A stretch of 64,000 nucleotides of DNA from Tulasnella sp. 424 (Eukaryota > Basidiomycota > Agaricomycetes > Cantharellales > Tulasnellaceae), in the NCBI GenBank assembly GCA_019633425.1, contig WSUB01000004.1, positions 62,001 to 126,000 of the forward strand, given 5' to 3'. Under the pieces are notes generated by a model. That model was given only the letters and a program-made list of their open reading frames with translations. It had not been told where the DNA came from and ran no database searches. Of the stretch, positions 1 to 64,000 are shown piece after piece. Position numbers and translations under genes: made by a program. The number at the start of each line of letters is the position of its first letter. Position 1 is the first letter of the stretch.

Positions 1-543
1 TCAGAAAAAAATTCCTGCTATGTTGAACCTGTGGTCGGAACACGTACGGCAGCAGAATTCGTAGTTCGTGCACTGAATGTAAGTAACATCGGCGCATCCG
101 TCAATCTGAGATGAGCAAGTCTCGCCGATGGGGCAGCATCCCTTGACACCATCGACGGTGTCGCAGAAGTCCCTGTGGACTCAAATCGTTGAGCACCAAG
201 CCGAAAGATATCAGTGCGGCAAGAAAGATAGGCACATACGTATCTGGGCAATAACCTCCATCTGAGCACTTGATGAGACCTAAAAGCGTCCATATCGTGG
301 GTCAGACCTTCATCTGCAGAAAAACCACACGTCACTCCGAGAACACTCACGCTTTTGCAGGGGGTTTCGCCAGTAGCTTGAAGCATCGACCTCTCTGGGC
401 TTAACACCTTGTGTACCGGATGTCTGACTACCATTCTTTACAGGTACTAGCTTTCGGCCACCGGGAGGTATATAGCTACTACCTGGTGCCGCCATACACG
501 TCGTCGCGAGCAAAAGAATAGCGGAGAAGAGTGACGCGTGCAT
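1..543 (-). CDS. GPI-anchored Cys-rich secreted protein, paralogue 1 (3' end outside window)
   Basis: The ATG is at 543 and is followed by a hydrophobic signal peptide (MHASLFSAILLLATTCMA), then a short basic linker ending near KREC. A second exon near 210-290 reads KCSDGGYCPDTY, and a third near 25-180 reads GCCPIGETC followed by several Cys. This last block matches paralogues 2 and 3 downstream (GCCPIGKTC, GCCPIGQTC), which is how the gene was recognised. The CCPxGxxC spacing recalls granulin-like Cys repeats, but I do not claim that family. The Thr-rich stalk and GPI signal expected from the paralogues lie beyond base 1. The product is probably a cell-wall or plasma-membrane protein; its function is unknown. 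Exon borders are approximate. Confidence 0.65.
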
Positions 544-2362
544 GATGTTCGTAGGAGTACTCAGGAAGCAGCGAAGGAGGGGGGGAGGAGGTAGTGAACA
601 CTGGAGGCTGAAGAGTAGCCCTCGAAGCTCTGGGTTGCTGAGCTTTTAAAGGCTGGCGTTGCTTCGAAGTTACCCAGAGTCCTCGAAGAATGTAAGTCCG
701 ACTCTCGAATCCCCCGACGAATTGGCAGCATTGATTTTAAGGGTTCGATACCAGGGCCCGGAGAATCTTGCCAAGCAGAACCTCCTTTGGGAACTCCGCA
801 GTCGCAACTTGCTCCCGCGCTTGTCGGTGTTCCAAAAAACATATTTTTGTATATTTTATTATTTCCTTTTCCAATCCGATCCCCTAGAATTCCCTCAGGA
901 TGCATGTGGTACATTTGTTTCTAGGCTTGGTGTAGCACAGCTAAAGAAGTAGAAGGTAGAAGCATTCTACATAGTAGGCTGCTTCCCGCTCCAGGCGTAT
1001 CATGGGGTCATATTCACTCGATGAAAATAGAGCGAACCGGCCGCAAACGATGCACAAACGTGGGATGGATAACCGTCGTTTCTGACCAATGCATTCGCGC
1101 CCCTCAGAAACTGTCGGTTGTCGTTTTGACAGGGGGGGTTCCTCGTCCGGGCATAACCAATGAAAGGGTAAGGCATACGAAGGGGTCGACGGTACTATCA
1201 AGATATCCCACGCGACCATCAGAAAAAAAGCCTCACTTCCTTGTGCAACTCAACGAAGACGCGGCAAATCCTGGCAAATCGTGGGCGTCGGCGGAGGGTC
1301 TCCCGCTCACCTCCGCTATTGGCGGACAAGAACGTTGCACTTTGAGAACTGTATTCATCCCTGAGAAAGTGTACGTCCTGAACAATGCTTACTTGACGAC
1401 GGCGACGACGAGTCAGGAGTACAGAAGGTAGTAGAACGCCGTTGATGGAAAAGAGAACTTTCTCCCAGCACTTATGCCGTACAACTCCTTAACATGGGGG
1501 GTGAAATATAAAATTCTCCAGAGGATTAGCGATAGCCAACGATCGGAGGATACATCAATGGGGTCGGTAGTCTAGGTATGCGAGAAGAACTCCAGGGATT
1601 GCAACCTCTTTCGCCCTCCTTCGGCCAGGTCCCACGGTTGGGGCTGTGCCCAACGCCGAGAGCCAGGCGCCCCGTTTGAACCAAAAGCACCAAAGGATGG
1701 TCAAAGCCTGCAACCTGTAGCCAGCCAACTGCCCGGAGTAATCTATGTATATTGACAAAGCGGGTTATCAGTCCAGCTTCGATTCGAAGCTGTCATCACG
1801 TCGGGCCCGGTCTCCTTAAATTCGGATCAGGTCTGCCCCGGAATCAAATTACATTTTGGCTCACGAATGAGTAACCGGAGCCAACCGGTCGCACTTCGAG
1901 GGGACCCTATCCCGATGCTTGTTTTACTTGTCCCTTTTTACCTATTGCTGGAAAAGACCCGACGGCGAGGTCGACATCAGCTTCTTGGAGCCCAATATAG
2001 GCTCCATTTACTAGTCGATTTGAATAGCACCGCCACGCTTAATTCAGCTAAATTTGATCAGTAACGTTACAACACATTTGCGCAGCAGGAATGGTTTGGC
2101 CAAAGAACAGGCCGAGACGAGCTGAGGGTCTTAGTTTGAGGGTATACAATACACAAGCACGATGGCCATCGAACGCGACGGACAAGGTCCCTACACTACC
2201 AACGAACGCTACAATAAATAAAAGACGCGGCCAGGAAGGGTGCCAAGGCGACCAAACGTTCTGCACAACCACCAAACACGCTGTTGGCCAGTCCAAAAAA
2301 GGGTCCAGAAAGCAGGAAAATGTACAGCGATCATCAGACATAGCGCTTCGGACGCCGGAATA
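544..2362. other. intergenic, no gene recognised
   Basis: This holds the promoter of paralogue 1 and the downstream region of paralogue 2. Open frames on both strands are short, lack intron-supported continuation and resemble no family I know. The stretch around 840-875 is A/T-rich. No RNA gene or transposon was recognised. Confidence 0.5.
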
Positions 2363-3623
2363 TCAAGCAACAACTGCGTACGAAAAAGGATTAGCAATCG
2401 ATCCCGAAAGGCTTTGACTATCTTCAACTCACCGAGAACATTGCACAAAGCAAAGAGAACCGCGGTCATCAAGATACTGTATCCTACGCCGGATGACGAG
2501 GCGCCGTTTGCATTGGCGGTAAGTGGGATATCAACAGACGAAGCCGATCTTGATGCCGAGCTAGTGGTGTTGGCGGGGAGGTTGCCAGGCGTAGTCGTCG
2601 GGAAAGCGAAGGCAGGCGGAGTGGTCGTGGTCGTGGTGTAGTCGGGTATTTTGAAGGTAGTAGGCTGATAGACATATGGTGTTGTTGTAGTGGTCGTAGT
2701 AGTACGTTTGGTGGTGGTGGGATCATTGTTGTTGTTGGAGCCAGGTGCTCGGCAGAGGTTCGTGCCAAGCGAATCGCGGTAGCAGGTGTAGCCGGGTTCT
2801 AAACACCCCCAAAACCGATCGTCAGAGAACATGCAAAGCATGCGAGTTTGTTCTGAGCACGTACTACAGCAGAAGTTGTAGTTGTTGCAGGGAACATAAC
2901 CGGCATCGACGCATCCATTACCACTTGTGGTACAAGTCTTGCCGATGGGGCAGCAGCCTTCCTTACCATTAACAATGACGCAGTTGTACCTATTTTTTCG
3001 ATCAAATAAGCATCAGGTCTGAATACCTGACTAGCAAGAGCGACAAGACTTACGTGCTGGGGCAGCATCCGTCAAATGTGCAGCATCGCTGGCCCTTCTT
3101 GCAGCATCCCCCGCCGGAGCAGCACAGTCCACCTAAAGCGTCACGATTCGTCAATTTACGTCCGTAAAGAATGTGTTTCTATGTATAGAGAAGAGGCGAG
3201 GGAATCTGCAGACCATCCTCGCCAAAACTGGGATGGGGCTGGACACTACGACTTACCAAGAGGACAGCAGTATGTCCGACTCGGGCAAAGACCATATCCG
3301 CTGTTCTTGCAGTATAGAGCTCTTTTTGAAGAGGGTTCCTGGAGAGAATCCGGCACGACTATCTCGTCCTTTCGTAGATATCGCCCCCGCCTCTTGGCTG
3401 AACCATCGTCGCCTTCCACTGGGTCTGAGCTGTCCTTGGGGAGGACAGCAATGAAGCCACCACCGATTTCTCTGGACTTCAGACCGTCAATGGCGGTCAC
3501 TTGTCGTTTTTCGGCTTTCGGGAGGAGTTTCGGCTGGAGTTCTCCTGCAGGTTCGATGCCGCTTGGTACTGCTATGGACGCCACTGCGAATCCCAAAAGA
3601 GTGTAAAGGAATGTCGAACGCAT
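2363..3623 (-). CDS. GPI-anchored Cys-rich secreted protein, paralogue 2
   Basis: The ATG at 3623 opens a signal peptide (MRSTFLYTLLGFAVASIA) and a propeptide-like basic region. Exon 1 ends at 3257 inside CCPLG. A second exon near 3070-3135 is extremely Cys-rich (GLCCSGGGCCKKGQRCC). Further exons carry EGCCPIGKTC and a stalk dominated by Thr with Pro and Ser. The C-terminus is a hydrophobic segment (YSILMTAVLFAL) expected to be exchanged for a GPI anchor. A last intron splits the final codons, so the protein ends in VVA at 2363; paralogue 3 has the same arrangement ending VMA. It is probably a wall-associated or surface protein. The biochemical role is not known. Confidence 0.8.
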
Positions 3624-5339
3624 TTCTGCTGTAGGATATCGGGCGGATGGAGTGAGAAGGGGGGGAGAGGAGAGGGAGAGGGGGGATGATGGGATTGTGC
3701 AGTGCCAAGTTGGGGCTCGAGGAGTTATGAAGGGGGAAGCCTATTTTGCAGAGTGGTCCCGCAGGAAGTGACTACCGTTGCCGAGCCCCGCCAATTTTCT
3801 GGCAACAGAGTCCCTGGTTCCCGACGCCTAACGGGGAGTCTTCGGCAACCTTGCCAAGGACAAAACCCCTCAGGGTCCAAATTATTTGTAAGCGTACTCA
3901 ATCGATGCTATTTCAAATTCCGACAGGCAACTTTCCGTTTTAGGTAGGCGGCATGACCATCCCGCCATGAGAATTCTATGCAGAAGCAGTCGAAGCTCTG
4001 CGTTGCTTACTTGTTCCTTATGTCTGCATACCGTTGTGTTGGCAAACACCCTCGGATGTAAACGGAAAAAAAGGGATCGCAGAGTAGTGTTGCCGCGAGC
4101 ATGAGTAACTCGCGATCACTCACTCGCAACAACTCGCTCGCATTTACATAATCGTGCTGCTATGACCGCACGATTAAATACCTCGCTCGCCCGAGCGGCA
4201 ACACTATTGCAGAGCACAAAAACGTGGGATAAAACTTCGTTTGTGCAAGGGATCCATGCTCTTCTGTCAGCTATCTTTTTGACAGCTGCGGGGGCGTGGT
4301 GCCTTAATCGGGGATATGGCCGGGCTAAAGCGTTAGGAGACGTGATGTGCCAAGTGAGCACCTGCTCCTTGTGCAACTTGTGCAACTTGGAGAAGAAGAC
4401 AAGAATCCCAGTACCGTATGACCTCTTCAGCACAGCATTTCCTGGCCACAGTTTGGGACGGCGGATACACATTGTGTCTCGATAACCCTATTCTAATGTT
4501 GGTTGATGGTCCCCCGATGCTTTCCACCCGTCATTGAACGAATTCAACAAAGAGGACGGGGTGAGAGTGAGGAATTGGAAGTTTAACGCAGGGATCCTGG
4601 CAGACGTTGCGCTCAATTGCAGCTTCAAGGTCATAGCTTCCGGCCAAGAGTCTAGGATTGAATGCAGCGATATGTGTAGGGGGTTTGGTGGTACATTAGC
4701 TATCGAGAGTCAAGATCTTCAGGAACCGTTTCACAAGTTCCCACCTTCCATCTCAAATGTTCGACTTTCGACAGTCTGGCGACGAAGAACTTGGAAGCGT
4801 TCCTCAGGAAGCTCCCAGGTCTAAACACTGCAGTCAAGGGAAGGTTCCACCTCGGGACCTAGTCGCCAGCAGGCACGGCCCTATATGGGGTCGGGGCGTC
4901 CGCCTCTCGCGATATCAAGTATGCAGGTAGACCTCGCCGAAAATGCCCCAAAAGATATCAGTTTTCCAGGTAACTTGCGTCCAGAACTATAACCCATAAC
5001 CTTTGCAGGAGTGGGGGGCAGTCTTGTTAAAGGGTGTCAAGGAACCTGTTATCTACTTCTTTCTGCATTGAGGTTGAGCCGGTGCGCATCGATGCTTGGC
5101 CGAAGTCTAAATGCTTTTGCCTCCGTGAGTTGATAAACCAACCTTGAGCATGGACGGCGATCTTTCGCGTTTCTTACCGTACCATGCCTAAAGAATGCCG
5201 CCGTTTGTCGCACTAGACTTCGGAACTTGAATTCAAGTCGTCGCTCGTGGTGGAGGGGGGAGTTATTATTGTGTATATCCAAATCTGACCCACCAGCGTA
5301 AAACATTGAGCGGAGGGCAACCATACTGATACAACTACT
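3624..5339. other. intergenic with short direct repeats, no gene recognised
   Basis: Around 4100-4195 the hexamer ACTCGC and its variants recur several times in clusters. An open plus-strand stretch at 4162-4485 is Cys-containing but has no recognisable domain and no splice support. It may be relic transposon sequence. Confidence 0.35.
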
Positions 5340-7232
5340 CTACTTAGAATAGACGTAGCACCGAAAGGAATTATCGATCGTGTCTCCCCGTTTCTTCCCA
5401 GCCTCCACATCCTCCTTGCTAGCTGACGTCGCGTAGTCACAGTCACCGAGCTTCTTATTCCACGTTCGGCTCAAAGGAATGGTGCCCGGCTTGTGAGTGT
5501 TATAGACGTAGCAAGCGATACCCTGGTCCCAGAAGCCCCTCCAGCTGACAAGCTTGTTCCACTCTTCTTGGCTGTTCGTAAACACGTGTCGTTTGCCGTT
5601 GTAGACGTGGTGGAACGGAATGGCTCCATCGAGAGGGACTGTGAGCACTGTTCCAAGGGGTCCGTCGTTGACCCAGTGACCGTCCCAGCCGACTGGAAGC
5701 TTGGCGGGCTCGGGATCGGTGCTGAGGCAATGCCTTCCTCTTTTGTTCGTAAAATGATAGAGGGGCGTCGCGAAGGTCGATAAAGCAATCTTCAACTGAG
5801 TTTCCTTGTCAAACAAGGCTAGAGCGGATTGGACTTCCAATACCCTCGTAACACCCCACTCGTCCCGGTCGGACAAGCTCTTTCGCCACTCGGCAAAGCT
5901 TGGGGCTCTGCAAATAGCGCAGGTCCAGTTAGCTCAATAGCAAACACCTCGAAAAAGAAATCCAAGTCCTTCACTGACTCAATGTTACCACCCTTCAGGT
6001 TTGCGGTGACTCTCAACGTAAATGTCTGTCCAAAAAAGTGGCAGGTTCACACGGACTCACGATTGTGTGGAAGTGCAATGACTCAAACCCATTTTCCTGC
6101 GACCGGGTCTGTTCATTTTCGGTCCCACTGCCGACTTTGGCTCCGACACTGGCAGGGCCGAACATCTTGCCCAGCGTTAACCCCATCTGATTCTTGGCGG
6201 AGGACTCGGTTGTCTGCCATCGCAAGCGTCAGCAATCGATTCTCGCACTCCCGAGCTATGGTCCCTACCTTAGGATCCAGAATCGTCTCCATCGTCGAAT
6301 GCTTCATGCCGCCGACTTCTACTGACGTCACGAACATGCTTCCATAGAAGCTCAACACTCGCTTGATCTCTTGGCTGCGCTCCAACTCGTTCGCGATCTT
6401 AAGCGCGTTCATGACAGCCTGCTTGAATGCGGGGTGAGGCTTGAGTTGAGAGATGAAATCCTTCATGGACAATGTGTAATGGGCGAAGTTGTATCGGCCC
6501 GTAATGTAGACGTGCGTCTGAGACTCTGACCTTGCGGAAGACTTGGAAAACGAGGCCTGGACACCGAGGTGTACCCAAGGAGTCTTGGCGGCCAAGCTGG
6601 CGTCAACCCAGCCAGCCTGGAGGTAGGAGGAGACGCGAGATGAATAGGCTGTCACGACGTCCTGTTGACCTTTATTGCTAGGAGTAAAAGCGATGCCGTC
6701 CACAGAGAGATCCGCAACGACCTTTCGGTTGGTATACTTTGGGCCCTCTTCATCGGCCGCGTCGAACCCAGAGCCAATGCGGGATTTTCGGAACTGCAAA
6801 TGTAGTGCGCATGGACAAGAGTGAGAGATAATCGACAAAGAATGATGAGAATAGTGGGACCACTTACGAGGAATTCCTTCTCAGACCGTCTGAGACCGTC
6901 TTTCATTGAAGAGTCTTTGCCGCCGACGTTGATGTGAACCGCACGGTCCTAAAGTCGAAGGATAAAGCATGATTGATCCGCGTGCAGGGAGTCCCTCTTG
7001 GGCCACTTATCTCAGGATCTTGAATGTCGGTCCAAATCAAGCGTTCCTCTCTAGCTTTGGGGAGGCTGATGCCAGAGTTTGCGACGTTGAAGAGGTCCCG
7101 CGGGGATATGATGCCTTGTTTCTGAGCAATGTCCCTGAGGGCCTTGAGTGTGGCAGTGTCTTCAACCTTTACGGTGTTGGTTTTAGGCTTGGAACTTCCG
7201 TCATGTTTGGTGATGGTCAGTGTCGTCACCAT
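5340..7232 (-). CDS. MACPF-like (perforin-fold) protein with C-terminal repeat domain
   Basis: This is a multi-exon gene. The N-terminal exon (about 6905-7232) begins MVTTLTITKHDG. A middle block (about 6200-6800) ends with a stretch containing LSFYGSMFVTSVEVGG, which matches the signature of membrane-attack-complex/perforin domains (an aromatic-rich G-[ST]-x-[YF] segment followed by a Gly-Gly turn). The C-terminal exon (5340 to about 5876) contains LYHFTNKRGRHC, HVFTNSQEEWNKL and a later GIACYVYNT, resembling DUF5648-type beta repeats. No signal peptide is evident. In this family such proteins oligomerise and insert into membranes, often with a partner; no partner gene is adjacent. The start is uncertain: a TTG-begun extension runs upstream to 7292 without an ATG, so 7232 is the first in-frame ATG unless a 5' exon was missed. 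Confidence 0.6.
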
Positions 7233-9482
7233 AGTTGTGTTCGAGTTTATTCGAAGAGTGAAGTTCTCTGATATTCCAGCTGTGTCGAGCAACCGGGCTG
7301 TTGTGATGCTTGAACTAGCAGAGCTCAGTTACAACTGCATATATTTATATCCCAGTGGCACTTGGCGCTACCATAGTTGGGAGCGAGGTAGATAGATCCA
7401 CCCGTGGGACCTGACCAAAGATACCGGACGACTCTTACCTATGAGTCGCACTCCGAAATCTTCCGACTCAAACGAGTATCAATCCTCCCCGATGCGATTG
7501 AGGTAGGCGAGTTCCGTCTCCCATTGCTTGCTCATCGTCAATAGAAGCGAATTACGAATTCGGCCTCGATCGCACGCAAAACTCAGGGTGCCGCGAAGCG
7601 GCGACCCACGTATGGGGAATATTCACCTGTATCCATTAGCGAGCGGCGTTCTCTAGCTATGTAGTCTCGCGAGAATCGCTTTGCAACTCATATAATGGAA
7701 CGAGGACCATCAGCCATTCCTCATAGTATTGGTCCGCTAGCTTTTTTGACCGTGCTGACACAAGTGCCGACGAGGGTCCTGCTAACCCCGTGACAACGTC
7801 ACTAGGGCTGGACCGCCGACCACGGAAGGAGGATCTGGGACCGAAGCCTGGGGAAGCGAGCGCTTCGTTCGAAGGGGGGGGGGGGGAGCGGATCCGAGCG
7901 AGAGGATGAAGAAGCACATTGCCAAGCAAAGTCTAGGTTTTCATACTTGTGTACATTTCTGAAGATGTCTCGGTCGAACATCAACAGAAACAGTTTCTAC
8001 CAAACCAAAAGATTTACTTACGCTCGCTTGCTTTGTATTTCCCTCGTTTGCGTCAGTCGTCTCAATCAATCGGACGTCACGGTGGTTCTTGCCACGAATG
8101 TCTTAACTGCAGGGTGGACAAAGAAGCGATCCACTTAGATAGAATTTGAAGTTTCCCTCTCTTGCTCTCCAAGCGGACAATAATCTCATCTCTCTAGCCT
8201 CGGCAAAGTCATGATATCGTGATACATTGTGCCCGACCTCGACAGGTGGGCGAAGCATTACAGAGGTGTCCCGTTTCCTTGAGGTTCTCGGTTGGTGGCT
8301 TGGGCTTGCCTATCACTGCAACATTTGCACCAGAAGCGCCATAGACCTTTGAGCTGGTGCTAGGCTCGTCGATGTTTTGTGATCCGACCGAGCTAGGGAG
8401 AGAAGGAGGGGCTCAGTCAAAAATCAATGTTAAGGAAGGATGAAATCACTTCACTCGCGCTTAAGCGAATACAGGTGTAAGGTGGGGCTGCGAGGATTAA
8501 TGCAAAACTGTAGTGATTACGCAGGCGAAGGGCGGTTGGGGAAGGTAAAGGGATAACACCCGCGGGTCTCATATTCAACCAGGTGAGGTTGCTTTTGAGA
8601 CGGAGGTTCGTTGCTGAACCCCCTTGCCACGACACCGAACGGAACGGTGGTTCGATACCTTACCTTTTATTCCACTCTAAAGATGCACTAAGAAATTATG
8701 TGTGGTGGAGGTTGGCATGATAGGAACAACCCTGTCCCAGACATGGATGTCTCGAAAGCCGCTGAAGGCGCTCTTTGGGCTTCTCCAATGGCTTCACCTC
8801 CAACTAGTTGCCACTAGGTAATCAGGCTCTTGGGGAATTGTAATCCTTTTTAGTAAAGGTTCAATGTACTGCACTTGTCTCGGAGCTTTAGGGCGTTCAA
8901 GTGTATGATCCAGAAGTCGCGGGTCGAGGAGCCGCCAAAGGCCAAACTGGGAAATCAACAGCGTGGGGTCGACATAAACAACCAGATATTGTTGAATGGA
9001 ATGAAGGGTAATCCGTCTTATAACTCCGCGATATTTCTCGCTTAACCGACTAATCGGGAGAGAGGTGACTGTTGGTTTCAAAATCTTAATTATACGGGTC
9101 CGCGCGAGAGCGGGCTGGGCTGATTCGTTCCTTACGTTTTCCCCCAAGCTTTCGGAATTAAAGAAGGTTTTCAACGTCGACGCCAGAACCACAGAACCCA
9201 GGAACTCCACAACTCGTGACAAGCCAGACTTTCCGCGCCAACACAAAATGACAACAAAGTACGATAACTATCAACCGATAGATACGGTATATATACGCCG
9301 AAGGATAAACAAACAAGTAAACAGATGCCGCGACTGAGAAGGGAGTAAGAAAAGGCGGGAGAAAAGGCAAAAGATGTATGTCACCATTGGAACGTGCTGG
9401 TGACCTGCCCAAGCAAGCGCCGAGAAGAGAAAGGAAAGGATGTAAAAAGTAAAGGAACCAGATCCTATAATCCAGGGTATGA
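7233..9482. other. intergenic, no gene recognised
   Basis: This separates the MACPF-like gene from paralogue 3. A poly-G run of more than ten bases lies near 7876. A minus-strand open frame at 8794-9246 has protein-like composition but no ATG. Nothing else could be supported. Confidence 0.4.
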
Positions 9483-11095
9483 TCAAGCCATGACTACGAG
9501 AAAACAATAACATCAGTAAAAGTGTGCGATCTCCCGTCGCGCATGCAAACTCACCGAGCACATGTCCCAAAGCGAACGACACGGCAGTCACCAACACGCT
9601 GTAGCCAATTCCAGCCGTAACCGCCATAGCTCCAGAAGCATTCCCGACGGGGACATCCACGTTTGAAACAACAGGAGTCGAGACCGAGGCCACGTTTGGA
9701 AGGGTGGTGATGGCCGTGGGGTTGTACATGGTCGTCGGAGGACCTCCAGCGGCGGCGCCGACATTGCTGACGCTAGCCACTGAGACTGAGGCAGTAGTTG
9801 GGATCTGCTGGTCCGTGGTGGTGGTGGTGGTACTGGTGGTGGTCTGCTCCGGCGTGGTGGTGGTGGTAGTAGGCTGAGGCGTGGTGGTGGTGGTAGTGGT
9901 CTGGACGTTAGCCGGGGTTGTGGTGGTCGCTGCGAGAGTAGTGGTGGTAGTCGTAGGAGCTGGCTGCTGGGTCGTGGTGGTCGTGGTGGTTTGACCCGTT
10001 GAGCCTGCCTTGCAGCTAGCCTTGCCGAATGCGTTCCGCGTGCATGTTTGGCCGGGCTCTGAATATCAAAGAAAAACGCTAAGCAAGGCCAAGGCGTATA
10101 TTCCCGACGATCGGTTGACACTCACGGCAACAGAAGTTTTCATTCGCGCAGCGGACGTAACCAGCATCGGCGCATGTGGTACCAGTCGAGGTGCAAGTCT
10201 GACCAATAGGGCAGCATCCATTGATACCGTCAACCGTGACACAATTGTGACTGCAGGCGCATCAGTCTGATAATTAGTTTTCCTGCTTCTATTCGGACCA
10301 AGAAGGGTTGGGACGTACGTTTCCGGGCAGCACTCGCCAGTGGTGCAACACCTGTATCCCTTGTCGCAGCAGTCTCCCGACGGGCAGCAGAGTCCATCTA
10401 AAAATATGAAAGAGTCAGTACCCTGCTATAGCATGCCGTTCGGGGAGTAGAAGGAAGCCAAGGGTGACGTGGTTCGAATCCACCGAAGAATGTCTTGGGA
10501 GTTCCATCAGACCCTGGCTCTGAGACACAGAGTCTGCGCAGTCTGCAGATCACTCTCAGAGTGCAAGTACGTGTGCTCCCCCCCGTTGAAGACGGCGGCG
10601 GAGCCACGAGTACTGCCGGGTAGCAACCGGAACACTCAACCCGCGCGGTTGCGGGGTAGGTGAATGTCATCGGGGAAACTTTCAGTGGGACTAAATATAT
10701 CTCCCATGGGACTTACCGATGGGACAGCACATCTGCTTATTAGCGCAAACACCGTAGTTGCTATCTCCACAGGACAGTGTACCTCGCTTTGAAGCAGGAT
10801 TTTGCAGTGAGTCGGGGACTACGACCTCGTCTCTTCGCAGGAGGCGTCGTTTACCGTCATGGTCCTTGCCCTCGTTGACCACCGGAATACCTTTGGATGC
10901 AGGGCTGACTGGAATAAATCCGCTGCTGGAGCCTCTGGAGACGTGGTGAGGGTGAAGACCGCCTGCTGGGTGTCGCTTGGATTTGGGCAAGGACATCTTG
11001 GGTAAAAGTTCTCCTGCCGGGTAGTAGATTTCGCCCGCTGTGGCTGCCGCGGTCATTGCCAGTCCAAAGAGTGTGTAAAGGAATGTCTTGCGCAT
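9483..11095 (-). CDS. GPI-anchored Cys-rich secreted protein, paralogue 3
   Basis: The ATG at 11095 opens a signal peptide (MRKTFLYTLFGLAMTAAA) close to that of paralogue 2. Exon 1 (10727-11095) ends in MCCPIG. Exon 2 near 10320-10397 encodes CCPSGDCCDKGYRCC. Exon 3 carries NGCCPIGQTC. The stalk near 9780-10020 is almost pure Thr with Pro, Gln and Ala, encoded by GTGGTGGTA-like repeats on the plus strand. The hydrophobic tail (GYSVLVTAVSFALGHVL) and the split last codons ending VMA match paralogue 2, which supports recent common origin. Expected location is the wall or outer membrane surface, heavily O-glycosylated. Function unknown. Confidence 0.8.
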
Positions 11096-11403
11096 TTCTG
11101 CTGTTTGAAAGGAAGGGAAGGGGGTGTGAGATGTGGGTTGGAAAGGAAGGTGGTGGATTGGAGGAGCTCTCTGAGACTCTTTGAGCTGTCGTGCGAGAAG
11201 AGAAGTTCCCAAAAGGGTTGCAACGGTCACATGGACTTCGGTCGGAGTTAAGGTTGCTGTTTACCGTTGTTTGTCCCTCCGACTGCCACCGCATCCTCGT
11301 CAACACCGGTACACTTGCCTTTTTTCCTTTCATCAACCACTGGAGCTGGATCTCCTATACGCTAGTACCTTCACTTCTTTGTATTCCAACTAATCATCCA
11401 ACC

Positions 11404-13035
11404 ATGGACGCGCCCCTGCTTGAGTCCCAAGTCGTCGATGTCGACGTGTTCGTCAAAGTGGTCTCAAATACCATGCTCAGTAAGCCTTGCTTTTACTTCC
11501 GAGACTATAAATAATGCCTGACAACCAAATTCAATAGGCCCCTTCTTTGCTATCTGGGTCCCAATCTTCTACAAGTCTCAGGGTCTTCCATGGACCTCAC
11601 CTATAATTTTCTGGTCCTGTCTTTATGTCCTCTCCGTTTTCCTTTTCAGTAAGTTAACTGGCAATAATATTATGCTTGCGATTCCTCACACATCTTTTGT
11701 AAAGGGGGTCTTCGTTCCATTGATCGTCGCTGGAGGAATGGGACCCTTTTCGGAAGTGGTGATCGCATTGACTGGAGTGAACAAGTGGTCGTAATTACGG
11801 GAGGTTCGTGGCGTCCAATGAGGTGCCTATTTTCAGCCTCTTACCATATATCTCTAGGTGCCGGTGGTATCGGTGGTCTACTCGCCAATACTCTTGCCAT
11901 TCGGGGCGTTACCGTGGCTATCATGGATGTCGTCCCTCTGGTGACTGAGAATCGTGGGTGCACATTCCCTGGTCCCTCACGTCCTTCGATTAACCAAGGC
12001 GATGTGCATTCTAGACAACATCGAGTACTACAAATGTGATGTTTCAAACTACGACGAGGTTCAACACGTCGCAGCCAAAATTGTCGAAGAGCTTGGTCAC
12101 CCAACCATTTTGGTCAACAACGCCGGCGTCGTCCAGGGGAAACTCATCACGGAGTTATCAGAGGCTGACGTGAAACAGTAAGGCAGATCGAATTCTCCCC
12201 TGGTTTCTGAATGCTCATGTTCCGGATTGCCAATAGGACTTTCGGTGTCAATTCTATGGCTCACTTCTGGACTCTGAAAGCATTCTTGCCGCATATGATT
12301 CAAGAGAAAGCTGGACATATCGTAAGTCAAAAACACGATTCACATCTATGCATTGATGTGTTGACATTACCACAGATCAGCATGTCGTCCATCATGGGTC
12401 TTGTCGGAGCGGCTCAAGTTGGTAAGCAACCACGGCTCTTTCAACCCCATGTCCCCTTAGCTTAACTCTTGCCCCTTTAGCGGACTACTCCGCATCAAAG
12501 GCCGCGGTGGTTACTCTCCACGAATCCCTCCGCTACGAGCTTGACCACAAGTATGTCTTTTGGACCCTCTGCTCCTCCGGACCTGATCTCATGTACATAT
12601 CAACAGGCACAACACCCCCAACATCCGCACCACCCTCGTCCTTCCAGGCTACACCAACACCGCCATGTTCTCCCGCTCATCCTACCACAAAATTCTCCGA
12701 CGCTCCTTCATCCACCGTTTCTTTGTTCCCCCAGTTCAACCTCAAGATATCGTCAAAGGCATCATCTCAGCTATCGACGCTCAAGAATCGCGAGACATCA
12801 TTCTTCCTTTCTACGGGAACTTTGTCAGGCCTCTCACTGCAATTTTGCCATCTTGGGGACGTGATTTCTTGCAATGGGTAGGTTTTCTTTGTTTCGCTGT
12901 GGCACCACTCTACTTGAACTGACGTCGTCTGCTGAAATTTAGGCTTCACAAGCGGATCATGCCATGGAAGATTTTGTCAAAGTCACAGGGCGTAGGGATG
13001 ATGAAGGGGCTTTGAAGGCGGAGAAGCAAGGCTAA
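11404..13035 (+). CDS. membrane-anchored short-chain dehydrogenase/reductase (SDR16C-like)
   Basis: This is a classical SDR in about seven exons. An N-terminal hydrophobic region ([13 protein letters not shown] and [17 protein letters not shown]) suggests an ER or lipid-droplet membrane anchor. Splicing near 11801-11858 joins VVITGG to AGGIGGL, the NAD(P)-binding glycine motif. Then come the LVNNAG motif, the [11 protein letters not shown] strand with the catalytic Ser, and YSASK with the catalytic Tyr and Lys. The C-terminal exon carries PGYTNTAMF and an amphipathic tail. The arrangement resembles the RDH10/DHRS3/HSD17B11 group, which reduces or oxidises retinoid, sterol or lipid-derived alcohols; the substrate here is not deducible. 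The TAA is at 13033-13035. The gene is convergent with the S28 peptidase. Confidence 0.85.
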
Positions 13036-13488
13036 AGATTTGGCGTTTCATGTCGATTGGTGACACATATGTATCGTTCAACCATGGTCAATTGCAATCC
13101 CCACTTCCCTTTAAACGCTTCGTCCATATGTTGGCAAATGACGCGAGCGCACTCCAAGTTTGTAAACCGCTTTGAGCTCTCAAGGGCGACGCAAACACAT
13201 CGAACCATTTGATAATGATACAGCCAACCGATACGATATCCTAAAAGAAGGTCCGACGGCTAGAACTGGGAGGTGGAGCAATAAAGCTGCGAAGGGTGAG
13301 TATAGGCGAGTAGCGCGCAGTAGTAGGGTGATGGGGTTGGTACATAGCAGCGAAGAATAATAAAAATGGGGTAGGAACGAAAAAAAAGGAAAGGAGCGAA
13401 GTGTCGCATCTAAATGCAAGACAGTAGGTAGGAAGAACCGTTCAGGATCGGGAAAAGATATTCGCACAAAAAGAAAGGAGTAAAAGTG

Positions 13489-16328
13489 TCAACCAAGAGA
13501 GAAGACATAAGGGGCAGACACCGCAACAAATGAGGAAATCAACGCAAGTCGACGCAAACCATGAGAGATAATCGCAGTTGAAAGAGCGCTATTCTTCTTG
13601 GGTCCAGAGCTGCTTTGGTCCGATGAGCCAGTTGCCGAGCTTCCGTCCCCAGAAGCCGTGGCGGAAGTTGGTATCTCGAGAGGACCAAGAGACTTGATGG
13701 CAAGCCACGATCCGTTTGATATCGACGTCGGTATCGCTTCGGGGGTAAATGTGGGAGTAGGATAGGAGGTCGGGTCGTTCAATATGGTCACGTTTACCGG
13801 GCGAGAGACATTGGGATGAAGCATATACCACTGGGTAAGCCACTTGTTTATCCACGCTGAGACGTTCGGATAAAATCGATTAGAGCGGGGTTCCTCGAAA
13901 GCCTGGGTTCGTCGCTTACCTGAACCGAGGTTTTGCACGGCAGCAACGGTGGGTTCATACACGCCAGCTTGCATGACCATGTCGCTGCAGTGGAAGCCTA
14001 AATAATCGAACTCAGCAATCCACCCGAGTGTTCGTTGACTGTAAACCGAATCCTACCTCCATCTGCCACAGCAATCGGCATATTAGGAGTTGAAGCATGG
14101 TTGTTCATGTCTGAGGATAGTGTCACGCCCCTCCAGACGTCCTCTGCCACGGTCGGAACCCGTTCAGTTGCCATTTCACAGTAACACAGTTGTTGAAACA
14201 CTCACTCTTGCCATTAGCATAGAAGACGTTCGTGGTCTGGATATTCCATCCTCCGTACTTGGCGTTGAAGGTTGTCGTATTGTGCGCTTGGGCGGCTGTG
14301 TTACCCATCGGGAACGTGTTCGGGAAGTAGAGGCTGCATATGCGCTAGTTGCACAAACACACATAGAGCATGTTAGTACCTGGGAAGCCGAAAGGCTGGT
14401 TTCAACAGGACACACCACTTCACTGTCCGGACTGTTCAATCGACTTGCAATTGTCGGCCAGTTTGGAGGAGCACCGCTGAAGTACCACCCTGAGTAAGGG
14501 ATTGAGAATCAGCGAATAGCGGCGATAACAGTGCCACGACGCCGAAGTAATCCCTACCAAGTTGATTGCAGTATAACCAAGCCCAGCTCCGGTGAGTGTT
14601 GTCGATAGTTGTATTCGTCCAGCGGCTCGAGTTTGAAACCGTATGAGTTCCGTAGCATAGCCTGAGGGAGAGCGGAAACGCGTTAGCAATCCCCGAGAAG
14701 ACTCCCAAGGCAAAAACCTACTCTTCACTCCCTGTACAACCATTCACCCTGGTCTCATACTGCGTCCAGTTGCCATACGCTGCCAGAGCAGTCTGCAAGC
14801 CGACTCCAGAACCACTACTCTCATACTGCTTCTTCACGCGATCGTACTCCAAGTAATTACAGAAGGCATAGAAGCCTGCCTGGGTATCTTGGTAATACGG
14901 TTGAAGCTCTTGCCAAGAAAATATAGGGGCGCGAATCGTCGCCATCACATCATCGGCGTATTGCAAGTTGGTTAGTGCAAAGGTTGCCTTGGCTGCGGCT
15001 TGGTCGGCGAGAGAGCCACTGGTGAAGACGGTGTCGAGGTGGGTAATCACCGCTTGGATGTCGTTGCTGCAGTTGGCAGGCATGAACTGTTTGACGATGT
15101 CGAAATACGACCAGCTGCGTTGCAAACGTCAAGTCAGTTAAAAGACCCCACAGGTTAGCGTCGACGTACAAGTAGTCCTGCGCTTGAACGACAGCGGAGG
15201 ACGCCCAGCCTGCTGCAAATATGTTCGGATGCCTGTGGGACGCTCCGTTCAGCATATTTCCTCGAAACAGCTATCAGGACACATACTGTTGCATGGTCCA
15301 CGCGACCAAAGCACCGGGATACGATCCTGCCCAATCGATAAAAGTCTTAGCATCATCAAGTCCAAAGCTTTTGTAGGGGAAAAACCCACCTCCAATAATG
15401 ACCCAAGGTGCCTTATCCGGACCTACTTTTGTTCCGTTCGGCATCGGTAGATGAACATTCTGAGCAAAATACACCACATCTGCTAGCGCCTGCTCGATAG
15501 TGTGCACTTTGAAGCTTGTTTCTGATAGGTCAGGATAGGGGTTGGATTTGCCAAAGAACCGATGCTCCAGTACGACCGCCGCGCCCTTGTTCAGCTGCGC
15601 TAGATATCCCGTGATAGAGCTGTTCGTCACGGAGCCATCATAGTTGTCCAATGAGGCTGCAGGAAGGCAAAGGGGAGGACAGGGGCCACGTGAGTCCCGA
15701 GTTGGCCGAGGATGCCGCGCTAAGAAAAAGCTGGGCAACTGCTGCGCAAACTGATAACTTACCTTCGGAAGGTAGCGCAAAGAAGATCGGGCCACCTGGC
15801 TCGTAGAACTCATAAGTGAAGTAATCTAAAAACGAGGTTAGACGTGTGGTTAGCGCTCAAAAGTGGCGAGGAAAAGAGGGGAGAAAAAAAAGGGATAGTT
15901 CTTACACCGCTGTTCAAAGGTCCCCAATTTCGTGTTGTTATGATCAATCAATTGGTTGAAAGTATACTGCAAAGTGATCCAGTCAAAAATCTGCTTGGCA
16001 TTCCCACAGATGTCTTTGAACGAACCACAGTGTCGTAAGGCGGTAGGGTCGTCCCGTTCGCACTGACAACAAGAATGCTGCTTGTCGCTGGTTCTACGCC
16101 ATTAGTTCCAGTCCCACTCGAGGTAGTTGTATAAAAGGCATTCCAGCTTTGCTTCTTCTTCGTAGAGCTGATAATGTTGCGGTTGTCTCCCAACTTGAAG
16201 TGAATCAATGGGAGTGGTAAATCCGGTGGAGGTAAATCAACGTCGATAGTTTCCGTTCCGGGTGGTTGAGGTTGCGCTAAAGCGCAGACGGTGGCAAGCC
16301 ATACCGCCAGCAGGAGATGGAGTGCCAT
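13489..16328 (-). CDS. serine peptidase, family S28 (prolyl-carboxypeptidase-like), GPI-anchored
   Basis: The ATG at 16328 gives a signal peptide (MALHLLLAVWLATVCALA). Many short introns follow. The domain opens with a block on the theme FDWITLQYTFNQLIDH and GGPIFFALP, then VVLEHRFFGKSNPY. The nucleophile motif GGSYPGALVAW is formed by splicing out a 51-nt intron near 15320-15390, with Ser as nucleophile. The other triad members probably lie in KKDVWRGV (Asp) and GGFHCSDM (His), each also assembled across an intron. The C-terminus is Ser/Gly-rich, then hydrophobic (ISSFVAVSAPYVFSLG), a likely GPI signal. S28 enzymes cleave Pro-X bonds at acidic pH; a surface-bound form would act in external protein digestion. 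Confidence 0.88.
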
Positions 16329-16784
16329 TCAGCCAAGGAATGGCGTTGTTAGAGACGGAAAAGAGAGGAAATGGTGGAAAGAGTCGATGACGGGAGAAGT
16401 GATAACGAGAGAGGGAGAGAATTCGAAGAAGCTTGCTGACGGATACGATACCGTGGAATTTCCCGCGGTTCCTTCGCTTGCGCAAACGTGCTATGCTACC
16501 CTGATCGCGGCATATTCCTCGCCTTGGTCGTCAAGGCCTTCACGCCTGGGGTAATTTGTCTAGGGCTTGTGTGGGAGGCCTGTGGAGCGTCTACGAGACA
16601 TATAAACATACGTGCGACCCACCGAGGACACGAAAGAGAAACAGACCATGATACAACATATATGTACATGCATGTTATGTACACTGAGAGGAGAGAAAAA
16701 GAAAAGGAAACGAGAGAGAAACCAGAATGACCAGACGAGAGAAGAGCGCAAGAAAAGAAAAGAAAAAACTTGAGATAAGGCAGA

Positions 16785-18689
16785 CTACGATTTCTCCTTC
16801 GGATCCTCCTTCTTTTCCGTTGGCACGGCCACAGCGACCGGGGCGATAGCATCACCTCGTCTTGCCTCAGCTCTAACCTCCTCCGCCGCAGTAGGCTTCG
16901 CCTGGACCTTTTCAACAGGCGGCTTTTCGGACTCCTTTTCAACTGGCTGCCGGGCGATTGAGTCACCCTCTTCCGTCAGAGGCGTAGCAATTCGGCTTTG
17001 GTCCGGCGTTGGTACAGTCAACATGATACCAACTCCAGGTTGAGCATCATTGGTCGCATCTGGTTTCAGAGCGCCAGAGTCGAGGGTCAGCGACCCCGGT
17101 CGTTTTTTGTGTCCATCCCCAGACGCAGGAGCTGGACCACCGATAGTCGTAACCACAGAATCGTCCAACCGAACATTTCCAACTCCCGAGCCAATTTCTT
17201 CGATTTCTTCCATCGGGCCGTACCGTATGCTCCCTTCGTCGTCCACGTCGTCGGCTGTCCGCATGCTGCCAGCACCAGGAACCCTCCTCGTCGATGGACC
17301 CAGCGCATGCACCGCAGCACTCCAACCGGTCTCCGTCGACGCCATACTTCCCCAGCTGCCCGCCCTGCTCCTGGGCCGCAGGGCTCTGACACTCGCATCT
17401 CCGTCTCCGTCGTACAAACCGGGATCCAACCCCGAGAGACTGCGAGGGCCACCGTGCAACGAAACGGAAACGGAGGCGGGGAATCGCGATACAACCGAGG
17501 GTGGGCCGTGTTGGCGATGAGGCATGGCATACGTTGATGACGCCAAAGTATAGGTGGAAGCATTATCCAACGGCGGCGACGACGGGCGTGGGTTGTTCCG
17601 CGGATGATAGTGCGACATGTTGGGAGCGTGATTGATCATGTCTTCTTCTTCCTCTTCTCTCCGTATAAGCGCTTCGTAGTCTGTTTCGGGTGAGAGGGCA
17701 GAGGCCAACGGATGACGCGGACCCGCGGGCAAGTTGCTGAACGTGATGCTGGCGACCGAGGGAACTTGAGCGTGCCCTCTAGGGAACCTTCCAAACGACG
17801 GGCTCGAAGGCGCGGTTCCAGGTCCCGCCGACACACTTCCACCTGTAGTCGAAGGCGGCGCTTGAGCGATATGAGCCATGCCTTGAATTTGAGGACCGAC
17901 GTCGATCGACAACAACGTAGTCGGCTTAGTGCTCGCCGCGCCGGACCGGAACGTCCTCGGATCCGACATACCTCCACCAGACGTATAGCTCGATATCGTG
18001 TAGTGGGTCGAGCGAGACGGTGCGGGCGACGGAGGTGACGTCGGTGGAAGGGGCCGAATAGAAGCGTCGTCGTCCGCTTCGGGTGGGTTCGACCAGGTAC
18101 TTCCAGGCGCCCCCGAGAAGGACAGCGATCCCGAGTGAGGAGACGGAGGTGCGGACTCCGAGCCTCTGTGCGAGAGGGTTTGGACGTCAGCACCGCCGAT
18201 TGACGAGCCGAAAGGACCTGGAGAGTGTTGTTGATTGCGTACAGCCATACGCCTCATGTCCTTGTTCGTCACCATGCCCATGGACGCACGCTCCAGGGAC
18301 CTGCTTCGTTGAGAAGACCTCGATGCGTAGGTGTCCGTATGTTTGCGGTGGTTGTGGCGTCTCTGGTAATGGGAACCTAGAGAGAGGCTTGGCTCTGGCC
18401 CGCTAGCCCTCCTGTACTGTCCTTCGTTGCCCGTCGACTGCCCACCCGAGGTCCCAGAGAGGTTCTGACTGTCCTTGTGCTGATGAGTCTTCCCTGTGGC
18501 TCCGCTGGCGGCGGCCGTGAGCTTTCGCTGAACCCATGCGAGAATAGGCTTGCTTGACCGGTGTTTGATTTTTGGATGAGGATGAAATGCGTTAGGCGCA
18601 TTACTAGAGGTGATAGTCTCAACTTGGGTGAGAGCAGGCCCTTGGCTGGGGGCTGGAACAGCTGGAGTCGTCAAGACGGAAGGTGCCAT
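16785..18689 (-). CDS. large Ser/Pro/Gly-rich disordered protein, 634 aa, function unknown
   Basis: This is one uninterrupted reading frame from ATG 18689 to TAG 16785, long for this intron-dense genome. The only structured-looking segment is near residues 45-65 (SKPILAWVQRKLTAAASG), a short basic amphipathic helix. The rest is low-complexity: SPHSGSLSFSGAPGS, PPTSPPSPAPSRSTHY, LRPRSRAGSWGSMASTETGW and an acidic stretch EEEEEDMINH. There is no signal peptide or membrane segment. Many RxxS and SP sites suggest phosphorylation. It could be a signalling or morphogenesis scaffold, but nothing in the sequence identifies it. Confidence 0.75.
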   Translation of the reverse strand: MAPSVLTTPAVPAPSQGPALTQVETITSSNAPNAFHPHPKIKHRSSKPILAWVQRKLTAAASGATGKTHQHKDSQNLSGTSGGQSTGNEGQYRRASGPEPSLSLGSHYQRRHNHRKHTDTYASRSSQRSRSLERASMGMVTNKDMRRMAVRNQQHSPGPFGSSIGGADVQTLSHRGSESAPPSPHSGSLSFSGAPGSTWSNPPEADDDASIRPLPPTSPPSPAPSRSTHYTISSYTSGGGMSDPRTFRSGAASTKPTTLLSIDVGPQIQGMAHIAQAPPSTTGGSVSAGPGTAPSSPSFGRFPRGHAQVPSVASITFSNLPAGPRHPLASALSPETDYEALIRREEEEEDMINHAPNMSHYHPRNNPRPSSPPLDNASTYTLASSTYAMPHRQHGPPSVVSRFPASVSVSLHGGPRSLSGLDPGLYDGDGDASVRALRPRSRAGSWGSMASTETGWSAAVHALGPSTRRVPGAGSMRTADDVDDEGSIRYGPMEEIEEIGSGVGNVRLDDSVVTTIGGPAPASGDGHKKRPGSLTLDSGALKPDATNDAQPGVGIMLTVPTPDQSRIATPLTEEGDSIARQPVEKESEKPPVEKVQAKPTAAEEVRAEARRGDAIAPVAVAVPTEKKEDPKEKS

Positions 18690-20798
18690 GCTGGTAACTG
18701 GTGTTTTTGGATGTACGGATACCGTTGTCGGCAGTCAAGTCGGTGTCAGCTGTGAACATAAGAGCAAGATTAGAAAGTTATTCAATCATAACCAGTGTCT
18801 GTTCACTCACAAGATGCTCGATCACTGAGGGCGGGTCGTTCCGAAATAGGCTTCCCGACTGTTGATAAGTCAGCCCGTCAATATGGCAGAAAGTATTGCC
18901 TAGAAGGAAGACTTTGGAAGGTGGGATGCGCTGTTGACCTGGCGCCGCCAGCTGACGTTGCGATTGCGTAGTGTATGAACAACGAGGCGTTCCCTTTGAG
19001 AGGAGATGGCGAAATGGAGCGGGCGTTGCCTGGAGAGGGTTGGAATCCAAACCGTAGAACGTCCCACGCCTCAGGCCTGGTGATCACCGCATGGGGCACT
19101 TTCCAAACGAAGCCTGAGAGAGCACCTCTTCATGATTCCCCCGAAATACGAGTCCCATGCTAAATATCTTCGCTTACTAACTTTCGCAAGTACGCGTGAC
19201 TTGCTTTAATCTCGATGGATGGCGACTTGCGGCACTTCCTTGGTACAAGTTGTGTAGTCATCAGCACACACAACCGCATAGGTGCCGCAATCTTATGTGT
19301 GACCACATTCATAAACCCCCTCCTAGTCACGAATTTCGCATACAATGGCTTGCTGCTGCATCGAGTTGAACTAACGACCAGCGGCGGGATTCACGGCGGC
19401 GGCGCTTTGTTTCGGTGCAGGTACTTTCACATGACGCACAGTGCGCACCCGTAGCTCTAAGTCCGCAAAGATGTATTCTAGAGTTGAGCGTAAGTACCGA
19501 TCGCCTGAAGTCCCTGGACGATTGGCGCGGAGACCCGTAGTCAGACTCTCGATCCAGAACCGGTGTGCGGGCCAAGAGCGCGCATGAGTACCCCCATCCA
19601 CCCGCCGGTGACGTCGACCCCACTCCCAAGAAGCCCTCACACTAAACGATTTCGCCCACAAAAGCAAGATAAGATTGTGTTTATCGAGTGCTTTGACAGC
19701 TCTTCAATTAACGATGAGTAAAGTGCTCAGGCGCCGCTCAAGCGCCTCGACAGAATCCACTAAACGTGGGCCGGAAATCCGATCTGCACGCTCTTTGACC
19801 AGATTGACGTTTACTAGCGTTCTCTAACCTCTCAATCTGCCTGGTAGATCTCAATCTACGACGAGCTCACTGTGTCTGTGTTTTTCGCTCTGCCTCAAGC
19901 GCAGTGTGCGAAGGCGTTACCGTCGGATTTTGACGGACGTTAGAAACTCTGAGTGACCCGATAACTCGGCGCGGAGGAGGGAAAAGGAGTAATGAACCGA
20001 TTTCCGGTAACACCGCCCGTTTCCCACACCGCCCGACCGACGCCCCCCTGTGTACTTGTTGACGTCCCCGGTAGTAATTCCCATCGTTTACATAGCTCTC
20101 ACACTTTTCTCATTGTCCTCTCGCGGGCTTCAATACCTGCCCGACTTGACCATCCTTTTGCTTTTGTGTAATATATTGTGAACGTTATCTTCCCTCGCTT
20201 GTCAGCTGGCAAGCCTCGGGCTCCTTGTAAGCGTCCAATCAGTAAGCCCTCCTCGGACCACCCCGTGCCCCCCGATGAATCGTCAGACCAGCCCGATTGA
20301 TCTAAGCCCTGTATTACGAGTCTATCGCAATCTCATGCGAGACTAGTCCTTTCTTGTGTAAATCCTTTGTTCCCAGTCAAGGCATAACACGCGTTGCCTT
20401 TGTCCCCCTCGTCCGATTCCGGTACGCTTCAAGGTGCTTCACTGCCCATTTGAGCCTAACAAGCCATTCAGGTGGTCGTATCTCGATAAGAGCGAAGCAT
20501 CAAAGTGCGTTCGAAGCATTATAACCCTTGATCTGGCTGCCCGATTTGAAAGGACAAGCCCCGGTAATTCGGCGTATTAGGAGCACCTAGCCCATTGTGT
20601 AGTCTGCCTTTCTGCTCATCATTCTGCCAGCGACATAATGGATTACACCCACGTACACAGCGTATAAGAACACGCTCACTCCTCCCCCTCCAAACCTCGT
20701 CAACATCCCCCTTCAGCTCCATTCGCCCTCCTCTCCTACCTCATCACCCCCCTCATCTGTACTTTGCCACCTTCTATTACCATCACAGTAACATAGCC
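18690..20798. other. long divergent promoter region, no gene recognised
   Basis: This 2.1 kb interval lies between two divergently transcribed genes. The right part (20590-20798) is C/T-rich, typical of basidiomycete core promoters and 5' leaders. Open frames in 19000-19670 are short and inconsistent. No RNA gene or repeat was recognised. Confidence 0.5.
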
Positions 20799-21749
20799 AT
20801 GCAGACTTTCATGAGACGCAAGAGCTCTGCAGTCAGCCTCTTCTCTACCCATGACGACTCCGAACGGGGCGTCATCACCATCGGAATGGACTTCAGTCTC
20901 ATGTCCATTTCCAATCCCAAACGCCCCATTGGTACTTCCCCAATCAAGCGTCGCCCAGAATCACCCGTCCACTTGAAGACCGTCGACGAAGACAGCGACG
21001 TCGACCTCAACGACTACCCAATCACCCTCGATTCATTCATCCCTCTCGCACCCCCAGTTCAACCTCTCCGAAAGAAGCGCTCCATCGGCTTCTTCAAGCG
21101 CCTCCGAAGCGGCTCAACCAGCTCGACCGCATCCTCTTCCAACATCGCACCATCCCCACTCTCCACCTCCCCGACCTCATCCTTCTCCACCTCATCGTCG
21201 AAATCCACGATCTCCTCCTCTGACGAGGAAGCTGAACCCCGCTCGCCTCTCCCCGAGACAACCTCCTTCGACGCGCCCGAAATCGTCGTGGACGAAGCCT
21301 CGCGCCTCTCAAGCGAATCAGCAGCCAAACGCCTCCGCCGACGCGGCCACGTCCGCCGAGTCAGCTCCGAGTCCCGTCGCGCCTCTGGGCGTCGCGCTTC
21401 CGACGCGTCCACTCAAGGTCGCCCATCCCTCGAAATCATCACATGCTCGTCGGCGTCCTCCTCCGCTTCCTCCGCGCCCCCGCCAACTCCCCGAATCCAG
21501 ATCTCCCACCCGTTCCAGGCAGACTACGACGAGCCCACGGACCCCATCGTCGCCGACCCATCCGACGACTCGTTCCTCTGCCTTTCTCCTACGGAATCCG
21601 CCGAGGCCCAAGCTACGTACACTTACGAGACGTACGAGGATTCTCGTGGACAATGGGAGCACCCGTGGAAGCGCTCGTCCTCCATGCTTCCTATTGATTG
21701 GTCGGCGATTGAAGATCAGCTTGGTTGCGCGATCCTGCCCGCTCACTAA
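20799..21749 (+). CDS. Ser/Arg-rich disordered protein, 316 aa, function unknown
   Basis: The frame is open upstream to 20595, but the ATG at 20799 was chosen. The stretch before it reads as a pyrimidine-rich leader with implausible peptide content, while MQTFMRRKSSAVS starts a coherent basic, Ser-rich protein. Visible blocks are GVITIGMDFSLMSISNP, YPITLDSFIPLAPP, KKRSIGFFKRLRSGSTSST, an acidic block SSDEEAEPRSPLPE, and a C-terminal DWSAIEDQLGCAILPAH. RRKSS and KKRS look like basophilic-kinase sites. There are no introns, no signal peptide and no membrane segment. I do not recognise the family. The 3' region to about 22100 is T-rich and probably untranslated. Confidence 0.75.
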   Translation: MQTFMRRKSSAVSLFSTHDDSERGVITIGMDFSLMSISNPKRPIGTSPIKRRPESPVHLKTVDEDSDVDLNDYPITLDSFIPLAPPVQPLRKKRSIGFFKRLRSGSTSSTASSSNIAPSPLSTSPTSSFSTSSSKSTISSSDEEAEPRSPLPETTSFDAPEIVVDEASRLSSESAAKRLRRRGHVRRVSSESRRASGRRASDASTQGRPSLEIITCSSASSSASSAPPPTPRIQISHPFQADYDEPTDPIVADPSDDSFLCLSPTESAEAQATYTYETYEDSRGQWEHPWKRSSSMLPIDWSAIEDQLGCAILPAH

Positions 21750-22183
21750 AGCGGCAGTGTTTTTTTCCTTTGTTTTCTTTCTTCGGTTTCTTTTGTTTTC
21801 ACATCCCTTGCCTCACCCGCATACTACACACTCATTCTTTACCCTAGTCTCCTTTTCGATCTTCGTTCTTCTTTCATATATCCCCCTTTTCTGGCCTAAA
21901 CGGCCTGCACTGGCACTCGGCATATCAAGACACTTTTTTCCCTAAATATAAACCCTGTAGTAGTACAATGTAACGAACAAAAGCTATCTATCCTATCGTA
22001 ACATCCTTAAACCCCATGGTAGCCCCGAACTCCTTTGTTGCATGTATCCATATACCAATGAAAGTCCGAAGTTGGAAATAAAGATTCCCCTTTTTTTATA
22101 TCCCTAATGCGCCGATCGCTCATTTAAAACCCTAAGGGGAGCGTGCAAATGGCTTTTGTTCGCCCATAAAAAGCGAAAACAAA

Positions 22184-23126
22184 TCATTTATGGCCGACAA
22201 GCCATCCGAACATACCCCCACCGCCTTTATGTCCACTTCCACTTGCACCGCCTCCTGGGCCCCTTGATGAAGAGGAGGGACCTCCGTACCTGTCCCCATA
22301 GGTCTCGGCTCGGTGGCCCTTCTGACGGGTGTCCCGACCGCCAGCACTAAAGTCCCGATAGGGAAGAGGTAAATGCGGTTCGTCGTAAAGTCGGCCCGCG
22401 CCCGTAGCCGAGCCGACGTTGAAGTCTTCGAGTTGTTTGGCCTGACGGCGTGGGTGGTGGATGGGTGGTGCGGACGTAGCTCGACGGCTTCGTGCGGAGA
22501 ACGAGAAGTCGGTATAAGGGGCTTGACTCCCAATTATCCGACTTCCGTAGTTGATAGTAGCTGAACGAGTTGGGTATGGGTCGTAGTCGTCTACGTTTCC
22601 TTGGCGGGGGACGTTGACGCTGTTGGAACGACGGGACCGAGTGCCGCTGGGAAATTATGTGACGTCAGTTGTTGCCCTGAGGTGCGAGGACAATTGAACT
22701 TACTTTCGGGTTACCACTGGGACATTAGTGAGAGGTGGTGCAGTTGGCAGAGGAGCAAAACGGGTGCGTTGATGCTGAACTTGGGTAGGAGACCGAGCGA
22801 CACCGCTGCTTATCGGTCCACCGGACGAGTACTGCGGTGCGGTATTAACAGGTGCTCTAAGTTAAGAAGCGTGCGGCACGTTAGCACATGCTTTGCATTT
22901 CGGACACGAGGCATGATGGCACTCACAGATTCCGGACTGTCGCTCTTCTGTTCACTCCCGCGGAAGTTGGAGATGCGACCGCGATTGTCCTGGACGCAGG
23001 TTGAGTGGTGATGGTGGTGTACTGAGGATACTGGTATGTCGTGTACTACGGACGAAGTAAACAAACATTGTTAGCTATGGGACGAGTCCCTAAATCATCA
23101 TAGCAAATACTCACAGGGTACGACAT
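22184..23126 (-). CDS. Tyr/Ser/Pro-rich protein, 248 aa, four exons, function unknown
   Basis: Exons read 23115-23126 (MSYP only), 22927-23045, 22704-22856 and 22184-22646. All junctions are GT-AG and the total of 747 nt closes in frame at TGA 22184. Exon 2 starts YTTYQYPQYTTITTQPASR. Exon 3 is Pro/Thr/Ser-rich (FAPLPTAPPLTNVPVV). Exon 4 carries NGTRSRRSNSVNVP, DDYDPYPTRSA and an Arg/Gly-rich end with GGGGMFGWLVGHK. The very short first exon followed by a Tyr/Ser/Gln-rich protein is also seen in the next gene (23754-24578), which may be distantly related. Function unknown; the glycine-rich tail ending in an aromatic motif could be an interaction peptide. Confidence 0.7.
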
Positions 23127-23753
23127 GGCTTGTGTTGGTGAGAGTAACGGTGAAGAGACTTGTTGTTTTCCGATCGATTATAGTAGAGGGTAGGTGGTAG
23201 GTGGTTTCGAGTAGGAGGGAAGGTGTTAGTGAGCCGAGGTGTCTTTATATATGCGAGAGTCCACTTTGCGGTATTTCCGCAGTGTTTGCGATGGTGGATG
23301 AACGGGATCGACAGGAAGCTGTGGAGCTATCTTGGATAAACAGTGAAGCTGTGCGCCGTACATTCCCCCTCGTAGAACGATCCGGACAGGAGACTCGGAA
23401 ACGGAACCATCCGACGAGGTCTCTTATCACAGCTTCCCAAGTCATCTGAATCGATGTCTTCTAGAGCGGGCCTCCCTATCCGACGGCGAGAGTCGGGAAT
23501 TCAGGTACCTCCGTTAACCCCGAGAAACATGACATCATTCTCCGCAGTCTCACTCTCCAAGAAATCACATTATTACCAAGCACTACTACTCTAGAAACTA
23601 GAATTAAGAAAACGAAAAGACGGCCGTAGATATAATGATAATACGAAGTTCGAAACCACAAGCTTCAATTGTCCATTCTCTCTTGTTCAAAAGTCTGTAA
23701 AATGTCTAGGGCCCGATGTCGCTTGCTCGGCGACTCGGGTTTCTAAATCACCA

Positions 23754-24578
23754 TTAATATTGGCCAAACTCCTGATGCGGTGGTGGAAGAGGCGGCTCCC
23801 CAGCCAATCGGCCATGTTGGAGGTATGATCCAACGTTTGGGGATTTGGGTTGAGGTTGGGCCTTTCGACTTGAGCGCGGGACAGGATCTTGTCGGCTCGG
23901 TCTGTCAGATGCAGCCATAGCCAGTCCACCTCCACTTGTCGGTGGAGGTGAACGAGCGCTAAACCCGTCTGCGCTGGCTTTACTTCCTCGTCGGTTCAAG
24001 TTCAGGCCGCTAAAAAGTCGCTTGAGACCCTTGGGCGAAAGATCTTGTGTAGGTGGGTTAGCATTAGCTGGCTGTTGCTGGTACTGGTACTGTGATGGGT
24101 ATGGTTGTGCGGGCGCCGGGGCGATTGGATAAGTAGCCGGCGCGGCTGTCACGCGGCCAAAGTTATCCTTTGGCAAAGCTTCTCCGGGTTCGACTATGGA
24201 AGCTTGGTAAGAGGATATGCTGTAGGCTGGGCTGGGATTTGGACGCTGTTGTCTTGCAGCCACGAAGGACGTTTGTGACACATAGCTAGGACGCTGAGAT
24301 CCATAATTATAAGACGTTCGGCTGCTAGATGCTGGCGAGGAGAAGCCGGAGCTCGAGGATGTATAATCCGTCCGGTTTGTCGACAGCGACGGCGAATACA
24401 GACTTGATTGCTGCGAGTAACTCGTCCTACTTGATCTTCGAGACGCTCGGTCTTCATCAATGTTGGGTATGGCGGTTCCCTGAGTCTGCAAGGTCGGTGC
24501 ATTAGGGTCTGCACCAACATGAGACTCTGGATGACGCCAAAAAAGACTCACATATTGGCTTGTGTATCGACTAGACAT
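23754..24578 (-). CDS. Ser/Tyr/Pro/Gln-rich protein, 252 aa, two exons, function unknown
   Basis: Exon 1 (24552-24578) encodes MSSRYTSQY. A GTGAGT...CAG intron is removed and exon 2 (23754-24485) continues TQGTAIPNIDEDRASRRS. Most of the protein is low complexity (SSSSGFSSPASSSRTSY, YPSQYQYQQQPANANPP). The segment SPKGLKRLFSGLNLNRRGS is the most conserved-looking part, basic and amphipathic. The end is Pro-rich (LPPPHQEFGQY). Reading through the intron is also possible without a stop, so the spliced form is an inference from strong splice sites and from the parallel architecture of the 22184-23126 gene. Confidence 0.65.
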   Translation of the reverse strand: MSSRYTSQYVSLFWRHPESHVGADPNAPTLQTQGTAIPNIDEDRASRRSSRTSYSQQSSLYSPSLSTNRTDYTSSSSGFSSPASSSRTSYNYGSQRPSYVSQTSFVAARQQRPNPSPAYSISSYQASIVEPGEALPKDNFGRVTAAPATYPIAPAPAQPYPSQYQYQQQPANANPPTQDLSPKGLKRLFSGLNLNRRGSKASADGFSARSPPPTSGGGLAMAASDRPSRQDPVPRSSRKAQPQPKSPNVGSYLQHGRLAGEPPLPPPHQEFGQY

Positions 24579-25497
24579 TATAGCGGTAAGTAAAAAAAGT
24601 GGTTTATCAGTTGGAATGGAGGGTTGGAGGGGGGAATGTGGTTCTGGCAGGCGGGTCTCCCGAATCTTTGCGGCATCCCTTTTGAGCCTTCGGACGAAGG
24701 CTGTTCGCGCGGAGGGTGCACTTGTAGAGGTCGCTTGTACTCCCTGCGGGTCGGAACTGGCCTAATTTGCTCTGTAGCAAGCTTTGACTCGCCCGAGTGG
24801 TGGCCTGGATCGACCCATCCTCCATCCATGCATCGCCCCAAGGACGACTTGGGCGCTGTGCCCGCTTTGCCTTTTTAACGCGTCAGAGAGGTCCTGGCGC
24901 GCCGAAGACGTACTCTTTTGCTTTGGCATGTCATGCTGAAGCGGTTTGCCGATGGAGACTGTGGTCGTAATGTGTATAGATCAATGCTGTGCAAAATTTT
25001 GGTTCTCTCAGGGTCGTATAGCTTTTCCTGATAGAACAGATTAAAATCTGCTTCTAGATAGAGTTGCTATTAGAAAAATAGCAAGTTCTTTGCGCTGTGA
25101 AGTAGTACTTTGCTTTCCATGTCACTATTGGAAACATCGGTGCAAGGGGAGTATTTCGAGGTATCACAGACAAAGGCTTGGGATGACGTCAGCAATTCAT
25201 TCTGCGCGCTCTCGCATCGTGCGACTGTGAGAGTATAGAGTCGTCCCACTCGCGATATGTCCTCAAGTTTATACTCTGTCCCAATCACAAGCTGGTCACG
25301 TCGCTCCCTCTTGGGCATTTGGCAGCTAGCCGATAAGCCCCCCGTACTACATCCTTCAGGGAATAAACAACTCGACCGAAAGTGGATTCACAGCAACCGC
25401 AGCAGCTTTTTCAAACTTGCAAACACATAACTTAATTCGATTAATCGGATGTACGATATACTCTATATACAACTCAAGCGGCCCAAGGCTGGCTAGC
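24579..25497. other. intergenic, no gene recognised
   Basis: This is the promoter side of the 23754-24578 gene and the 3' side of the 25498-27167 gene. Short frames only; no RNA gene or repeat seen. Confidence 0.5.
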
Positions 25498-27167
25498 TTA
25501 CCTCCTCCCACTCTGCTTCGAGCTCCTTTGGCTTTCGAGGTCCCTCCTCGAACGCCTCCGATCCTCGGATCCTCTTGGCGACTGGAGAGGGGTCTGGGAC
25601 ACTGCAGCTGAAAATACTTCGTAGGGCTCAGCATAACCATCGGGTCTAAACTCCTCGGCTAGCTGCCCTCCCCGCAGGTTAGAACCAGCGTTTGTTCCGC
25701 GACGTAACGACGAAGAGCTAGGACCTTGGGCTGGCGTACTGGAACCTGTTGTTAGAGGGTACGGTGCGTCCGTAGTCAGGCCAGGGTAACGATTTTCTCC
25801 AGTACGCGGACGACCGTCGCGGTTGAGAGCGATCCCTCTCAGCGTCTGGGAGAGAGCATCCAGATCGCCCATCATCCCTAAGTCTGGAACGCTCTCCAAT
25901 ACCAAACCGTCTGTGGAGCTAGAAGGAATTTGGGTACTGCTCCTCCTCCTCGTATGACCTCTTGGGTGAGGTGGCTGTTGGGGAATCTGAGACCCCACAG
26001 ACACTTCCCCTCGCCGACTCCTTCTGAGCGTAGCCTCTTCGCGGCCCGATCCCCTTGGTGGGACGGTGGGGACATAGGCTGCGACAGCAGGGGGTTCCTT
26101 GACTGCCCTTTGATAACCCTGTGCTTCTATATATGTACCTGCGACAGTGTATTGCTGAACTGTAGCCTGGGAACGATTGTCCGCAAGACGGCTGCTGGAG
26201 CTGGGAGGGCCTCTTGTACGACGCTCCTCACTCGCCGCCGCCGGTTCTGGGACGGGCTGGTTCGGGTAGGATCCTCCTCTGGAGCCTGAAGAATAAGCGT
26301 ATCTGGCTTTAGACTCACTGTCTTGGGGAACCGACTGCGGTGCGGGTGCTGGTACTTGAGGTTGGCGATATCTCGCAGAGATCTGGCGGGGGGGTGCTGG
26401 ATAGGACACGTTTGAACTCGAGGGTACCGAAGCAGCTGGGGCGTATGATACTGTCGTTGGGGCCGCTGGTACTGGAACTAGGGAAGATCTTGCCAAAGAG
26501 CTCTGGGCGCGGGGTGTGCGGTTGGAACCGCTCGGACTTGCTACATCATACGTCCCTGGGGCATATTGCTGTGTACTTGCGGTCAGTACGCTTGATGCGG
26601 AGCTTCCATTACCGAAGAGAAGTGATGGAATCTATATATTGATGGAACCATCAACCCCGTCAGCCCAGAGGCCGGAGAAGGCGAAAACGCAACGGACTTA
26701 CGCCTGCAAGTGAGTCAACATCGGACGTGGTAGGATTCCTGCTCGACCGAGAGGCTCGTGAAGCGGACTGATTAATGTCGGGTCCTACTCCAGAGCCTGA
26801 AGGATATACGTATGTGCCTGAAGCACCATTGCTTCGGGGATTCGGCCGCTGTGCGGACGTTACTGGCGTCGAGGGATATCTTGAAGATTCCTGGGCCGTG
26901 AGCGCTTGATAGAGACTGCTTGAGCCTGAGGGTCCCGGAACTGCTGGGGGATGTCTCGTCGAAGACCTCTGGGTCCGGCGTGGCAGTCCGTAAGTCCCCT
27001 CGGCGCATTTCCCTGTACTTGCGGTCCCTGGACTTGATACGGTGCTGCTATCCTCGCTGAAGGGAAATTCTGGGAGCTATGTATGAATAGTGTCATCAAT
27101 CTCGTCAGCTCCGAGGCGGGAGAAGACGCAGACGCGATGGACCTACATCTCTAAGACTATCGGACAT
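25498..27167 (-). CDS. Ser/Pro/Arg-rich protein, 509 aa, three exons; likely founder-type member of a four-gene family
   Basis: Exon 1 is 27147-27167 (MSDSLRD), exon 2 is 26702-27076 and exon 3 is 25498-26631; phases close without stops. Exon 2 begins LPEFPFSEDSSTVSSPGT. It and exon 3 share an internal repeat: ASTGKCAEGTYGLP in exon 2 and ASTQQYAPGTYDVASP in exon 3. The only helical segment, in the C-terminal half, is DLDALSQTLRGIALNRDGR. This aligns with the conserved VDAQNLAERLQQLSMNDAD segment of the three tandem genes to its right, so the four appear to be one family. The tail is Arg/Ser-rich (RRRSRRDLESQRSSKQSGRR). Probably cytosolic or nuclear; function unknown. Confidence 0.7.
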
Positions 27168-28558
27168 GGTAAAATCTATTACACTGGAGTAGATGGGTGA
27201 TGATAATGTGAGATGTGAGGGCGAATGTTGTTGCTGTTGATGATGAGATCCGAGTCTCCATCCGCCTAGCTGTTTTAAAGGTCGGCCTCGGAGGTGCCGC
27301 AGAGCATGTCGACGCTTGGGCGATCAATCCATCCGTCTATTCACTGCATTGAGTGATATTGGCTCCCTTTGATGTCTAGCATCGCCATATTAGCGGATGA
27401 GTCCCAGTCGAAGCCCGAGGTCCGCGCGTTATCAACCTACACTCACCAGTTCGTTTTGTTGGATGCTCGTTTCATCCACTCGTCAGAGGGCCTCATATCT
27501 TGCTTTACTTCGTTGGCAGTTTACAGTGGCGAAATAACAGGGGGAAAGAGGTTTTGGAAACACTTATGTGTACGGTTGGTGTGCTCTACCAGTTTCGAGA
27601 TGGGCGGATGGCCTGTCGGAAAGGTGAAAAGCTATGCGCATATGCTCTATGTTGAATATGAAACAGCATAGGAGAGTACAACAAGATTGTTTAGAAGCGA
27701 AATCCATAGCGAGATCAACCGCTGGTGACCCTGGTTCAGCGATCTTCAAGTTTGTCAGCTTGGCCGACTCCGACAAGCCGACCCCAGGGCGGTACTCGTC
27801 ATTAACTTAACTTAATTTATTTATCCTTTGATAATAGTAAAGACCTTCTCTAAGCACCTATGCCTGAATACCATTTGTTCTAGGTGCATTCTTGATATGG
27901 TGGTCGAGTGGCGGTGGTCGTTACCAAGGAGACCTCCGATGCGGGCCTGATCGACCGTCATCCAGACCAATGGGTCTTTCATGTCCCTGAGATCGATATC
28001 CCGGCGGTATCCTTAATTTGCGTTGTTGTCGTCGTGACAAGTCATTTGCCCGTTGGGAGGGAGTTTTCGGGCGTGACGGTGTACACGCACGGTGCACATG
28101 GTGCGAAGCTACTGGTTTGACGGAACATAAAAAAAATCTATTTATGCCATATCCGAGCCAAAATGTGGATTACTCTAGGAAATTGCCTTCAAAGTTTTTC
28201 GAGAGCTGCGCGTTGTCTTGAAAGAGTTATGCTGGGAAACGCTCGTTGCAGTTAAAGAGCGCCTTATACATGACATGGTTCGCTTAACCCGCGAAATGAA
28301 GCAGAGCGGTATTGTACGCTCTCAAATGACGTAAACTGCGATTAATAGGGTAAGCGAGAGCGTTGCTTCTATTAGAATGGGAGCAGTGGTTTGTCAGCGA
28401 TGGCAACTCGCGCGCAGGGAAACCAATCGAACTCTTGCTCTTTTTCGACGTGGCAGTACTTTCCATAGATATACATACATAAATCCTAGCTTAATTGCTG
28501 CCTATAATAGCTATATTGAACCATATCCGTTCTTCATCCCTTCTCCCACGCAAGCCCA
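27168..28558. other. intergenic, contains a diverged copy of the tandem-unit spacer
   Basis: Around 27965-28010 the sequence includes TTTCATGTCCCTGAGATC, which recurs with changes near 30357 and 32473. It is therefore the 3' spacer of the triplicated unit described at 28559-33984. No gene recognised. Confidence 0.55.
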
Positions 28559-29763
28559 TCAGCTCAATTCGCTCCGCAATCGACTGGGTTTATAAACCGG
28601 CTCTTTCCGTCTTCTCGGCACTCCACGTTCAGGAAGCTCGACAGCTCGGTACGGTGGCGTATTGATATTTAGGACTTCTGGTACACGCAAATGGCTGGGA
28701 TTACCGACACCACTAAGCGACGCGGTGCTCAAGCTCGGTTGATTGTATGACGTCGCTTCATCTCGCCTTGACCGTCCAGGAAGCTCGACAGCTCGGTACG
28801 GTGGCGTATTGATATGTAGGACTTCTGGTGCACGCAAATGGCTGGGATTACGAGCACCACCAAGCGATGCGCTGCTCGAGGCCCGCTGTAGGTAGGGCGT
28901 TCTTTCATCTCTTCTTGGCCNNNNNNNNNNNNNNNNNNNNNNNNNNNNNNNNNNNNNNNNNNNNNNNNNNNNNNNNNNNNNNNNNNNNNNNNNNNNNNNN
29001 NNNNNNNNNNNNNNNNNNCTGGGATTACGAGCACCACCAAGCGATGCGCTGCTCGAGGCCCGCTGTAGGTAGGGCGTTCTTTCATCTCTTCTTGGCCGCC
29101 TGGGATCCTCGCCATAAGTTGGAGTATTGATTCGCTCGACAATGGGGGCCCTTCGATAATCAGCGTCGTTCATGGAAAGCTGTTGAAGCCGCTCCGCCAA
29201 GTTCTGTGCATCGACCTCGCTTGAACAAGTCAAATTGGCCGCTGGAACTACTGCTGAAGCGTTCCGGAGTTTCGAGCGCCGAGTTTGGTTGTGATCCCTT
29301 TCGCTAAGCCTCAAAGAAGACGGTAAGGGTGGCGTTGGAGGTGTTGGAACCGTCATTTCGGAAGTCCTGACCCGCGGTTGAAATGGGTGGGTCGGACCGG
29401 TCGTTAGCGGATGTGACGGTCGTTCACGACGAGTTGAGCTCCTTGCTTGTGGTCGTTGCTCGCTGTGTCTTCTGGGATTTTGTGACGGACGCCGTGGTCG
29501 GGCCCTACCGAGCACGTCTAAGCTTAAGCCCAGACCTCGAACCGAGCTGTCACTGGGAACAGAACTGAAAACGGAGAGAAGTGACAAAAGCGTCAGAGAG
29601 TGAGCGAGAGAAATTGGCCCGCAAAGCAAGAACTCTCATACCTCCGGGATGGCTCAGCGGATGACGACTGCTGCAGTCCTCTGTCCAACCTGTCTCCAAT
29701 CACGCCTTTCTCGAGCAGTTCGCGATAGACCTCTGGAGGAACAAATGGAGATGGTGCTGACAT
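28559..29763 (-). CDS. Arg/Ser/Pro-rich family protein, tandem copy A (contains assembly gap)
   Basis: Exon 1 (29642-29763) begins MSAPSPFVPPEVYRELLEKG and exon 2 runs from 29564 to the stop at 28559. The joined frame continues SSVPSDSSVRGLGLSL. The body is basic and Pro-rich; a predicted helix (VDAQNLAERLQQLSMNDAD) is the best conserved segment among the paralogues. The C-terminal part is a 49-residue tandem repeat with units opening SHLR[AV]PEVL[HN]INTPPYRAVEL. Bases 28921-29018 are unresolved, within the repeat, so the protein length is uncertain. Function unknown. The conserved first exon, ending in a splice of the same phase in all three copies, argues for a real, maintained gene. Confidence 0.7.
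28630..28920 (-). repeat. 147-bp coding tandem repeat
   Basis: The segment starting CAGGAAGCTCGACAGCTCGG at 28630 recurs at 28777, exactly 147 bp (49 codons) later. A following diverged unit reaches the N run. Sequence starting CTGGGATTACGAGC at 28842 recurs at 29019, immediately after the Ns, for 79 bases. Confidence 0.85.
28921..29018. other. assembly gap (98 N)
   Basis: A run of 98 Ns is flanked on both sides by the same 79-bp sequence. This points to a collapsed or unresolved tandem repeat. The distance across the gap between identical bases is 177 bp, not 147, so the gap size is probably not exact. Confidence 0.95.
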
Positions 29764-30985
29764 TGGTGGGGTTTGATGGAAGTGGACAGAGAGAGCTCGG
29801 GTGAGTGAAGGAAGTGGTTTATCGCACTACGAAGGCTGCTTTATATATCTTTCATCGCCCACAATGGCGGTCCAAGTGATCGGTGCAAATTTCGTATGTG
29901 TACTCTACGACTGGAACTATATCCCTCAGTGGATGTTTCCAAACCGTCGACTTTCATTACTCAGACTTGTTCGCGAAAATGGAGCAAGGTGTCAGAACAC
30001 TGTCGAGAAAATCATAATGTCCGTTGACAGTGGGGAAAATCGGAGTTGCGACCTTTTGTTCTCGGGGTCTCCTGCCCGACTTCGTGTACGGATCGAGAGC
30101 GTCGGTACCCTGAAAGGGGATCTGGCATCATGGTGCAGTCGTTATCTTATCACGGGTGCAACACACCCCCAAACCCGTGGTCGTCATTTACACAGAATCG
30201 TTCCCTAAATTACTCCCATTCATGGATTCGGAACACTTAGACATAGGCTCCGTGCTACCATGGCAACTGTAATTTGGGTGTAATCACGCGGAATACAGAT
30301 ACACCAAGCAGACCTCCGATGCGGGCCTGATCGACCCCCATTCAGATCAATGGTTTGTCATGTCCCTGAGATCCCGGCGGCATCTTTATTCTGCCTTCTT
30401 AGTATATCACGAAGTTACTACTCGTTGGGTTTGGGTTTGAGTGAGTGTGTACACGAACGGTGCGCGTGGTGCAAAGCCACTGGTTCGACAGGACATCAAA
30501 ACAAATCTCTCCATTTTAATGGGGTCTCGAATCAAATGTTAATTATTCTAGGAAATTAACTTCAAAGTACTCGTTTATTCGAGAGCGTCGCGTCGTTGTT
30601 AAAGAGTTCTGCAAGGAACCGCCTTTGTGGTGGAAGAGCACCTTATCACCGTTAAAGCCGATACGTGACATAGTTCGCTAAACACCGGTACGAAGCAGAG
30701 CAGTGGTATATGCTCTCGAAAAACGTACACGGAATAGGGCAATGAATCGGGTCAAGCTGTCGGGTCGTTGCCTAGGTTGGGAGCATTGGTTTGTCCACGA
30801 CAACGATGCAACTCGGACGCAGCGAAACTGGTCGTTCAAATCCAGACGGGTCGAACCCCTCTTCTTTTTCGATGCGGCAAAAATCTTCATATATATACAT
30901 ACATAAAATCTTTATTAGTGAAGACATACTATTTATATTAAACTCTGTCCGTTCTTCATCTCCTCTCCCCCCTCCCCGGAGTCCA

Positions 30986-31863
30986 TCAGCTCCACGGGAT
31001 CTGCACAAAGGTAGATTCAAATTGCACCGCCCGCTGTATTATAGATGCTCTACGTCTGGGAGTACCAGCAGGCTGGTACGGCGGTGCATTAGGATTCCGG
31101 ACTTCTGGTGCGCGCGGATGCCTGGGATTACGAGCACCACCAAGCGATGCGCTGCTCGAGGCCCGCTGTAGGTAGGGCGTTCTTTCATCTCTTCTTGGCC
31201 GCCTAGGATCCTCGCCATAAGTTGGAGTATCGAGTCGCTCGACGATGGGGGCCCTTCGATTATCAGCGTCGTTCATGGAAAGCTGTTGAAGCCGCTCCGC
31301 CAAGTTCTGTGCATCGACCTCGCTTGAACAAGTCAAATTGGCCGCTGGAGCTACTGCTGAAGCGTTCCGGAGTTTCGAGTGCCGAGTTCGGTTGTGATCC
31401 CTTTCGCTAAGCCTCAAAGAAGACGGTAAAGGTGGCGTTGGAGGTGTTGGAACCGTCATTTCGGAAATCCTGACCCGCGGTTGAAATGGGCGGGTCGGAC
31501 CGGTCGTTGGCGGATGTGAGGGTCGTTCACGACGAGTTGAGCTCCTTGCTTGTGGTCGTTGCTCGCTGGGTCCTTGTGACGGACGCCGTGGTCGGCCCCT
31601 ACCGGACGGGTCTGAGCCCAGGTCTAAGCCCAGACCTTGAACGGGGCTGTCACCGGGAACGAAACTGACAGGGTGGAGAGATGACACAAGCGTCGGACAG
31701 TGAGAGAGACAAACTGGCCGGCAAAGCAAGAACTTTCATACCCCCTGGATGGCCCTGCGCCTGACGACTGCTGCAATCCCCTGTCCAAGCTCTCTTTGAT
31801 CACCCCTTGCTTGACCAGCTCGTTATAAACATCTGGAGGAATAAAGGGAGTTGGTGCTGACAT
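30986..31863 (-). CDS. Arg/Ser/Pro-rich family protein, tandem copy B
   Basis: Exon 1 (31742-31863) starts MSAPTPFIPPDVYNELVKQG and has the same length (122 nt) as in copy A. Exon 2 (30986-31664) continues with the same Arg/Pro-rich body, the helix segment AQNLAERLQQLSMNDADNR and the block DERTPYLQRASSSASLGGAR. Copy B has only one repeat unit where copy A has several. Its C-terminus is different (ESTFVQIPWS) because the frame shifts away from the repeat. DNA identity to copy A is very high through the middle of exon 2 (about 31095-31560), suggesting recent duplication or gene conversion. Confidence 0.72.
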
Positions 31864-33154
31864 TGGCGGGTTTTGATCTGAGTACTGGAAGGAGAAAGCA
31901 GATGAGAAAGAGCTCCGGGGAGTGAAGGAAGGGGTTTAGCGTCCTGTGAAGGATGCTTTATATACTTTTCGTCGCCCACAAAGGCAGTGCAAGTGATCGG
32001 TGCTGAGTTCGTATGTGTACCGTATGATTGGAATGATTCTCCTCTGCGGGCGTTGCGAAAGCGTCGACTTTCATTTCTCGGAGTTGTTCATGAAAATGGC
32101 GCAAAGCGGTCAAAACACTGCCGAGAAAACCGGGAGGTCCGTTGGCAGTAAGAAAAATCGGAGTTGCGACTTTTTTGATTTCTTTAGTCGCCTGCCCGAC
32201 CGTATACGGATCGAGAGCGTCGATAGCTTGAAAGGGAATCCGGCACTACGATGCAGTCGTCCGTTGTTATCTTATCAGCGGGTGCAGCGAGCGCCGGTTG
32301 TCATTTACGTGGAACTCTCTCCCCCACAAAGGATTAATTCCCATTCATGGATTAAGCATAGGCTCGGTGATGCCATGGCAATTGCAGTTTGAGTGTTATC
32401 GCGCGGAATCCAGATACACCAAGCAGACTCCGATGCGGACCTGATCGAGGGTCAACCCGATCAATGGACCTTTCCATGTCCCTGAGGTCCCGACGGCAGC
32501 TTTTCTTTCCTTTGTTGTTAAAATGCAGAGCCATCTATTTATGGGGAGGGATTTTTTTTTCGACGAGAGTGTGTATGTCTACAGCGCACATAGTGCGAAG
32601 CTGATGGCTCGACAGAACCCATTCTCTCTTGATGCGAGTACAAACCAAATGTGGATTGTTCGAGGAATCACCTTCAAGCTCTCGTTTACTCGAGAGCTGC
32701 GCATGGTCATAAAAGAGTTCTGTTGGATATGCTCGTCGCAGCAGATGAGTGCCTTATCACCGTTAAGGCCGATACATGTGTAGAGCGTCCATGTATGGTT
32801 CGCGAGACTCGTGGAATCAAGCAAGGCGGTGGCATATACTATCAAAGGCCGTACACAAAAGGATAGACGATGAATCAGGTCAAGCGGGAGGGCTGCATAA
32901 TCAGGTTGGGAGCAGTAGTTTGTCCACGACAACTTGGCGCACTTTGCGAAAACCGATAGTTCAACTCCCAACCCGTCAAACTCCTCTTCCTATTCTTTTC
33001 TCAAATGCCGCAATAATTTCCATATACATACATACATACAAATACTAATTAATGACAGCATTACTATATCAAACTCTGTCCATTCTTCATGCCCGCTTCC
33101 CCTCCTCGAGTTCTATCACCTGGCAGGATCCACGGAGATCCGCACTGAACTGGA

Positions 33155-33984
33155 TCATGAAGGACGCATCGCTCCCCGCCTTATCGCTACTCTACCTCCA
33201 GAAGTCTCAACAGGACGGTACTGTCCCGCCCTAAGGTTTCCGAGTCGGAGTTCGGGTGCGCGCTGATGGTTGGGATTACGAACCGCACCACCAAGCGATG
33301 TGTCGCTCGAGGGCGGCAATCGGGAGCGCGGTTCATATCTCGAGTACGTCCTTTCATATCTTTTTGGCCGCCTAATAGCCTCGTCATAAGGTGGGGTAGT
33401 ATCGAGTTGTTCTGCGTTGGAGGCCCGTCGAGAATCAGCATCGCCCATGGAAAGCTCTTGAAGGCGCTCCGACAAGCTCTGTGCATCGACCCCACTCGAA
33501 CCAGGTATGTTGGCCGCTGGAGTTGTTGCTGAGGCGCTCCGGACTTCCGACGGTGGGGTTCGTTGGAGATCCCAGTAGAGTGGCGTAGGTCTTCTGTCCC
33601 TTGGTTGATATGGGAGCGTCGGAGCGCGTGTAGGCGGAGGCGGCTGTTGTCCACGACGAGCTGAGCTTCTTTCCTGCTGTTCGCTGCTTCTCATGAGTTC
33701 CTGGATTCGGACGGCGTAGTACGGGTCTGCGCCTGGGCCTTGGATCGGGTTATCAAAAGGTCTGAACCTGACAATGAAGAGTGGATCATACAGAACGTCA
33801 GAGAGAGAGACATCATTAGTTCTCAATGCAAGAACTTTTCATACCTCTTAGACCGCTTGGCGGATGATGACTGCTGGGCGGATGCCGACTGCTGCAATCC
33901 GCTATCTGAGCTGTCTCCGATCACGCCTTTCTCCACTAATTCCCGATAGACCTCGGGAGGAATAAAAGGAGTTGGTGCTGACAT
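33155..33984 (-). CDS. Arg/Ser/Pro-rich family protein, tandem copy C
   Basis: Exon 1 (33845-33984) starts MSAPTPFIPPEVYRELVEKG and is 18 nt longer than in copies A and B because of a SASAQQ insertion-like stretch. Exon 2 (33155-33767) joins in the same phase (RFRPFDNPIQGPG). The helix block (VDAQSLSERLQELSMGDADSRR) and the following YDEAIRRPKRYER correspond to those of A and B but with many substitutions. Copy C is thus the oldest of the three. The C-terminus reads GGRVAIRRGAMRPS. Function unknown. Confidence 0.7.
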
Positions 33985-34731
33985 TGACGTTTGTATTGGA
34001 AAGAGGAAGTAGATGGAAAAGAGCTTGTGGGGGAGTGAATGATGGGGGTTTATCGTACTTCGAAGGATCCTTTAAATATCTTTTTGTCGTCGACAAAAGC
34101 GGTGTAAGTGGTCGCTGTCGGTTTCATATGTGTACTGTAGGATAGTAACTATATCCCTCATCGGGGCGTTGCCAAAACCTCAATTGACTTTCGTCTCTCC
34201 GGACTTGTTCGCGAAAATGGAGCAAATGTGTAAGAGCGCTTATGAGAGAACTCAAGGTCCGTCGGCAGCTAGGAGAATCGGGCTTGCGACTTTTGATTTT
34301 GGGGTCCCCGGGCCCGCCCGACCGTGTACACAACGGATCGAGAGCGTTGGTAACCTGAAAGGGGAATCCTGAATGCAGCCTTTATCTTATCAGCGGGTGC
34401 AACGAAGCACCCCAAACCCCCGGTCGTCGTTTACAGCGGAGTCCCCACCCTCCCCAAAAACATTCTCATTCGCAAAAAAAATGTCAACTCAATACAGTTT
34501 ACGTGTTATCGCGCGCGGAATGCAAAATATATCAAACGGGCGTCTTTATCTCAGGGTCTCGCCATCCGACGACTTTCACATGCCAGCAGCTGTGCTTGTT
34601 CGGCTTTTTCGAACGTTTTTATTCTGGACTGCTTTGCTTTGTGCGCCCCCCCATCGACCCTTCCGCCTCCCAGTCATTAAGCTCATCCCTACCGCTCCCT
34701 TCTTCTCTGCCTCGCCTCCCCTTTAACGACA

Positions 34732-35055
34732 ATGTCCTTCGCCACGCTGTCCTCCATGATCCCTAACGCGACCTCCATCGCCTACCTCCAGACCCAAATC
34801 GTCTCTGCCGTGCCCATTAACATCGACCACCGCCTCGCAGAGTCAGCCAAATCGCTGGCGTTTTGCTTGGTTATGGTCGCTTCCGTACATGGTATGAAGG
34901 CGCTCACTCGCGCGGTTGGAGATGTGGTCGAGTTGACGACGACGGGCGATGAAGAGGAGGAGGACGCCCCAAGGAGGGGTCGACAGATGGAACGGACATA
35001 TCTGGGAATCGCAAAGACTACGTCCAACCAGACATCCGATAAGGCATCTCCATAG
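34732..35055 (+). CDS. small protein, 107 aa, function unknown
   Basis: A single open frame from an ATG in good context (ACAATGTCC) follows a C/T-rich promoter-like stretch. The protein has one hydrophobic segment (KSLAFCLVMVASVHGM), followed by an acidic run (GDEEEEDAPRRGR). It could be a small single-pass membrane protein. There is no homologue I recognise and no intron evidence, so the call rests on composition and context. Confidence 0.45.
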   Translation: MSFATLSSMIPNATSIAYLQTQIVSAVPINIDHRLAESAKSLAFCLVMVASVHGMKALTRAVGDVVELTTTGDEEEEDAPRRGRQMERTYLGIAKTTSNQTSDKASP

Positions 35056-35500
35056 ACTCTAGGCCGACGCGTGGGTATTGGAACGAGACCTTCGGGTTTA
35101 ACGAACAGTAGAAATGTGAGTCTCCCGAACTAAATCCCGTTCGTAAGCTAAACGTTCTTTGCACGAACAGCATGCCCCTTTCCTTCCAACTGACTCGGAA
35201 GAACCGGATTCACGCATCACCTTACATTAGACTCCCTTCCCCTTACACATACTTATCCTTTCTTTCAGCCTTTCAAGACTTTTTTACTCCCCCGTTGTCA
35301 CTTTATCCACCATATGTCTTCCATCCCTCTCATGATCATTCATTCCTCGGTCCAGGTTACGCACACGGAACAGTTTCCCATTAGAACGACAAATGTATAG
35401 AGAATATTATTGATACAGTCCCAAATTCCCCGTTAAGCGAATTCGTTTTGCTACAGTGGTATCATGAAGTATTAATGGAGAGGGGAGATGCAGTAATAAT

Positions 35501-35937
35501 CTAGTAGCGGTAGGTGGCTCTGTTGTGGTTCCTGGGGCTGCTGCGAATACCCAAGGTACGCTTGATCTTGGTGGACAGGGGAACATGAGCGGATTGACCC
35601 TAAAGGAAGAAGCGCCAGTTCGTGAGCTCAATGAGACTTTGTGCGACATAATAGACGACAGGCACATACCATAGAGTGAAGCTCGGCCTCGGCTCTCTTT
35701 CGTCCATCATGAGTGGTGTGGGGGTTGGCAAGTGCAGCCTAAGTTCAAGGAAATCCAATCAGCAAGATGTCACACCAAATCATTGTTCGCTTCAGTACTC
35801 ACCCTCAAGCCAGCAGCACGGCGGTTGGGATCCTTCCTGTGGAACATACCACCAGTGCGACGACCGGTAGTAGTAGTAGTGTGGTGGGTGTGGTGGGTGG
35901 TAGCGGTGGCACGGCGGCGTCTTCCGAAGAGCGGCAT
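35501..35937 (-). CDS. small basic conserved-type protein, 100 aa, three exons
   Basis: Exons are 35803-35937, 35670-35738 and 35501-35599, each a multiple of three with GT-AG borders. The protein starts MPLFGRRRRATATTHHTHHT, then GGMFHRKDPNRRAAGLR. Exon 2 gives AALANPHTTHDGRKRAEAEL and exon 3 ends in IKRTLGIRSSPRNHNRATY. It is very basic and Gly/His/Thr-rich at the N-terminus, with the pattern NPxTTxxGRKxAxxEL that I associate with small uncharacterised basidiomycete proteins. No signal peptide or membrane segment. A nucleic-acid or stress-related role would be speculation. Confidence 0.75.
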
Positions 35938-36500
35938 GTTAAATGTAGGTATTGGAGTTGAGTAAAAGGTAGGAGTAGGTTTAGGTTGAGTAGATGTCTT
36001 GTTGGGAGAAAATGGTCAACATTTCTGGAGGTATTTATGTATCAGAGCAAGTGGGTGCCAAGGGGCACGAGGTGTGGGGCTTCGCGCGTCATGCTGGGGC
36101 GCGCAGGCTGATGACGAGTGTTCGCTCCACAAAACGTGAACGAGGCCCCAGGAGAGAACAACCAAAAATTCACCGAAGCATCCAGAATGCTCTACAAGTA
36201 TAGTATTCCGCCGGCTAAACGCCGACAATAACATATCTCAAATGCGTCGTTGAACACCGATGACGTCGGCTCGTGACCGACAACAAAAGTTCCAGCGGTG
36301 TACTTGGCACTCCGTCACAATTTCTGTGGGACCCACGTTAACTCTCTCGGAGACTCATTGATGCGCCGTAGACGTAGGAGAGGAGCTCGAGAGGGAACTG
36401 ATGACTCCATTGAGGAGCGCATTCATCCAAAATTGCACGATAGACCGCTTTATATGTACAATTCCACGGTTGGTAAAAGAAAAAGAGATTTCTGAAAAAA

Positions 36501-39500
36501 TCAGGACTGCAGCTTGTCCGCAAGGTGGACGAGCTGAGTTCGAAGTCGGTGGATCTCATAGTCAACCAGCGTGACGTTCTTCTCGATTTCGATTGCTTCG
36601 GAAAGCGCTGGGAAAGTTGTAGCGCCGTACCCTTGGAAGAAGAAAGAAAAGGGCGTCAGAGCGGAGCAAAACGTAAAATGACGTTGTTTGCTTCTTTTAC
36701 TTACCTGTCCACTTGCCGGGTGCAACGACAAGATTGCGGTACCATTCGCGATCCTTGATACCTTCAGAGTTGATGAACCCGCGTTCGAACGAGGAGAGCT
36801 TCTTGTTGATAGCGACAACAGCCTGAGCGGCTTTCATGACTCGGCGCACTCGCTTGGGCAGCTTGTGCTTGCCGAAATCGTCCTCCATGCCGGCCGGGGT
36901 CACGCTATCTGCCGCGGCTAGACCGAAGCGTGGAGTTTGGATTGCGTGATCGTGGTGCTCGTCATGCCTGTGGACACCAAAGGCCCTTCGAACCCAGTTA
37001 GCAGGCTTCGCCCATCGAGAATGCGCGCAGTGTGATTTCTTGTGCTTCTCCAAGTCCTTGATAGCCTTTTCCAAGCGCTTGACTGCCTTGACTTTAGCGT
37101 GGTCGAGTTCGTGGCTTGCATCTTGTACCGAGAGGATAGCCTTTTCCAGTCCAGAGAAATCGGCTGCGACGGACAGCTTGGACGCAGAAGACTTGACCCT
37201 GATGCCAAACGAATCGAATCAGTACAATGTTTCGTCCCGAGATTCAATCGGAATCCAGCATACTTCTCGAGGTACGTTCCAAGCTCCAAGGCGTATTGCG
37301 TGGTGTTCAAAGGCAGGAGTGGAGGCTGCAAGAGCCGCAGGGTGACCAGTCCAAGATGCTTGGCAATAGCCACGTGTTTGACGAACCCGGGATCCGAGTA
37401 CAGCTCCTGGAACCGCTGAGAGTCGTATACCGAGTGATAGTGGTACACGGGATCCGTATAAGTACCACCAAATCCTTCGTCCGAGCTGGCGATCTGCAAG
37501 TCCAACCACGATACGGCACAAAGACACTAGTCAGCGACAAACCGAAGCTCCGAGTGAGAACGCCTTTGGATGGGCGTGGACTTACGCCGATCCTCTGCAA
37601 GAAGACGGTATAGTCGGACCCACTACCAAGTGGTCGAATGCTCAAGCTGTCTGGCTTGGAGAACTCTTCCATGAGGAGCTCTTCCGCATAATGGTCCGCA
37701 CCGATCTCCTCCACGCTTCGAGCACCAAGGTTCGTGGTCTTGGGTCCAGTCAACGGTCCAGCATCGGTACGAGCGTCCCAAAGCGTCCTGTTGGCTTCCG
37801 TGGGATGAGGGATGTCGATAGCGGCTTTGCGGAGAAGATGGGCTAAAGAGGGTGAACCGCCGACTTGGAAGCGGGAGCCTTTCGTGGCGACGTCGACGTT
37901 GAGGTAGGCTACGACGTGATCCCTGAGGAAGTCGTGGAAGTCTTCTCCGTATTCAGTAGATCCAACGAGACCGGGCTACAGAACGGGCATTATAAGTTCG
38001 CGAATGGCACTTTTGCTGGGTCGGGACATGGGAAAATCCTACCTCTTCAGCATCCCAACTTGCGATGACCAGCGTCCTCAATGGCTTCCATCCCTTCTTA
38101 ATCAGCGTACCAAGACCTTTTACGATCTCAACAATAGCCGTGGTGCCTGAAGTGGGATCAGCAGCACCCAACACCCACGCATCACGGTGGCATCCCAACA
38201 GCACAATCTCCTCCTTGACGTGTCCAGGGATCACCGCCATTGTGTTCCAAATCGGAGTAACTTTGACGTCAACGTCGTTCTTGAGTCTGATGTTCCGGCT
38301 GCTCTGAGCACCATCGAGGCTATAGTTGAAATTGGGGATGTCGTCGAAGAGCTTTTGAGCGTTGTTCCACGAAATGGGTAAAGATGGGATGGATGGGATG
38401 TTCAGGCTGTCCTCGCGCGTGACGTTGGGGTAAGCTGGGTAGCCTGGCGTGCTTGGGTCTCCGGGGTACTTTGACAGGAATTGGACGCTTCCGCGTTGAA
38501 CCGAGGATGGGTTGCGCGCTGGGCCGGCAGGGTATCTAGCAAAACATCAAACCGTTTAGCGAATTTCAGAGACGGGTGGTATTGTTTGCAACTTACGGCG
38601 CGTATCCGTTTGCAATGGTCACGCTTCCGTCGTCACGAGGGTCTGAGTAGATCACGCAGCCTAGGAAACTCTAGTCAGGCTTCCAGATGTCTGAAACCGA
38701 GGGTCGACCACAAAGAGCTTACCGATCGCTCCAGCTTCCTGAGCTCCCTTGACCTAATAGCAATAAGAAATAATAATCAAGTCCTCCACCATGCATTGTA
38801 TTGAAGCAACAGCGATACCTTCAAGCCACGGAATAGCCAACCATAGCGAGCAATTGCGATCTTGCCGGTGAGATCCACTCCCTTTGCCGCGAGCTCATCA
38901 AAGTCTTCCTTGCTCCCATAGTTGACATAGACTAATTTTCCCTATAAGCGACATAGATATTATGCTTAGAAGTCGTGCGACTGTGAGTTGGGGGGATGGT
39001 CGGTGTCACGTACCGTAACATCGCCGGCTTTACTCAACCCGTGCCAAGCCCCAATTGTTTTGGCGAACTTTCCGGCCGGATCTGCAACGTCCCCCACTTC
39101 TTCGACGTCTGCATTCCAAGCCACGGTTCCGTCATCTTCAATTATTTGTAGCTCTCTCTCCAAGGGCGTGTTGAGGATAGGGTAGTACGTGTCGATCCAT
39201 GCACGGGGCGCAGTGGCGTTGACAATGCCTAGCGTGCTACTTTGGGATTCGACGGATCCAGCGTCGAAAAGAGGGAGCTTGGAACTATGAGAGATACCAA
39301 GCTCGTCTTGGAAGATCTTCAGTATCGATTTAGCCTGCTCGAAATCGGCTGGGGACCCTCCAAGGTGCGGGACGTCGGAGAAGTCTTTTGATGTTTGGAG
39401 AGCACTGGCAGGCGATGGTACGGAACTTTAAAATATCATGGAATGTTCAGTTTAAGTGGATAAGATCGCTCAAGGCGGTGGCACGTACAGGAATAGCTTT

Positions 39501-39790
39501 TCAGCTTCCGCGGCACTCAACCTGCCCGGCCGGAACCCACTGGACGCCCATAATCCGGTCTCGTCAAGCTCCGCAGATGAGGCCTCTGAGAAGACGGCCC
39601 GGATATCGGCACCAAACGTTCCCCAAAGAGAGAGAAACGTGAAGGCGCCGGCGAGGATGACGGCGCGCCTGATGCTTTTGACCCTCCTGCGGAACGCATC
39701 ATTCTCGTCGCGTTGGGTATCCTCATAAAGAGGAAGCCTTTGCTGGCGCTCCTTCTCCGAATTTCTCCATTCAGCTGCCTTGTCGCCCAT
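36501..39790 (-). CDS. M28 metallopeptidase, glutamate carboxypeptidase II-like type II membrane protein
   Basis: The ATG at 39790 gives a short cytosolic N-terminus, a signal anchor ([16 protein letters not shown]), a protease-associated domain ([20 protein letters not shown]), then the M28 peptidase core. Zinc ligands are visible in order: His and Asp in [15 protein letters not shown], the catalytic/ligand Glu pair in IASWDAEE, Asp in VAYLNVD and His in YHYHSVYD. A transferrin-receptor-like dimerisation domain ends near KLQS at 36501. About ten introns interrupt the gene. Homologues (GCPII/NAALADase, yeast Vps70/Tre1-like) trim C-terminal acidic residues or act in vacuolar sorting. All metal ligands are kept, so the enzyme is probably active. 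It shares a 430-bp promoter with ERV14. Confidence 0.92.
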
Positions 39791-40217
39791 TATTTAGGAG
39801 GGTTGAATCAGAGTGGGATGGTGGTTGAAAAAAGAGCAGATGGAGTCGCGTGGGATGACGAACTATCGAAGCGAATGTGGCACACGATCTGGGGACCCTT
39901 TGGCGCCAACCTGTGGCAACAACCTCCGACGACCTCCGGGTACGGTTAGGTGTGTGTTATAAGTCTTGAGTCTCGTCGTCTGCCCTTGAGAACGAGGCTG
40001 GTCGGTCGTGAGGGATGGTCGTTTTGCAGCATCCGGATGTTTGGCCGACACGGAGATAACGGGCGGTTGCTCCTTAGGTACGTCAGCGGCTCACCACGCG
40101 CGAAAAGATCCTCAGTCCACATCCCAAGCCCTTCAATATTCCCTAAAGTCCCGCCGCTCCCCACCCCAAGACTCGTTTAACTTTTAATTCATCTCACCCG
40201 AACGCTACAAGGCAAAA
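39791..40217. promoter_or_regulatory. divergent promoter region between the M28 peptidase and ERV14
   Basis: The 427-bp interval separates two divergent starts. No clear TATA box; both gene-proximal ends are compositionally neutral. Confidence 0.5.
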
Positions 40218-41105
40218 ATGTTGGGTTCAGGTGAGCTCCTATTCAAAATTTTGGCCGCTGTCCAAGACGTGTCCACAATCTCATTTTGCTCATACGACCC
40301 CTCTGTCTTGCCGTTCCATGAATTCTAGGCTGGTTGTTCCTCTTCGGTGTGCTCGCAGCAGCAGGCCTTCTCTTCACAATGGTTTTCTTCGTAAGTCGTC
40401 CTTATGAGAGCCGTCTCCTCGACTGGGCCGCAGCTGACCGAGCTATCGATGATTGCTCCCGGTGGACCTATTGCTTCTAGATCATTATGTTCTCGGACTT
40501 GGAGTGCGACTACATTAATCCCATCGACCTTTGCAACAAGCTGAACCAGGTGAGTGGCGCGGAACAGAAATGTCTGAAAGTCGTCCGATGTCGGTCTGAC
40601 CATACCCACCCCACCCGACACATTAGTTTGTTCTCCCGGAGATGGGCTTCCAAGCATTCTTAACATTATGCTTCCTGCTATCTGGCCAATGGAGCGCTCT
40701 ATTCCTCAATCTGCCCCTAGTAGCGTTCAATGTACAAAAGTTCGTCACGTACGCCAACGTCATCCCTGGCAGCCGGCTTACGAAATCTCCTGTTATCTAG
40801 GATCATGAACAAAAACCACATGTACGATGCGACGGAGATTTTCCGAACGTTAGGCGGACACAAGAAGGAGTGCTTCATCAAGCTCGGCTTCTACCTTGTG
40901 TCGTTCTTCTATTACCTCTACAGGTATGTGCTTCCTGTGGCTACGCCGCTTTTTCCGCGTTATCATCGACCCCCTGACACTAAATTCCACTTCCCCCCCT
41001 TCTACACCATTAGGATGATCGTTGCCCTTATCTCAGGTCAGCCGACATACAGTTCGTATCATCGAACTGCCGTATTAACCTTGATGTTCTACAGAGAGCG
41101 AATAA
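40218..41105 (+). CDS. ERV14: ERV14/cornichon COPII cargo receptor
   Basis: Seven exons (40218-40230, 40329-40390, 40481-40549, 40627-40739, 40801-40923, 41014-41036, 41095-41105) total 414 nt and give 137 aa, the usual family length. The product is a small multi-spanning membrane protein: GWLFLFGVLAAAGLLF, then DLECDYINPIDLCNKLNQF with the cornichon motif, FQAFLTLCFLLSGQW, then KNHMYDATEIFRTLGGHKKE and FFYYLYRMIVALIS. The last exon is only 11 nt and supplies ESE-stop. In yeast it recruits membrane cargo into COPII vesicles at the ER. The tail of this gene was copied to 45.56 kb, see there. Confidence 0.95.
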
Positions 41106-42009
41106 TCCCCTTTTTCATTCTGCCTATTGTATTAGAAGGGAGCGGCAATGTTACGATATTTCACGAGCAGGAAACGTGTCTGTGCGGGAATTGTAAAGCA
41201 TTCATCCCCGAAGCCTCTTGGAGTGGGATGAAGACACCCAAACATTTTCCCATTCTACTGCGGTACCGACTGCGACCCAAAGCCTTGTTTGCTGAAAAGC
41301 AAATTGAAGATTTGCCCGCCAAGGTCTTATGTGCAAGACAAGCCTATTGGATATGTCTGCCTCCTGCCCTGGGCGGTTTCATAGTTGCACGCCCATGGTA
41401 CGTTGAATGGGCTCCAGCCCACCAACATTGACTACAGACTTCAGTCTTCATTCCAGGTAGAAGGAGATAACAGCACCGAGCGAACGGGGACGTTTACGAA
41501 AAGAGTGTGAATATCCTATCTGTAATGAGGTTGCAGCACGTCACCTCATTGGTCGCGCAAGCTGCTAAACCTCTTGGGGACTGGCGGGATGGTCGGTATT
41601 CACACGTCATGCTTCGCACCTTTCCTTTTGGAGGTCCGAGGCCCCGCCTCTGCCCCGAATTTGGCGAGGTCCGTCAAGATAGTGCAGTGTGTTGACCTCA
41701 TGTTTTCGGCATTACACGTCGGTGAGAGCGCACTAAGGTACGGCTATTAGAAAAGATCACTACACACTGTCATATTAAGGTTCTGGTTATATCAAATAGA
41801 TGGATCGATTACGAGCGGCGCGCCGACTTTCATTCAGGAATTGAGGGGAGGGCTTGGTGCCGCGACCCGTGCCAGTGACACGCTCCTCTTCGTTCCCATA
41901 GACGACAGCATGCACTGCAATTCCGACGTCGGTGGGGTTTAGCTTGTCAAACCGAAGCTTGAATGGCGATAAGGGGCAGGTCTCGTGAAGACCACTCCCG
42001 CCATTGGAG

Positions 42010-42017
42010 TATTTATA
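42010..42017 (+). promoter_or_regulatory. TATA box of micro-gene 1
   Basis: TATTTATA lies 184 bp before the ATG of copy 1, within GAGTATTTATACAAGG. Confidence 0.55.
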
Positions 42018-42193
42018 CAAGGGAGGCAGAAGCGTTTCGTCCCTCACAGACCAAGCACATCTTGTCACCTCCCTTGACTCCTAAACCTTCTTGATAACGC
42101 TCGCGTCTCGACACGCAACTACGCGTGAGTCCGTGTTCGACACGGTCTATGCACCTACTGACTTTGGGGCGTCAGCTGTGATATCGTTGCAGA

Positions 42194-42423
42194 ATGCTTC
42201 TATACAATAAGAATCTCACCTTTCAACAGTACCAGGATCCTCAATAGTGAGTCTCATACTCGTGCTTTCACCAACACGTCGGACTTGGTTTGAGTAACCA
42301 TCGTGCTTTTCCGACGAACACAGTCGACCTAGCCTTGCTCACGACAGCCCGAGAAATTTCGCGAGAACAACCGACCCTGTGGTCAAGGTTGACCAACCGG
42401 AACTTCCGGTTCAAGGCAGATGA
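42194..42423 (+). CDS. micro-gene copy 1 (50 aa, two exons), family of unknown function
   Basis: Exon 1 (42194-42246) starts MLLYNKNLTF and ends at a GTGAGT donor; exon 2 (42324-42423) begins after CACAG and stops at TGA. The junction closes in frame. The C-terminal half, NFARTTDPVVKVDQPELP, matches the family motif (aromatic-x-x-x-x-D-x-V-V-K-V-D-x-P). A probable 5' untranslated intron (donor near 42126, acceptor TTGCAG just before the ATG) fits the other copies. There is no signal peptide, membrane segment, CaaX end or Cys framework. Function unknown. Support comes from parallel gene structure in copy 2, where exon 1 also has exactly 53 nt. Confidence 0.55.
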
Positions 42424-44246
42424 ATGTCGTCGTACCAGAGGTTGCTGTGAAGGAATATCTCCTGTACTCCTAGACTACTTCTTTCATATGTTGCCATACA
42501 ATCATAGTCCTTGCTTGAACGCACTGCATCAGGTTGATTGGTATCAGCCCGAAAGCGCACTAGTACTGAATCGAAGGCGGCTTTCTCCTCGAACTTGAGC
42601 AGAGACGTGGCAAGACTTTCACCAATAGGCGGTCGACGTCTTAGACTGCACATGCCCGGTTGTAACGGCTATGCAGATGGGATGGAAAAGCAATCGCTTA
42701 TACCCATTAGGCTTATCTGTGCTTTGGTGACGCCAGGCAAGTCAGATGGGTAACCTTAAGAGCTTCCATTCAGAACCTTCCGTCTCGTGCCTTGGCGATC
42801 GGTACGGAGACCACTATGTACTACTTTAACTCCCCTTTGACTTAATTCTCCTCCTTCCGATTTCATGAATCCAGGTCGCGGTACATGCATGTTTAACTCG
42901 GCACAACAACTCTGGGTGTACTGTACATATAAAGTTCGGCTGTCTTCTGTCGGGTGGTTGCGTTGCTATGTTGGCGGACAAAGTTCCTGGCGTGTCTCTT
43001 GTATGGTTACGTCGCACCAGCATTCATCGCCTAAGAGAGCTCACATGCGATGGATTACACAACGAACCTACCACGCTCACAAGTTGTTATCAGCCTGACA
43101 CCGGGAGACTAGGTTTTTATTCTGTGTCTCCGTCTCACAGCATAATTTTTGATTTTAGGCACTGGATGAAACATCGAGCAGAGATGTCCGAACATCTAGA
43201 GCCAATCAATGAAATAGCCTTATGTTATTTTATAGAAATATCCCCCAGTACGTAGAGACGCTCTCATCAACACCATCCTCGAAGGCATGTGTCTCATTTA
43301 GATATCACATCCAGGGCCGTAAAGGGCCCCATCGCCGCTCCGCCTTCAGCAGAGTAACCTGATACCCTCAACTAGGACGTGTGAAGAATTTGATTAATTG
43401 GTGTTGCAATGGGAACTGCGACACACCTTTGGCTGTTGCCATGAGGCAACCGTCTTCAACTGGGCGAGACCTTAGAAATTCAGCCCACACCACTAGCGTA
43501 AAGTATATCAATAGCTTCAAAACTTTGTTTGTGGAGTCATTAACTGAATCTGGATGCTAAGGCCATGCCTGCAACGGTGCGGTGCGTTGAAGTCGCTTCC
43601 TCGCCGTTTCCCTGGAAATACCGAGCCGGCAAAACTGCCAATCATACGTCGTCGCGCCTTCTTCCCCCCTTAAGTGTTCTTCGACTACCCAGATCTACTG
43701 ACACGGGTTCGAACGCGGAACAAGGGAAGTGGAAGGTGAGTGAAAGAGGCTCTTGTCCCAGACCAGGTCCCACCCAAATCACTGCCTAAATTATGACAAG
43801 TCCCGGATTTATGGAGTGCAATATGATATTGGGTACGAGCACTGTTCACAGGCATAGAAGATGGTATAGGAGTGCATGAGACACCCGCACAGGTGTTCAA
43901 CTGTGGAGCTCGGCAGACCGCAGAGAAGTTACCATTGATATCAATGATATTATCAGAGAAAGGAAGCAGACACATTGAATGATGTAGAGTAGTCTGAGCA
44001 ACGGCAAAGTTTATGGAAATGCCTTACAAGCGTTGAACGCGCCAGGTCACTGGGTTATTGCCGTCCAATCATCTTTCGATGGCAAGAGGTCAGCAGGTCA
44101 CGAGTGCGTTCAGCACTTGAGCTTTCCCACCCATTTCTTCCTCTTACAGCATTTTGATACTGCGTCGGCATCTCGTGATCCCAAAGCGAAGGAACTCTCG
44201 TGCTAGAACCACTGTCACCTGTCTCGGAGTCGACGAGACCTTCGAG

Positions 44247-44254
44247 TATAAATA
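44247..44254 (+). promoter_or_regulatory. TATA box of micro-gene 4
   Basis: A perfect TATAAATA lies 226 bp before the ATG of the 44.5 kb copy. Confidence 0.65.
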
Positions 44255-44472
44255 CAGCACCTCAGGCTGCTACGTGATATGTCAACCAGTCTTATCTACC
44301 ACCATACTTTCATCTATCCGAGCTGCTCCATCTTACCCATCCGACTCCAGGTAATTCGTGGGCTGGCTTTTTTCCCCCGGGTTTGTCAGGATATGTGAGC
44401 ATTGACCACTCTCCGCGTTAGGTTTCGCTAGCTAGAAGGAATCAATAACATCGGCGCATTATATTCGTGACA

Positions 44473-44648
44473 ATGACTCGGTGAGTGAATGCGGCTGGAT
44501 AGCATATGCGCGGATGACGAGGCTGAGACGCTTTCCGAATACCCGGCGTATCAGTGACCTCAGCAATGGCACCAAGAACTACGGTGCTTCTGAAGACAAT
44601 ACCGTCAAAGTCCAGGAACCGAGTTCAGCAAATGAGAATTCTACGTGA
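44473..44648 (+). CDS. micro-gene copy 4 type (33 aa, two exons)
   Basis: Exon 1 is only 8 nt (44473-44480, ATG ACT CG) before a GTGAGT donor. Exon 2 (44555-44648, 94 nt) starts DLSNGTKNYGASEDNTVKV and ends ANENST-stop. Copy 5 at 48844 has the same intron length (74 nt) and the same exon-2 length. An alternative acceptor nine bases downstream also stays in frame. The tiny first exon makes the start the weakest part of the call. Function unknown. Confidence 0.5.
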
Positions 44649-45565
44649 GAGGAGGAAACGGAGAGGACCTTGAACACTAGTCCAATTGCAAGATAGTCCG
44701 GTGCTTAGGTGGCTCCAGTCCGCTTCCGAAGTTGCGCGGAGCCGGAGGAAGTGGAAACCGCGGTTATATTCAGTGTCTATATCTCGATAACATATTCTCC
44801 CAAACTATGTTGTTTGTTTCGGCTTCATTGGGGCGGGGATTAAGACAGACGGGTCGACCCGGCAAATTCAAGTCTACGAGACCAAAACTATGTGGTTTCC
44901 CTGAGAAGGTCCTCTCCAAAGCTTCGAATTTGATGCCAGAAAGTAAATCGGTGTTCGAATCAACGCGTCGGTAGATTAGGTCTCGGGGCTGGGCTGAATC
45001 AAAAACGCAATTAAAAATAGACACGAGGCAGCCATAAGCTAAGGAACAAAGGAGGCAAGAGATAAAACATAATTGAGCCGAATTTTAAAAGTGGACTTGA
45101 TCCAGTCGGTTGAGAAGGCGGAGTAGGTCTAACCGGCGTGTGGACAAAGTGAAAGACACAGGATTAAGTCTACGAGTTGGGAATACTGTCCTTAAACATG
45201 CTGACAATCGGCGGGTCGGTGATGCCGCTCCATCAGGGGAGACTTCAGGTGAGTGTGGTCCAGCTAAGAACGTGCCATCGATGTGTAAGGAAATAAGGGG
45301 AAAGCCGAGTGATAAAATAGGTCACGAATAGATTGACCACGTAGTACTTTCTTCAAATATCCAACGAGGGGAAGGAACCCGTCGAAATCGTAGTACCGAG
45401 ATGGGTCAGGTCGTCTCGGAGGTGCACCGGTGACGTCATCGGTCGATATGAACGTGCCTGAACGGACAACTCCGCTTCACGTGAGGTCCGGGTCCTGCGG
45501 AAGAGACTGAGTGTAGGTTCGTTAGATATGTATACCGATCATCCTCCCTATTACCAATCGCATCA

Positions 45566-45790
45566 TGTATCGTTCTTCTACTACCTATAACAGGTACGTG
45601 TTCCCTGTAGCTACGCCGCTTGTCCGCGTTATCAACGGACCCCTGACGCTAAATGGCACGTTTCCCCCCTTTGTATCATCAGGATGATCGTTGCCCTTAT
45701 CTTAGGTCAGCCGACGTATAGTCCGCACCATCAAACTGCCGTATTAACCTTGGTATTCCACGGAGAGCGAATAATCCCCCTTTCATTTTG
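45566..45790 (+). pseudogene. ERV14 3'-end fragment (exons 5-tail, 6 and 7)
   Basis: The sequence aligns with 40900-41110: TCGTTCTTCTACTACCTATA for the end of exon 5, GATGATCGTTGCCCTTATCTTAGGTC for exon 6 and its donor, and GGAGAGCGAATAATCC for exon 7. The exon 6 frame gains TAG at its end and the acceptor of exon 7 has changed from ACAG to ACGG. No upstream exons are present, so it cannot encode a cornichon. Confidence 0.9.
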
Positions 45791-46808
45791 CCTATTGTAT
45801 TAGAACGGAGCGGGCATGTTACGATATTTCACAAGTAGATCTAGACTGTGCGGGAACTGTAATCCTTCTTCCCAAAGCCTCCTGGATTGGGGCGACGACC
45901 TGGGCAGCTTCCCACTCATACAACGGTACCGAGCGCCACATTAAAGCCATGTTCGCTGAAATAAGATTGACCATTTGTCCGCCACTCGTGCTGTATGTAC
46001 CCAGTGCTTTACTTCCAAGACTAGCGTGTTGGGGATATCTCTCACCTGGGCTCATTCACCGTTGTAGCCCCCTGTACGCTGAATGGGCTCCCGTCCATCG
46101 GCAGTCGATACCGGCAACCAGCGAATGGGACATTCACGAAAAGGTATGCACATGTTATCCCCACCGAGGTTGCATGGTAAGCTGCTAAACCCCTTGGGGA
46201 GATTTGGCGGGATTGTGGCGCTATGAGTCGCACGCGTACGGAACACTTCCGATGGGTTCGAGAACCGCGCTTCGGCCCGAACTTATTGAGCCCGGTGAAG
46301 AGGTCCACAACATGTTTCCGCATATCCCACTCGGTGGGAACGTAGTACGATTCGGCTTTTAGCGAAGTTGGCTACACATTTGTCATATCAAGGTTCTAGT
46401 GCTTACATCCACATGAATTAGCTCAGGGGCGCGCCGACTTCATTTAGAAGTTGAGGTGATAGATCTTCCAACAAGGATACATGCCGTACCGGTGACATGC
46501 CTCTCGTCACTATCATTAGCGACGGTAGGCATTGCAATGACGAACGCCGATGGGGTTTAGCTTGTTAAGTCAAAGCCTTGAGGGCGATTAGGTGCGCCAT
46601 CGGCGAATACCAGTTCAGCTACTGGCGTACTTATGAGAAGGCCGAGGCATTTCGTCCTCAATAACCAAGCACTTCTTGTCACCTACCCCAACTCCTTTCC
46701 CTTCTTGCCAACGCTCGCGTCCCAACGTGCAACTAGTAGTGAGTCCGCGTTCGACATGGTGCATGCACGGACTTACGTTGGCGCCCTTAGCTGCGATATC
46801 ATTTCATA

Positions 46809-47058
46809 ATGGTTCTTAGCAGCGATCATCTCACCCTTCAACAGCAGCATGGTCTTCGATGGTGAGTCTCGTATTCCCGCTTGCGCGAACATGGCGAACG
46901 TAGTTCGAATGACCATCGTTGCTCTCTCCAGCGACCACTGCCGCCATAGCCTTGCTCAAGAGATTGCCAACACCCCGGCAAATTTTGGGGGAAGCAACGA
47001 CACTGTGATCAAGGTCGACAAACCGGAACCCTCTGATGTGGAGGTTGAAGGTAAATGA
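46809..47058 (+). CDS. micro-gene copy 2 (59 aa, two exons)
   Basis: Exon 1 (46809-46861, 53 nt) starts MVLSSDHLTLQQQ. After a GTGAGT...CCAG intron, exon 2 (46932-47058) reads DHCRHSLAQEIANTPANF, then the motif NDTVIKVDKPEPSD and ends EVEGK-stop. It is the positional partner of copy 1, with an identical exon-1 length and stop context. The TATA box has decayed to TACTTATGA near 46629, and the acceptor of the 5' untranslated intron seems lost (CAT in place of CAG). It may be weakly or no longer expressed. Function unknown. Confidence 0.5.
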
Positions 47059-48628
47059 ATGCCGTGGTGTTGTTGCAGAAAATGTACTCCACGAATCCCT
47101 TTCATACAATGTTATTGCCTGCCTGGATACAGCACGCAAGGTTCATGAAATCATTTTGATAGGGACACTAGAATACTTCCCCTCAAACTCGAGTCCAGAC
47201 ACAGGAGACTTTCACTAATTGACGGTCGAAGCCCTTGACATGCACGCGTTCAGTTGTGACAGCTTTGCGGACAGGACGAAGATCCCAACGCTTAGACCCA
47301 TTAGGCATATCTGTTCCTACGCAACGTCAGGCAAGTCAGCTGGGTCGCACTAAAGCTTCCATGAAGAACCTCCTATGTCCTCGAGTCGTGCCCTTGCAGG
47401 TAAATGGCTGGTGCGTCGCATTAACTCCCCTTGACTCAAATCGCCCACGTGCTCTTTCATGAATCCAGCTCGCGGCACATGTATGGTACCCTTATCATAT
47501 CAAGACTATTTTTTCGGGTGCATATCAAGTTCGGTTTTCTCCGCTTCTTCTGCGTTGCTGTGTTAGTAGATAAACTTGTGGGCTGTTCCTCGTACGCCAC
47601 TCATACAGCTCCATTGCACCGAGCCGTTATCCACGGCGTAAGCGAATCCAGAGGCCACGGTCTACACGGACAAATTCGCAGTACAGCCTCTCAGTCTGAC
47701 GAAGAATTGTTGATCTGACAGCAGTGAGGACTCAGTGGTGGAAGATCAGGCAGAGAACTTCGAACTATCAGATCCAGAGCAGACGAAGCAAACAGTCCCA
47801 CATTACTTTATGGAAGTCTGATTCGGCGTGTAGAGACGCTGTCGTCAGAACATCCATGAAGATATGTTTGCCCCATTTGGGCATTTAGGACTTTATAGAT
47901 GACTCGGACCCCCGTCGCCGCTCCACCCTCAACAGAATAACCCGATATACGGAACCGGAAGATGTGAAAACTTTGATTATTCGACGCTGAAATTGGCGTG
48001 GCGGCAATCTACGGGCTTTTGTTGAGATGCATCATGCCCGACCTGAATTATGTGAGACCTTGGGAATTAAGGTTACTCAACTAGCGTAAAGCAAAATCAA
48101 CAGCTTTAAACCATTTCTTGGCGGCCTACCAACTTGAATACGAAGTTGAGGCCACGGCTGCAGCAGTGGCAGTGCGTTAAAGCCGCTTCCTCGCCGTTTC
48201 CTTGGAAATTCCGAGTCGGCAAAATCGCTAATGATACGTCTCGTCTCCTTCCCCCTATGGTGTTCTTGAACTGTCCAGATTTTTGGACACCATTTCGAAC
48301 GCCAAATGAGGGAAGTGGAAGCTGAATGAAGGAGGCTCTTGTCTCAGAGCAGGTCCTTCGCCAATTACTACTTAAATTATGACAGCTCCAATTTTACAGA
48401 ACGCAATATTATGGTGGAAATGCCTTACGAAGGTTGAATGCGACAGGTCGCGTGGTCATTGCCATCTTCTCCCGAGAGGTCACGAGCGCGTTAAGAATTT
48501 GCACTTTCTCGCCACTTTCTCCTCCCACAGCCATTCTGATATTGTTCAATCATCTCGCGCTCCCAAAGCGAGAGGACTCTCATGCTGGAACTACTGTCAC
48601 CTGTGTCAGAGTCCCCGAGACCTGCGGG

Positions 48629-48636
48629 TATAAATA
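48629..48636 (+). promoter_or_regulatory. TATA box of micro-gene 5
   Basis: TATAAATA lies 215 bp before the ATG, in the same position and context as that of the 44.5 kb copy. Confidence 0.65.
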
Positions 48637-48843
48637 CTTCACCTACTACGTGATATATCGACCAGTCCTATCTACCATCATACTTTTATCCTTCTAACCC
48701 AGCCGCTCGATCTTACTCGTTCAATCCCAGGTAATTCGTGGTCTTCTTTCTCCTCCGGATGTGTTAGAACGAGTAAGCCTTGACCGCTCCCCCAGTAGGT
48801 TTTGCAAGCCAAGAGATATCAATAACAAAGGCGAGATATATTC

Positions 48844-49025
48844 ATGGCAATGACCTGGTGGGTAGACACTGCTGAATGGCTTATGTGAGGATGACGAGGC
48901 TGAGACACTTCCCGGTCACCCGGCGTACCAGCGACCTCAGCGATAGCACCAAGAACTATGGCGCTGCCCAGGACAATACTGTCAAAGTCAAAGGGTCGAG
49001 CTCGGCGAATGGGAGCTCTAAATGA
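48844..49025 (+). CDS. micro-gene copy 5 (35 aa, two exons)
   Basis: Exon 1 (48844-48857) encodes MAMT plus two bases before a GTGGGT donor. Exon 2 (48932-49025, 94 nt) reads DLSDSTKNYGAAQDNTVKV and ends ANGSSK-stop. The frame is kept relative to its partner at 44473. Function unknown. Confidence 0.55.
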
Positions 49026-49174
49026 GAGGAGGAATGGAGACGACCTTGAATGCTATTTCAAGATGGTCGAGTCCGGCAAATTTAAGTCTACAAGACCAAA
49101 ACTATATGCTTTCCCCGAGAACGTGTTCTTAGAAGTTTTGAATTTGATGTGAGAGACACTGGGAAGATGTGACC

Positions 49175-49346
49175 TTTCTCGCTGGCGTGTGGCGAAAAAC
49201 GAGTTGGCGCTATTTTCGCCTTTCACCTTTCGCACCGTTTCCGCCATTGCGAAAACCTGGTTTCATTTTCGCCACCCTTCCGAGCAATCGAACAAAAGAG
49301 CGAAAGGTGTCATAATATCAGCATTTCCGCCAGCAGAAATTGCGAC
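49175..49346. mobile_element. MITE-like 172-bp insertion
   Basis: This block is present in unit II but absent at the equivalent point of unit I (near 44940). It is bounded by GTGACC on both sides (49169-49174 and 49347-49352), a possible 6-bp target-site duplication. Its ends are roughly inverted (TTTCTCGCTGGCG on the left; CGCCAGCAGAAA near the right). Inside, GCGAAAA and TTTTCGCC recur in opposite orientations. It encodes nothing. Confidence 0.5.
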
Positions 49347-50740
49347 GTGACCCCGGTGGAAGTATTCGTGTTCGAGTCAACGCCACTTCGGTGAAGTCGC
49401 CCATGTTGGATTATATCTCTCGGGGCAGTTCTGAACCTAGAAACCCAATAAAAATTCGATACGAGGGAATCATCGACAGGGACCAAAGGAGGCAAGGGAT
49501 GAAGCAAACTTGAGCCGAAATTTCGAAAGTGGATGAAAATCAAAGGAGCCTCTACCGAACTCGATTGAATGAGTTGGGAAGGCGGGTAGGTCTAATCAGG
49601 GTGTGAACTTAAAGTGCAAGTTTCTAGAACAATAAGCCTAGAGTCGGTAAAGTTGTCCTTGAGCACGCAGGTGATCGGCGGGGGTCGATGCTTGACGATG
49701 ATCATGATGCCGATTCATCAGGCGGAGCTTCAGGTGAGTTCGTTCCAGCCAAGAGTGTGTCACCAATTCGTAAGAAAAGGACGAGAAAGCTGGTAGAAAC
49801 GAGTGCTAAAACAGGTCAGGAATAGAGTACGTACCTTCTTTGGAGATCGAGCGAGGGGAACGATGATATCATCAGACTGAGACGGAGGTCGGATCTTTCC
49901 GGACCATCAAGTCGTTTGCGGTATACGACAGGTACCCCCTTGATCCAGCATCCTCCAGTTGTTTCTGTGGCCCCGACTGCAACAAAAACGTGATACACTG
50001 TCGTGGGGGTCATATCATCTACTTATTCGTCGCATGTCTTATGCGGCTTGGGTTATAGGACCGAGGTGCCGACTGCGGTGAAGTTTTGGAGTGTTCATCC
50101 CCGACTATAGAGCTGGCCATCCTCGCACGACAGTGGATTCAATACTGTTTGATTACCAAAGTAGGTGGCTAGTAATTAGAAACGGGACTTTTTGGGAGGA
50201 CGGAAATCTGCGTGTCCTGGACGAAGAATCTCAGGCTTGAAGCCTCACAACTGGGCTCTGTTGCGTCAGCTGCTAGACAATTTGGGGACTTACAGGAGCG
50301 GTATTCGGTGGCATAGATAGTTGTTCGCTTTTCCTCTTGGGGATTCGCGCCCCGCTTCCCTAGAACTAGCCAACCCGACAACGGCCTCCGGGTGGCAGCA
50401 TGCATACCTCATGTTTTTTTTTTGGCGGATGCCCGTTTCTAACAGCGCAAAACTGTTCTTGAGCTAGCCAAGTTAATTGCTAATATGTAATCCCGCGGTC
50501 TATGTCATTGTGCCCATATAAATAATTTGACAACGAAGGCTGGCCGTGCAGCGATCTTCATTTGCCCGTTGGGACAAATAGCCGATGTTGACGTCGATGA
50601 GACCGTGTGTAGCCACATGCCCCTCTCTTCCTTTATGGCTGCGCATATTGATGTTAGTATGTTGATGGAGTTTACATGGCCCAGGCAAAGGCCGAATGGC
50701 GCTAAGTTGCAGGTGTGGTGGAGACAGGCTCTCGCGTCTT

Positions 50741-50746
50741 TATACA
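50741..50746 (+). promoter_or_regulatory. TATA-like element of micro-gene 3
   Basis: TTTATACA in CGTCTTTATACAGAG resembles the element of copy 1 and is 170 bp before the position of the lost start codon. Confidence 0.4.
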
Positions 50747-50910
50747 GAGAAAACATCAGTACTTCGGGCGTAAATTAGCAGGCCCAAATCGTTAGCTCTT
50801 GAATATAATACTCGCGCCTAAAAGTACTGTTAGAAGTGAGCCCTGAGTTCGGCATCGCCCCCTCCTTTATCATACTTACATGAGCACCTCATTCCGCAGC
50901 TCGTGTTAGA

Positions 50911-51184
50911 CTGCCTATTATCAATAAGGACCTTAGCTCTCGACAACATACTCCTCATAGGTGAGGTTCATGCTAAGGCTTAGAGAATGCGTCGAATGCC
51001 AACACTCAAGCGCTGTTTGTGGTTTTTCGGCAATCTCCGCAGGCCTAGTCCCGCCCTCGGAAGCCCTGACGCCCCGAAGCTTTATGGTACAAGAAACGAC
51101 TCCGCGGTCAAGATTGACGAGCCCAATGCGTTTGATGAGAATTCCGAAGTCATGCGCCGGTCGTCGTGCCTGACCGGCGGCTGA
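50911..51184 (+). pseudogene. micro-gene copy 3, start codon lost
   Basis: The exon-1 equivalent (50911-50960) reads INKDLSSRQHTPH before a GTGAGG donor, but the ATG position is CTG and no in-frame ATG lies between it and an upstream TGA. Exon 2 (51043-51184) reads RPSPALGSPDAPKLYG, then the motif NDSAVKIDEP and a longer tail ending SCLTGG. Apart from the start, splicing and frame are intact. It could be a pseudogene, or use a non-ATG start. Confidence 0.55.
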
Positions 51185-52922
51185 GTGTGGAAGCATGAAT
51201 GTAACCGCGGGGTCGTGCGACGGATTGTTACCGCTTCCTTCCCCTCATGTCTTCAGGCAGTGCCATTGTATATTCTATTATGAGAACCAAGTTGATCTCG
51301 GCTGGCCGGCGTCGTAATTCGCAATTCATGCATTCCGGTACATCGTGTGAGGTATCCCCCCGTCAAGCGCGAGGACGATTAATTACCACAGGAGCGCTCA
51401 TAGATGTCGCGTTTGGTTGTATGACAAACCAACACCGGCTGGGAGCCGGACGCTTCTACTCATAAGGTTTGCCCATGCTTCTGTGAAGTTGGGCTAGTAG
51501 GACGGTAGCCATGGAAAAAACCCCATCAGGAACGTTTCATCTCGTGCCTTGGCGAAAAGCGGTCTTAACAGCGTTAACCCCCTCTTGACTCGATCCGCTC
51601 CCTCTGGTTTACACGATTCTGCTTTCGCGGCACACACATGTCAGCCGCGCGATGCAAGCTCCGTTTCACCGGGTATCTCCAACTGTCTCCATTCTGTTAT
51701 CAATTGGAGCCCCAACATGGTCTAGCTTCGGAAACTTTCATGCGTGCTAGCCCCATTCCCTTCGGAAATATCCTGCACAATGGCATAGCAAAACTGGCAT
51801 TCGCTGACTACGCTAGTGTCGGATGGGAATAGCTAAACTGACGCAGCGGGAGGCCCAGCGGAAGTATTTGAGGCCATCGAATTTAGCGCCAGTCAAGTAC
51901 AATATTGCAATACGACATCACTCGTGATTAATTGCTTATTTTTTTCGAACATACTTTTATTATGCGAGTGATCGCCATTCAACTTTGGCATCCACAATCA
52001 CGCGCAGCGTTGTACAACCCGACCCTTCTCATCATGTTATCCAACGCGAGTAACCATATACGACTGGAGTTAACCCTTGCGATATTTCCACGTCTTGATT
52101 CCTAAGCGGCAACCTCTCTTAGTTCTTTAGCTGGGAACAGCTGAGCATAAGCTTTTCGATGATGTGTCGTTCTACAACTAGGACCATGACATAGCTGTTA
52201 AATCGACGATGCATTGGATAGATTAGCTTGAAGAGTCTATATGCTCATAGGGGGTCGGTGCGTTCACATCGCTCGTCCGCACTTTCCTTGGGAATAGGCG
52301 GCGAAATTCATTCCCAAGGGGGATACAACCTGCAGCGACGTCACACCGGATCTCAGAGCTTCCCTTCTACTTAATTACCTACCAAACCCTTTCTGTGGAA
52401 GTCTAGATTAGATATTGGCTAAATGGGAGCAGAAGAGATAGGTTAGCCTTCCCTCTGCCGCGACGATTCTCAAGAGCTTAATTGCGATAGGTCCCGAATT
52501 TCTGGCTCTGGATTGAGCATAAATGGGCGAAGAGAGTCTTAATTAGAGAAGACTCTGTTCATGTTCAAGTGGCTCTCGTATCCAGCTTCCCGTGTATCGT
52601 TTCCAGTGAGCGAAGACAACCAAAGGATAGGCTCGGCTCAAATGAGGCAGAAGCTGTCAGCGTTAAGAGTGATGTGGGATAGCTAGGAAATCGAATACCC
52701 CTCATATGAGCGAAGAGATCACATGCAGGTGGGGGGCGGGTTACCAACTACCATATCAGGTGCTGGCTAGAAGTCGGGTTCGTCACAAGTGCATTATATC
52801 TTGGAGCTTCTCTCACAATGAGAGACCCATGACCTCCTAATGAGCTTTGATCCGTTTCCTCTGACTAAGGGCGAGATATCTAGCCAGATAAAGACCCCGT
52901 TGAGTTTCTCAACCCTGTCGGC

Positions 52923-52931
52923 TATATATAA
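52923..52931 (+). promoter_or_regulatory. TATA box of micro-gene 6
   Basis: TATATATAA lies 201 bp before the ATG of the copy at 53124. Confidence 0.6.
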
Positions 52932-53123
52932 AACAGGTTGAGGTATCGTCCTGCCTCCCCCTCAGAGCCTCCGATTATATCCTCGTATCCTCTTCCTTCG
53001 GTCTGCAAGGACTTGTGCAGAACTCAGACAATTTGTGAGGTCCATTCCAGACAGCGATGTTGGTCGAACCTGATGGTTTCCTCCCCGTAGATCTCGCCAC
53101 CCAATTAAAACGAGCATAGAAAA

Positions 53124-53339
53124 ATGTGCAAAGGTGTTAGAAATACTATTCTGTAGGTCTAATTGTGTCTTCATTAAAAATTCAGAGGGTATCAAGGCTC
53201 TGATGACACGTTTGGGGTCCGTGGTTATAGCGCTAGTCACTTCAAGGAGCCCGGCAGTGAAGAAAAGAACTATGGAGCACCAGACGATAAGACTGTGAAG
53301 GTCGAAGAACTTCCTTCGACCGGTGAGAGTCCCAATTGA
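53124..53339 (+). CDS. micro-gene copy 6 (43 aa, two exons)
   Basis: Exon 1 (53124-53152, 29 nt) encodes MCKGVRNTI. Exon 2 (53237-53339, 103 nt) reads HFKEPGSEEKNYGAPDDKT and VKVEELPSTGESPN-stop. The 29-nt first exon is the same length as in copies 7 and 8. Other acceptors upstream (TATAG, or AATTCAG with a 33-nt intron) would also stay in frame, so the exact junction is uncertain. Function unknown. Confidence 0.55.
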
Positions 53340-55593
53340 CATAGAGAAAGTTGTCTTTGCAATGTTGTCGGTGCCCATTTACGATGTCGTTTTGGGCTCC
53401 GTTTGGTGAAGAGATGCTCTCCAGATATCCGCTTCGAATATAAAACCAGATTCGATTTACGTAAAGCCATGCGTGACTGAACCAGCTATGTGTTGTGAGT
53501 ATTTGGCTGGTTTGGTAGCAAGGGCCAAGGCCCACTAGACGTTAGACGTCAATACCTCTCACAAAGATCAGGCCAGGGACACAAGAGCCTTGGCTGAATA
53601 CAATTTGCTGGAGTTATCGGCGACGTTCAAACATGGCTATCCATTTGCCGCACGCTGCTTTTTGTGCCCTATTAGAGAGGCAGGAGTGTTACCCTGCACC
53701 AGAGATCCCGTCCGAGTCTATCACCCTCTTGAAGAGCGATTCCGATGGAAATTTTACTCAGTTATTGATAAGGCAGTGGGGAGTGATACCAGTCTTGATC
53801 CGCTATGCGGAGGCTGTGGGAGAAAGAGGTTGTCCGTCCCTGAAACTGTGCAGTCATCCGTGGGTCGGTGCGAACCACAAAGTGAGCGGGGAACGGACTC
53901 TAACTAAATGTGGACCTATCAGACCACTGAGGTCACCATGAGCCGCCGGGAGTCGTTTAGCGAATAGGTGATATCCGTTTGAACTAATAGCATCCTCTCC
54001 TTTCATAATCGACTTTTCGTCTAAACTCCCAAGAGTATGATTCACTCAAAGACGAAGGTTCCATATTCGAGGAGGGCCCAAACCGTTGCTAAGAGAGTAG
54101 GGTTCTTGGGGAATCGAATGGTTGGAGATGTCCATGTTTGCCGTCCGCATTGGTCGGACTTCGGGCCGCTTGGCCGAGAATGAGCTCGCTCCCACGGACC
54201 CCATAATCACAACATTCCCAAACCGTCCACCCTGCCTTTCTCCCGATTGGTGGGTTAAGCGAGAAATATCGCTGAGGCCATAAGACGGAACACTCTTCGT
54301 TCATGGAAGAACGTTTGATTGTTGATATTTCTGGGAGCGTCAAGGGAGCTGTTGATTCTCGAATTGGGCCGTCGGCGGCTCCTCGCTGCGGCTCCCTCAT
54401 ACGCTTACCTTGAACCGTAGCTTGAGGCCTACGATCCTAAGTGTCACTTGGGTGAACTGAGGTGAAGGAAACCCGATCTCCTATCGCCTTCAGCCATCCA
54501 TATGCTCATACATGCCTGCTCGGCTCAGCTTCAGTCGGCGACCGCCAATCCGCATACTCCAACACGAAGTCGAGCTCAAGTGTTATCTTACGAGGTATTC
54601 AGCAAGCTAATTGATAGGTCTTTTCACCACTTGGACACCCTTTAATGGTCCGGGAAGAAGGATAGACTTGCATGGAGCGGCTGTCTTTTGGCCGATGTTC
54701 ACAACAACTCTAATCGGAAATGGCAATACTGGTTGTGATTGATCTGATGCGACGCGGGTTTGTAACCGTGTGAGTTCGTGGTTGCTGTCAGTCGGGATCG
54801 CGCTTTACGTAGTGGTAACCAAGCGCGGAACGTAAGTAGTATATGAAGCGGGCCCCGGAGGGCCGCTAAATAGTAAAAATCGTACCAGTATTTCTCTTTC
54901 CTTATATGGGGTACGCAGGAAGAAGATTACAGCCGGACCGCAATTTCCTGAACGGATAAGGTCTTTCCTCACAGAAGCTTCCGTGAGTTGTGCTGGGCTC
55001 TTGAGAACGTTCTGGCCAGAGAATACCACCATGAGGTAGAGCTTCAAGTTGCTTTGACTGTGAAATTCGACTACATCCTCCTCCCTCCTGTCAGCTGTCG
55101 CTTAAACCGTCTTGCTCGTACTAGAAGAAGTCGACTCCTAAAAGAGAGGAAGATTGATGCGAACCGAGGACGCAGTCCCCGGAGGAAGGGCGTTGGGCCG
55201 GACAATGTTCAAGGCCTGCAGAAACCCTTGGTTACAATGAGGATTCCCTCTTCTTGACCTCCTGGTTGCCTAGAAGGGGGTTTCCTCGGTCGATCGCCTG
55301 TGCCATGCTTGCCGCGATCCCCAATACTATCCCATGTTGAAACATGTAGTGACTCAACACCTGTCTCGTTCTATATTGAACAACCGTAATCAATAGCGAT
55401 TCCAGCCTGGTATAAGACGGATAGGTTACATCTATCCCTCTCCTCCAGCACAACCGCTACTATCGTGTTCCACACCTCATTACTCGACTGATCTACACCG
55501 TAGAACAGGTGAAGTGGTTTCATCACAACCCCCTCATCGGTTATACCTTACCTTTTCCATGTTAGAGAAACTATCGCAAACCAACTTGACCAT
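53340..55593. other. diverged array spacer, no gene recognised
   Basis: Several open frames occur (for instance plus 53590-53940 and minus 54089-54400), but none shows splice-supported continuation or a known domain. A TATA-like TATAAGAC at 55411 serves copy 7. Confidence 0.45.
55411..55418 (+). promoter_or_regulatory. TATA-like element of micro-gene 7
   Basis: TATAAGAC lies 183 bp before the ATG of copy 7, matching the spacing of the other copies. Confidence 0.45.
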
Positions 55594-55791
55594 ATGCATC
55601 GCAAGTGGCAACCAGTCTACCCGTGAGTTTCGTTTGTCGGAGCATGAAGGTTAATGAGGGACTTATCATGTTTTGGACGGCGAAGTACTCGCGTCCGTCA
55701 GCTCAGTGCTGGCCCAAAAAACTGCGGAGCTGCCAGTAATGGTGTTGCCGTTGTCGACAAGCCTAAACCGCCAACAGGAAGTTCCAAATAA
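55594..55791 (+). CDS. micro-gene copy 7 (37 aa, two exons)
   Basis: Exon 1 (55594-55622) encodes MHRKWQPVY before a GTGAGT donor. Exon 2 (55707-55791, 85 nt) reads AGPKNCGAASNGVAVVDKP and ends PPTGSSK-stop. Copy 8 has the same exon lengths (29 and 85 nt). Between the two second exons, six codons differ only silently at the third base while the intron sequences have drifted much further, the pattern expected of a translated gene. There is no signal peptide, membrane segment or CaaX end. The peptide family is not one I recognise; a short regulatory or precursor peptide is possible. Confidence 0.7.
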
Positions 55792-58021
55792 GACGGACTG
55801 CTAGGTGGAACACGGAGCGTGGCAGGACGGCCTTACAACGGCTGAAAGGCCCGCTATAATTTTATTTGTCCTTTTTGCTTAATGGGTTAAGGAAAAGGCA
55901 TTTCTGCTCAGCGACTGCCCCAATTTCTCGATCCACGACGTAGCCGGGGGAGGAATATTGGCGGCAAAGTACGAGATTCGGGGCATACTGAAGCAGTCGA
56001 GAGACCCGGTTGACCCTTGGCCGAGTCGGCTAATCATAAGTGTTTCGGCCTGGACGGGAGCTCTGCGACGAAGCGGCGAGAAGGGACCATGCGAGTGGAG
56101 TGGTTATTTGCCGACTCTCGACGTCGAATGGATCCTCGTGCGTTCGCTCTGAGACACACGGATAGGGTTTTTCCAAATTCCTCCGATCATTAGTGGCAGT
56201 TCAAAGGTCCATGGAACCTCGAACAATAGTGTTGTAATCGTTGAAAGTCCCAAACAATCGGGATTCTTGGGTAGACGATCGACTACCACGCGTCAAAGGG
56301 TGTCGTGGAAAGAAGATTCGGGGCATTCAAGCTCAGTGGTGCTGAACGGGATAACTCCGACTGTGGATCTTTGATTTTGACGGGAAACGAGATGAAAAGT
56401 TGGTTAACTGGGCTGTAAACTGCCACCGAAAAGTTTGACAGTGAGGATCGGCGCTTCGGGTTGGCACGAACTCGATGGCGGAGCGAAAGCCAGAGAACGA
56501 GCTACCGAGTGGTTCATTTTGGCCTTTCGCTAGATCAGGCCGAGAAATATGTGCGACTGTCTTAGATTTTTGTGCTTGTCAGATCCGCAAGAGTGCGCCG
56601 GGAACGGAGTGGTAGTCGTGTAGGCTCGTCTCTTCTTTCCACGTCGAAGACCGAGTTCGACGCCACATTTGACTCCCACGCCATTCAACTACATGGAAAG
56701 GCCCAAGTCTAGCGCGATCCCTCCGGAAGCCAAATTATGTTCGTGGGAAATCAGGCAAGCTGACGAACACAAGGTTCCGTCCCTTAATTATCTACTATAA
56801 TTCTCCTGACTGAAATCTATATAGGCATCGGCTAAATGGGAGCAGAAGGGAAGAGCAGGTTCTCGACTTGCATAAGTCTGTGGCGTCTAGTATTCGAATT
56901 CGTGTGGTGACACCAGTGAAGTAAATTGTGGTGTCTTAACACTTCGTCTTCAAGCTGTGAGCTCTACACAATTGAACGCGGATCTAAGCTTTGGCCTGCG
57001 ACCGCTAGTATCCGCATACCGATATGGACTCTGTTCCGAGTGTCAATTGACGAGAAGAGTAGGGACCGACGGGGGCGGAGATACGTCGGCCATTTTTCTA
57101 CTGGCTCCGGGTAACCGTGGAACCATTGACTGCTCATTCGTAGTTGAGATGTGAATGCGATGCGGGTTTACGAAAGAGTTCAAACTCATGTGTAACAAGG
57201 GGGGCGAGGCGGCCGTTGAGGTTCGTTCACAATCGTACAAGGTTTTCCTTACCTTTGGATGCGGTTAAACGGTCGTCACAGAGATCGCCGAAGGTCGTGG
57301 GTGGTGAAAGACTGTCGTGTTCTGTACAGAAACACTCACGAACTGTATCGTCGTGGAGTATACCTTATTTCTTCTTCAATCGAATGTGTGTTACAAGCTT
57401 GCATGATGTGCAAATCACCCGCATGCTCCTTCCTTTCAGAAATTTTCTGCTATCGAGCATTAGGAACATCGTAATCGTGAAAGGTGCGGGTACCAAAGAG
57501 CAATGCTTGACGGCGATCGGGTGCGTAATCCATGAGTTGGACCGAACCCGACGGTAGTCCGGTAGACCCCTCCAAAACATTTTGCCGCCGAGGTTATAAT
57601 TCTCAAATCTGCGGCAACTCCAAAAAAGAAGTCAAGAAGTCGAGGGGCAGGGTTCTCGGACACCAACAGGTGAACCCGAGGTCCTCCGACTTGGAGGTCT
57701 TCGTCGAACCTCAACTCCCTCAATATTGTGTTATACCTTAGCATTGGGTACCGACTCAGAGCGTTGTTTCGTTCTACATCGAAGTTATCTAATGACAGCG
57801 ATCCTGCCCCAGCCAAACTCACCCGGCGGGATAAAAGCCCATAGGTTTCATCCATCGACACTCCTCCTTCAGCCCAATCGTCCCTGTCTTGCGCTAGCCT
57901 TAACTTCACGACCCATACGCACTCTATAGCTGTGAGGTGATTTCGTCGTGAATTCCTCATTGGTTATGCCTTACCTCTTTGATATCATAGCTCGTTCCCA
58001 TTCGCGCAACAACTCGACAGT
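55792..58021. other. array spacer, no gene recognised
   Basis: The 56430-56500 stretch matches 58715-58780 (GAGCGAAAGCCAG), and ATCGGCTAAATGGGAGCAGAAG near 56825 matches 52415 in unit III. A minus-strand open frame at 57460-57960 shares a weak peptide similarity with one at 55232-55453, but this may simply mirror the DNA duplication. Confidence 0.45.
57830..57837 (+). promoter_or_regulatory. TATA-like element of micro-gene 8
   Basis: GATAAAAG lies 192 bp before the ATG of copy 8. Confidence 0.5.
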
Positions 58022-58231
58022 ATGCACGGCAAGTGGCAACCCATCTCCCAGTGAGTTTGATTTGGTAAACGTAGAGGGTAACAAGAGGCTTATGGTACTG
58101 GGGACTGGTTCCTCCCGGCATATAGTACACGCGTCGCTCAGCTTAGCACCGGCCCAAAGAACTGCGGGGCTTCTAGTAATGCCGTTGCCGTTGTCGACAA
58201 ACCAAAACCGCCAACGGAAAATTCCAAGTGA
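58022..58231 (+). CDS. micro-gene copy 8 (37 aa, two exons)
   Basis: Exon 1 (58022-58050) encodes MHGKWQPIS, donor GTGAGT. Exon 2 (58147-58231) reads TGPKNCGASSNAVAVVDKP and ends PPTENSK-stop. It is the closest relative of copy 7 and keeps the same exon sizes, junction phase and stop position. A likely untranslated first exon ends at a GTGAGG donor near 57932, with an acceptor ATCATAG near 57990. Function unknown. Confidence 0.7.
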
Positions 58232-59125
58232 TATGTCCAGAAGATGGAGCCCCGAGAGCCTGCAGCGGCTGTGCGCGGTCCCATGGAATTAGAACGGCGT
58301 ATTTATATAAATGCTTCTGTCCTTTTTGTTTGACGGGTTCAAAAAGAGCCATTTCGGCCGAAGAATTGATCGCATTTCGTGGCCATATGTCGCGGGCAGA
58401 AAGGGTTAAAAAAGCAGATCCGGTGAAGTAACCGGATCCGGAGCACGAAACACGATCGACAGTTACGACCAATCAGAAGTGTTTCCGCCTCAGTAGGAGA
58501 GTTTCAGCGAAGCGAAATGAGGTGAAGCAAAGGGACATGAGAGAAAGACAGCTAGCCGCCGATCCTCGACGTCGAGGCGTTCGTCCTTCGATTACACGGG
58601 TAGGGATTCGGTCGGGTCCCCGGCCGATGCGGCAGTGGATCTTCGTTTCGGAGAGAGTAAGTGAGTATTTTGCGTCGATAATGTAGTTAAATTTGCTGTA
58701 GCACTTGAATCGAAAAGCTCGATGTTGAGGATTGATACTTCCGGTAGGCGTGAGGTCGATGACTGAGCGAAAGCCAGGAAAATAAACCAGAGACCCGGAC
58801 GGTTCCGTCTTGGTCGGACATGAGGTGGAAAAAGATATGTGAATTCGCCCCCTTCAGATTCCTATGCCAACACGACAAGTCGACTCCCGAGAGTGCGCCT
58901 GAGCGAGGCAGCTAGAAGAGTGATGCCAGTGGTTGCCGGATGTTGTCCTTACTTCCCACGTAGAAAACGAGGTTGACGCCACATTTGAGTCCCACGATTG
59001 TACCACATGGAAAGGGGCAACTTCGGCGCGGCTTCCACATCGGCACCCGACTGACCACAAGTACTTTGAAAGGACCTCCACGTCGACCTTCTACGTTTCC
59101 GTTTCTACCAACCCCTCCAGGCAGG

Positions 59126-60584
59126 ATGAACGAACTAACTGAAGCCGACTACGCCCAAGCTCGAAAAGATGCTGCTGAGGAGACGAAAGATCTTCCACGG
59201 AGGCGAGATGCACTTGGGCGGATGGTGCCGGAGAAAAAGGCCAACAAGCCGTATTTCGTGTAAGTCGAATGGAATCGACCAATAACGCGGCAGGGATTTG
59301 CAACAAAACCCGTAAAGATTTTGGATGCTCACACTAGCTTGGGCGGGGCGTTGTAGGTACCAAGACTACAAAAGAAAGCAAGCTGAACAGGAGGCGGCCA
59401 AAGCCGAACGACAGAGAATTCGAGCTGAGAAGATCGCACGTGGAGAGGAAGTGGGACCTGATCCGGATGAGAAGAAGCCTTCTGCTGCTGGAACTTTCAT
59501 CAAGATCTTCATCTTGGGTCTCTTGATGACGCTGTATGCGGGGTACTTTGTCACGGGAGATCCGTGGTGGGGGTATGAGAATAAGTGGTTGACAGTGAGG
59601 CATTGGGCTTCGCTTATTCCCGTATGTCCTCCTAGAGGCCCTCTCGAGCTTCCGTACCTGATTCTTCTTCTGCCTTGGTGGGTGGTTACCGTAGGATGGA
59701 ACTCAGAAGATGTACACCGAGTCTATGTTGGCGAAATACGACGGTACTGACCCTGAAAAGCCCGTTTTACTTGCTGTGAGTTCTAACCCTTGAAGTGCAT
59801 ATACTGGTTTTGCGTTTCGATGGTCAACTAAATGATCTGGACTTGTAGATCGACGGTATCGTGTACGATGTGTCGGAAGGTCGGCGGACTTATGGTCCCG
59901 GAGGAAGTCAGTTACAGTCTTCGCCAAGCCCCTTCGCACCGCTGAATATGCTAACGATTCTCCATTTTCATCTCATCGCCCCTTACCCCTTTTCTGTGTT
60001 GGATCTATTCTTGGACGCACCCGATAGGCTACCACCAATTCGCAGGACGAGACGCTGCTCGAGCCTTCGTGACAGGATGCTTCAGAGAACATCTTACACA
60101 CGATATTCGAGGGTTCGGGGAGAATGAGATCAAGGTGAGAATTTTGCCCTCCACCTATATCCTGACTTGTGCACTGCGGCACACATCGGTGCAACCGGTA
60201 TCGTTCTTCCCTCCCGAGACACCCATCTGACTGACCGAACTTCTTTACTTCCCCCCCTTGGCCGCGAATTCTTTGATCACCCTGCTTTCAACTTCTCGCC
60301 GATGGTCGGGACCCAAACCCTCCTATTCTGGCAAACTCACGGGATGGGTGGCGAAAAAATAGTCGCTAAACAAGTGGCGTAAATTTTATGCGGAGCACCA
60401 GACCTATAAGCGGGTCGGAACGGTGTATCATCCCCCAATCCACCCGAGTACGCCCATCCCTCCTCCCTGTGACGGTAGCAAGCCACAAAAGGACGAGACA
60501 CCCCAAGTGGGCCCGCAACTACCGCCGGCCGCCCCGAACCCTGACCGAAAGCCCAAGAAAACGGAGCCCAAGAAGGAACTGTAG
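59126..60584 (+). CDS. membrane-associated cytochrome-b5-like heme-binding protein (MAPR family)
   Basis: Six exons: 59126-59259, 59357-59621, 59707-59775, 59849-59906, 60028-60134 and 60363-60584. The N-terminal half is charged and coiled-coil-like (QAEQEAAKAERQRIRAEKI). One membrane segment follows (FIKIFILGLLMTLYAGYFV). The C-terminal cytochrome b5-like domain has KMYTESMLAKYDGTDPEKP, AIDGIVYDVSEGRRTYGPGG and, after splicing, SYHQFAGRDAARAFVTG with the Tyr residues that bind heme in this family. The tail is Pro/Lys-rich and ends KKEL. MAPR proteins (yeast Dap1, human PGRMC1) support P450 enzymes in sterol synthesis at the ER. The join into exon 6 (acceptor AATAG at 60360) is the least certain. 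Confidence 0.88.
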
Positions 60585-61659
60585 TCTTCTCGATCTTCTT
60601 TAGACCTGTCTGCCTGGCTGTACGGTTGGTCTACGTCGCGATTGATTGAACTTTTTATTACTCCTCGGTGGGATCATCGAGTTCTTAGCTCGGGTATCGG
60701 GGCCGACTGCAGCTTCGATCGTACTAAAAGAGGGTACATTTGGTGTGTGTACAAGCCACAGGGGACAGTATGATTAGATCTTATCAGGGTTTTTGGGGCT
60801 TCGGCACTAGTTGATTGGGCCTCAAGATCATCAGCTCTCAGCATCATGCTGACGTTTGGTATCTCACCAGCTCCAAGTAAGCCGGATGTACCCGAAACAA
60901 GGTCATCGGAGGAGAGAATGACGAGAGGAGAGCGTGGTGTAGCCCAATTTGAAGACGGGGATCTTCGGTCGCCGTGGGTCGCCATCAAAGAAGCCGTGTT
61001 GACCCTGTATAGAGCCATTGCTAAACGGGTTCACAAAGGCCCATTCGCTACTACGGCATATCCGCTAAACTCTGGCAAAGGAAGGCAAAAGGAAACGGGC
61101 GGCCATAAGGACTTTGAAACAAGACACTTGCCATTGCTGCTTCATTATGTTATAGCTAGTGGCAGTCGCCGGAAGCTATGTTACTCCGAGAGGAAAGGGG
61201 ACACCACGCGGAGAGGTGATCTCATGAGAACGATTTGACCCAATCTCTCGTTTCCCGGCTACCGAAAAAGAGCCTCAAATTGTTTTCTGACCCTTAGTCC
61301 GGTTGCTTTAGCGCGTCGTTCCTTCTCTGTCAACTTGTTTCTCGATCCCCTTTCACCCTTGAGGGCTCGGCATCGATCTCTGCCCGACGGGAAGTCGTTC
61401 AACCCATTGCTTCCCTTAAGACTTATATCAAATACTTGTTAGGGTATGATGCACCGCAGTACCTACCCGACCCAACATTTCATAAGATACCAGGGGTCTT
61501 GGGCGCTGTCCACGCCAATTTCCCCCTCGCTCCATCACCTCCACTCTCGGTCTCGCCCATACCGTCACGACCCTCCAATTTGAAATAAATCCATTCACGT
61601 ACCCAGCTTTTTCCTTTCTTTTACTTTTGCTACTACGTCTGCCCAACGCAAGCTACAAC
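60585..61659. other. intergenic, no gene recognised
   Basis: Overlapping open frames lie on both strands around 60674-61238; neither shows a domain. The right end carries a TATA-like TTATATCAAA near 61423 and a T/C-rich stretch before the next gene. Confidence 0.4.
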
Positions 61660-63786
61660 ATGCAACTTGATGAAGTTGAACGAATACGTTATCACCTGCT
61701 TGTATCTCAAATGTGGGTTACCATCGGTGTTCCGAATTGTCATACGTGCCGAATAACGAACCGCGATGTTCCTCCCATCCAGAGTGTTCGGCGCCGGGTA
61801 TTGCATGCTCATTTACGACTGGGTTCGACAATCTTTTGGAGATCGACAAATCTGTAGGAATACGTATACTGACAACTCGTTTGCCGCGCCATCAGCTATG
61901 TTGTTGCAACCGTGAATTCAAATTCGTGAGCCTTTTGAGACGCACCTCCCCAGGGGTGATCGACGATCCTAAAGTTGCTTTTCACCGGGCATTTTGCAGA
62001 TATGGAAATCAAAATTTTCGTTCGTCAAAGCCATCTATCTCTTCTGTCGATACTGGCCAATAGCGACTGTTCCATACATCTTGTGGGCGTATACGGTTCC
62101 TCACACCTGGGAGACGTGCGAGCGGATATTCCGGATACCAGTAGCTGGTTCGTGTACCTGCATTCGTGTTGCGAGCATCATACTGACGCCTAGTTCGCCT
62201 GCTTGTCTCCGATAGTGGCAACTTGGAATCAACTGGGTACTATAATTTGAGGCTTTAGTAGAAGCGCCTGGCTATTTCAGCTGACCTTCGACGACTGTAC
62301 CCCGGATTATAGGCGCAGAAACGGTGCTGCTTGCACGAACTGTCGCTTTCCTTGGCAACAGCCGTATAATCTTCTACAGCCTCTCAGCATGCCTAGTCGC
62401 GGCCACTGCCTATCAGAACTGGGTCGTGTTCAAGCCCATGTTTCTTATTCCTTTCATTGCCGATGACAGATACGGCGTTTGCTTGCCCACAAGTCCCGGG
62501 TGCGTTTGAGTATTCTGTTCGAGGGGGATAGCATCATGCTGATAGAGATATGACAACGCTTTAGACACGAGATATTTGGTGAGCTCGCCTGTGATCGTGG
62601 TAGAAATTATCAAGCTCAACGAGGTTGCTATCGTCTCATAATCCAGGATATTTTGTAAGTCCGGTATTGTCATCGTTCCTAAACGACCTTCCACTCACCC
62701 CATACCTACAGCTGTCCTCTCTATGTTTCGATACTTTGGTACGCCTTTGATCTCCTATTACCGGCTATCGACTGACTTTGCAACTCTCTTCAGGTCACCG
62801 TCCTCATGATCTACCGAGTCTTCCGGCTGAGGCGAGAGGCGGGTGGTCAATTCAGCCGTAGTAAGTCGTATCAACTCAAGTCGATTCAAGCTGGCATTCA
62901 GCTGATATCCATTTTCTTGCTTTTGCGCTCGGAGGTCCGCTTGTGCAACTGTTTGTCTCCGAAGGTGGGCCACAGGGTTGTTGCTGACTCCAACCGCCAC
63001 GAACTGACCGGCGTTTATATCTCAAGGGCTTTGGTACTTCGTCGTAGTGTCGATTGCCAACCTCGTCAATGGCTTGGTAAGTTTTTAAGTCTCGACATAG
63101 CGTTGGTGCTCCCAGATCGTTGCTAACCGGACCTGCACTCTTTGACTGTAGATGTTCGCCCAAAAGGAGAAGTCCCTTCAAGCTACTGCGGTGCCTTTTT
63201 CGTACGCTTATCCGATGGAGTAGCCGTATTCAAACTAACTCTATCTCCTTGGCGTATCAGGAACATGCTCCCTCCTATTCTCGCCTGCCGCTTGATCCTC
63301 GATCTTCGCGAACACGGCTCAGTAGAAGGTAACGCCTGGCTCACCACGGGCAAAGGCAACGTAGGCTTCGTCCTCCCAGCATTTCTATACCGTTCAAAGC
63401 CCGGTCCGACTCCGCCACACCTCTCTACAATCCGCTTCCAAAACCCTCACAACAACAACTCCCTTCATCCCGGAGTAAGCGCAACGGATAGCAGCGTCAT
63501 ATCGACCATCTCGGACGTCCAGTTCGTAACCGCCGATGGTGTGGGTAATAAGACGAGTTTCGCGGCGGGGTTGACGTCGATTAGGAGTGCTGGGGATGAG
63601 GATGGGGATGATATCGTGGACGCGCGGGATGTTTTGGTTTCGGCTATGAAGTCCGAAAGGGAGGCAGAATCACCCGGGGTGGATAGCGAGTTCGACCTGG
63701 CGTACCAAATGAAGCCTATAAGATCTCGTGGAGAGACCGCATCGAGAGTGAGTGAGGAGGAACGCCGAGGGGATGATGTAGTGTAA
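61660..63786 (+). CDS. DUF6533-type seven-helix membrane protein
   Basis: The start MQLDEVERIRYHLLVSQ is followed by a GTGGGT donor; the next exon reads IVFGAGYCMLIYDW. Further exons give IWKSKFSFVKAIYLFCRYWP and YILWAYTVPHTWETCERIF, the hallmark pattern of the basidiomycete DUF6533 domain (Tyr-Asp, then a Trp followed by K-F-S-F/Y-R-Y-W), and a membrane helix ending ASIILT. The C-terminal exon (from about 63152) contains MLPPILACRLILDLREHG, then a Ser/Thr and acidic cytosolic tail ending GDDVV. These proteins are abundant, uncharacterised putative membrane receptors in mushrooms. Middle exon borders could not be fixed by eye. 61627 is an alternative in-frame start. Confidence 0.72.
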
Positions 63787-64000
63787 CTTTCGGGGAGCTG
63801 TCGCTCTCAAGTTTTCGTTCGTTTTGGGACTTTGTTTCTTGGAATGCTGATTGTCGGTTATAACTCTTGTATCAATCTTTTTTCAATCCTTGCATATATC
63901 TCTGTAGCTACGACTAAACCTGAATAGGTTATGTTCCCTTTCTTTTTTTCCTCCTGTCTTCACCCCCTTGCTTTTCGGTCCCCCTAGCCACTGAAGGCGA
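63787..64000. other. 3' flank of the DUF6533-type gene
   Basis: T-rich sequence, probably the untranslated end of the preceding gene. No other feature seen. Confidence 0.5.

Follow-up and report, generated by a model that had tools for sequence, protein, structure and literature searches.

Basidiomycete CaaX pheromone precursors are encoded by small, multi-copy genes located beside STE3 receptor genes, and lineage-restricted (orphan) tandem families combine tandem growth with fast divergence and the lack of a known domain. Precursors of the MSDIN family (Amanita cyclic-peptide precursors) usually start with MSDIN and end with Leu-Cys, and an intron interrupts their fourth-last codon (PMC5159998). 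Each KEP (KEX2-processed repeat protein) holds multiple peptide cores separated by KEX2 sites (PMC9769878). Further hallmarks are a dedicated prolyl oligopeptidase B for MSDIN precursors and an N-terminal signal peptide for KEPs.

The micro-genes described here lie in a 64,000-nucleotide stretch of the Tulasnella sp. 424 genome (the window), where eight plus-strand copies stand between ERV14/cornichon and a cytochrome-b5-like gene (the latter read by eye). Like basidiomycete pheromone precursors they are small and multi-copy, but none of the ten peptides or fragments that we now recognise has a CaaX end, in agreement with a preliminary description of the locus. The likeness to MSDIN genes is that of short, multi-copy mushroom genes, often clustered, that carry an intron inside their coding region and escape automatic annotation (PMC5159998); in the micro-genes, however, the intron is early, in phase 2, after codons 2-17 and far from the end, an MSDIN-type start is found in none of the eight peptides, and none ends in Leu-Cys. 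KEPs are likewise Agaricomycete peptide genes, with little known of their function (PMC9769878), but each micro-gene has a single core, and dibasic sites are absent from A1, A2, B and C. Tandem growth, fast divergence and the lack of a known domain are shared with orphan tandem families; unlike such families generally, the micro-genes keep a fixed promoter-leader arrangement, intron phase and 13-residue core while the rest diverges.

Layout of the array and gene models

The eight copies begin where the preliminary description placed them, but its spacing of about 2.0-2.5 kb does not reflect a simple repeat: three A+B units (42194/44473, 46809/48844 and 50911/53124) are followed by a C pair (55594 and 58022). 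The first two units are tandem repeats, U1 (40897 to about 45500) and U2 (45566-49863), each starting in ERV14 3′-end sequence, original or duplicated; they lie about 4.6 kb apart and are 68% identical over aligned columns. The third, diverged unit (50259..53341) is recognised from collinear profile matches separated by gaps without matches. Identity between U1 and U2 peaks in the ERV14 3′-end copy (80-89%) rather than in the micro-genes, so noncoding forces also preserve sequence here. In the C1-C2 comparison, alignment runs at 62-76% across the gene and at 33-66% over most of the spacer.

A coding model of two exons joined in phase 2, as first proposed, fits all eight copies, the coding exons being between 8 and 142 nt long. 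A1 (42194..42423; exons 42194-42246 and 42324-42423, intron 42247-42323; 50 aa) is preceded by a leader intron (42125-42192) and a TATA-like box at 42013. A2 (46809..47058; exons 46809-46861 and 46932-47058, intron 46862-46931; 59 aa) has a leader intron at 46739-46790 and no TATA-like match. A3 (50911..51184; exons 50911-50960 and 51043-51184, intron 50961-51042; leader intron 50836-50909, TATA-like box 50740) has CTG at the position homologous to the ATG of A1 and A2 and runs to 63 codons, outside the 33-59 aa range first given, which does hold for the other seven copies.

In the B branch, B1 (44473..44648; exons 44473-44480 and 44555-44648, intron 44481-44554) is predicted to encode 33 aa downstream of a leader intron at 44351-44421 and a TATA-like box at 44247. 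B2 (48844..49025; exons 48844-48857 and 48932-49025, intron 48858-48931; leader intron 48731-48798, TATA-like box 48629) has a second in-frame ATG at 48850, giving a product of 35 or 33 aa. B3 (53124..53339; exons 53124-53152 and 53258-53339, intron 53153-53257; leader intron 53035-53090, TATA-like box 52923-52927; 36 aa) has the least certain exon 1 among the models. B1 and B2 are also open without a coding intron from ATGs at 44514 and 48891, and an intron of only 41 nt (33 in B3) can be drawn; both models were rejected because five of the six differences in this stretch would hit residue-changing codons and because an intron of 74 nt (105 nt in B3) can be fitted with a CAG acceptor. The longer-intron model is provisionally preferred.

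The C genes are both predicted to encode 37 aa: C1 (55594..55791; exons 55594-55622 and 55707-55791, intron 55623-55706) follows a leader intron at 55509-55565 and a TATA-like box at 55411, and C2 (58022..58231; exons 58022-58050 and 58147-58231, intron 58051-58146) follows a leader intron at 57932-57990 and a TATA-like box at 57831.

Two further copies had been missed, bringing the total to ten. E1 (56194..56374, plus strand; E 0.0023) consists of a last exon only, with its phase-2 acceptor kept and no identified exon 1. D1 is inverted (8209..8359, minus strand), a last exon with C-related leader DNA upstream; it lacks a TATA-like match, and no ATG lies between the leader donor (8454) and the last exon. 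Both are apparently decayed copies. The models of A3, D1 and E1 contain no in-frame ATG, and the history of the ten copies reads as one of birth and death.

A TATA-like box about 100 nt upstream of the leader-intron donor accompanies seven of the eight copies, against 7 among 837 ATGs elsewhere on the plus strand, in a scan whose TATA and donor patterns were derived from these same copies. We also looked for a shared regulatory motif before this box: cross-branch 7-mers reach 4 of 8 copies within 200 bases and 5 of 8 within 400, and 100 random sets reach up to 5 and 6, respectively. AGGGG, present in seven copies at 400 bases, has a background frequency of 0.50 and was judged too weak.

Peptide features, coding constraint and kinship

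The last exon consists of a 13-residue core, whose end reads hydrophobic-x-hydrophobic, and a polar tail. The C-terminal motif as originally written matches none of the eight peptides literally; a looser pattern, written after viewing the peptides, places the core with fixed spacing in all ten copies. A hydropathy scan found no hydrophobic N-terminal start, and [KR]R, a dibasic Kex2-type site, is present only in A3 and E1. A literal SUMO-interaction-like pattern occurs at the core end of A1, A2, C1, C2, D1 and E1 but is missing from the three B copies and the A3 core; we do not claim this reading.

When two paralog alignments were scanned in all six frames, the last exon of the micro-gene came top in both: that of B ranks first of 140 open runs (p 0.0007) and that of C first of 63 (p 0.0003), each p being that of the best of many windows. 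In frame, dN/dS is 0.095 for B1-B2 (shuffle p 0.0002) and 0.149 for C1-C2 (p 0.0014); the other two frames give 1.2 to 4.3, and third-position bias is seen in a single frame only. Synonymous differences are plentiful (pS 0.67 and 0.48, respectively), and B3 shows constraint in the core. From these codon patterns, the B and C branches, two of the three, look to be under natural selection on the encoded protein. For the A branch the evidence is mixed. A1-A2 looks neutral (dN/dS 0.96 whole, 1.96 in exon 1, 1.13 in the core), and the older A3 comparisons are ambiguous: A1-A3 and A2-A3 appear constrained (p 0.017 and 0.001) on a protein-guided alignment, which favours low nonsynonymous counts, but on the ungapped core both give 0.57 (p 0.23 and 0.28) and constraint is not shown. 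The in-frame conservation that the preliminary description had proposed as a check in related species, assessed here between paralogs, is thus found in the B and C pairs and not in A1-A2.

The branches are related to one another to differing degrees. With an A-only peptide profile, B1 ranks first after the profile's own three members (E 8.3e-5, 2382 ORFs). The links from the other sides are weak: the best cross-branch match of the B-only profile is A3 (0.049), and the C-only profile finds D1 (9.2e-8) and then A2 (0.062). At the DNA level, the C profile matches the B1 last exon (E 7e-4). The paralog comparisons support the earlier view of a small-protein family expanded by tandem duplication and now diverging.

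All five peptide queries found nothing beyond the window in the 46.8-Mb genome, and they missed known cross-branch paralogs too. The sole relatives are an A-like sequence, P0001 (to A2), and a B-like one, P0002 (to B2), from one 9,499-base contig. As first described, the micro-genes fall in no known family: no relative was found in Pfam, NCBIfam (three of the eight peptides) or PDB (one alignment), and sub-threshold Pfam matches at E up to 5 (Tcp10_C 0.06, Gram_pos_anchor 0.28) were taken as chance. One family-alignment search yielded 86 candidates but no match at E ≤ 10, and was insensitive, since it did not return P0001 and P0002 either. Scanning IMG/VR for the C type returned 21 pattern matches, of which none was confirmed, and in the literature we recognised nothing as describing this family, a weak negative.

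What the micro-genes may be

The micro-genes are probably an overlooked protein family, and their products probably leaderless intracellular micropeptides. We give about an even chance to the fuller reading of a real spliced micro-gene family, confined to this locus as far as our searches reach, grown in tandem under birth-and-death turnover. Sequence tests indicate a layout of TATA-like box, leader intron, start-codon exon, phase-2 intron and last exon with core and tail, along with the constraint on the B and C proteins; each intact gene would yield a 33-59-residue protein that stays in the cytosol or nucleus, as we infer from the missing hydrophobic start, CaaX end and (A1, A2, B, C) dibasic site. 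Less surely, and from composition, the protein may be mostly unfolded with a core that docks on a protein partner, and the variable first exon and tail might set specificity or dose.

The near-neutral A1-A2 pair, the CTG start of A3, the lack of a TATA-like match in A2 and of exon 1 in D1 and E1 would also suit a dying family of former micropeptide genes, with most or all copies now pseudogenes and with a remnant of earlier constraint as the source of the signal in B and C. We regard this as possible but unlikely: B1, B2, B3, C1 and C2 retain open frames, splice sites and TATA-like boxes, and the pS values of the B and C pairs are too high for constraint that ended long ago. That the copies are spliced noncoding RNAs or conserved regulatory DNA, with short open frames by chance, seems improbable. 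Between U1 and U2, promoters and leaders are 68-85% conserved, on a par with the 70-81% of coding exons, and conservation in certain spacer blocks is as high as 85%, but the third-position bias is confined to one frame, phase 2 is preserved in all copies including the acceptor of E1, and the window has no Rfam match at gathering score. Nor was a tRNA found.

A constant C-terminal core behind a variable first exon, in a small, multi-copy family, recalls precursors of ribosomal peptide products, in which enzymes would cut and modify the variable N-terminal part and the conserved C-terminal part would be the recognition sequence. The lack of MSDIN-type starts in all eight peptides and of dibasic sites in A1, A2, B and C speaks against this, as does a Pfam search of 17 ORF pieces of the window, which found no peptide-modifying enzyme family (the peptidases are M28 and S28), and we consider it decidedly improbable. 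Very unlikely indeed is a secreted signal or pheromone family: the genes are tandem and small with short products, and the genome does contain STE3-type receptors, but both a CaaX end and a hydrophobic start are absent, and all 15 STE3 matches fall on four other contigs (C399, C391, C47 and C257), none on the array's contig (C334).

Within the favoured reading of an intracellular protein family, a more ambitious and rather improbable idea is a novel class of fungal intracellular micropeptides, in which a tandem bank with a constant docking core and differing N-terminal exons would supply a modest set of variant or competing regulators, all acting on a single cellular partner. Gene finders readily overlook genes of such small size, whose coding exons here measure 8 to 142 nt, and the locus suggests that a whole family can hide within 18 kb of DNA that would be taken for empty. 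As a good test case, it also lets micro-genes be recognised from the codon statistics of paralogs, the arrangement of promoters and the phase of introns, with no recourse to transcripts. Should the peptides be produced, they would constitute an unrecorded fungal micropeptide family, whose partner could be sought by an ordinary pull-down.

Gene models and copies

The array is flanked on its left by a cornichon/ERV14 gene (PF03311, E 3.3e-15) and on its right by a gene from about 59127 that, read by eye, would encode a Dap1/MAPR-type cytochrome-b5-like protein; the sole ORF piece of the latter scanned (59316-59750) gave no Pfam family above the cut-off. The contig, C334, has 714,483 bases (the window being bases 62001-126000) in an assembly of 46.85 Mb and 448 contigs, and the 15 STE3-family matches returned by a genome search fall on four other contigs. 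A genome with several STE3 loci and with genes rich in introns is in keeping with a basidiomycete.

All eight plus-strand micro-genes (A1 at 42194, B1 at 44473, A2 at 46809, B2 at 48844, A3 at 50911, B3 at 53124, C1 at 55594 and C2 at 58022, the letters denoting branches) fit one model: a leader intron of 52–74 nt, a start codon, which in A3 is CTG, then a phase-2 intron (70–105 nt) and a last exon. The two coding exons and phase-2 junction of the preliminary description are thus borne out in every copy. Seven copies have a TATA-like box 96–112 nt before the leader donor; nothing in A2 matched the patterns applied. As the leader donors were hand-picked, the arrangement was also tested by rule: 7 of the 8 starts pass, versus 7 of 837 other plus-strand ATGs (4 of these among the 195 array ATGs), and the seven others trace to three promoter-like places. 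Since the copies themselves supplied the patterns, this test amounts to a check of consistency that also yields a background rate; it is no independent discovery. No copy has an ATG between leader acceptor and start, a single ATG occurs in the final 75 nt of the B1 leader, and no shared upstream motif rose above chance.

Although all eight copies first described at the locus fit, the set was incomplete. A genome search with C2 found an inverted copy, D1 (8359-8209, minus strand; E 0.008, reciprocal C2 match 0.0013), and a profile of eleven core peptides (the eight copies, D1 and the database relatives P0001 and P0002) found E1 (56194-56374, plus strand; E 0.0023 among 2382 ORFs from the window and L012). 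Both retain the phase-2 acceptor and the core. The leader DNA of D1 is related to that of C (E 8.7e-5); D1 has no TATA-like match and no ATG from leader donor to last exon. Peptide queries of the genome with A2, C2, B1, D1 and B3 (A1, A3, B2, C1 and E1 were left out) all matched inside the window only, at E up to 10, in searches that were insensitive: A2 missed A1 and A3, and B1 missed B3. A DNA query with A1 matched only itself.

Near D1, minus-strand ORF pieces at 5340-7328 carry a fungal MACPF-like domain (PF22693, E 6.1e-14) and DUF5648 (PF18885, E 1.8e-12). Two minus-strand cysteine-rich ORF groups with Thr-rich tails (2209-3740 and 9271-11260) look by eye like tandem paralogs; the only piece scanned (2209-3012) matched no Pfam family. 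Three minus-strand ORF groups within 28559-33838 (28559-29635, which contains a run of N, 30986-31735 and 33155-33838) are alike by eye, apparently a further local tandem family, and neither of the two pieces scanned matched Pfam. GC skew is strong (-0.328) in the 2-kb bin 20001-22000, unlike other bins; this bin overlaps a Ser-rich open frame (20568-21749).

Repeat units and duplication history

Self-comparison revealed two tandem units, U1 (40897 to about 45500) and U2 (45566-49863), each comprising an A gene and a B gene and starting in the ERV14 3′ end or its copy, with 68% identity over 4163 aligned columns. A U1/U2 DNA profile placed a third A+B unit at 50259-53341, in collinear order with gaps; beyond it lie two C genes, at 55.6 and 58.0 kb. 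Scored in 60-nt bins, U1–U2 identity is 70–81% in coding exons, 68–85% in promoters and leaders and 28–85% in the remaining spacer, peaking at 80–89% in the ERV14 3′-end copy. That copy (45566-45850, at the start of U2) matches the original at 80–89% along some 240 nt, a conservation higher than that of the micro-genes, and by eye its last acceptor is altered; gene conversion or a retained terminator could explain its conservation.

C1 and C2 are 62–76% identical across the gene and 33–66% in most spacer bins, with one block at 85%. An 82%-identical block pairs 56635-56701, downstream of C1, with 58952-59015, after C2 and just before the cytochrome-b5-like gene, and the C duplication seems to extend to the promoter of that gene. 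An inverted block, 74% identical, ties array spacer (54235-54385) to DNA upstream of D1 (9065-8925), which makes an origin of D1 within the array probable.

Kinship and coding constraint

Profiles of single branches differ in how well they reach the others, the links from B alone and from C alone being weak: outside A, the A-only profile ranks B1 top (8.3e-5), then C2 (0.024) and B2 (0.038); the B-only profile finds A3 (0.049), then D1 (0.23); and the C-only profile finds D1 (9.2e-8), then A2 (0.062). A C DNA profile matches the B1 last exon (E 7e-4). The C-terminal motif originally proposed, taken literally, matches none of the copies; a core of exactly 13 residues, its pattern composed after seeing the copies, is common to 10 of 10.

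When open runs were ranked by synonymous excess in a six-frame scan of the U1–U2 and C1–C2 alignments, 1st place went to the last exon of B among 140 runs (p 0.0007) and to that of C among 63 (p 0.0003); these p values are the best of many windows and become about 0.1 and 0.02, respectively, when corrected by run number alone. What persuades us is that the predicted exon came first in two separate alignments. With the refined models, dN/dS is 0.095 for B1–B2 (33 codons, shuffle p 0.0002) and 0.149 for C1–C2 (37 codons, p 0.0014), and the B1–B3 and B2–B3 cores give p 0.0002 and 0.007; in the other two frames, the B exons give ratios of 1.2 and 1.8 and the C exons 4.3 and 1.2. The earlier, short-intron B model had given 0.178 for B1–B2 (p 0.002) and p 0.053 for B2–B3. 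For A1–A2, the ratio is 0.96 overall (p 0.53; exon 1 1.96, core 1.13). Pairs with A3 depend on the alignment: A1–A3 (p 0.017) and A2–A3 (p 0.001) are significant on protein-guided alignments, whereas the ungapped core gives 0.57 for each, not significant. In-frame conservation between paralogs thus holds for B and C and is mixed for A. From these comparisons B and C are probably coding; for A, we would suggest only tentatively a past constraint, since relaxed. A3, D1 and E1 have lost parts.

Relatives and predicted product

The eight-peptide alignment, searched against about 5.8 billion predicted proteins, returned two: P0001 (A2-like, E 6.1e-12) and P0002 (B2-like, E 5.7e-7). Both come from a single source and from contigs of 9,499 bases, apparently one and the same. 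Compared with A2 read likewise, P0001 carries five exon changes and two more in the intron read-through. A related genome therefore has at least one A-like and at least one B-like copy. The absence of further relatives from this database carries little information, as spliced fungal genes are apparently few there. The initial view that the family is unknown stands for Pfam (eight peptides, those of B in the earlier model), NCBIfam (three peptides), PDB and IMG/VR, none of which gave a relative.

The eight peptides have GRAVY values of -0.64 to -1.32 and at most two cysteines each; hydropathy and site scans found neither a hydrophobic start nor a CaaX box, and dibasic [KR]R occurs in A3 and E1 only. 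Together these properties favour a predicted product that is soluble and intracellular, has no leader and is probably unfolded. The fixed core, ending hydrophobic-x-hydrophobic, may serve as a linear docking element. In general, TATA-like promoters point to regulated expression, which those found here would suggest for these genes, but the upstream regions share no motif beyond chance.

We conclude that the locus carries a genuine micro-gene family that has been overlooked. Tandem orphan small-protein genes are a known kind; the family itself is absent from the libraries searched.
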